Shown: positions 1 through 39,447, counted from the stretch's first letter. The stretch is 39,447 nucleotides of DNA from Chloroflexota bacterium (GCA_026707585.1 JAPOWQ010000042.1:1-39447); one strand, 5' to 3'. The notes: generated from the letters alone by a model not told the origin. Translations and numbers: made by a program.

Positions 1-746
<746 letters not shown>

Positions 747-798
747 TCAGGCCGCGGTCGCACGGCACCCACACTCGGCGACAGCATGGGAGAGCACA

Positions 799-2031
799 TT
801 GAGTAGCACGTTCGCGCAGGCCGCCCGCCTGCTGTTCACCTCCGAGTCCGTAACCGAGGGCCACCCCGACAAGCTGTGCGACCAAGTCTCGGACGCGATC
901 CTGGACGCCTACCTCCAGGCCGATCCCAAGGCCCGCGTGGCGTGCGAGACGGCGGCCTCCACCGGCCTGGTGCTGGTGTTCGGCGAGATCACGGCCGGCG
1001 GCGACAACGTGGACATCCCCAAGGTCGTGCGCCGCACCGTCGGCGAAATCGGCTACACCCACTCGGATCACGGCTTCGACGCCGAGACCTGCGGCGTGGC
1101 CGTCTCCGTCAAGGAACAGTCGGCCGACATCAAGATGGGCGTCGACGAAGCGCTGGAAGTGCGCGACCTGGACGGCGACTACGCCGAGCTCGAAGGCCTG
1201 GGCGCCGGCGACCAGGGGATGATGTACGGCTACGCCTGCGACGAGACGCCGGAACTCATGCCGGCGCCCATCGCCCTGGCCCACCGCGCTGCCCGCCAGC
1301 TGGCCGCCGTGCGCAAGGACGGCACGCTTCCCTGGCTGCGGCCCGACGGCAAGTCGCAGGTCACCGTCGAGTACCGCTACGGCCAGCCGGCCCGCGTGGA
1401 CACGGTCGCGCTGGCCGCCCAGCACGCCGACGAGATCGACAGCGACACGATCGAGCGCGAGTTGGTCGAGAACGTCATCCGCGAAGTCGTCCCGTCGGAG
1501 TGGATCGACGACGAGACCCGCTTCATCGTCAACGGCACCGGCCGCTTCGTCATCGGCGGTCCCATGGGCGACGCCGGGCTGACCGGCCGCAAGATCATCG
1601 TGGACACCTACGGCGGCATGGCCCGCCACGGCGGCGGCGCCTTCTCCGGCAAGGACCCGACCAAGGTCGACCGCTCCGCCAACTACGCCGCCCGCTGGGT
1701 CGCCAAGAATGTCGTCGCGGCCGGCTTGGCCCAGAGGTTTGAGCTGCAACTGGCCTACGTCATCGGCAAGGCCGAGCCGGTCTCCGTCAACATCGAGACC
1801 TTTGGAACCGGAACCGTTCCCGACTCCGACATCGAAGCCGCCGTCCGCGAGGTCTTCGACCTCCGCCCCGGCGTGATCATTCGCGACCTCGGCCTGCGCC
1901 GGCCGCTCTACCGGCAGGTGGCCGCCTACGGTCACTTCGGCCGCGACGACCTGGCCGACGTTCCCTGGGAACAGACCAACCGCGCCGCGGACCTGGCGCG
2001 GCTCTGCGCGGTGGAAGCGGCCATCGGCTAA
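799..2031 (+). CDS. metK: S-adenosylmethionine synthetase
   Basis: Makes S-adenosylmethionine from methionine and ATP. The 410-residue protein has the expected length. It shows SVTEGHPDK near residues 17-25 (ATP and methionine site), [12 protein letters not shown] near 135, and the glycine-rich loop [16 protein letters not shown] near 275-290. The start is TTG, preceded by GGGAGAG; the nearby ATG at 786 runs into a stop after six codons, so TTG is preferred. It lies just after ahcY, and the pairing of SAM synthesis with SAH removal is common. A long antisense frame across it is a GC-composition shadow. Confidence 0.97.
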
Positions 2032-2042
2032 CGGAGGTTCGG

Positions 2043-2540
2043 GTGTCTGCGGTCAACGACATCCTCACGAATAACGCCGGCTTCGCCGCTCAGTTCCGCG
2101 AGGAAGCCGGTCATGCCCAACCCGCCCGTCGGCTGGCCGTCGTGGCCTGCATGGACGCCCGCCTGGATGTGTACCGGGCGCTGGGGCTGGCGCCAGGCGA
2201 CGCCCACGTCATCCGCAACGCCGGCGGCGTCGTCACCGACGACGCCATTCGCTCCCTCGTCATCTCCCAGCGCCTGCTCGGCACCCGCGAGATCATGCTC
2301 GTCCACCACACCGACTGCGGTATGCAGACCTTCACGGACGATGAGTTGAAGGACGCCGTCGAAGCCGACACCGGCCTGCGCCCGCCGTTCTCGTTCGAAC
2401 CCTTCACCGACCTCGAACAGGACGTCCGCGACTCCATCGCCCGCCTCCGGGCCAGTCCCTTCCTCCCCCACCGGGACAGCATCCGCGGCTTCATCTACGA
2501 CTGCGCGACCGGCCGCCTCAGCGAGGTGCCCCCCGCCTGA
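2043..2540 (+). CDS. Beta-class carbonic anhydrase
   Basis: Interconverts CO2 and bicarbonate with a zinc ion. The zinc ligands and catalytic dyad are visible: C36 with D38 and R40 in the CMDAR motif, and H89-x-x-C92 in HTDC. At 165 residues it belongs with the short beta-CAs, not the approximately 220-residue plant or E. coli Can type. The start is GTG with a strong GGAGG 5-6 bases upstream, only 11 bases after metK, so it may be co-transcribed. It converges on a SulP-family anion transporter, a context that suits bicarbonate handling. Short beta-CA-like proteins are not all proven enzymes. Confidence 0.9.
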   Translation: MSAVNDILTNNAGFAAQFREEAGHAQPARRLAVVACMDARLDVYRALGLAPGDAHVIRNAGGVVTDDAIRSLVISQRLLGTREIMLVHHTDCGMQTFTDDELKDAVEADTGLRPPFSFEPFTDLEQDVRDSIARLRASPFLPHRDSIRGFIYDCATGRLSEVPPA

Positions 2541-2544
2541 TCCA

Positions 2545-2572
2545 CCCGCGCCGGCTAAGGCCCCGACGCGGG
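2545..2572. terminator. Possible bidirectional hairpin between convergent genes
   Basis: CCCGCG and CGCGGG can pair across a 16-base loop in the 51-base gap between the carbonic anhydrase and SulP stop codons. There is no T-run on either side, so an intrinsic terminator is only a suggestion from position and symmetry. Confidence 0.25.
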
Positions 2573-2591
2573 CGCAGTTGCCGACGTCGTG

Positions 2592-4220
2592 CTACGCCGC
2601 CAGCAGCCGCTGCGCGACGACCCTCGCCTCGTCCTCCGTCTTCACAAAGCGGTCGGGCGGCACATGCTGTAGCGCGTTGAGCGCCTGCAGGGTGATGGCC
2701 GGCCGTCCTTCCAGGCCCATCACGATCACCTCGGTGTTCTCGGCAATGGCGCTATCGATCAGTTGCTCCACCACCAGCGCGGCGCTGTCGTCCATGTAGA
2801 CCGTGTCGGAAAAGTCCAGGATCACCACCTCGTGATCGCGCACGTCCACGCTGATCGTGCTGATCAGCTTGTTCGCCGACGCCACCGTAAAGCTGCCCCG
2901 CAGCGCCACCAGGCCGACCCGCGCCGAAAAGGCATCCGCCGTCTCTTCGTCGTCCTGGGCGCCGAAGAAGCTCCGGTCGAGTAGCGGTACCGAGACGACG
3001 CTGTCCATCTGCAGGCGCTCGAACTGGCGGGCGCTGGCCATTCCGGCGGCGATGAGGCCGATCGCCACGGCCGTGATGAGGTCCAGGAACACCGTGAGCC
3101 CCAGCGTGATCAGCATGACCAGCAGGTGTTCCCGTTGCACCCGATGAATGCGGGTCAGGAAGCGCCAGTCGATGATGTCCCAGCCGACCTTCATGAGGAT
3201 TCCCGCCAGGGCCGCGTGCGGAATCGCTTCCACGTAGCGACCCAGGCCCAGCACCAGGGCCAGCAGGATGGCCGCGCGCAGAGCGCCGGATACGGGCGTG
3301 CGGCCGCCCGCGCGCAGGTTTACCACCGTCCCCAGGGTGGCGCCGGCCCCCGGCAGGCCCCCGATCAGCCCGGCCGCAACGTTGCCGATGCCCTGGCCCA
3401 CCAACTCCCGATTCGGGTTGTGGCGCGTGCGCGTCATCGAGTCGGCGACCAGCGAGGTCAGCAGGCTGTCGATCGATCCCAGCAGCGCGATGATGATGGC
3501 CGGCTGCACCGCCCGCACCAGCACGTCCGGCGCCAGTTCCGGGAACCGCGGGGTCGGCAGACCGGTCGGCACCTCCCCGATGACCGGCGTATCGGTCAGC
3601 CACAGCACGCCCAGCAGCGTCCCTGCAAGCAGCGCCGCCAGCGTGGGCGGCAGGAACTTCCGCAGCCGGCTCGGCCAGGCCACCCCCACGGCCAACGTCA
3701 CGGCGGCAATGGCCAGGGCGCCGAAGTTGATGTCGCGTACGGCCTCGGGCCAGGCCTGCACCGCCCCTAACGGCCCGCCCGCGGCCACCGGCGTCCCCAG
3801 GAACGGCAACGTCTGCACCAGGATGATGATGATCCCCACGCCCGACATGAAGCCCGAGATCACCGAGTACGGCGTATATCCCACGAAGCGGCCGATGCGC
3901 AGCACGCCCAGCAGAATCTGGATCAGTCCCGCCATCACCGCGATGGTGAACGCCTCGGTCAGGCTCTGTGCGTGCGTGGTGACGATGACCGCCATCGCCA
4001 CGGCCATTGGGCCGGTAGGACCCGAGATCTGCGAGCGCGTCCCCCCGAACACCGCCGCGAAGAACCCCACCGCGATGGCCCCGTACAGCCCGGCCACCGG
4101 TCCCAGACCCGACGCCACCCCGAACGCCAGCGCCACGGGCAGCCCCACCACCGCCGCCGTCACCCCGCCGAACAGGTCTCCCCGGAGCGTGGGCAGGTCG
4201 TAGCTGATCTTCAGGGGCAC
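2592..4220 (-). CDS. SulP family anion transporter with STAS domain
   Basis: An inner-membrane carrier of the SLC26/SulP family, which moves sulfate, bicarbonate or other anions. The 542-residue protein begins with a short cytosolic segment ending in LRGDLFGGVTAAVVGLPVALA, followed by about 10-14 hydrophobic segments to around residue 400. A C-terminal STAS domain covers roughly 435-542 and includes DFSDTVYMDDSAA. Length and order match complete family members. The substrate cannot be read from sequence. Convergence with a carbonic anhydrase favours a bicarbonate (BicA-like) role over sulfate, but this is inference. Confidence 0.93.
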   Translation of the reverse strand: MPLKISYDLPTLRGDLFGGVTAAVVGLPVALAFGVASGLGPVAGLYGAIAVGFFAAVFGGTRSQISGPTGPMAVAMAVIVTTHAQSLTEAFTIAVMAGLIQILLGVLRIGRFVGYTPYSVISGFMSGVGIIIILVQTLPFLGTPVAAGGPLGAVQAWPEAVRDINFGALAIAAVTLAVGVAWPSRLRKFLPPTLAALLAGTLLGVLWLTDTPVIGEVPTGLPTPRFPELAPDVLVRAVQPAIIIALLGSIDSLLTSLVADSMTRTRHNPNRELVGQGIGNVAAGLIGGLPGAGATLGTVVNLRAGGRTPVSGALRAAILLALVLGLGRYVEAIPHAALAGILMKVGWDIIDWRFLTRIHRVQREHLLVMLITLGLTVFLDLITAVAIGLIAAGMASARQFERLQMDSVVSVPLLDRSFFGAQDDEETADAFSARVGLVALRGSFTVASANKLISTISVDVRDHEVVILDFSDTVYMDDSAALVVEQLIDSAIAENTEVIVMGLEGRPAITLQALNALQHVPPDRFVKTEDEARVVAQRLLAA

Positions 4221-4410
4221 CCGCTCACTCCCCGGCGCGCAATCCTTCGGCGCTTACCCTACTGTCCCCGGCTGTCGTGTGCTGAATACCGGCGAGCCTC
4301 GGCCCCTCGCAGACGGAGCTCCTCCTAAGGCATCGTCCTTAGCAAATGCCGCGGAGCGGCCAGCGCCGCATAATGGCCGCTCGAGCCCGCTTGCCCGAAG
4401 GACCCTGGCC

Positions 4411-5337
4411 ATGAGTGCGTTTACGATCGACGTCTTGCAGTCCCGCCGCATGGTGAGCTGGGACGGGCGCTTCATCACGGCGTTCAACCAGGGCCACACG
4501 CGCAACTACCTCTACCCCGTGTACACGCCGGCAGGCCAGGCCGTCACCGACGAAACGCCGGTGGACCACCCCCACCACCGCTCGATCTGGATCGCCGCCG
4601 AAGAGGTGAGCGGCTACAACTTCTACATCGAACGCGCCTACGGCGGCCGCACCGCCGGCGCGATCCGCGAAGTCGACGCCTCGTGGGAGCAACTGGCCGC
4701 GGACAAGCTGCGCGTGGTCCAGACTCTCGAGTGGCGGGGCGCCCCGGACTGGAGCGATCCAGAGGGCCGGCTCATGCTGGTTGAGACGCGCACCACCGAC
4801 ATCCAGCCCGGCGACGTCTCCAACCTGCTGACCATCCGCTCGCAGCTCGTCCCCGGTGGTGGACCCTCGGCTCCGGCTGGACGCCTGGCGGACGGCACGC
4901 CGCTGCCGGGCAAGCCCGTGGCCGGTTCGGCCAAGTCACCGGGCAGCGTGACCATTGGACCGACCAAGCACAGCTACTACGGCGTCCGCCTGGCCGACCG
5001 CCTGCACGTTACGCACGACGGCGTGATCAAGGACTCCGAGGGCCGCACCAACGAGGGCGAGATCTTCGACCAGGCCGCCGACTGGGTGGATGCCCACGGC
5101 CCCCTGGCCTTCGACAGAATCGCCGGCGTGGGCGTGCTGCCCGACGCTTCGTTCGACGGCGCCCCCTGGTTCGTCCGCGACTACGGCTCGCTCTGCATCA
5201 GCACTATGCGCATGCAGGCAGTCGAGATCACCGCCGAACAGCCCTGGGACCAGACCGTCCGCTTCGTGATCCACGACGGCGACCATGAGGACGCCGACAT
5301 CGCCGGCGAGTTTCAACGCTTCCGGGCCGGGGAGTAG
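4411..5337 (+). CDS. DUF6807 (PmoA-like) family protein
   Basis: Members of this family are often annotated as methane oxygenase PmoA but are soluble and unrelated to the true membrane subunit; their function is not established. The protein is 308 residues from the ATG at 4411, which has GAAGGA about eight bases upstream. The open frame extends upstream without a plausible ribosome site. Recognisable points are VDHPHHRSIWIA near residues 50-62 and KHSYYGVRLADRL near 190. It has no signal peptide or membrane segment. It stands alone between divergent and convergent neighbours. Confidence 0.8.
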   Translation: MSAFTIDVLQSRRMVSWDGRFITAFNQGHTRNYLYPVYTPAGQAVTDETPVDHPHHRSIWIAAEEVSGYNFYIERAYGGRTAGAIREVDASWEQLAADKLRVVQTLEWRGAPDWSDPEGRLMLVETRTTDIQPGDVSNLLTIRSQLVPGGGPSAPAGRLADGTPLPGKPVAGSAKSPGSVTIGPTKHSYYGVRLADRLHVTHDGVIKDSEGRTNEGEIFDQAADWVDAHGPLAFDRIAGVGVLPDASFDGAPWFVRDYGSLCISTMRMQAVEITAEQPWDQTVRFVIHDGDHEDADIAGEFQRFRAGE

Positions 5338-5445
5338 CGATCAGCGACCGGTGGTCGGGCGCCGGCTGTCGGAGAGGGCGATGTCGTTTCTCACCGATGT
5401 TTCGCGTGAGACATTCGCGTCCACCCCACTACGGCCGCCCTCACA

Positions 5446-6177
5446 CTAGCCGCGGCCGATGAATGGCTGGCCCACGGGCAAGACGGTGGCTTCCAGCATG
5501 TTCACGTGGTCCGGCATTGCTGCCATGGTCACGGCGGCGGTGGCCAACTCGTCCACGGTCATCATTGGTTCCTCATCCTCGCGACGCTGGGTACCAGTGC
5601 GGCGCTCCACCCAGGTGTTGCCGGGGTTTAGGCAACTGCACGACACGCCGTGGGCGCGGCCTTCGAGGGCGATGACCTGGGTGAGACCCCAGAGCCCGAA
5701 CTTGGAGGCGCTGTAGGAAGCCGACGACGGTCGCACCCGCTGCGAGGAGATGCTGGCGACGTTGATGATGCGGCCACGCCCGGCCGCCGCCATCACCCGC
5801 AGCGCGGCGCGTGCGCAGAGAAACGGCCCGGTGAGGTTGACGTCGATCGTGCGCTGCCAGGCGTCCAGCGTCATGTCCACCAGCGGGGCGTGTTCGGCGA
5901 CGCCGGCGTTGTTGACCAGCACGTCGAGTTGGCCGAAGCGCTCGAGGGTTGCAGCAATCAGGGCGTTCACGGCTTTTTCATCGGTGACGTCCGTCGGAAT
6001 GGCCGCGACCTTGGCGCCCAGTCGACGAAACTCGTCGGCGGCTTCTTCCAACAGTGCTGCGTCTCGGGCCGCCAGCGCCAGGTTGGCCCCGGCGAGCGCG
6101 AATCCACGAGCGATGCCGCGGCCGATGCCGCGGTTCGAGCCGGTCACGATCGCGACCTTGCCGTCCAGTACGCCCAT
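5446..6177 (-). CDS. SDR family oxidoreductase
   Basis: A classical short-chain dehydrogenase/reductase, NAD(P)-dependent. The 243 residues contain the cofactor loop TGSNRGIG at 12-19, NNAG at 89-92, an Asn at 114, a Ser at 142-145, and the catalytic Y155-x3-K159. The region after the active site that sets substrate specificity gives no obvious substrate. It is transcribed away from the tRNA gene and probably by itself. It resembles 3-oxoacyl-ACP reductase FabG-type enzymes, but nothing in the context supports fatty acid synthesis. Confidence 0.9.
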   Translation of the reverse strand: MGVLDGKVAIVTGSNRGIGRGIARGFALAGANLALAARDAALLEEAADEFRRLGAKVAAIPTDVTDEKAVNALIAATLERFGQLDVLVNNAGVAEHAPLVDMTLDAWQRTIDVNLTGPFLCARAALRVMAAAGRGRIINVASISSQRVRPSSASYSASKFGLWGLTQVIALEGRAHGVSCSCLNPGNTWVERRTGTQRREDEEPMMTVDELATAAVTMAAMPDHVNMLEATVLPVGQPFIGRG

Positions 6178-6273
6178 TCGTCCCTCCGCCTCCCCGTCAA
6201 TCCATGCGCATTATGCGAAGCCGCCGGCAGGCGCAGGCTCAGGCAGTTTGCGCGTCGCTGGGTAAGCTCAGAT

Positions 6274-6349
6274 GGGCTGGTAGCTCAGTTGGCAGAGCAG
6301 CGGACTTTTAATCCGAAGGTCGTGGGTTCGAGACCCACCCGGCCCACCA
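6274..6349 (+). tRNA. tRNA-Lys (anticodon UUU)
   Basis: A 76-base cloverleaf with encoded CCA. The 7-bp acceptor (GGGCTGG with CCGGCCC) contains one G-T wobble. The loop CTTTTAA carries anticodon TTT on a GCGGA/TCCGA stem with one mismatch at its outer pair. The T arm contains GGTTCGAGACC. The gene marks the left edge of the accessory region: ordinary chromosomal genes end here and fragments, repeats and defence genes begin. This is typical of islands inserted at tRNA 3' ends, although no integrase or second copy of the tRNA 3' end was found in the window. Confidence 0.95.
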
Positions 6350-6735
6350 GGTTTGGGAAGCCCCTTTTGAGGGTCTCAGAAGTCGCCGGAAACGGCCGAT
6401 TGCCAACATTTTGCCAACATCCGCCAACATTTCTTCTAGGGCCTCGGCAGATTCAGGCCAAGTTGAAGCAGCATCTGCGGGTCGACGAGGTACGTCTCCG
6501 ACGGTGTCAGCCCGCTGCTCGGCAGGCGGCTGGACGCCGGGCTACACGTGGGCGTAGGTGCGAGCGTCTGCGTGATTCACGGCTAGCGCAACTGCTCGAG
6601 ACGCGCGACGGAGAGGCGTCGCCGTCAGCGAAGAGACTCTGCTCTCAGGGCCGTTTATGAGATGTCATCGACCAGTTGCAGGTCGTGCGCTAGGTAAGAC
6701 TCGACTCGGAGGTGGCGGCGCTCGCCGCCTGCGGG
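6350..6735. other. Gene-free junction after tRNA-Lys with GCCAACAT triplet repeat
   Basis: No convincing gene. The octamer GCCAACAT occurs three times at 6402, 6413 and 6423, spaced 11 and 10 bases apart. It sits about 50 bases after the tRNA and could be a binding-site array or part of an attachment region. The remaining sequence up to the helicase fragment has no recognisable product. Confidence 0.4.
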
Positions 6736-7652
6736 CCGGGGAGCGCCTGGCGGGCCGCCGGGTGCTGGTCTACGCCACGCACACGGGGACCCGGGACATT
6801 ACCGAACGGATGGACGACATCCTCATCCGGCACTGTTTCCACGTCGCCGTGATGAAGGCCGCCGCCGTGCCCCCGGAACGCCGCGAGGCGTGGGTGGCGC
6901 GGAAGGTCACAGCGGGCATCGATGTCCTGATTTGCCACACCCGACTAGTGCAGACCGGCCTCGATCTGGTGGACTTCCCCACGATCTGCTGGTATGAGGC
7001 CGACTACTCGGTCCGCACCATGCGGCAAGTCTCGCGCCGCTCGTGTCGCATCGGCCAAACCCGCCCGGTCAAGGTCGTGTTCTTCGCCTATCGGAACACC
7101 CTCCAGGCCGACGCGCTGAAGCTGGTGGCCAAGAAGCTGCAGAGCTCTCTGGCCGTCGAGGGGGAACTGCCCGAGGACGGCCTGGCCGCCTACGGCGACG
7201 ATGGCGACGACCTGCTGCTGGCGCTGGCCCGCCAGGTCGGCAACGGGGCGACGGACGGCGAGACCGTCGAGGATGTCTTCGCACAAGCCACAAGTGCCGC
7301 GGCCGCGGCCAAGGAGCTGCTGGTGGACGACGGCTGGCAGGCGGTTGAGGCAGAGCCGGAAGCCGTCGACGTCAACAGCAACGGCGTGACCGGCAACGGC
7401 CATCCCAAAGCCATAGGCCTCGGACCGAGCGTCGAGCCGGACCTGGGGAACTGTCACCATGCCAACGGTAACGGGCACCACCACAAGGGGTCGGCGCCGC
7501 GGCCATCGCTGTTCACCTGGGCAGAGTTCGTGGCGGAGGCTCCAGTCAAGTCCAGGGGCCGAAAGCGGAGGCCGCAGCCCGCTACGGCGTCTCTCTTCGA
7601 GTAGGCGTTGGAACAGGAGCGAGCCGTCGAGCCTGCCGGCTCAGCCGGATAA
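6657..7652 (+). pseudogene. SNF2-type helicase, C-terminal remnant with premature TAG
   Basis: Only the second RecA-like lobe and tail of a superfamily II helicase remain. Recognisable sequence starts near 6740. Motif V/VI-like segments are LVQTGLDLVDFP, then RQVSRRSCRIGQ with the arginine-finger region, then a variable tail with TWAEFVAEAPVK. The first lobe with Walker A and DEAH is missing, and the first ~28 codons after the ATG at 6657 look random. The open frame ends at TAG 7602-7604. Another copy of the same tail at 10.6 kb has TGG there (FEWALEQERA), so the ancestral frame probably ran on to TAA at 7650-7652. It seems to be a non-functional leftover of a mobile-element helicase. The call as SNF2 type is from motif order. 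Confidence 0.75.
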
Positions 7653-7757
7653 GACTATGGAGGATACGGAGGAGGCCATTGCGGCATCAGCGATGGCCTC
7701 CTCTGACTCTCCATGTATGGAGCTCATTCGCGTTTCGGGACCTACGCTCCCGCGTGC
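7501..7757 (+). repeat. Helicase-tail repeat, copy 1
   Basis: First of three related stretches. Each holds the codons for a W-A-E-F tail motif followed by an Arg/Lys-rich stretch, then a GAGG/CCTC hairpin, then a CATGTATG box. Homology to copy 2 continues roughly to GCTCCCGCGTGCG at the right end. This copy is still attached to the helicase remnant. The others are at 8314-8560 and 10465-10815. Confidence 0.7.
7669..7719 (+). terminator. Two-hairpin element, copy 1
   Basis: GAGGAGGCCAT (7669-7679) pairs perfectly with ATGGCCTCCTC (7693-7703), extendable by a wobble and two inner pairs. Nine bases later CTCCAT and ATGGAG form a second small hairpin around CATGTATG. There is no long T-run, so a terminator role is possible but not certain. 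Confidence 0.5.
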
Positions 7758-7991
7758 GATCTTTCTTGCTGTTCCGAAGTCCCGCAAACTGGAAGAACAG
7801 CAGTTGGAGGGGTACACCTTGAAACGGAGACGCATGAGAGACTTGGACGCCGCAGCGCCCACCCCTGCAGGGAACGGAAGGTGCAGGCGCGGTGTGGCAG
7901 TGGTTTCGCAAGCGACAGTGATCGACCCTGCGGGCTGCGTAGAGCATCTTCGGGTGCCAGTCCCGGGGCCACGATCTGATCGCCGTCGACA

Positions 7992-8267
7992 ATGAGGGGC
8001 GGACGCGTGACACCGCGAGGCACTGGCCCTTATCGCGTCTACGTGCACCGATCGGCGAGCCAGGCCAACGTCCATGCGGTCGGCTGCCCGTACCTTGGGC
8101 AGCATGGCGGGCTACAGCCAGGCCATCCGGAGAACTGCCGATACTCCGACCCCATCGCCACATTCGAGGATGCCTGGGAGTGGGCGTGGACGCGGAACAG
8201 GCGGGTGACGCACGCCTGCACGCGCTGCCTCCCCGACCGTGAGGACAACCGGTGGGTGACGCGCTGA
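7992..8267 (+). CDS. Small Cys/His-rich protein, 91 aa, function unknown
   Basis: A probable real gene because the pattern is ordered, not random: VHAVGCPYL near residues 27-35, a Trp-rich alpha segment (FEDAWEWAW) near 58-66, and CTRC near 75-78. Two cysteine-bearing ends separated by a helix are seen in small zinc-binding proteins that start with a His-x3-Cys-Pro-Tyr element. A GTG at 8007 is an alternative start. It is the only cargo between helicase-tail copies 1 and 2. No catalytic function can be assigned. Confidence 0.55.
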   Translation: MRGGRVTPRGTGPYRVYVHRSASQANVHAVGCPYLGQHGGLQPGHPENCRYSDPIATFEDAWEWAWTRNRRVTHACTRCLPDREDNRWVTR

Positions 8268-8313
8268 CCCTCGCCTCATGACCGCCTTCTGCCCCCTATG
8301 AGGTCGTGCCGTT

Positions 8314-8560
8314 TCTGCTCCTGTCTCCTGGGCGGAGTTCATGGCCGAGCCGTCGGCGAAGCCCACGAGCCGCCGCCGCACGGCTCAGGCCCTGGCGCTG
8401 TCCCTGTTCGAGCGAGTGTTGGATCGGGAGCCGGCGCGGCTCGGAGCGGGACGCTAGCTCCCAAACGTGGGGGAGGACACCAAATCCAGGTGACCTCTGC
8501 CGCACACTCATGTATGCGGCCATTTTGCCGTTCAGGCAATACTGCTCCCGTGCGGCCATG
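8314..8560 (+). repeat. Helicase-tail repeat, copy 2
   Basis: Reads SWAEFMAEPSAK, an Arg-rich stretch, then LSLFERVLDREPARLGAGR and stop, collinear with the end of the helicase remnant, followed by the paired hairpins. No helicase core precedes it, so it is a detached tail. At the codon where copy 1 has TAG, this copy has CGA. Confidence 0.65.
8473..8516 (+). terminator. Two-hairpin element, copy 2
   Basis: GAGGACACC (8473-8481) faces GGTGACCTC (8489-8497) with one A-A mismatch and a seven-base loop. CATGTATG follows 12 bases later (8509-8516). Sequence differs from the other copies but pairing is kept. Confidence 0.4.
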
Positions 8561-8654
8561 CTTGGGCCATGTGTGCGGGGACTCTTCGTTGCCGCGAGAC
8601 TCAGCGAAAGGGTAAGACGATATGTGTATGAGAACGCACTGAAAGGGAACGGCG

Positions 8655-8945
8655 ATGACGACCGCAGATCCCCCGGCGCGACAGCGCAGGCCCCGCGAAG
8701 AGGCAGCCCGCCTGGGCAGAGAGATATACGAGCGAGACTTCCTGCCGCAGGTCGAAGCCGGCCATCACGGTGAGTACGTCGCAATCGATGTTGAGACCGG
8801 GGATCGGGCAATAGCCGACAGTGAGAGTGGCGCAGCGGACCGTCTGAGAGCGCAGCGCCCCGGCGCTGTCGATGTCTTGGTCGAGTGAGTCGGGTACCGG
8901 GCGCTTCGCAGCTTCGGGGCCTGGTCGCTGCGGAGGAGGGAGTGA
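8655..8945 (+). pseudogene. Small partner of AA-clan protease, with premature TGA
   Basis: The open part gives 77 residues, with EIYERDFLPQVEAGHHGEYVAIDVETGDR in the middle. I recognise this as the short protein usually encoded just upstream of retropepsin-like proteases in bacteria. It stops at TGA 8886-8888, but the same frame continues with VGYRALRSFGAW, which fits the family's usual C-terminal VGYR(A/T)VH(x)FG, and ends at TGA 8943-8945. That end overlaps the protease GTG by the bases GTGA, the usual translational coupling. An Arg codon CGA changed to TGA explains the break. AAAGGGA lies upstream of the ATG. It may be an antitoxin-like partner, but that is unproven. Confidence 0.6.
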
Positions 8946-9313
8946 TCGTAGGGGCCGTGAATTCTGCCTATGAAGCGGTGTTGACCCTTCAGCTGTAGGG
9001 CCCGGAAGGGCGGACGCGCGACATCCAGACCGTTATCGACACCGGCTACACTGGCGCCTTGACGTTGCCGACCGCCGTGGTTGCTGCCTTGGGGTTGTTG
9101 TTTTCACACATGGGCCGGGCGTTCCTGGCAATCGATGACGTTGTGAGCTTCGATGTCCATGATGTGATCGTGTTCTGGGACGGCCAGCCGAGAAATATCA
9201 AGGCCGACCCGACCGGCAGCACCCCCACTGGTGGGATGTCCCTGCTCGACGGTCATGACGTGAGCATCCAGGTGCGTAACGGTGGGCGTGTCCTGATACA
9301 GGATGCCGCATAG
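8942..9313 (+). pseudogene. Retropepsin-like (clan AA) aspartic protease, with premature TAG
   Basis: A small single-domain aspartic protease of about 123 residues. Translation from GTG 8942 (GGAGG just upstream) gives the usual N-terminus, then TAG at 8996-8998 (codon 19) interrupts the first strand just before GPEGR. After the stop the frame continues with the catalytic VIDTGYTGALTLP (D-T-G), a second half with RAFLAIDDV and VFWDGQPR, and a C-terminal LLDGHDVSIQV. Everything except the stop matches an intact protein. A Trp, Gln or Arg codon is the likely original. It is coupled to the broken gene before it, so the pair appears inactivated twice. Confidence 0.7.
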
Positions 9314-9338
9314 CAATGCAAATCGCACGGCGGATCGG

Positions 9339-10364
9339 ATGAGCGAACGATTGGATGTCGCGTACTACTACCCCGCGCCCTATTGGGGCATGGGCGAAGG
9401 CGGCTGGGTGAAATCGCTGCTCCTGTTCTTCGATAAGGTGTCCATCCTGCTGCCGGACTATATGTACGGGCGGCACCGTCTCGCCGACCCCGTGTTGGCC
9501 GCGCCGCTTGAAGACCAGGGTCTGCTGGAAGTGCTCGAACCCAAGACGTGGATAGACCAAGAGACGGCGAAGAGACTGGCAGAGGCCGTCAGTGGCCTGC
9601 TTGCGAACGGCGTATTCGACGATCTTCCCAGAGCGGACCGTTTCCACGAATTGTCACAGTCCCGCATAGGCTACGGGGCCGACGTTGAACTTGCCGAGTC
9701 GTTGGTATCCGAACTCCGGAGGAAAGGGCTTGCTAAGCCTAGTGAGGATCGAGTCTCGATACCGCTGCACCCGACGGTACGCACGACCATTCTCGTCATC
9801 CTCGCTCAGCTTGCGCGTTCGGCAGGCAACAGGCAAGACCTGTCTGTCCACCCGGCAACCAATGACAGGCGTGCTTTTGAGGACCTGATCGATACTCTTT
9901 CGAGAGAGCGAATGCCATCGCGTGAGCGGGTAATCGCCTTCGACCTCGAACCCGTCAGCTTCGATTTGGATTCGGTGCCTCTTGACGAGCTCCTCCAGTT
10001 CCGAACCGAGAATCTGGCTGCACACCGAGCGTATGTGCGCGACCTGCGAGGGTTCATGGCTGAGCTTGCCGAGATAGACCTTGCCGAAGACAGAGAGTCC
10101 CTTCTCCTACAACGACGCCAGGAGATTTCCGATTCTGCTCACGAGCTCCAACGCTCTACTCGCAAAGCGTTCGGGAGGAACCTCCCCTCGTGGTCTTGCG
10201 GGCTTGCTGGAAGCGCTTGGTCGGTCGCCATGGGCGACATACTCGGCGCGGTGCTCTCAATATTGGGGCTAGTCTCAGGCATTGGCAGCTCTATAGGCGG
10301 CAACTCGAACCAGGTCACTGCCTACTCGTATCTGTTTCAAGTGGAACGTAGCTTTGCGCGCTGA
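9339..10364 (+). CDS. DUF6236-like protein of unknown function
   Basis: A 341-residue protein from ATG 9339 (an ATG 36 bases earlier lacks family-like sequence). The N-terminus DVAYYYPAPYWGMGEGGWVKSLLLFFDKVSILLPD resembles DUF6236 proteins, which begin with a YYP motif, then W(L/V)K and a conserved D-K/S-I-P stretch. The middle is helical and charged. Near the C-terminus there is a hydrophobic glycine-rich segment (about 290-320) that could be membrane-associated. It is cargo between tail copies 2 and 3. No enzymatic motif was seen. The family link is from memory and moderate. Confidence 0.55.
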   Translation: MSERLDVAYYYPAPYWGMGEGGWVKSLLLFFDKVSILLPDYMYGRHRLADPVLAAPLEDQGLLEVLEPKTWIDQETAKRLAEAVSGLLANGVFDDLPRADRFHELSQSRIGYGADVELAESLVSELRRKGLAKPSEDRVSIPLHPTVRTTILVILAQLARSAGNRQDLSVHPATNDRRAFEDLIDTLSRERMPSRERVIAFDLEPVSFDLDSVPLDELLQFRTENLAAHRAYVRDLRGFMAELAEIDLAEDRESLLLQRRQEISDSAHELQRSTRKAFGRNLPSWSCGLAGSAWSVAMGDILGAVLSILGLVSGIGSSIGGNSNQVTAYSYLFQVERSFAR

Positions 10365-10464
10365 ATCCACGCAGTTCACGTCTGCTTAAGTAGGCGTTCA
10401 TTTGCGGTTGCGCCTTCCGCTTGCGTCGAAACGGTCGGCAGAGCCAGCGAGGACGAAGGGCTAG

Positions 10465-10815
10465 GTGGTCGACCACGTCCTCCAGATACGCGGTGAGGCC
10501 TTGGCGGTCAATGGAAACGGGACCAATGGTCATCCCGACGAGGCCGAAGAAGGGCAGCCGTCGCTGTTGTCCTGGGCGGAGTTCATGGCTGAGGAGCCGG
10601 TGAAGCCGAAGCGCCGCAGCCGCAAGGCTCAGGCCCCGGCGCTGCCCCCGTTCGAGTGGGCATTGGAACAGGAGCGGGCACCAGTCGGCGCGGCCGAGTT
10701 AGGCTACTGTGGAAACGGAAGAGGCCATCGCTGTTTCCGTGATGGCCTCTTTCTACCTCCCATGTATGGGGCCAGTTTTGAGTTTCCGCCCCCTGCGGTC
10801 CCAGCCCCTACCAGG
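10465..10815 (+). repeat. Helicase-tail repeat, copy 3
   Basis: An open frame starting with VDHVLQIRGEAL, then ALAVNGNGTNGHP, SLLSWAEFMAEEPVKPKRRS and FEWALEQERAPVG matches the end of the helicase remnant at 7.3-7.65 kb over more than 70 codons, then the hairpins follow. The helicase core is absent. This copy has TGG at the position of the premature TAG in copy 1. It fills the interval between the DUF6236-like gene and the DUF499 stop. Confidence 0.7.
10719..10768 (+). terminator. Two-hairpin element, copy 3
   Basis: AAGAGGCCAT (10719-10728) pairs with ATGGCCTCTT (10742-10751), followed by TTC and, ten bases on, CCCATGTATGGG forming the second hairpin. GGAAAC/GTTTCC in the same place offers an alternative pairing. 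Compared with copy 1, stem bases differ in a compensating way. Confidence 0.5.
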
Positions 10816-10888
10816 CGCGACGGCACCGTACAGCGTGAACAAGTGGCCGAGGCATCGACGCGTCCGCATCCAAGAGACATCAAGGGCA

Positions 10889-13669
10889 TCAGGAGGTATC
10901 TACCGACACATGCTCTTGTAGTCCGAGATCAGTGAGGGCTTGCCGTAGCTCCAACTGAATGTTCTGGGCCAAGCCCGCATCGACGCTTACCGAGAACTCG
11001 ATGCCCACGCTCAGGTCGTCCCCGGAACGCAGCTTCGTCAGAACTCTCGTGCCAAGCCGGTTCCATACCTCCGGCGGGACGGTTCCCCTGACCGTGAGCG
11101 TCGCCTTCTGGCCTGTCGGTATGGGCAGCACGACTTGGGTTTCGCCAGAATCCGGCTCGGAAACCGGGGGGGTCTCGGTACCCGGGCTTGATTGGCCTCC
11201 CGGCTGCACCGGCTTCGTGTCATCGGCTGGGGCGCGGAGTCGCTCGGCCTTCGCTTTCGTCAGCAGAAAGACCCCTGACTCGAAGGCCACCTCGTCCGCT
11301 CCTACCAGCTCCCGGTACCACACGCGTTCGTATCCGCCGTCCCCCTTGTCGCCGGATGCCAAGCCAAAGTCGCCGACGCTCACGAAATCGAGAATCCGCC
11401 CCCGAAGCACGGCGTCGGGATCCATGAGGCGCGTCAGCGTTCCGTCCAGGAAGCTCTGGCGCAGACTGGTGAGCGGCCAGGCACCCGTGTCCTTGAACGC
11501 GGGGGGCCAATGCCGATCGATGTATCCGGCGCCCACGGACTCGTTGAGCAGTGCTCCCGATTTCAGCGCGTTCACAACGCGACCGCACAGTGTCTCGCTA
11601 CCGCTGGAATGGCCCGCGCCGAGGTCAATAACCTTCAATCCCGCCGGCGCTTGCCTGTCTCCCAGCGCCGCAAAGCGGTACCCGGCCCATACCTCGTCCC
11701 TCGCCGCCTCCTCCGCATCCCGGACTCTGGTCTGCACTTCGGCCCGGTTAGCCTGGTCGAACTCAGTGCCGAGGACGCCTTTCGACACTTCCTGGGCCAC
11801 CCGACGCCACGCGAGCCATAGTTCCACGCTCTCTCTCAGCTCGCGCCCCGGCTTTCTGGCGCACCAAACCAACGCTCCGGGGTAGAGCCGCGGGGAGTTC
11901 CCTCGTTCCCTGGTCCACCGGGCTATGCGCTCCGCCAGTTGGCCGTCTCCCGGCCACTCCTCCGCAGGATCGAGAACGACCAACGTCAGCCGCGGCGAAT
12001 CGTGCACCGCGTCGCCGTTCTCCGGGAAGTAGACAACCGGAACCGGCGCGCCCCGGGCGAACTCCTCCTGCACGACCTTCCGAACCGCAGGCTTGATCTC
12101 CCTTTCCTCGTCGAGCGAGGCGCGCCGGTCGCTGACGACCTTTCGCAGCGTGGCCTGATGGTGGATGCGGTAGCCGTCCGCGCCGACCGTCCGCATGAAG
12201 AAACCGGACTTCTCCAACGCTGTCGCGGCGCTGTCCACCGTCGTCGTCTCCACGTCCGGCTCACCGAGGGCGAAGCGCAACTCCGGCAGGTGGGCCACCT
12301 TGTCAAACTGCCCACCGGACGACTCGAACAGGATGGCGGTGCCAACCCTTCGGTGAATCTGGCGCAGCGCCCCCTTGGTGTCCACGTCAAGGGCACCGGC
12401 GTGGGACGCATCTCCGGCAACGTCCGCTTCGATGGCGGCGTCGAGCCGCTGTTCCCCCAACTGGCCGAGGACCACGGCCCGGAACTCTGGCACATGCAGC
12501 GGGGCGGAGCCTAAGGTGATCAGCGGCTCATTCCGCGCCTGCTGGAACTGCTCGCGCGACGCCCACGAAATCCACTGGGCCAGCATCGCCAGCGCACCGC
12601 GGGTCTGCTGGAACTGTGGGAGCGCCTGCCACTTCCGCTGAAACACCGAGAGCGTCGCCGGATGAAACGGATAGCAGGCCTCAAACCGGACCCGCAGGAA
12701 GTCTGGCGCCTTCGCGCCGCTGATCGCACTGTCCACGGCCGTCCACTCCGGGGGAAGACGCGCGCTTCGCTCGAAGCACCACTCCGCATAGGTTCTGGCG
12801 ATCCGTCGACGCGTGCGCACGCCGCCGAGATCATCGAACAGCCGTCGGCGCACCACCTCGCTAATCTCGGACTCGTCGTTCGCCATCAGGTCGCGGGCGA
12901 CGCGGCGCACGACCTTGGTGATGCGGTCCTGCCACTCCTGGTCCCACTGGGTCATCTCAATCTGGCTGCGGGGCAGGCTGATCACCGTCGCCACATGAGT
13001 CGCGCCCGTGACGGCGACGGTTAGATTCTGGAGGAAGGCGTGGAAGGAATCCGCCATGCCGCGGTGCCGGTTCACGAAATTCAGCGCCTCGTCGAACAGC
13101 AGCAATACCGGCGCGTTCGCCGCGGCGAACACCCGTGCCAACGCCTCGGTCCCGGGCGGCGTTGTCTCGGCGGCGCTGCCCAGGGCGGAAACGCCGGCGT
13201 CTCCGGCCAACTGCCGAGCCAGGTCGATCCAGGGTGTTTCCCGTCCCGGTGCGGGGTCCCAGGCGTTGCCGACGAAGACGCCGACGCGGGCGGCGGGTGC
13301 CTCGGAGACATTCGCCGCCCTAAGCAGATCCCCGACACCCGGCAACGAGTCGGCCTTGGGGCCGGCATTCGCGAGGTGGTACAGGGACGTGAGCGTGTGG
13401 GTCTTGCCGCCTCCGAACTGCGTGATTAACGTCAGGACCGGCGACGTGTTCTCTGTCCTACCGGAAAGCCTCCGCAGGACCATGCCAGAATGCTCCGTCA
13501 GCGCCCGGGTAAAGCAGGTGCGCGAGAAGAACTGCGCTGGACCGCTGTAGTCGGGGGGCGCCGTTCCCGCCACCACCTGCTCCAGAGCGATGGCGAACTC
13601 GTCCGGGCTAAAAGACCGCCCCTCGCGCACCTCCTGGCGCGGGGTTACGACCTTGTACCAGGCTTGCAT
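10889..13669 (-). CDS. DUF499 ATPase of a restriction-like defence cassette
   Basis: A 926-residue P-loop ATPase of the DUF499 (COG1483) family. Walker A is GGGKTH at 86-91 (TQFGGGKTHT) and Walker B is LLLFDE at 189-194, followed by ALNFVNRH; a large middle region and a Pro/Ser/Thr-rich linker near 825-850 lead to a C-terminal domain of about 75 residues. Family members occur with DUF1156 methyltransferases and SNF2 helicases in predicted anti-phage loci. Here it is the last gene of that operon, 25 bases after the PIN-like toxin gene. No premature stop. It probably supplies the ATP-driven step; the exact role is unknown. Confidence 0.9.
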   Translation of the reverse strand: MQAWYKVVTPRQEVREGRSFSPDEFAIALEQVVAGTAPPDYSGPAQFFSRTCFTRALTEHSGMVLRRLSGRTENTSPVLTLITQFGGGKTHTLTSLYHLANAGPKADSLPGVGDLLRAANVSEAPAARVGVFVGNAWDPAPGRETPWIDLARQLAGDAGVSALGSAAETTPPGTEALARVFAAANAPVLLLFDEALNFVNRHRGMADSFHAFLQNLTVAVTGATHVATVISLPRSQIEMTQWDQEWQDRITKVVRRVARDLMANDESEISEVVRRRLFDDLGGVRTRRRIARTYAEWCFERSARLPPEWTAVDSAISGAKAPDFLRVRFEACYPFHPATLSVFQRKWQALPQFQQTRGALAMLAQWISWASREQFQQARNEPLITLGSAPLHVPEFRAVVLGQLGEQRLDAAIEADVAGDASHAGALDVDTKGALRQIHRRVGTAILFESSGGQFDKVAHLPELRFALGEPDVETTTVDSAATALEKSGFFMRTVGADGYRIHHQATLRKVVSDRRASLDEEREIKPAVRKVVQEEFARGAPVPVVYFPENGDAVHDSPRLTLVVLDPAEEWPGDGQLAERIARWTRERGNSPRLYPGALVWCARKPGRELRESVELWLAWRRVAQEVSKGVLGTEFDQANRAEVQTRVRDAEEAARDEVWAGYRFAALGDRQAPAGLKVIDLGAGHSSGSETLCGRVVNALKSGALLNESVGAGYIDRHWPPAFKDTGAWPLTSLRQSFLDGTLTRLMDPDAVLRGRILDFVSVGDFGLASGDKGDGGYERVWYRELVGADEVAFESGVFLLTKAKAERLRAPADDTKPVQPGGQSSPGTETPPVSEPDSGETQVVLPIPTGQKATLTVRGTVPPEVWNRLGTRVLTKLRSGDDLSVGIEFSVSVDAGLAQNIQLELRQALTDLGLQEHVSVDTS

Positions 13670-13694
13670 CGTTATAACTCCGCCCTTCTGATTC

Positions 13695-14051
13695 TCAAGA
13701 TGGCGGCGGATGGGATATCCGGATTCGTCCGCCGCGCACTGTGACGACAGCTCGCTCTTCGAGTGCTTGATGGTGACCCTCGACTACTGCGCGAACTGCT
13801 TCGATTCGCTGGAGCACTCGAACATCGGGCAGGAGGATCAGTCCCGCGTGGGCAACTCGTCGCAGGTAGATCAGTTCTCCAAAGTCCTTGTCCATGGTGA
13901 CGAGAACCCGGTCTTCTGCTCCTGCTCGTTCCAGCAAAGCCCTGTCGCCTGGATCCGAGCCGAGGGTCTGGGCTTCAACAACGTCATGACCGTTGTGGCG
14001 CAACCACTCCGCCAGCTGCCGACCGGCGCATCGGTCGACCAGGAATCTCAC
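13695..14051 (-). CDS. DUF5615 PIN-like toxin
   Basis: 118 residues. DUF5615 proteins are PIN-like and usually act as the toxin with a DUF433 antitoxin. Visible acidic positions fit a nuclease: FLVD near residue 6, EAQTLGSDPGDRALLERA with D33 and D36, and VTMDKDFGEL with D53, D55 and nearby E58. The gene overlaps the end of the DUF433 gene by four bases (ATGA), so translation is coupled, and the antitoxin comes first as is usual. Its position between the methyltransferase and DUF499 genes is unusual and places it under the defence operon's promoter. Confidence 0.85.
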   Translation of the reverse strand: MRFLVDRCAGRQLAEWLRHNGHDVVEAQTLGSDPGDRALLERAGAEDRVLVTMDKDFGELIYLRRVAHAGLILLPDVRVLQRIEAVRAVVEGHHQALEERAVVTVRGGRIRISHPPPS

Positions 14052-14299
14052 GGCGCCGCCACTGAGACGGGCGCCAGGGTGTCGCCCGCGATTACCGTGT
14101 GGGCGTAGGCGATGCAGGCGCGAATGTCGTCCGGTTCCAGTCCGGGATAGTCATCCAGGAGTTCCTCGTGGGTGGCCCCCTGGCTCAGCAGGCTCAGCAC
14201 GAGTTCTACCGAGATCCGCATATCGCGGATGATGGGCTTTCCGCCAAAGACATCGGGACGTGCGGTGATCCGGCTGAGGAGTTCATGGTCGGTCGTCAT
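14048..14299 (-). CDS. DUF433 antitoxin
   Basis: 83 residues with the typical DUF433 core: ITARPDVFGGKPIIRDMRISVELVLSLLSQG, then THEELLDDYPGLEPDDIRACIAYA. DUF433 forms a winged helix-turn-helix-like fold and is commonly the antitoxin or regulator of PIN-like toxins. The start lies 16 bases after the stop of the DUF1156 methyltransferase gene; the gene overlaps the downstream DUF5615 toxin by four bases. It may autoregulate, but no operator can be seen because it lies inside an operon. Confidence 0.9.
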   Translation of the reverse strand: MTTDHELLSRITARPDVFGGKPIIRDMRISVELVLSLLSQGATHEELLDDYPGLEPDDIRACIAYAHTVIAGDTLAPVSVAAP

Positions 14300-14315
14300 C
14301 TCGTTCCTCCGTGCT

Positions 14316-17300
14316 TCATTGATTCGTCGATTGTCTCGGCATAGCGAGCAACATGGCGTCGAGCAGCCGCTTCTCCTCGCTGCCGCGCGGATAGAGGGCG
14401 GTCAGCGCGTTGGCGAGGCGCAGAAAGTCGGGGCTGCGCTCCTGTTCGGCCCACAGGAGGTTACGCAGAGCCTGGCTGCGGCCCGACGCCTGCAGCAGCA
14501 TGGCGGCGTGGACGCGATCCAGCGTGGTCGCCGACAACCCGATATCCGTGTCGCCGTCGGTCAGTGTCCATGACCTGCCGCGCCGCCGCGTCCGGCCCCG
14601 TATCGGCGGCGCGTCCTCCGGGAACAAGCGAAGCTGAGGATTGACATTTGCTGCCGATCCCATCTCGTCTGCAATCGCGCCCGCTCCAGACTCGCCGAAG
14701 AGCTGCTTGCCCCGCTCCGTGACGGGGAGCAGCCGCACCACGCCCTTCTTCGTCTCGATGATGCGCGATTCCCAGTCGTCCAGGTGGATGCCCAAGGGCT
14801 GGGCAAACCGCCGCGTCACGTCAAAGGGCAGGATGTATCGGGTTGCTCTTCTCCGCGGTGTTTCGCCGTCCGCTTCGTCATCGTCAGGCGCGGCCCCGTT
14901 GCCGCTTTCGTCCGACGTGCTTTGCACCGTCCACAGGAAGAGCGCGGTCAGGCGCGCGTCCTCCTCAAGTGCACCGGCGGCACCGTTGCGGGCCTGGGCC
15001 TCGGCAGTGCCCAGCACCTGCTCAAGCGCCTCGCGCCCAACGACCTCCCACACTTTTTCGAGGTACTCCGGCAGGCCAACCTCCCGGCCCTCAGCCGTCT
15101 CGACGGCGTGGTAGCGGCTGTAGATTTCCAACGCCGGGCCCACGCAAGCGAACACCAGGTCCGCGCCCCTGACGCCTTCACCCTGGAGTCGCTGCATCCA
15201 GTCCGCGACGCGCTCTGGCAGTTCTCCTAGTACGTCGGCCCAATCGCCAACCGGTGCAGCTTCTGGTCTTGGGCGGCAGACAAGATGGACGCTGGTGGCT
15301 AGAGCGGCCGAGTCTCTGGCCCTGAGCCGTGAGGCTGATTCAGTCGCAATTGGCCAGGAGCCGGTGATTGTCCAGCCACCCCGGATCATGCCAGAAAGCA
15401 ATGCTTCCCAACCCTCGGTTGTCTTGTGAGCGAAGACAACGGAACCCACACCTTCATTGCTAAGCACGCGATGGCCTTCGGCGAATGCCTCCGCTATCCT
15501 CTCCTCAAACCAACCTCGATCCTTCTGCCGACCACCCTCATGTTTGGTCTCGTCCTGTACGACTTCGCGTGTCTTGGGCGACAGTGGATTGCTGGCATCA
15601 ATGGAGCTCCGCAGCAAAAGACGGTCTGGCAAAGCACGCCTGATCCAGACGAGAAAAAAGTCCGAAAGGTCGGCATAAGGAACAGCGTCATAATAGGGTG
15701 GATCAGTGAACCAGAGATCTGCGGATTGGTGCGGCAAAGGACAGTCTGAAGCGTCCTCTTGCTGAACTTGGCCGTTCGACGAATTCTCAACGCGTCTTTC
15801 AATCACCTTAATCATCGTACCAAGCGTTGTTGCATAGTCACCGGCCTGCCCACCAAAGAAGCCGCCTTCTCCGAAGTCCCAGACCATCGGAATCGCCTGC
15901 CTAGTGAACAAGTTTCTCACCTGGGTCTTGCTGTTTTCCCATCGACAAAGGCTGTTCGATATATCTGCGAAACGACTGACACTTAATGCCAATACTGCGC
16001 GTGATTCTGGCGAGCAGGAGCTATCCGAAACCAGTCCAATCAACTTTGCTAATGCCGCCTTCTGACGCGCCGTGAAGAGGTCGCCCCACTGGAACATCCC
16101 GTACCGCTGTACACTGAATGCTCTACCCGCCCCTGAGCCGCCGCCCACAGGCGTTGGCTCATCCGGCACAGGGCATAGATCCTGCCTCCCGTCCCGTTCC
16201 CAGCCGTCCAGCAGTTCCGCGACGCGTGCGTGCGCCAAGCGAACCGCTACGTAGTCCGCGTCGGTGGGCAGCCGGTAGTGGCGGCCCCGCTCTCCGGGCT
16301 TGAGTATCGCCACCGCCGTCATGCGCGCGCCGCCGATGCGGGCGCCGTGCTCGTTGAACACAGCATCCGCTCCACCGCGCTGTGCGGCAAGCTGGGAGCG
16401 CAACCGGTCTGGCGGCAGCACAGCCTGGCAGCAGACGCAGGTCGCCCTGGCTCGCATGACAGTCCCAGAGGCAACCTCTCTATCGGACTCCGGCTCGAAA
16501 ATCTCGAACTCCACGCGAGTTGAGCTATCATCGCGCACCACCTTGGGGCGCAGCGCCCACTTGCGGCTGGGCTTCCGGCATAGCCACATCGAGCGCATCA
16601 ACGGGATTTCGGCGCCGCAATTCGGCGATTCGCATCGCACGGTTCGCGCCCAAAGGTAGGCGATGGGCGTGGCGCCGTCTGGGTCTGTGGGATAGAGGTC
16701 ACCCAGCTCTTCCTGCGCCTTGGCCTTGATCTCCGCCCCGGCCTTCCGCAACTCGCCGGCCAGCCCCGGGCCGTGGCGCGGGATGTCCTCCAGCATGACC
16801 TTGAGGATGAGGCAGGCGACGGGGTTGAGGTCGCTGGCGAAGGCCTCGCACCCCAATCGCAGCGCCTCCAACGGGATTGAGCCACCCCCCGCGAAGGGAT
16901 CGACTACCAGCGGCGTTTCCTCCGGGTGCGCGGCGCGCACCAACGCCCGGCCCGTCTGCAGGTAGTCGTCGTTTGCCGAGTTGTCCCAGTTGGCGAAGTC
17001 CGCGATGAACTTCAGCAGTATGCGCCGCAGCCCCTCGTCCGTCTTGACCTGCTCGTCCCACCCGCCGGGGCGGGTCCGCATCGCCAGCAGTATCTCCCGT
17101 GCACACGCCTTGAATGCCGGCGGACAATGCTCATCGCACGGGTCGGGCAACAACAGCGCCATCAGCACCGCCCGCGACGACGCCAACGGCCGCCGCGCCC
17201 ACCACAGATGCAGCGTCGATGGATGCCCATGCCGAATCGACTTTTCCCTCGCCGCATGCCGCGACACCTCAGCTATGGGGAATTCCACCTCCGCCAGGCG

Positions 17301-17321
17301 CTTGCAGGCGGCGGGTATCAT
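14316..17321 (-). CDS. DUF1156 adenine-type DNA methyltransferase
   Basis: A 1001-residue DNA methyltransferase of the DUF1156/COG1743 family. The N-terminal DUF1156 segment contains IRHGHPSTLHLWWARRPL near 29-46. SAM-binding motif I is DPFAGGGS at 141-148, with SDLNPVA at 163-169. A Zn-ribbon-like set of cysteines occurs at 230/235 and 295/297/298. The catalytic motif IV is DPPYYD at 540-545. The type (N6-adenine or N4-cytosine) is inferred from DPPY. Its start overlaps the RES gene by four bases. It likely marks host DNA or forms part of a phage-blocking complex with the helicase and DUF499 ATPase. The frame is intact. Confidence 0.93.
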   Translation of the reverse strand: MIPAACKRLAEVEFPIAEVSRHAAREKSIRHGHPSTLHLWWARRPLASSRAVLMALLLPDPCDEHCPPAFKACAREILLAMRTRPGGWDEQVKTDEGLRRILLKFIADFANWDNSANDDYLQTGRALVRAAHPEETPLVVDPFAGGGSIPLEALRLGCEAFASDLNPVACLILKVMLEDIPRHGPGLAGELRKAGAEIKAKAQEELGDLYPTDPDGATPIAYLWARTVRCESPNCGAEIPLMRSMWLCRKPSRKWALRPKVVRDDSSTRVEFEIFEPESDREVASGTVMRARATCVCCQAVLPPDRLRSQLAAQRGGADAVFNEHGARIGGARMTAVAILKPGERGRHYRLPTDADYVAVRLAHARVAELLDGWERDGRQDLCPVPDEPTPVGGGSGAGRAFSVQRYGMFQWGDLFTARQKAALAKLIGLVSDSSCSPESRAVLALSVSRFADISNSLCRWENSKTQVRNLFTRQAIPMVWDFGEGGFFGGQAGDYATTLGTMIKVIERRVENSSNGQVQQEDASDCPLPHQSADLWFTDPPYYDAVPYADLSDFFLVWIRRALPDRLLLRSSIDASNPLSPKTREVVQDETKHEGGRQKDRGWFEERIAEAFAEGHRVLSNEGVGSVVFAHKTTEGWEALLSGMIRGGWTITGSWPIATESASRLRARDSAALATSVHLVCRPRPEAAPVGDWADVLGELPERVADWMQRLQGEGVRGADLVFACVGPALEIYSRYHAVETAEGREVGLPEYLEKVWEVVGREALEQVLGTAEAQARNGAAGALEEDARLTALFLWTVQSTSDESGNGAAPDDDEADGETPRRRATRYILPFDVTRRFAQPLGIHLDDWESRIIETKKGVVRLLPVTERGKQLFGESGAGAIADEMGSAANVNPQLRLFPEDAPPIRGRTRRRGRSWTLTDGDTDIGLSATTLDRVHAAMLLQASGRSQALRNLLWAEQERSPDFLRLANALTALYPRGSEEKRLLDAMLLAMPRQSTNQ

Positions 17322-18331
17322 GGCGTGGCTCCATTGCCGTCCCGGCTAGGAGCAGGCTTTTTCTGGGCGATCCAAGGGAACACTTCCCGTTGTTTGGGAG
17401 AACCGATGTGGTAGTAGGCAAGGTCATTGCTGCCATCGCCTTTAGTTGCCACCATCCCCACGCTGAGCAATAGGCCCCTGTCGTCCATCCTGTTGACCTT
17501 GGCTATCTCCACGCCAATCAATCGCAGCTTCGTACGCATGTTGGGTCGGAATGCCACATTGAACTTTGTCTTGTCCACTATTGACGGGTAACACCAAGCG
17601 TCTTGCATCGCAGGCGGTAGATCGAAATAGTCCTTCGCGATGATCTCCGATATCCGGTATAGATACTCGGTTCCTCGTCCAACGTCACGAGTGAACTCGT
17701 CACGCAGGAATCCTTGGATCATCTCGATCTTGAGTGCGTCGTCGTTGTTGAGCCCTGTAATGTCAGGCTGGCCCCCTATGGTCGCGACGCTTATGTCTTT
17801 GACCGCCTCGTACAAGATCAGGCTGAACCACTCCCCTTCGGGGATTCTCAACTCACCAATGGCAACGGATGGATCCAATGGTGACGTATAGAGAATCGGT
17901 TCCCGCTCCTTGTTCAGCCTGCCTATGCGTATACACTCCCCAGGAGGCTCCCAGCAATCACTAACCTTAGACATCGACCGCAATGGGGTTATGTGATCTC
18001 CCTTTGGAATCCGTCTGACCCTATAGAACTTGGTTCCAGCTGGGTAGTTACCGCCATTGACCTGCAACACAGAGTGCGTTCCTAACGGCGTCTCAAACAT
18101 GATGACGCGACGGATGGCCTCTGAGACCTCTTGGTATGACATCTCACGGAAGTTGAGCTTCCTGAATTCCGATACGCGCCGATGAAGTTCTAGAGCGTCT
18201 ACGTGAGGCAGAAACGCCGACCTGAGTTCCTGCTGAAGTGCCTCAGGGGAATCTGCCACGTCAATTCCTAGGTTCCGAAGCGTGTGGAGAGCTAGCAACT
18301 TGTCGATAGCGCCACCCGATGTTAAGTCCAT
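17318..18331 (-). CDS. RES-domain protein (predicted NAD+-consuming toxin)
   Basis: 337 residues. The C-terminal two thirds show the RES pattern: YRVR at 103-106, GRLN at 137-140, LY at 147-148 followed by PLDPSVAIGE with E160, and WCYPSIVDKTKFNVAFRP with S250 and N258. RES proteins have an ADP-ribosyltransferase-like fold and several degrade NAD+, normally as toxins held by an Xre-type antitoxin. No Xre partner is present here. The first 95 residues are helical and not recognised, and may take the antitoxin's place or bind other operon products. Its ends overlap the helicase stop (TGATG) and the methyltransferase start (ATGA), so it is an integral operon member. Confidence 0.8.
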   Translation of the reverse strand: MDLTSGGAIDKLLALHTLRNLGIDVADSPEALQQELRSAFLPHVDALELHRRVSEFRKLNFREMSYQEVSEAIRRVIMFETPLGTHSVLQVNGGNYPAGTKFYRVRRIPKGDHITPLRSMSKVSDCWEPPGECIRIGRLNKEREPILYTSPLDPSVAIGELRIPEGEWFSLILYEAVKDISVATIGGQPDITGLNNDDALKIEMIQGFLRDEFTRDVGRGTEYLYRISEIIAKDYFDLPPAMQDAWCYPSIVDKTKFNVAFRPNMRTKLRLIGVEIAKVNRMDDRGLLLSVGMVATKGDGSNDLAYYHIGSPKQREVFPWIAQKKPAPSRDGNGATP

Positions 18332-21300
18332 CAGTCACCGTCGGTCCGATATTCTGCCGGCTCCTCCTGCACCATCATCGGCTGGGTCATGGCGTCCACT
18401 TCCAGCCAGTAGTGTTGGACCTTGCTCACCTCGTGCCAGGGGAACCGGGCAGGATCCTTGATGGGCTCTTGCAACTGGGGCTCGGCGGCGCAGTTGGTGA
18501 CGACATAGAGCCAATAGCAGTCGCGGCGGTCCTCGGCCACACGGCGCTCGTTGGGGGTCAACAGGATGGTTCCGGATTCAGCGGCGAGGCCCTTCACCTC
18601 AATCAGGCGTAGCTCCCCCGACTCCACATCAAGGCTGGTGACGTCGTAGCCCAGATTCTTCTCATGAACGTCGAAAACTTGCCTCCGCTGGGCCTTCTCG
18701 TGCTCCATCACCACCTGCATGGCGGTTGATTCTGTGTCGGGATTGGGTCGCAGGTGTCTCACGTCGGGAGCGTCTCGTTCGGGATGGGGCAGGACTAAGA
18801 CGCTGGCAAGCCGTTCGACGCCCTGCAGGGTGAGCGCCCGCTGCTGGGTCGACTCTCGCCGTCGCCGCTCCCGCCGGGCCATCGCTTCGTCATGTCGCGC
18901 GTCCGCCTGAGCCAGTCGCCCCTCGGCGCCGGTGATCTGTTTCTCCACGTCGTCCGAAGCACGGCCGATCTCTTGGTCGATGCGCTGCAGCACCTCGGTC
19001 AGCGATAGCTCAACGTGCTCGGCGATGCGGTCGATTTCGGTCACTCGTTCGGCCGTGACTTCTTCGATGAAGGGCGTGAATGCGTGCTCGTTCAGCCAGT
19101 CAGTCGCCTCCGGGAGTGACGTGACGGAGGGCAGATCGTCAGGATCCGCGTCGGCGGGGCTCAGATTGCCCAGGACGTCCGGCTCGCGGAGACGAGGAAG
19201 GGCGCCCTCGGCGAGCTCGACGGCGAACAGCCGCTCGTGGATGACGCGCCCCAGCCCGTCCACGACGCGGGCGCGGTAGAAGTCGATCCGCGCGGGAGTC
19301 TCGTGGTCGAGCGAATGGAAGCAGGCGCCCTTGGCAAAGGCGTCCTGGCCGGTTTCGAGGCAGTGACGCCGCAGAGCTTCAAATAGCGGATGGCCCGGCG
19401 TGACCCACTCCAGGTTGTGCTGCTCCGCTGTGTCCCTGTCCGCCGACAGACGGGGATAGCGAGCGACGAGATCGGGAAGGCTCCAGTCCGGCTCCCGTTC
19501 GTATCGCCTCAGCACCGTGGGCGTCCGACCCGGCTGGAACGTGTGGGACAGGCGGTACACCGGGTCGAGGGTCAACCCGACGTCCCGCGCGCTTTCGGAC
19601 ATAAAGCGGGCAATCGTCTCGGGCACGACCCGACGTTCCTGGGCACGAGCGCGGCGCTCCACCAGCATCTCGAGATTGAGCTTCTTTGCCGCCAGTCCTT
19701 CGAGTGCTGTCTGGCAGATCTCCCGAAAGCGCCCCTCGTCCACGTCACGCAGCAGCCGATCCTCTAAGTCTTCTTCTCCCAGCTTTCCCGCGTAGAATTC
19801 CCGGAGGATTCGCTCCATCTGGGCGGCGGGCAGGACCTCGCCGACTACGTTGAACACGGCGTCATCGTCGAGGGCGTCGCGAATCTCCTGAAGCTTGGAC
19901 AGCAGCCGTTGGAGCACCCGCCCCTCGATGGTGTTGGCGGCGACGAAGTTGAAGATGAGGCAGTCGAAGCGCTGACCGTAGCGGTGGATGCGGCCCATGC
20001 GTTGTTCGAGCCAGTTGGGGTTCCAGGGGATGTCGTAGTTGAAGAGGATGTGGCAGCACTGGAGGTTGATTCCTTCGCCAGCGGCCTCGGTAGCGACCAG
20101 AACCTGGATGTGGCCGTCCCTGAACTGCTGCTCGGCGTAGAGGCGCGTCCCCGGCTCGTCGCGCGAGCCTGGCCGCATTCCGCCGTGGATGGAACCAACG
20201 CGGAACCCCCAGGACTTCAGCCTCTCGACCAGGTAGTCGAGGGTGTCCTTGAACTCGGTGAAGATGAGCAACCGTTGGTCGGGGTCGTCGAAGAATCCCT
20301 GCTGCCGCATGATGTCGTTGAGGCGGGTGAGCTTGGCCTCCTGGCCTGTCGCCTCGACGGTCGCAGCCTGCTCTGCGAGCTGCCGGAGTTCGGCAATCTC
20401 CCTGCGAACCTCATCGGCGTTCCCGGCCAGCGTGATCGCCTCCAGCAACTGTTCGAGGCGCTCGCGCTCGGTGTCCTCCAACTCCTCCAGGTCCTCCCAG
20501 TCGGGTAGGTCCGGCGGCGCTGTCCTCGCAAGGTCCTGGGCTTGCTTGAGGCCCTCGTCCAGGCGGTTGGCCCGATTCTCCAGCGAGCGGCGCATGGCAT
20601 GGGCGCTGGAGGCGAGACGCCGCTGGTATAGCGACATGAGGAAGCCAACAGCGCGTGCTCGCGGGTCGTCGCCCTGGTCCGCGGCGCGGCGGCTCTGCCG
20701 CTTCACGAGCCGAGTAACCGCCAGATAAAGATTGAACTCCGGGCCATCCATCGTGAAGTCGGCGGTATTCGTGATGCGCTTGGTGAATACGGGCCTTGCT
20801 GCCCACGCGCCGTTCGGCTGGCGCTCCGGGAAGTAGACCATCGCCTCCTTGGTACGGCGCAGGTAGAAGGGCGCCCGCCTGCGGTCCATCGCCTTCCGAA
20901 TGGACGTCACGTCGGCGTAGGCGTCCTGGTCCAAGAGCTGGAGGAAGAGGGTGAAGTTGTGCGGGTCGCCCTTGTGCGGCGTGGCGGTCAGCAGCAGCAG
21001 GTTGTCGGCGCTGTCCCGCAGCAGCTCGCCCAGCCGGTAGCGCTGGCTCTTATGGGTCTCGTCTCGCGCCGACATGCGGTGCGCTTCGTCGACGATGACC
21101 AGGTCCCAGCGCACCTGCCGCAGACCGGGAAGGATGTCGTCCCGCTTGGCGAGGTCGAGTGACGTGATGACCTGCCGCTGTTCGAGCCATTGGTTGATGC
21201 CGAACTGATCCCGAATGTCGCTTCCCTTCAGGACGAAGAACCGCTCGTCGAACTTCTCCCGGAGCTCTCGCTGCCACTGAAAGGCCAGGTTCGCCGGGCA

Positions 21301-21822
21301 CACCACGAGCACTCGGTCGGCCAGGCCCCGCAGCTTGAGTTCCCGGACGAGGAGGCCGGCCATGATGGTCTTGCCGGCACCGGCGTCATCGGCAAGGAGG
21401 AACCGCACGCTGGGGAGCTTGAGCAGGTAGTCGTAGACGGCCTCCAGCTGGTGGGGCAACGGGTCGACCCGCGAGATGGATAGGCCAAAGTACGGATCGA
21501 ACTCGTGGGCGATGCCGAGGGCGTACGCCTGGAGGCCAAGTCGCAGGAGCCGTCCGTCGCCGTCGTAGGCGAGGGTGGAATCCGCGATGCTGAGGCTTGC
21601 GATGTCGGCCGCCGTCAGGGTCACGCGGCGGAATCGCTCCGTGCGCTGGCCGACCAGACCCGCGTCCACGGAGCCGATTCCGTTCGTCCGAACGGTCTCC
21701 ACCCGCATCGGCTCACTGAACTGCGGACCGGTCAGCACCTGCCCTTCGCGAATCACGGTTTCAGCGCTCACCTCTGTTCGGCCACCAACCACTGAGAAGA
21801 ACCTTCCGACCAGATAGGACAA
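18331..21822 (-). CDS. SNF2-family helicase with C-terminal DUF3883
   Basis: 1163 residues. An N-terminal region with GQVLTGPQFSEPMRVETV precedes the SNF2 motor: Walker A DDAGAGKT at 145-152, DEAH at 245-248, LTATPHKGD in motif III, and LVATEAAGEGINLQ plus RMGRIHRYGQ in lobe 2. A coiled-coil, charged region covers roughly 940-1010. The last ~110 residues are DUF3883, a PD-(D/E)XK-like fold, with EKNLGYDVTSLDVESGELRLIEVKG (E1075, K1077). This type opens predicted defence operons and resembles the SNF2 protein of class 1 DISARM only in general form. It is first in its operon; the 279 bases upstream hold no gene and must contain the promoter. Starts downstream, such as GTG 21771, are possible. 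Confidence 0.92.
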   Translation of the reverse strand: MSYLVGRFFSVVGGRTEVSAETVIREGQVLTGPQFSEPMRVETVRTNGIGSVDAGLVGQRTERFRRVTLTAADIASLSIADSTLAYDGDGRLLRLGLQAYALGIAHEFDPYFGLSISRVDPLPHQLEAVYDYLLKLPSVRFLLADDAGAGKTIMAGLLVRELKLRGLADRVLVVCPANLAFQWQRELREKFDERFFVLKGSDIRDQFGINQWLEQRQVITSLDLAKRDDILPGLRQVRWDLVIVDEAHRMSARDETHKSQRYRLGELLRDSADNLLLLTATPHKGDPHNFTLFLQLLDQDAYADVTSIRKAMDRRRAPFYLRRTKEAMVYFPERQPNGAWAARPVFTKRITNTADFTMDGPEFNLYLAVTRLVKRQSRRAADQGDDPRARAVGFLMSLYQRRLASSAHAMRRSLENRANRLDEGLKQAQDLARTAPPDLPDWEDLEELEDTERERLEQLLEAITLAGNADEVRREIAELRQLAEQAATVEATGQEAKLTRLNDIMRQQGFFDDPDQRLLIFTEFKDTLDYLVERLKSWGFRVGSIHGGMRPGSRDEPGTRLYAEQQFRDGHIQVLVATEAAGEGINLQCCHILFNYDIPWNPNWLEQRMGRIHRYGQRFDCLIFNFVAANTIEGRVLQRLLSKLQEIRDALDDDAVFNVVGEVLPAAQMERILREFYAGKLGEEDLEDRLLRDVDEGRFREICQTALEGLAAKKLNLEMLVERRARAQERRVVPETIARFMSESARDVGLTLDPVYRLSHTFQPGRTPTVLRRYEREPDWSLPDLVARYPRLSADRDTAEQHNLEWVTPGHPLFEALRRHCLETGQDAFAKGACFHSLDHETPARIDFYRARVVDGLGRVIHERLFAVELAEGALPRLREPDVLGNLSPADADPDDLPSVTSLPEATDWLNEHAFTPFIEEVTAERVTEIDRIAEHVELSLTEVLQRIDQEIGRASDDVEKQITGAEGRLAQADARHDEAMARRERRRRESTQQRALTLQGVERLASVLVLPHPERDAPDVRHLRPNPDTESTAMQVVMEHEKAQRRQVFDVHEKNLGYDVTSLDVESGELRLIEVKGLAAESGTILLTPNERRVAEDRRDCYWLYVVTNCAAEPQLQEPIKDPARFPWHEVSKVQHYWLEVDAMTQPMMVQEEPAEYRTDGD

Positions 21823-22101
21823 CCGTCAATTTGAAGATGGTACGGCTTGCGGTCAGGCCAGGCCCACCATCGCTTACGGTAGGTAGCACCGTCTTCGAGA
21901 TATGGCTCGGTAGCCCGTCGGCGCATAGCCGCCTCTCGATTTCTGTCGTGTGATGCAGAGGCACGAAGGAACATAGGGATCGTCTTGCCACCGGCGATCT
22001 ACTCTCCCTGCGTCTCCCCCACCTCCCCCCGATAGCCGATGCGGGCCTCGGCGAGGATGCACATCCGGCTTGCCTCGCAGCCTCATCGGGTGGCTGTGGG
22101 T

Positions 22102-22602
22102 TCATGGCCAATGGGTAGCGACGTCAATTGAGAATCGCCAGTCTGATCCTCGGTAGACTCTGCCAGTTGTACTTGTGACTCGTGGTCGTAGCTTTGCCAC
22201 AGTTTTATCAGATACCTCTTTAGGTGACAAGGATTGCAGTAGAGAGGCCAGCTTCTCGGCAGGAAAATACCAGCTCTTGGTGGTTTCAGGCTCTAAAGTT
22301 GTCGGAAGTGAATCATGGGATCGAGGTGGTGGGGCATTAGGCATGACTGGGACGCCGTGTGTCTTGGTAAACATGAGTCGAACATCCTGAATATCGATCG
22401 CCCTGTCACTTTGGTTATTGACGGTTATCTTCACAGCCTTCTCAGTAAAGCCATGTTCGCGGCTAACTGGACCTCGTTCTTCTCCTATATCTATGCGAAT
22501 GCCTCCGTGAGTCGGTAGTCGATCCCATATCCAGTCCTTTAGAACTGTTAACGCAACTCCGAGTATTGCTCCAACGATCGTCCAAATGCCGTTCTCCAAC
22601 AT
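22102..22602 (-). CDS. Single-pass membrane-anchored protein, unknown
   Basis: 166 residues. The first 25 residues include one hydrophobic helix (WTIVGAILGVALTVLKDWIW), after which a soluble domain begins with RIDIGEERGP and contains VKITVNNQSDRAIDIQDVRL, a pattern of alternating hydrophobic residues typical of beta-sandwich domains. The C-terminus ends with YRGSDWRFSIDVATHWP. GC is visibly lower than in the neighbouring operons. It lies upstream of, and in the same direction as, the SNF2 operon with a gap of 279 bases. It is not recognised. Association with defence is by position only. Confidence 0.6.
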   Translation of the reverse strand: MLENGIWTIVGAILGVALTVLKDWIWDRLPTHGGIRIDIGEERGPVSREHGFTEKAVKITVNNQSDRAIDIQDVRLMFTKTHGVPVMPNAPPPRSHDSLPTTLEPETTKSWYFPAEKLASLLQSLSPKEVSDKTVAKLRPRVTSTTGRVYRGSDWRFSIDVATHWP

Positions 22603-23079
22603 AACTTCGCTATCCTACGCGCTTCATGAGATCGCGATATGTCTTGGCTTCAATAGCCTGGAGAACTTAAGCACTGCTATCGCTCCGGCTGGGCCTGAGT
22701 GGGCAATAGATGGTACTATATTATTGATTTGGCGGGTGGCTCTATAGTCCCTTGGCACCGCCAACTCTATTGGCAGTTCAAGCCTCTTCGAGTGTGCCAG
22801 GGCATACCGAACTGACAACTTTCCGGTGGGCGGTTGGGCTGTACAGCATCCGACGGGTCACCTCCAACTGTTTGGCAATCACATGGTAGCGTCCGGCGGT
22901 ACCGCGCTACCATAAACTAGCTTGACGTTCCGAGGTTTATCGAAGGGACTCGCCATCTTGGGGTTGGTTCGTCCTCGGCCGGCCGAGGACTTTCCTGTTC
23001 CGTATGGTCCCTCCCATGATTGGGCTGTTGTGGGTGCCTCGTCGTCGCCGGACGCTGCCGTTCCGCAGGTCGGACCGAC
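22603..23079. other. AT-richer stretch without a recognised gene
   Basis: A 64-codon minus frame (22624-22818) has no family features. The composition is less GC-rich than the surroundings, and short patches such as TACTATATTATTGATTT near 22711 differ from the rest of the window. It probably holds upstream regulatory sequence of the 166-aa gene plus decayed DNA leading to the hsdR remnant. Confidence 0.3.
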
Positions 23080-23258
23080 TCTGCACCTGGGTTGGCGGCC
23101 GGCGCGGCAGGTCCTCGCAATGGGAGAAGGTGCCGAAGAGTTGGTCATCCAGGTCGTTGCGGTCGGTGGGGACGACGACCGTCGGGTTCTCCAGCGCTGT
23201 CCTATGGGCCATCCGCGCCGGCATAGTAGGCCGTCGTCAGGCTCTACGAATGCCTTGG
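23080..23258 (-). pseudogene. hsdR fragment (decayed type I restriction subunit)
   Basis: On the minus strand the sequence reads [21 protein letters not shown], then [19 protein letters not shown]. This aligns with the hsdR gene at 29-32 kb ([37 protein letters not shown]). Just before it, YYAGA is in a different frame, corresponding to FYAGA of the intact copy, so one frameshift lies between. Only about 60 codons around helicase motif Ia survive. It is a relic of a different type I system, since many residues differ from the local hsdR. Confidence 0.75.
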
Positions 23259-23383
23259 GCCAAGCGACGCCGCTGCGGTGACAGACGACAAGGCCGATCG
23301 CGCGCAGGAAAACGAGCTTGGGCCCAGAGAACTGAAACCCAAGCAGGGCGTTCAGTTCGACGCACGGGTGGGGAATGAGACGT

Positions 23384-24571
23384 TCAGTGAGCGGAGAAGA
23401 TTGGGGTTCGTTCGCCAGGCCAGTCCTCCGGCAGGTCCAACAAGTCGCCGAGAGGCAAACCCGCTTCCCATCGAATCTCTCCGTTCCGAACACGGGCGCT
23501 TCCCAGCCGCAGTAGTTCACGCGGAACATCAGCTTGGATGTATGGGTTGACGTACAGATGGGACGTGACGCTATGCGCGGTCCACGGCCAGGCACCACGG
23601 AAGAACAGCACACCGTGCAGCCGGCGGTATCGACTCCCGGCGCGATTGCACCACACCGCGTCGGGCTCACGCGACACGTGTGGGAGCGTGACGACGTTGC
23701 CGTGTTCGTCCTCCTGCCATGACACCAATTTCTGACCAAAAAGCGCTGATAGCTCGTCCTCACGATCCTGGAAGCCGCTCTGTGTGTTCATTGCGATAAT
23801 CAGCGGCCGATTGAGGTCTCGGTGCTGCTTTGCTTTCGCAAGCACGTTCTTACGCAGAGCAACGCCCTCACTCGACGGCCCGCCCTTACCAGGACCACTA
23901 TGGATCAACCTCTTAGAGTCATGCTCGAAGCGATGGATTGCCGCCAGGGTAAGAACCCAGCTCCCGTGAGAGATTTCGAGGCTTGGCTCCGCCTCAATGC
24001 TGCCCGGGCTTCTGAATTTCCCGTCGATCCGATCAACCCACCGCTGAACCTTTGCCTTGATTCGACGAATTGGCGGAGATTGGGCCAGATTCCCACGAGT
24101 TCGAGCGTGCAGTGCGATTCCCGTCGGTCGCTCGACAGCCAACGCATCGATGGCATCAAGTACCTCATCCTCGAGCGGGTCCTCGGCCATGAATCCTTTG
24201 AGGCCGACAACATTGGCTTCGACGTAGGAGATGCCGCCGCTGCCACTCGTGGTTGCGAAATCAGGCCGACCGCGACCACATTGCGATTCGGGGTGCACCT
24301 CGGGAGAGAGCCCCAGTCGGCGGAAGACTTCGTGCAGAAAGAGTTCGAAGAAAGCGGACCCGTGGTTATGGTCGCGTTTCCGGAACCGTGCGCGAAGGTC
24401 GCTTTTAGAGCTGTCCGGGTAACGCTCGAACCACTGCTCGAGCGTGTCGCGCATGTTGTGGCAGGCAGGCCAAGCCGACGTGTTCAGAAAATCGAAGGAC
24501 GGTCTCGCTCGCGTCGAGGGCCGATGATCCGTACGCTCAATGTCGTCGAAGAGCGTCAGCTCACGCACCAT
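23384..24571 (-). CDS. Nuclease-like protein of unknown family, 395 aa
   Basis: Not assigned to a named family. After a short N-terminal LTLFDDIE, the region 60-125 has the order expected of a PD-(D/E)XK nuclease: a helix with FFELFLHEVFRRLGL (E79, E83), then RGRPDFATTSG with D104, then a strand ISYVEANV. The canonical Glu-x-Lys is Glu-x-Asn here, so activity is uncertain. The rest (130-395) holds mixed alpha/beta sequence including LIIAMNTQSGF near 255 and ends PIFSAH. It is a single gene surrounded by fragments. A role as an orphan restriction-type nuclease is possible. Confidence 0.65.
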   Translation of the reverse strand: MVRELTLFDDIERTDHRPSTRARPSFDFLNTSAWPACHNMRDTLEQWFERYPDSSKSDLRARFRKRDHNHGSAFFELFLHEVFRRLGLSPEVHPESQCGRGRPDFATTSGSGGISYVEANVVGLKGFMAEDPLEDEVLDAIDALAVERPTGIALHARTRGNLAQSPPIRRIKAKVQRWVDRIDGKFRSPGSIEAEPSLEISHGSWVLTLAAIHRFEHDSKRLIHSGPGKGGPSSEGVALRKNVLAKAKQHRDLNRPLIIAMNTQSGFQDREDELSALFGQKLVSWQEDEHGNVVTLPHVSREPDAVWCNRAGSRYRRLHGVLFFRGAWPWTAHSVTSHLYVNPYIQADVPRELLRLGSARVRNGEIRWEAGLPLGDLLDLPEDWPGERTPIFSAH

Positions 24572-24948
24572 CGTTCGCTCCTACCCCGGCGGCTCCGGCT
24601 GCTCAATCAAGCACACTCGGAAGGGTCAACTCGTAATAGTGTAGGGGGCGCAGCGACGCTCCCGGCCCGTCTGAAGGCGCAACATTCGTCCCTATCTGTC
24701 GCATTCCTCGTTGGACCGCCCGCGGCAGCGTGCTCGACAACGCGAAGCTGATGGACCGCCTACGAGGCTTACGCGGCTGTCGCTCTACGAGGAATGCCGA
24801 ACGTCGACCTCTCCCTTGACGAGGAGAATTCGGCTCTCCTCACTCGGATGAAAGGGCGCAGACAAGAACGCCTGCGCCCATTCTGTTACCCGAATCTACA
24901 GGGAGACCTCCCAGCGGAAAGTTCGCAGTACAGTCCCCGTAGGCCTAC

Positions 24949-25003
24949 CAAGCTGGACAAAATCAAGAACCTTTACGCTGAGGTTCGTTCTGAACCTATA
25001 GGG
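24949..25003 (+). repeat. Degenerate hairpin repeat, copy A
   Basis: Shares AGCTGG, GAACCTT, TGAGGT and TAGG blocks in the same order with 29088-29143. GAACCT and AGGTTC can pair across TTACGCTG. Copy B keeps five of six pairs. It may be a dispersed terminator or a miniature element. Confidence 0.4.
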
Positions 25004-25006
25004 AAA

Positions 25007-25036
25007 GGGTTCACCCCTACGCGCGTGGGGATCACA
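25007..25036 (+). CRISPR. Isolated type I-E-like CRISPR repeat, copy 1
   Basis: The 30 bases start GGGTTCA and contain CCCCTACGCGCGTGGGG followed by ATCACA. Short CCCC/GGGG-bounded dyads and a TTCA...ATCAC frame are typical of type I-E repeats. It is identical to 27209-27231 over 23 bases. There is no adjacent spacer-repeat unit, so it is an orphan, not an array. Confidence 0.5.
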
Positions 25037-25381
25037 GACGAGGTGCGCCGCTGGCCCTGATCATTTTGGAGCATTGCCTTGGGCGCCCAGGTATAAGCCG
25101 CCTGGTTCCCGGCCCTTTTCGTCTGGACATTGTCCCGGTTGAGCTCCGTGAAGGCCGCCGCGTACGCGCGCCCCCTCGTTGAGCGCACGGCGCGCCAAGT
25201 CGCTGACGCCCGTGACTTCTGCAAACGGGGCAGATATGACCGCGACCCCTTGGGGATCAAGTGAACTGCGGGGGCCGGGAATCCTTCAAGCGCAGTATCT
25301 CCGCCCGCAGCTCACACATGGATACTCCAAGCGGCGTCTGCCTGCTGCCCAAGGTATTCAGATACGGCCGCCCGCTGCATC

Positions 25382-25621
25382 GGCTCTGGCGCTACGTTCT
25401 GCTGGCCGGCGGATGTCGCGGCTGTCATCTGGTTCGTCGCACTGCATGCCTTCTCGCGGCACCCAGCGACCGTGTGGAGCGGCAGCTACTCCGTCTGTGT
25501 TGTCTACGACGCCCCCATCCTGCCGGAAGCAGATCCGTGGGTGGGCATGGGCGGCTTGCTGGTGGGCGCTTGGCTCGGGATGGGCCTTTCCTGGCTGTAT
25601 GCCCGCTACCTGGAGGGCTAG
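25382..25621 (+). CDS. Possible small membrane protein or fragment
   Basis: In this frame 79 codons end at TAG and give two hydrophobic stretches: DVAAVIWFVALHAF and WVGMGGLLVGAWLGMGLSWLY, separated by a short loop with YDAPILPEADP. The ordered pattern suggests real coding sequence. No ATG or well-placed alternative start was found at the left end, so it may be a 5'-truncated gene. Confidence 0.35.
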   Translation, partial: GSGATFCWPADVAAVIWFVALHAFSRHPATVWSGSYSVCVVYDAPILPEADPWVGMGGLLVGAWLGMGLSWLYARYLEG

Positions 25622-25797
25622 CGACCGCAGGCATCCTGGTCCACAAACGCTCAATTAGTCGGTAAACTGGTACGGCTTGAGTGCGATGATTGACCCATGA
25701 GCGCCATGTGCATTTTCGCAACCCGTAGCGCGCTCAATATCGTCGGTCTGCTGGCTAACATGCATCGCGTCGCCACTGCGGCTGACCACACGAGCCA

Positions 25798-26917
25798 TTG
25801 TCTGTGCGAGGCTTGGGGGCGCGCACCTTAGCGGCGAGCACGCTCGCCGAATTGACAACCCTGTTCCGCACGCCGGAGCGTGGAACTCATCGCTCTACTG
25901 CCGAAGTCGCCCGCGCGGCACGCGCGTTGCTTCGGACCGCGTTCCTGATCCCAGCCGTAGCGCTTATCGCACAAGGCGCTCTGCTCTTGGCTGCGGCAGG
26001 GGCCCTTGGACGCCTAACGTATTTTCTCACGCCTGTGGATCTGCGACGGGTGGCGCACGATCCAGCCTGGGTGAACACAGGCGTCGTCGCTGAGATACGG
26101 GGCGAAGTCTTTCTCGTCGCCAGTGTACTCGCGATGCTCTCGGTAGTCCCGGCTTTTGCGGCTTGGCTGGGCCGAGCATTTGCAAATGCGCTCGGTTCGG
26201 ACGTCAGCATTTCACCCGAACGTGCGGTTCTTCGCGCCCTCGGAAGTTCCGCAGGTTCCACATTGATCTTGTTGCTGGCGCTGAGCTTCGGCACTGGGTG
26301 GAGTCGGGCAGTGCCGGCGATCGTCTTGGCAGGTGCTGGATTCGTTGTCACGTCATCTTATGCTTCGACGGCTATGGGTCGCGGCAGGCGCCGATGGTCG
26401 ACCCACCATACGGCGGCACGCATGGTTGCTATCGCCCGGCGTTGCTCTGTGCTTGGGCTTACTCGCGTTGGTCACCCAGGTGGCCTCGATCTCGGCGTTC
26501 GACTGTGGATGGCCATGCACGGACACCAAAGCCTTGATTGCTCGCGCAGGCTCGCCGTCGACCTTTGAGCACCTGACCAGGGATGACGCATATCGGGCGT
26601 GGGTGCACGAGCTCAACGCTCGGTATGCAGGGGCGGGGCTACTGAGCATCACGGCAGGCGCATTCCGTATCCCCGTAGGCTTGGCGGCAGGTCGCGCCAT
26701 CCGCCGCATCACCTCGGCACAGGAAGCACAGGTCGCCGCTCGGTTCTCAGATACCGTGACCGACGAACAGCCGACGCCGTCGGACACCCGATCACTAGCA
26801 CCGAGCGCGCGCAAGGAGCTGAATTGCGGCATGTGCGAATCCTTGAGTTCGGCGAGTTCGAGAGTGTGCCTGAACTGGGGGAGCAAGCGACTCTTCGTCC
26901 CACCGCCATCTCGTTGA
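25798..26917 (+). pseudogene. Membrane protein gene with probable frameshift
   Basis: The first frame (25798 to about 26390) encodes four likely membrane segments: FLIPAVALIAQGALLLAAAG, VFLVASVLAMLSVVPAFAAW, TLILLLALSFGTGW and AIVLAGAGFVVTS. After GRGRRR the frame loses sense, while the +1 frame continues with GVALCLGLLALVTQVASISAF and a loop starting DCGWPCTDTK, then LLSITAGAFRIPVGLAAG. A single-base shift near 26385-26400 would join them. The protein is not recognised. An assembly error is an alternative to a true pseudogene. Confidence 0.45.
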
Positions 26918-27295
26918 GTCTCTAGATGGGCTTGCCAGTCGTGCGGGTTTCGCAGTCCGTCGGTCGCGTCCGCGCGCAGCAACTGTGGCCACCGACGCAG
27001 CGCCGCTTTCTGATTCCCGAACTTGTGTAGCCCGTCTCGGCACCGTTTGACCGGATCACCCGGCCTGGAAGCATCAGCAGTGTCAGCGCCCCCGCCATTA
27101 ACCTGAGCAGCCCGTACCGAGCACCGCAAGCGGCATTGCACTCCGCCATTGTTGGGGCATCAGGGTGAGCGCGTAAGACCGCGGTCTGGGGACGCGCCTG
27201 GGGTTTACCCCCTACGCGCGTGGGGATCACATCACGTTAGCGTCGGGCAGTCCGCGTGCCTGGACGAGGCTTCCCCCGACGGCGAGGCGTCGTGA
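26918..27295. other. No recognised gene; includes CRISPR-like repeat copy 2
   Basis: The stretch has overlapping short frames on both strands but none with family features. Its right part contains the second orphan CRISPR-like repeat. Confidence 0.35.
27201..27231 (+). CRISPR. Isolated type I-E-like CRISPR repeat, copy 2
   Basis: The same 23-base block CCCCTACGCGCGTGGGGATCACA as copy 1, preceded by GGGTTTAC instead of GGGTTCA. It lies 2.2 kb from copy 1 in the same direction. No neighbouring repeats or cas genes are present in the window. Confidence 0.5.
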
Positions 27296-27505
27296 GTCGA
27301 CCTGTCCGACAACGTCGCCCTACGGGTGGGCTTTCCGGTGGGCAACATCGACGTGCCGGGGGCGGTGACGGATGTGCGGTTCGAGGTGGCGTTACGCGCG
27401 CCATCCGTCACGGTGCCTGCGGCGGCGTACAGCTTCACCGTCTACGTGGACGGCACGGCCGTCGCCACTGTCGCGGGCTGGCAACCCGTGCCGGCCGACA
27501 ACTGA
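27296..27505 (+). pseudogene. Beta-rich protein fragment
   Basis: 69 codons ending at TGA encode VDLSDNVALRVGFPVGN, then VRFEVALRAPSV and YSFTVYVDGTAVATVAGW, an all-beta pattern like the C-terminal half of DUF6941-type proteins. A TGA sits immediately upstream at 27293-27295, and the frame before it (CLDEASPDGEAS) could be continuous with it, so this may be another gene broken by CGA to TGA. The assignment is weak. Confidence 0.35.
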
Positions 27506-28231
27506 ACGGAGTTGGAAGTGATCGCGACGCCAATCACGCGCCGGTTGGCCGCGGGACTTTCGACTCTAGCCTTCCTGGTCAATGGCCCCCGGCGGGGTCC
27601 CACCTGAAATGATCGTGGGTGCGGCTGGTGGTGGAGTACACGCCGACCCGGACGTAGACGGGCCGGGCGCCGCCGAAGGCGCCGAAGGCGGGGCGGCAGC
27701 CGATCGTTGACACGCAGACCGAAAACTGCGGTGTGTCCAAGCGGGCGAACGCCCGTGCCACCAACCCTGCGGCGTCTCATGGACTCGGCTGGCAGGCGAA
27801 TTCCGAACGAGCCGAGCGTCCCGTGGCGCTGTGCCGCAGACGTTGGATGCGGCATCCGCGGCCTGGGCCGGCCGGACTACCACGGAGGCTTGACGACCCT
27901 CGCTGGCTTCCCACAGGCGGCGAAGCTCCCTCGCGCTCCCACGGTCCCGGGTCCTGTCCAGACTTGGCACATCGTGGACGGGCGTTCGGGGACATGGTGG
28001 ACACTTCGGCTGGCTCTCGCAGGTCCAACGTTCCCAGATCGTCGGTCAGAACGCGGATCGCCCAGCGGCCATCGGTGGGCGTGGACCGAAAGGCGACGGG
28101 CCCGCCGCCAGGCTGGAGCTGGCGGCTCTGGAACGACACCCAACCGCCCGCCTGGCCTATCCTCGTCCCGAGATCTAGCGACGGGTGATAGCATCGTCTG
28201 ATTCAAGGAGCTCGGATTCATGGAGTGAACG
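27506..28231. other. Gene-poor stretch of fragments
   Basis: Overlapping open frames on both strands show no ordered domain. A minus frame at 27579-27764 containing FAGARP-like Gly/Arg-rich sequence is too weak to call. It probably consists of decayed genes. Confidence 0.35.
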
Positions 28232-29068
28232 ATGCTCTTCACGTGCCTACCACCCGCTGGGCCTTGCGAGTGGCGAGAACTCGCACCCTTCGTAGTCGCG
28301 TACAACGAGCAGCACGGCACATCGTATTTTCGATCACAGTGCCTGGATGTGGAGATACGGGACCGACCGGCACCGGAAGTGTTGCTAGAGGCTCAAGGTG
28401 AACCCTCTATAGTCATCGAGCGCAAATCGATTGTATGGCCGCCAGGAAAACACCTCGCCAATCATAGGAACGAGCACAACCTGTCGGAGTATTTGTCGGA
28501 GGCCTTGCGGTCACACGGAGATGATTTCTCGGATTCGCTGTATCAGCTGTCAGTCCAAGAAGTGTCCCTGCACGGCAAAAGAGACCGGGATGTTGCAGCC
28601 ATAGCAAGGACTATCGCCAGCGACATTGCATCACATGCTGACGAAGCGAGATCATTCGGTGGCATCGGTAGATCTTCGCCAATTCCCTGGAACTTTCGTG
28701 CTGTGCATGAGTCGGAGAGAGATGAAACTACCCCAACGCGCGGCATAGGAGTCATAGTTTGTGGAAGCATTGACTACCACGATCCGGCTGCGTTTCGTCG
28801 GAAACGAGAGTCGGCGAACGATGGATTCCGAGAGGAGTTTGGAAGGCAGGCATCAGCTGCGGCTGAGAAGTTTTCCGACTATTCCGACTGCCTGAGGTCG
28901 CTTTTGGTCCAGTTCTTTGGCGACCCTGAGTTTGGCCCGACCGACGAAGAGATCAAGAAAATAGTTGTGTCCAGCCAACGGCCAAAAGATATTGATCAAG
29001 TCTGGGTTGCGGACGAGAAATGGGTCAGCGCAGACGACTATGAGATCGAGTGGGTGCACCTCACGTAG
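28232..29068 (+). CDS. Nuclease-like hypothetical protein, 278 aa
   Basis: Not recognised as a named family. Residues 40-70 read VEIRDRPAPEVLLEA followed by PSIVIERKSIVWP, close to the acidic residue plus E-x-K arrangement of PD-(D/E)XK folds (E64, K66). The remaining sequence is helical and charged, and ends EWVHLT. ATG 28232 lies 70 bases after the last fragment. The gene is the only intact plus-strand gene between 10.4 and 39 kb. GC is lower than in the neighbouring hsdR gene, which suggests separate acquisition. Confidence 0.6.
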   Translation: MLFTCLPPAGPCEWRELAPFVVAYNEQHGTSYFRSQCLDVEIRDRPAPEVLLEAQGEPSIVIERKSIVWPPGKHLANHRNEHNLSEYLSEALRSHGDDFSDSLYQLSVQEVSLHGKRDRDVAAIARTIASDIASHADEARSFGGIGRSSPIPWNFRAVHESERDETTPTRGIGVIVCGSIDYHDPAAFRRKRESANDGFREEFGRQASAAAEKFSDYSDCLRSLLVQFFGDPEFGPTDEEIKKIVVSSQRPKDIDQVWVADEKWVSADDYEIEWVHLT

Positions 29069-29087
29069 CGCTGGTCTCATTACTCCT

Positions 29088-29143
29088 AGCAAGCTGGCCA
29101 CAATTATGAACCTTCTGTTGAGGTCCAGGCTGGTCCTTTAGGT
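29088..29143 (+). repeat. Degenerate hairpin repeat, copy B
   Basis: Related to 24949-25003 through AGCTGG, GAACCTT, TGAGGT and TAGG. It lies between the stops of the 278-aa gene and hsdR, a place where a terminator would be useful. Confidence 0.35.
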
Positions 29144-29165
29144 AGGCGTTGGAGGGTCGCTCCTC

Positions 29166-32296
<3,131 letters not shown>

Positions 32297-32300
<4 letters not shown>

Positions 32301-33625
32301 GACTTCCCGTTGAGCATGAAGGCCCAGGGCACATGCTGAATTGTTGGTCCCTGACCCGCCCTATTTTCTAGCCGGTTGACGTACCGGCCCGAATAGCCGA
32401 ATAGGTGCAGCAACATTAGCTCAATGTACCACTGTCCTAAGCTCTGAACTTCGGCGTAGGCCTCTACCGGAACTAACCCAAGCTTGGCTTTGGAGTGAAC
32501 TAAATCATTTCGCATTTCCACGAAGGCGTGCGGGCCATGCGCCCAACTACGCCGCTGAGCAAGCGCTATCAGCGCCGAGCATTGTAAAGGGATATGCGGA
32601 TCGATTCGAGCCTCCTTGAGGGCGGCCGCGATCCGGTCTCCTGTGGCACCTGCTCCTTGATCTTTTTTCGCGTGACTCAATCGCTCAAGAGCTGCCTGAG
32701 TGAGGATGATGCCGACAGCGGGCTCGCTGCTTTCATTGCTCCGCAGGTACCAACGGAGGACCTGTGACATGGTATCGCTCCATACAGGATCGGTGAATCG
32801 CTGCCAGAACCCACCAAACACGGCCGATAGCATCTCACTTTCTCCTTGACACACCCAAGTCGATAGTGGGCCGTGCCAAGGTTCGACTTCTCGGGTTCCC
32901 CACTGCTTCCATACCGTTTTCCGTTGGGAATCTTGACCTGACAAGAACCCGATCCCGCAGTACGAACCACGCACGAAAGATAAGAACAAATGCAACGCGT
33001 CCAGAATGACCTCAAGTTCTTCAAGTGTGAAGCCGCTCCCGTCAGTTCTCGCAACGCATCCTGCATGAGTGATTGCTGACCCCCCGATCCTCCTCATCTG
33101 ATAATCCAAGCTCATCACGGCATCGACACCCGTCAACTCAATCGACCACGGGTCAGCGTGCAATCGAATTCGCTGAACAATAATGCTACTACTGTCACTC
33201 GTAGGTCGGTGTATGTCGTGAGCACCCCAAAGACTTGGAAAATTGATCAAGGCGAACTTGCAGCGATATATGCGCGCGGGTTCATTGAGGGCTGTCACGG
33301 GCTGCGTGGCGGGAATGAGCATTCCGCCACACCAACTGTCGCGACCGCCAATCCGCCACTCACCCCCGACTAATGTTCGTATGCTCGCGCCAGTTGAGAT
33401 CCGAATGTCAAGGTAGTGCTTAGTTTGGATCTGGTTCGACGCGTTGTACGCAGTTGCCTGATCGTGCGTACTTCTAGGGAAATCGAACTCAATGACTACG
33501 CGGGGGCGTGGCGCGAGCCGTAGTACTATCTTGGCACGAGCCGTTACCGAATTGCCATCCAATGGTAATTCGGCGGTGGTTCTCGCGAGAACAATGGCTC
33601 TGTCTATTCTCTCGGCTATCTTCAC
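32297..33625 (-). CDS. HEPN-motif protein (predicted RNase effector), 442 aa
   Basis: Not a standard type I subunit. The C-terminal 130 residues are helical and contain [14 protein letters not shown], in which R372-x4-H377 is the catalytic HEPN motif of many prokaryotic RNase toxins. Before it lies a helix with [16 protein letters not shown], as in ApeA-type HEPN proteins. The N-terminal 200 residues look beta-rich and are unidentified; they may sense phage. It starts with GTG in the sequence GTGA overlapping the hsdS stop and ends overlapping the hsdR start by ATGA, so it is co-translated with both. It may cut RNA when restriction fails, an inference from motif and place. Confidence 0.7.
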
Positions 33626-35229
33626 GCGGTGTTTCGGCCGGACTTTGGGTTGCGCCCCGAACTTAAATCCCCCGACACCAACTGCGGCAGCAACGCATCC
33701 CGTTGTTCAGCAAGAGACTGGGACTCTAGTGCCAAGCGGTGACGGCGAAAGAAAATAGCACCGGCATGGTCGCTGAACTTGGCTATTACGCGCTTGTCAG
33801 GTACTAGCTGCTTATTCATATACGCTAGGTTTCGGTTCAGGCCTGGCACCGCCGAATCTGCTGAAACGGACGGAAGGTCTTGGCCAGTCAGGGCGAAGTA
33901 TAGGAAGGGCAGTCCTCCGTTGTCATCCCGTGGAACCACATAGAACGTCGTGTCGATTGGGAAGAAATCACCATGCGCCCACGTAACGACACCGGGGTTG
34001 CCTTTCCTCCCGACAACGATGCCTGGCCCCGCCACGAGCTTCTTATCGTGCCAGCCAACCTGCCCGTTAGAGCCATACACTGGAACGGAGCCGTCCTTTC
34101 GATCTACTGCTCTCAGAGCCCTACCATAGGCAAATTCGACGAGTTCACCTACTGCCTTCACCTCCCACTTCTCCGGGATCTCCCCTATCTCCGAGGGCAC
34201 CAACCGGTCAGGGAAGAGGTCGACGATCTGCGCGTCCATGGCGTCCAGATAGGCGTGGGCGCGTTCGGTGGTCCACTCGCCGGCAGGCGTGGCGCTAGCC
34301 GCCCTTGGTCCCCCGACAGAGGCGGCGTCATGTCGGAGGGCTTGCTGCTTGAGGGCGGCCTTGGCGCGGACGGGGTCGAAGTCCACAAACCAAGACTTGA
34401 AGAGCGCTCGTGCCATCGCGTCGAGGGTATGGCTCATTCGGCGGTTCAGCTCGATCTTGTCGTCCAGCGTGCCGAGCACGTGGGCGATGGCGCGTTGTTC
34501 CGATTCAACCGGCACTCGCACCAGACAAGCGTGTGCGTCATTGCGGTTGAGTCCCGGCACTGCGCTGTCGGCGTTCATTTCCTGAAGAGGTAGTGACTTG
34601 AGAACGTAGTATCTGAACCTCAAAAGGCCAGAGTCGGCACCTGTGATGTAAAAGGTCGTGTCTATCGGCCAACAGGGAGCAGGGGAATAGTAAACAGCAC
34701 CGACAGTCCCCTTTCTTCCTATGACGATAGTTGGCCCATCAGTCAGTGGCTTATCGTGATAACCGATTATTCCATTTGAGCCTATGACCGGTACATCTCC
34801 TGACGAGATTCGGTCGTCCGATCGGAGACCCTTTCCATAGGCGAAAGGTGCGAAGTTCCCAAGCGTAACCTCGTGCCAACCAGTCGTCGGCATCGGCTTG
34901 TTGCCATCTGCGTCCATGGGAAGAAGAGTTCTTTGCGACTCGACGATCTGCCTGAAGGATTCTCCAATACGGTTCAGGTCAACTACATCGACGGTATATG
35001 GCAGGTCAGACTCTTCGAAGGCTATCTCCAGCCTAGCCATAGTTTCATGGTCGATCGCGGCGGTGCCTTGCACTGCCAGATCGAGGTCTGAAGAGTCCTT
35101 CGAGGTCCAGTTGGCGCGGCTGCCGAACACCGAGACCATGACACCCGCCGGCAGATGCTTGCGGAGGATGCATTGCACGGCTTCAAGATGGTCGATCCTG
35201 ATGTCCACCGGGCTAGTCGAGGCGTTCAT
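33622..35229 (-). CDS. hsdS: Nucleotidyltransferase (MntA-like) fused to type I specificity subunit HsdS
   Basis: 535 residues from ATG 35229, which has AGGAAAAG upstream and overlaps the HepT-like gene by 17 bases. Residues 1-105 are a minimal nucleotidyltransferase: FGSR at 35-38 and SSDLDLAV with D48 and D50, i.e. the GS-x10-D-x-D pattern, plus D81/D84. After a short linker, HsdS begins near 115 (GWHEVTLGNFAPFAYGKG). Two target-recognition domains follow, each with GSNG, HDK, GRKG and PIDTTFY blocks, each closed by a SAVPGLNRN segment and a helical spacer (the first with LDDKIELNRRM). In other genomes the two proteins are usually separate genes, so this is a fusion, perhaps by loss of a stop. 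It should direct HsdM/HsdR to their site and may also AMPylate the HepT partner. Confidence 0.85.
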   Translation of the reverse strand: MNASTSPVDIRIDHLEAVQCILRKHLPAGVMVSVFGSRANWTSKDSSDLDLAVQGTAAIDHETMARLEIAFEESDLPYTVDVVDLNRIGESFRQIVESQRTLLPMDADGNKPMPTTGWHEVTLGNFAPFAYGKGLRSDDRISSGDVPVIGSNGIIGYHDKPLTDGPTIVIGRKGTVGAVYYSPAPCWPIDTTFYITGADSGLLRFRYYVLKSLPLQEMNADSAVPGLNRNDAHACLVRVPVESEQRAIAHVLGTLDDKIELNRRMSHTLDAMARALFKSWFVDFDPVRAKAALKQQALRHDAASVGGPRAASATPAGEWTTERAHAYLDAMDAQIVDLFPDRLVPSEIGEIPEKWEVKAVGELVEFAYGRALRAVDRKDGSVPVYGSNGQVGWHDKKLVAGPGIVVGRKGNPGVVTWAHGDFFPIDTTFYVVPRDDNGGLPFLYFALTGQDLPSVSADSAVPGLNRNLAYMNKQLVPDKRVIAKFSDHAGAIFFRRHRLALESQSLAEQRDALLPQLVSGDLSSGRNPKSGRNTA

Positions 35230-35644
35230 TCTTTTCCTGCAATCCCTTGAGCAAATGACGGGCCTCCCGCAGAAACTCAAGGATGCCTTGAAAGACCCGC
35301 TCGGCCCTCGCCTCGTTGTAAGCATGGCTGGTGGCACCACGATCAGCGCGATACCGTATCCAAGCGTCTGGTTCGGAATGCAACAACTCCTGTTGCATCG
35401 CCATTCTGAGCAAGTTTCGAAAGTCCAGCTGATCCACCTCCGCAGGATTTGCCGAAATCTGCTCCAGGTAGCGCCTCATCATCTTGACGCTGAGTTCGTA
35501 GGTGACTTCAAATGCCTGGATAGCCCCGGCCCGCATTTGGTTCTGGATCATCGGATACCGCCGTACTATGTCGGACTCGTACTGAACGAGCGAATCCTCC
35601 AATTGCGCCACTGCGTTTTCCAAAGGCGTCAGATCCAGCTTCAT
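35213..35644 (-). CDS. HepT-like HEPN toxin (nucleotidyltransferase substrate-binding protein)
   Basis: 143 residues, all helical. R102-x4-H-x-Y appears as RGATSHAY, the exact R-x4-H-x-Y signature of HepT toxins whose tyrosine is AMPylated by MntA (type VII toxin-antitoxin). The helix before it (AFEVTYELSVKMMRRYLE) is typical of the HI0074 family. The ATG at 35644 with GGGGG upstream is preferred; an ATG 21 bases earlier is possible. It overlaps the MNT-HsdS gene by 17 bases, the usual HEPN-MNT coupling. So the toxin's antitoxin is physically part of the specificity subunit. Confidence 0.85.
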   Translation of the reverse strand: MKLDLTPLENAVAQLEDSLVQYESDIVRRYPMIQNQMRAGAIQAFEVTYELSVKMMRRYLEQISANPAEVDQLDFRNLLRMAMQQELLHSEPDAWIRYRADRGATSHAYNEARAERVFQGILEFLREARHLLKGLQEKNERLD

Positions 35645-35660
35645 CAGAAATCCCCCAAGT

Positions 35661-35735
35661 CCCAAACCCCGACCGCGTCAGGATCTCCTCAATCGCTGCG
35701 TCCATCTGATGGGCCTCGGCAGGATGTTCCCGCCA
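35661..35735 (-). pseudogene. hsdM 3'-end remnant
   Basis: 25 codons reading WREHPAEAHQMDAAIEEIL and SGFG match the extreme C-terminus of the local HsdM ([24 protein letters not shown]). The rest of that hsdM is absent. It directly precedes the HepT-like gene, which suggests the HEPN/MNT-HsdS genes once followed another hsdM that was lost. Confidence 0.65.
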
Positions 35736-35786
35736 TCGGACCGCTGTGGTTGGCACGGCTCCTCTTGCACGACTGAGCAGGCCTGC

Positions 35787-36053
35787 TCACGACTGACGCC
35801 ATTCCCTCTCAATTCGACACGCGCCGCAAGACCAGCCCTTGGACCACAGCAGCGCTGACTGGCTGCTTCTCGGCGGGCCGTTCGGTTCCCTATGTCGCTC
35901 TCCCCATCGGTGTTTGGCCGAGTTCAGAGCCATCTTCACTGAGGCTATCTGCCCTGACGACACATCGTCGTAGCCGTCTTCAGAGCCGTCCGCGACCACC
36001 GAGATGCCAGACTGGTAGGTTGCCCGCAGGCGTATGACTTCACCGACCGTCAT
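35787..36053 (-). CDS. Small hypothetical protein, 88 aa
   Basis: Begins [16 protein letters not shown] and contains GSEDGYDDVSSGQIASVKMALNSA, an ordered acidic helix-loop pattern; the last third (CGACRIEREWRQS) is Arg-rich and less convincing. The start overlaps the preceding 43-codon frame by ATGA. It is not recognised. Tight packing with hsdM supports translation. Confidence 0.45.
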   Translation of the reverse strand: MTVGEVIRLRATYQSGISVVADGSEDGYDDVSSGQIASVKMALNSAKHRWGERHREPNGPPRSSQSALLWSKGWSCGACRIEREWRQS

Positions 36054-36181
36054 GTACTTCCCTCTAGCGCCTCAAGTCGCCTTTGGGTTTCGAGAGTCGT
36101 CGTGGCCGCCCAGTCAGAAAGGTCATGCACATTGGCGATACAGTTAGCCGGTGACGAATCGAAGACGACTGTAGAATTCAT
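36050..36181 (-). CDS. Tiny coupled ORF, 43 aa
   Basis: The frame starts [10 protein letters not shown] and ends [13 protein letters not shown] with a short amphipathic helix. Its ATG overlaps the hsdM stop (ATGA) and its TGA overlaps the start of the 88-aa frame (ATGA). Such double coupling makes it likely to be translated. Possibly both small frames derive from one ancestral protein. Confidence 0.4.
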
Positions 36182-37788
36182 GAGCCGTTGCCCTCCTGAT
36201 TCGCACCAAACCCCAACCGCTCCAGGTTTGCCTCAATCGCCGCATCCAGCCTCGCGGCCTCCGCCTGCTGATCGTGCCATTGCCTGGTGAGCCGGGCCAT
36301 CTTTTCCTCAAAGGGCTCGCCGTCGTCCGGTTGCGGCTCGGCACCGACGTAGCGGCCGGGCGTGAGCACATGGCCGTGCCGGCGAATCTCTTCTAGCGTC
36401 GCACTCTTGCAGAAGCCGGGGACGTCGGTGTACTCGCCCGCTCCACCGCTGCCGCGCCAAGCGTGGTAGGTATCGGCAACGCGGGCGATGTCTTCTTCCG
36501 ATAGGTCGCGGCGCGTGCGATCCACCATGTGGCCCAGTTTGCGGGCGTCGATGAACAGCGTCTCGTCCATGCGGGGTCCGTGCTCCCCGCTGCGGCCCCG
36601 ACGCAGGAACCAGAGACAGGCCGGAATCTGGGTGGAGCGGAATAGCTGGCCGGGCAGGGCGACGATGCCGTCCGCCAGGCCGGCCTCGATGATGTTCTTG
36701 CGAATCTGGCCTTCGCCGGACTGGTTGGACGACATGGAGCCGTTGGCCAGGACGAAGCCCGCGATCCCTCGGGGCGCCAGGTGATGCAGGAAGTGCTGCA
36801 CCCAGGCGAAATTGGCGTTGCGCAGCGGCGGCACGCCGTACGCCCACCGCTGGTCGTCCCGCAGCTTATCCCCGCCCCAGTCGGAAACGTTGAAGGGCGG
36901 ATTGGCCAGGATGTAGTCGGCGCGCAGGTCGGGGTGGCGATCGTTATGGAAGCTGTCGCCGTGGGCGATCTGGCCTTCGATGCCACGGATGGCCAGGTTC
37001 ATCCGGGCCATGCGCTAGGTGGTGTAGTTGGACTCCTGGCCGTAGATGCTGATGTCGGCCGCCGCCCGGCCACCGTTGCCGTTGCCGCTGGCGTGGGCCT
37101 GGATGAATTCGATGGACTGGACGAACATGCCCGACGAGCCGCAGCATGGATCGTAGACTCGACCCTGGTAGGGCTCCAGCATTTCTACCAGGAGCCGCAC
37201 CACGCTGCGCGGGGTATAGAACTCACCGCCCTTGCGCCCCTCGGTCAGGGCGAACTGCTCCAGGAAATACTCGTAGACGCCGCCCAGCACGTCCGTGGCG
37301 CGGGCCTCGGCCCCGCCGACCTTGATGTTGCTGACCAGATCGACCACCTGTCCCAGGCAGGTCTTGTCCAGGGCTGGGCGGGCGTAGTCCTTGGGCAGCA
37401 CGTCCTTGAGGGCTGAGTTGTCCTGTTCGATGGCGACCATGGCGTCGTCGACGACCGTGCCGATGGTGGGCTGGTGCGCCTGGGCTTGCAGGACGGACCA
37501 GCGCGCCTCAGGCGGCACCCAGAAGATGTTCTCGGCGATGTACTCGTCCTCGTCCTCGGCGGCTTCCTCACCCCATTCGTCGAGCACGACCGCGTGGCGT
37601 TCCTCGAAGGCGTCGGAGATGTACTTGAGGAAGATGAGGCCGAGGACGACGTGCTTATACTCGGCGGAGTCCATGCTGCCGCGCAGGGCGTCGGCCATGC
37701 GCCACAGCTCGGACCGGTGGTCTATCGCGCCGGCGGCGTCACTCGACTCGGGCTGGGCACTTCTGCATCTTCGTCGTGCCGTCGTCAT
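36178..37788 (-). pseudogene. hsdM: Type I DNA methyltransferase subunit M, interrupted by TAG
   Basis: The N6-adenine methyltransferase subunit of a type I system, 536 codons from ATG 37788, which has AAAGGAGG nine bases upstream (an ATG 33 bases earlier lacks this). The N-terminal domain includes [16 protein letters not shown] motif I is DPCCGSSG at 213-220 and motif IV is NPPF at 296-299. TAG at 37015-37017 is codon 258 within ESNYTT-stop-RMARMN, where HsdM proteins have Trp (NYTTW(R)), so TGG became TAG. The open parts are 37788-37015 and 37011-36178, and ATG comes two codons after the stop. Motif I and IV are separated by it, so a functional enzyme needs readthrough or reassembly. It opens the operon. 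Confidence 0.92.
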
Positions 37789-39217
37789 TGGGCTACGCCT
37801 CCTTTGCCTGCAGTCCGCCATCGCTCCGCCTCGCGCCGTGCAATTCTGCCAACCGGTCCGTAGCCATGCGGGGCCAGGGACGGAGGCACGCCGCTACATT
37901 CCACCGAGATCACCCTAGCCTCGGCACCCTTGTCACGGCCCGCCAAGAGGCAGGGCCAATGGCCGTCTGCGCGCCGGCCCCCGCACCATCGCGCACCGGT
38001 CGGCAGCGGGCAATTGCTTTTGACCATCGGTGGCTGCCTGCCGAAAAGCTCCGAACCCACAACTCCTTGCATGCAGCCCAACGATAGCCGCCGAGGGGCG
38101 TTCGTCAACGGCAACTAGAAGGCCCGCCACGCGCCGCTCTAAGGCCTCGTGGCGATCCCGCAGCCGGGCGGCAGCCGTCGTGGCGCATGCCCGAGGCTCG
38201 CGTCCTGGGATAGATGCTCAATACCCTCGCGGTTCCCTACGGTTTTTGCGCTCACGCTAGGTCGTGGGGCAGCACCGGCAGCGGCGGTGGCGCCCGTCCA
38301 CTACGCGCCACCCCTGTCGTAATCGGCGCCTCCCAGGTCCCGTCGGCCTTTGCTCCCCATGCAAACGTGTCGTTTTCGCCGAGGCCGTTGCTCGAAACTC
38401 CCACGCACACCGTAGGCAAACATGCCGTTCCTATAGAGAAGGCGTGTCCTCCGCCTTGCAACCGAGCCTTTTGCCCACATGCTTGCTCCACTACAGCAGA
38501 CTGCTGGCACACCTCCCGGTTGCCACCTGATACGACCCGGCCCACGATCCACATGCACTTCTGCAATCACCCTCAATGCTCTGTACGCCCCCAGGACATC
38601 GCATCGCGTCCGCCAACGTGCAGGTCCTATGAGGAGGGCCTGTGCGCAAGCCTCGTATCACCGACGAGGACCCAAGGACCTGCGAGGCCTTCATCCAGAA
38701 TTGGACACTACCTTGAGCCGAAGGCACACGCGAGCACCAGATCTCGGCCTGGAACCGACGGCTGCGCGAGCCCCGCCGATCTCGCGTCCTTGATCCTGGG
38801 GCTCCGCCGGACGGCGACACCTTTCACCCCACGACGCGCCGATACTTCACGCGCGTCCTGCAGGAACGAGCGAGCCGTGTACGGCGCAGGTATCGACTGG
38901 AGCTCGGTGTCGAGAGGTCCTCCAGTGGCCGAGCCTGCTCGCACGCACCCCCGAGGTCCAATGACCGACGCCAGGGGGTCGGACGGCGCCAGCTTCTGGG
39001 TCTACAACAGCTGTAGAGCCAACCGCGCCCGGCTGCAACGTGGGGATTGCGGGTTCTGTAACGATGGCCAGTGGGAATCACGTGAGTCCCACTGGCCGGT
39101 ACGACCAATGGATTGGTCCTCACGCGACCGTTGGACGTGCGGAGGCAACGGTGCATCGTCTCCCGCGGGCGAACAGCGGGACCTGCGAGTGGTGCGATGG
39201 ACGAGGACCGGACGTGC
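37789..39217. other. Long stretch without a convincing gene, upstream of hsdM
   Basis: Open frames exist on both strands, including one of 385 codons on the plus strand (38214-39371), but their composition is Arg/Pro/Ser/Thr-rich with no ordered segments, as expected from GC-rich non-coding DNA. A minus frame around 38290-38400 (NGLGENDTFAWGAKADGTWE) has a faint beta-propeller look. The promoter of the hsdM operon should lie in the first few hundred bases; no clear -35/-10 boxes were found. Confidence 0.4.
39066..39097. repeat. Perfect 11-bp inverted repeat centred near CACGTG
   Basis: GGCCAGTGGGA (39066-39076) and TCCCACTGGCC (39087-39097) are perfect complements across a ten-base loop that contains the palindrome CACGTG. 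It could be a terminator stem for the plus strand or a protein-binding dyad. No T-run follows. Confidence 0.55.
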
Positions 39218-39447
39218 CTACGGTTGCTTGAACTCGCCAAGCCGTTCAAACTCCACCCACCAAGCGACATCGTCCGGAAGGTCCGAGATATGGACCACGA
39301 CCTCACCGCGTGTGAATACGGCCATCCGCTCGCCCAGGATCAGCGCCCAATCACTGTCGCCCGTAACGTAGATGCGATTCCACCAGTCGCCAGACCACGC
39401 GATGCCGCCGGAACCGCTGACGCTGGTAAGGCTCACGCTCGGGATCG
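39218..39447 (-). CDS. Hypothetical protein, C-terminal part
   Basis: The frame runs to the right edge without a stop, so the 5' end is outside. It ends SDLPDDVAWWVEFERLGEFKQP. Sequence such as WWNRIYVTGDSDWALILGE alternates hydrophobic and polar residues as in a beta-propeller or other beta-rich domain. A GTG at 39436 may be internal. No family is recognised. Confidence 0.5.
   Translation of the reverse strand, partial: IPSVSLTSVSGSGGIAWSGDWWNRIYVTGDSDWALILGERMAVFTRGEVVVHISDLPDDVAWWVEFERLGEFKQP

Follow-up and report, generated by a model that had tools for sequence, protein, structure and literature searches.

Introduction

Composite SCC and SCCmec cassettes combine a Ccr-type recombinase, insertion at the 3' end of a gene and the arrangement of cassettes in tandem. 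In Dehalococcoides, islands described as integrative and mobilizable target the ssrA gene with a 20-bp direct repeat, and carry at their left edge a CcrB-like serine recombinase gene on the reverse strand, the 3' end of which overlaps attL (PMC3146451). These islands occur in tandem with varied cargo and a short motif beside each boundary, and those that lack an integrase have been read as cis-mobilizable elements (PMC3146451). In the tandem accretion of ICEs, IMEs and CIMEs, elements insert successively at the end of a gene and decay to ends and cargo (PMC5704250).

Here, we analysed a stretch of 39,447 nucleotides from a Chloroflexota bacterium (GCA_026707585.1, JAPOWQ010000042.1:1-39447), called the window throughout. 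The elements to which we relate it are from the same class as the Dehalococcoides islands by record titles, and their arrangement of recombinase and tRNA is close to that described. However, they target several tRNA genes rather than ssrA with its 20-bp repeat, no right-end repeat was found in those with a large serine recombinase (LSR), their right-end site is 28 nt long with at most TTCAG in common with the published 15-bp motif, and they carry a T4SS, a primase-like gene, SSBs, DUF6094, a helicase and sometimes PRTRC genes. The reduction of elements to ends and cargo recalls ICE/IME/CIME accretion, with the difference that the right end here keeps a truncated gene tail and a hairpin, and that the site also occurs alone. 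A Ccr-type recombinase, insertion at gene 3' ends and tandem units are shared with SCC cassettes, from which conjugation genes and tRNA targets set the present elements apart. Integron arrays are similar in that short directional sites, with small cargo units between them, follow a fixed core, but the arrays here are very short, and the consensus of the site, CATGTRTGCGGCCYTTTTTGCGTTTMAG, contains no attC core (GTTRRRY/RYYYAAC).

Results

Three helicase tails in the window

The first tail, T1, is the 3' end of an ORF at 6657-7604 and represents the C-terminal part of a helicase of ~770 aa (Helicase_C, ResIII), which is intact in other genomes. The helicase remnant (6729..7604, plus strand) starts at residue 473 of an intact homologue, having lost the N-terminal ~470 residues, and a Trp-to-stop change lies inside its tail; the T1 copy (7499..7639, plus strand) comprises the coding tail at 7499-7604 and the continuation beyond this premature stop. 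T2 (8326..8459) corresponds to helicase residues 735-777 and T3 (10510..10707) to residues 716-775, both on the plus strand. Ungapped nucleotide identity to T2 over 124 nt was 99/124 (80%) for T3 and 75/124 (60%) for T1, against 56/124 at the best place outside the tails in the 39-kb window and a window mean of 35 +/- 5.4. BLASTN aligned T1 with T3 at an E value of 6e-23, and T2 with T3 at 3e-26. The three collinear tails of the original prediction were therefore borne out, and the hairpins predicted behind them were also present on the plus strand, at 7655..7718 past T1 (z -6.1 for segment 7655-7725), 8466..8503 past T2 (z -3.5 for 8440-8505) and 10710..10757 past T3 (z -4.6 for 10700-10762).

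Among 84,980 species genomes scanned, 159 relatives of the helicase were found; the 80 that we retained come almost entirely from MAGs with Dehalococcoidia, SAR202 or Chloroflexi in their titles. Intact copies of ~770 aa were found at dozens of loci in MAGs of Dehalococcoidia type, a genome often having several, and viral contigs held distant relatives only, at no more than 43% identity. The QxSLF of the W-A-E-F tail occupies a place similar to that of the QLRLF- or QLALF-like C-terminal peptides found outside the W-A-E-F clade. Judged by the motif, both kinds of end look like sliding-clamp-binding peptides, and the QxSLF tail is probably such a peptide, with no role in recombination. A more distant member of the phylum encodes a methyltransferase-like domain fused to the helicase in a protein of 1148 aa (L034:6320-9766), which ends in a clamp-motif-like peptide.

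The tRNA-Lys island and its cargo

A genomic island begins at a tRNA-Lys(TTT) gene, its target (6274..6349, plus strand; ARAGORN, Rfam), and holds T1-T3 followed by an Hma-type system. An att repeat of ~48 bp, formed by the tRNA 3' half, lies at 6302..6350 (plus strand) with its right copy at G000:C9:72401-72353; the assembly leaves the contigs between the window and C9 unjoined. Empty sites, with both flanks contiguous, were seen in the sister genomes G004, G008, G011 and G012. The island has a tyrosine integrase and a xis-like gene, also present in G013 and G016 (from Pfam matches of the G013 homologue), and a search of the window for an LSR gave none. Direct repeats of GCCAACAT follow the tRNA-Lys gene in G000, G001 and G013 (window 6350-6440; L051; L060), and resemble arm sites of the tyrosine integrase. 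An Rfam search of 5.3-11.5 kb returned the tRNA only. Right ends of the units in the window were found, and left ends were not.

The genes predicted between the tails were present, with one of them disrupted. A Cys/His-containing ORF of 91 aa (7992..8267), without relatives in the fetched loci, lies between T1 and T2. It is followed beyond T2 by p77 (8655..8888), the first gene of a recurrent protease pair; by an aspartic-protease-like pseudogene (8942..9313), the frame of which is broken by an in-frame TAG; and by an ORF of 353 aa (9303..10364), all on the plus strand. A relative of the protease (L025:10279-10647) gave a weak match to Asp_protease_2, below the cut-off. Neither the 91-aa ORF nor p77 matched a Pfam family at E<=1, and at the same threshold Pfam lent no support to the label 'DUF6236-like' given earlier to the 353-aa ORF. 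Genes similar to p77 have a comparable position behind the site described below in G012, G001, G015 (twice), L112 and L117.

Past T3, PADLOC identified an Hma-type defence system on the minus strand (10889..21822), consisting of HmaC (10889-13669, E 4e-90), HmaB (14316-17321, E 2e-122) and HmaA (18331-21822, E 7e-171). Homologues, by sequence, of the DUF499 and DUF1156 genes also lie behind the tail in G016 (L028). The gap between HmaC and HmaB (13695-14299) contains two small minus-strand genes that by eye resemble a PIN-like/DUF433-like toxin-antitoxin pair, and a similar pair of small genes separates the corresponding genes of G016. Type I restriction genes (R, S and M-like) occupy 29166-37821 of the window, with R and M each split into two ORFs, and an R-subunit-like fragment recurs near 23.1 kb.

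ICE-like elements in related genomes

In type-ii elements, the conserved core ends with the helicase gene. In one genome, G034, a 9.3-kb core (primase-like gene, DUF6094-like gene and helicase) occurs three times, with identical start and stop points, sharp borders on the left and right and three different downstream regions. Among pairs of type-ii elements with similarity up to the right end, this similarity was lost 77-102 nt past the helicase stop, the exception being an overlap-like pair (L126/L124) with near-identical flanks, in which it continued. This sharp loss falls at a 28-nt site, which begins about 40-85 nt past the same stop. In PRTRC-bearing elements, the PRTRC genes lie behind the helicase, which is a near-last core gene, and the site is mostly found at +4.55 to +4.7 kb; the gene before it ends in QTLRLF.

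The elements encode a DUF6094-like family along with the T4SS ATPase and coupling protein expected of an ICE, represented by VirB4-like and coupling-protein-like families. Matches to P-loop_TraG, TrwB_AAD_bind and TrbL/VirB6 exceed the Pfam cut-offs, and a match to the CD1110-like VirB4 model (E 2e-68) is below the NCBIfam cut-off. A site-specific recombinase is provided at the left end by the LSR, with Resolvase, Recombinase and Zn_ribbon_recom domains; it is related to CcrB/XisF, with an E value of 2e-38 to the NCBIfam CcrB model that is far below the cut-off of that model. The 3' end of the LSR gene abuts the 3' CCA end of a tRNA gene: CCA is followed directly by the LSR gene in G070 (tRNA-Ile, tRNA-Val), G078 and G062 (tRNA-Ala) and G068 (tRNA-Ile), and the two genes overlap in L032 and L107. 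We therefore class these elements, on gene content, as a putative ICE-like family of conjugation type in Dehalococcoidia-type bacteria. Two serine recombinase genes stand in tandem downstream of one tRNA-Ile in G070 (G070:C1:923001-1020000, 17.6-35.3 kb), which amounts to a stack of two left ends at a single tRNA.

A direct repeat of the tRNA 3' end was looked for at the right end of LSR elements and none was found, and a search of relatives for syntenic empty sites, based on the tRNA-Met/Val pair in G070 and on right-hand flanking DNA from G062 and G067, returned none; the 28-mer is therefore a candidate attR only. Several elements have, a few kb downstream, a gene for a GAF-domain sensor (L259-L262 in G070, L267-L268 in G080); its copies are up to 94% identical and adjoin very long surface-protein-like genes. 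The GAF gene was considered as the true right boundary and dropped because it belongs to a repeated gene family.

The 28-nt site

A position-weight matrix (PWM) was built on element ends. In the window, strong sites lie past T2 (8509..8536; PWM 30.3/25.5) and T3 (10761..10788; PWM 24.8/27.2), and a degenerate one past T1 (7712..7739; PWM 10.5), all on the plus strand. At a score of 10, a scan of 352 kb, covering element ends with their surroundings and downstream DNA, gave 28 matches in the forward direction, none in reverse and one after shuffling; the matrix was trained partly on the loci scored, so that weight is placed on the one-way orientation and the secondary positions and not on the presence of the site at primary ends. 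With up to 3 mismatches, 12 whole genomes contained 12 matches, and the reversed control gave 0. Most were at known element ends, and those of the rest that were checked lay next to another helicase tail or no more than 10 kb downstream.

At the 25 primary sites, the hairpin positions upstream are conserved as well. The 16 secondary sites have only the 28 nt in common, with conservation at background on both sides. All copies have one orientation, with neighbouring genes in either direction, and those downstream often have no helicase tail; G070 has, 9 kb downstream of the first, a solo tail from the other terminal gene, again with a site. An array is short, with 1-4 sites, and neighbouring sites are separated by one gene or a few (L110, L092, G079, G083). 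The helicase tail itself was rejected as a recombination site, since the same 28 nt trail another gene in PRTRC elements and also occur alone.

Comparison of related genomes, the check proposed for the original prediction, showed that homologous tails are followed by different cargo. Genes past the site include SIR2, CD-NTase and patatin genes or a DEAD-helicase gene (both in G034), a PLD-domain gene (G067) and zinc-transport genes (L123), and the defence types represented are CBASS, SIR2, PLD nuclease and Hma. A CD-NTase/patatin pair is flanked by two sites in G079. The site of T2 starts a unit that is repeated in G015, where the second unit extends precisely from the site to the protease stop, has no helicase tail and is 87% identical to 8509-9314 of the window; this tandem of site, p77 and protease (L031:8009-9885) has the clearest unit boundary. 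The PLD gene beyond the site is common to G067 and G078, and since some cargo is thus shared between different genomes, the mobile unit may extend past the 28 nt.

Discussion

A short common DNA site just past the tail marks the junction with cargo in many related genomes. The original prediction had cargo recombining at the conserved W-A-E-F tail of a helicase gene that acts as a fixed anchor, and it is partly supported: the pattern is real and homologous tails do precede different cargo, but the gene that the tail closes is the 3'-terminal one of a mobile element, and the point that recurs is the 28-nt non-coding site past the hairpin, at the end of that element.

We consider it likely that T1-T3 represent right ends, now decayed, of members of the ICE-like family, which accumulated inside the tRNA-Lys island. 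Elements and their deleted derivatives would have inserted side by side, internal deletions would leave only the right ends, and the p77/protease genes, the 353-aa ORF and the Hma system would be leftovers of the elements or genes carried beyond them. Stacked, worn ends of this kind would account for the unrelated genes between the tails. The 28-nt site is probably a recombinase-recognised end, i.e. an attachment half-site, that may recombine, and the enzyme acting on it would most likely be the CcrB/XisF-like serine recombinase. The left truncations are ragged (residues 473, 735 and 716 for T1, T2 and T3) and the right ends are kept, as is also seen in other genomes, where 5'-truncated solo tails of the same sort occur. 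As expected of elements in tandem with a common end, the right ends are repeated in one orientation. In G016, a recombinase zinc-ribbon-like stretch joined to the helicase C-terminus is best read as an internal deletion product. In the tail tree, T1 groups with G012 and G015, T2 with G001 and G016 (support 95), and T3 is next to those (78); T1 is closer to the helicases of G012 and G015 (85%) than to T2 or T3, and the helicase remnant has 84% amino-acid identity to the G012 copy. The tails are thus remnants of at least two, and probably three, separate elements. Accretion and decay of elements, as in the Dehalococcoides ssrA islands, is the best reading. Simple decay of tails does not by itself explain the solo sites without a tail.

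These sites bear on a possible, although unlikely, alternative, in which units of a site plus genes are inserted at the 28-nt site behind a fixed core end, somewhat as in integrons or SCC composites. The secondary sites with flanks at background, the tailless second unit of G015, the few genes between sites and the constant orientation all argue for such entry. Against it, T2 and T3 bring ~43-60 helicase codons that pure entry at the site would not be expected to carry, the arrays do not exceed four sites, and neither an excised unit nor a dedicated recombinase was seen. Bare sites between cargo in related genomes leave room for cassette-like entry. Its fullest form, with no relation to integrons, makes the site a dedicated, directional entry point of a Chloroflexota ICE family, where site-specific recombination adds one gene or an entire defence operon at a time, each with its site; this appears doubtful to us.

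It is improbable that the 28 nt are a transcription signal (terminator or promoter) at gene ends, with the cargo pattern arising from ordinary homologous recombination and deletion. Primary sites do trail a terminator-like hairpin and contain a T-run, but the secondary copies have no hairpin, the motif keeps one direction beside genes of either direction, and the matches in the whole genomes searched lie only near element ends, with none for the reversed pattern. A tandem duplication confined to this genome, in which the helicase 3' end was copied and then diverged and received unrelated genes, was rejected as highly improbable despite the common orientation, close spacing and mere three copies, as the tree and identities place the tails with helicases of other genomes and not closest to each other, and the different cargo behind the same tails in many genomes excludes a purely local event.

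Decayed right ends of ICE-like elements, our preferred reading, link parts that a limited full-text search of the literature did not find joined in any paper. The analysis identifies a mobile-element family of Dehalococcoidia-type bacteria, with a 28-nt signature for its ends, and places defence systems (CBASS, SIR2, Hma and PLD nucleases) directly behind the element end. If the site recombines, it would offer a simple handle on the swapping of defence genes in bacteria that are hard to culture.
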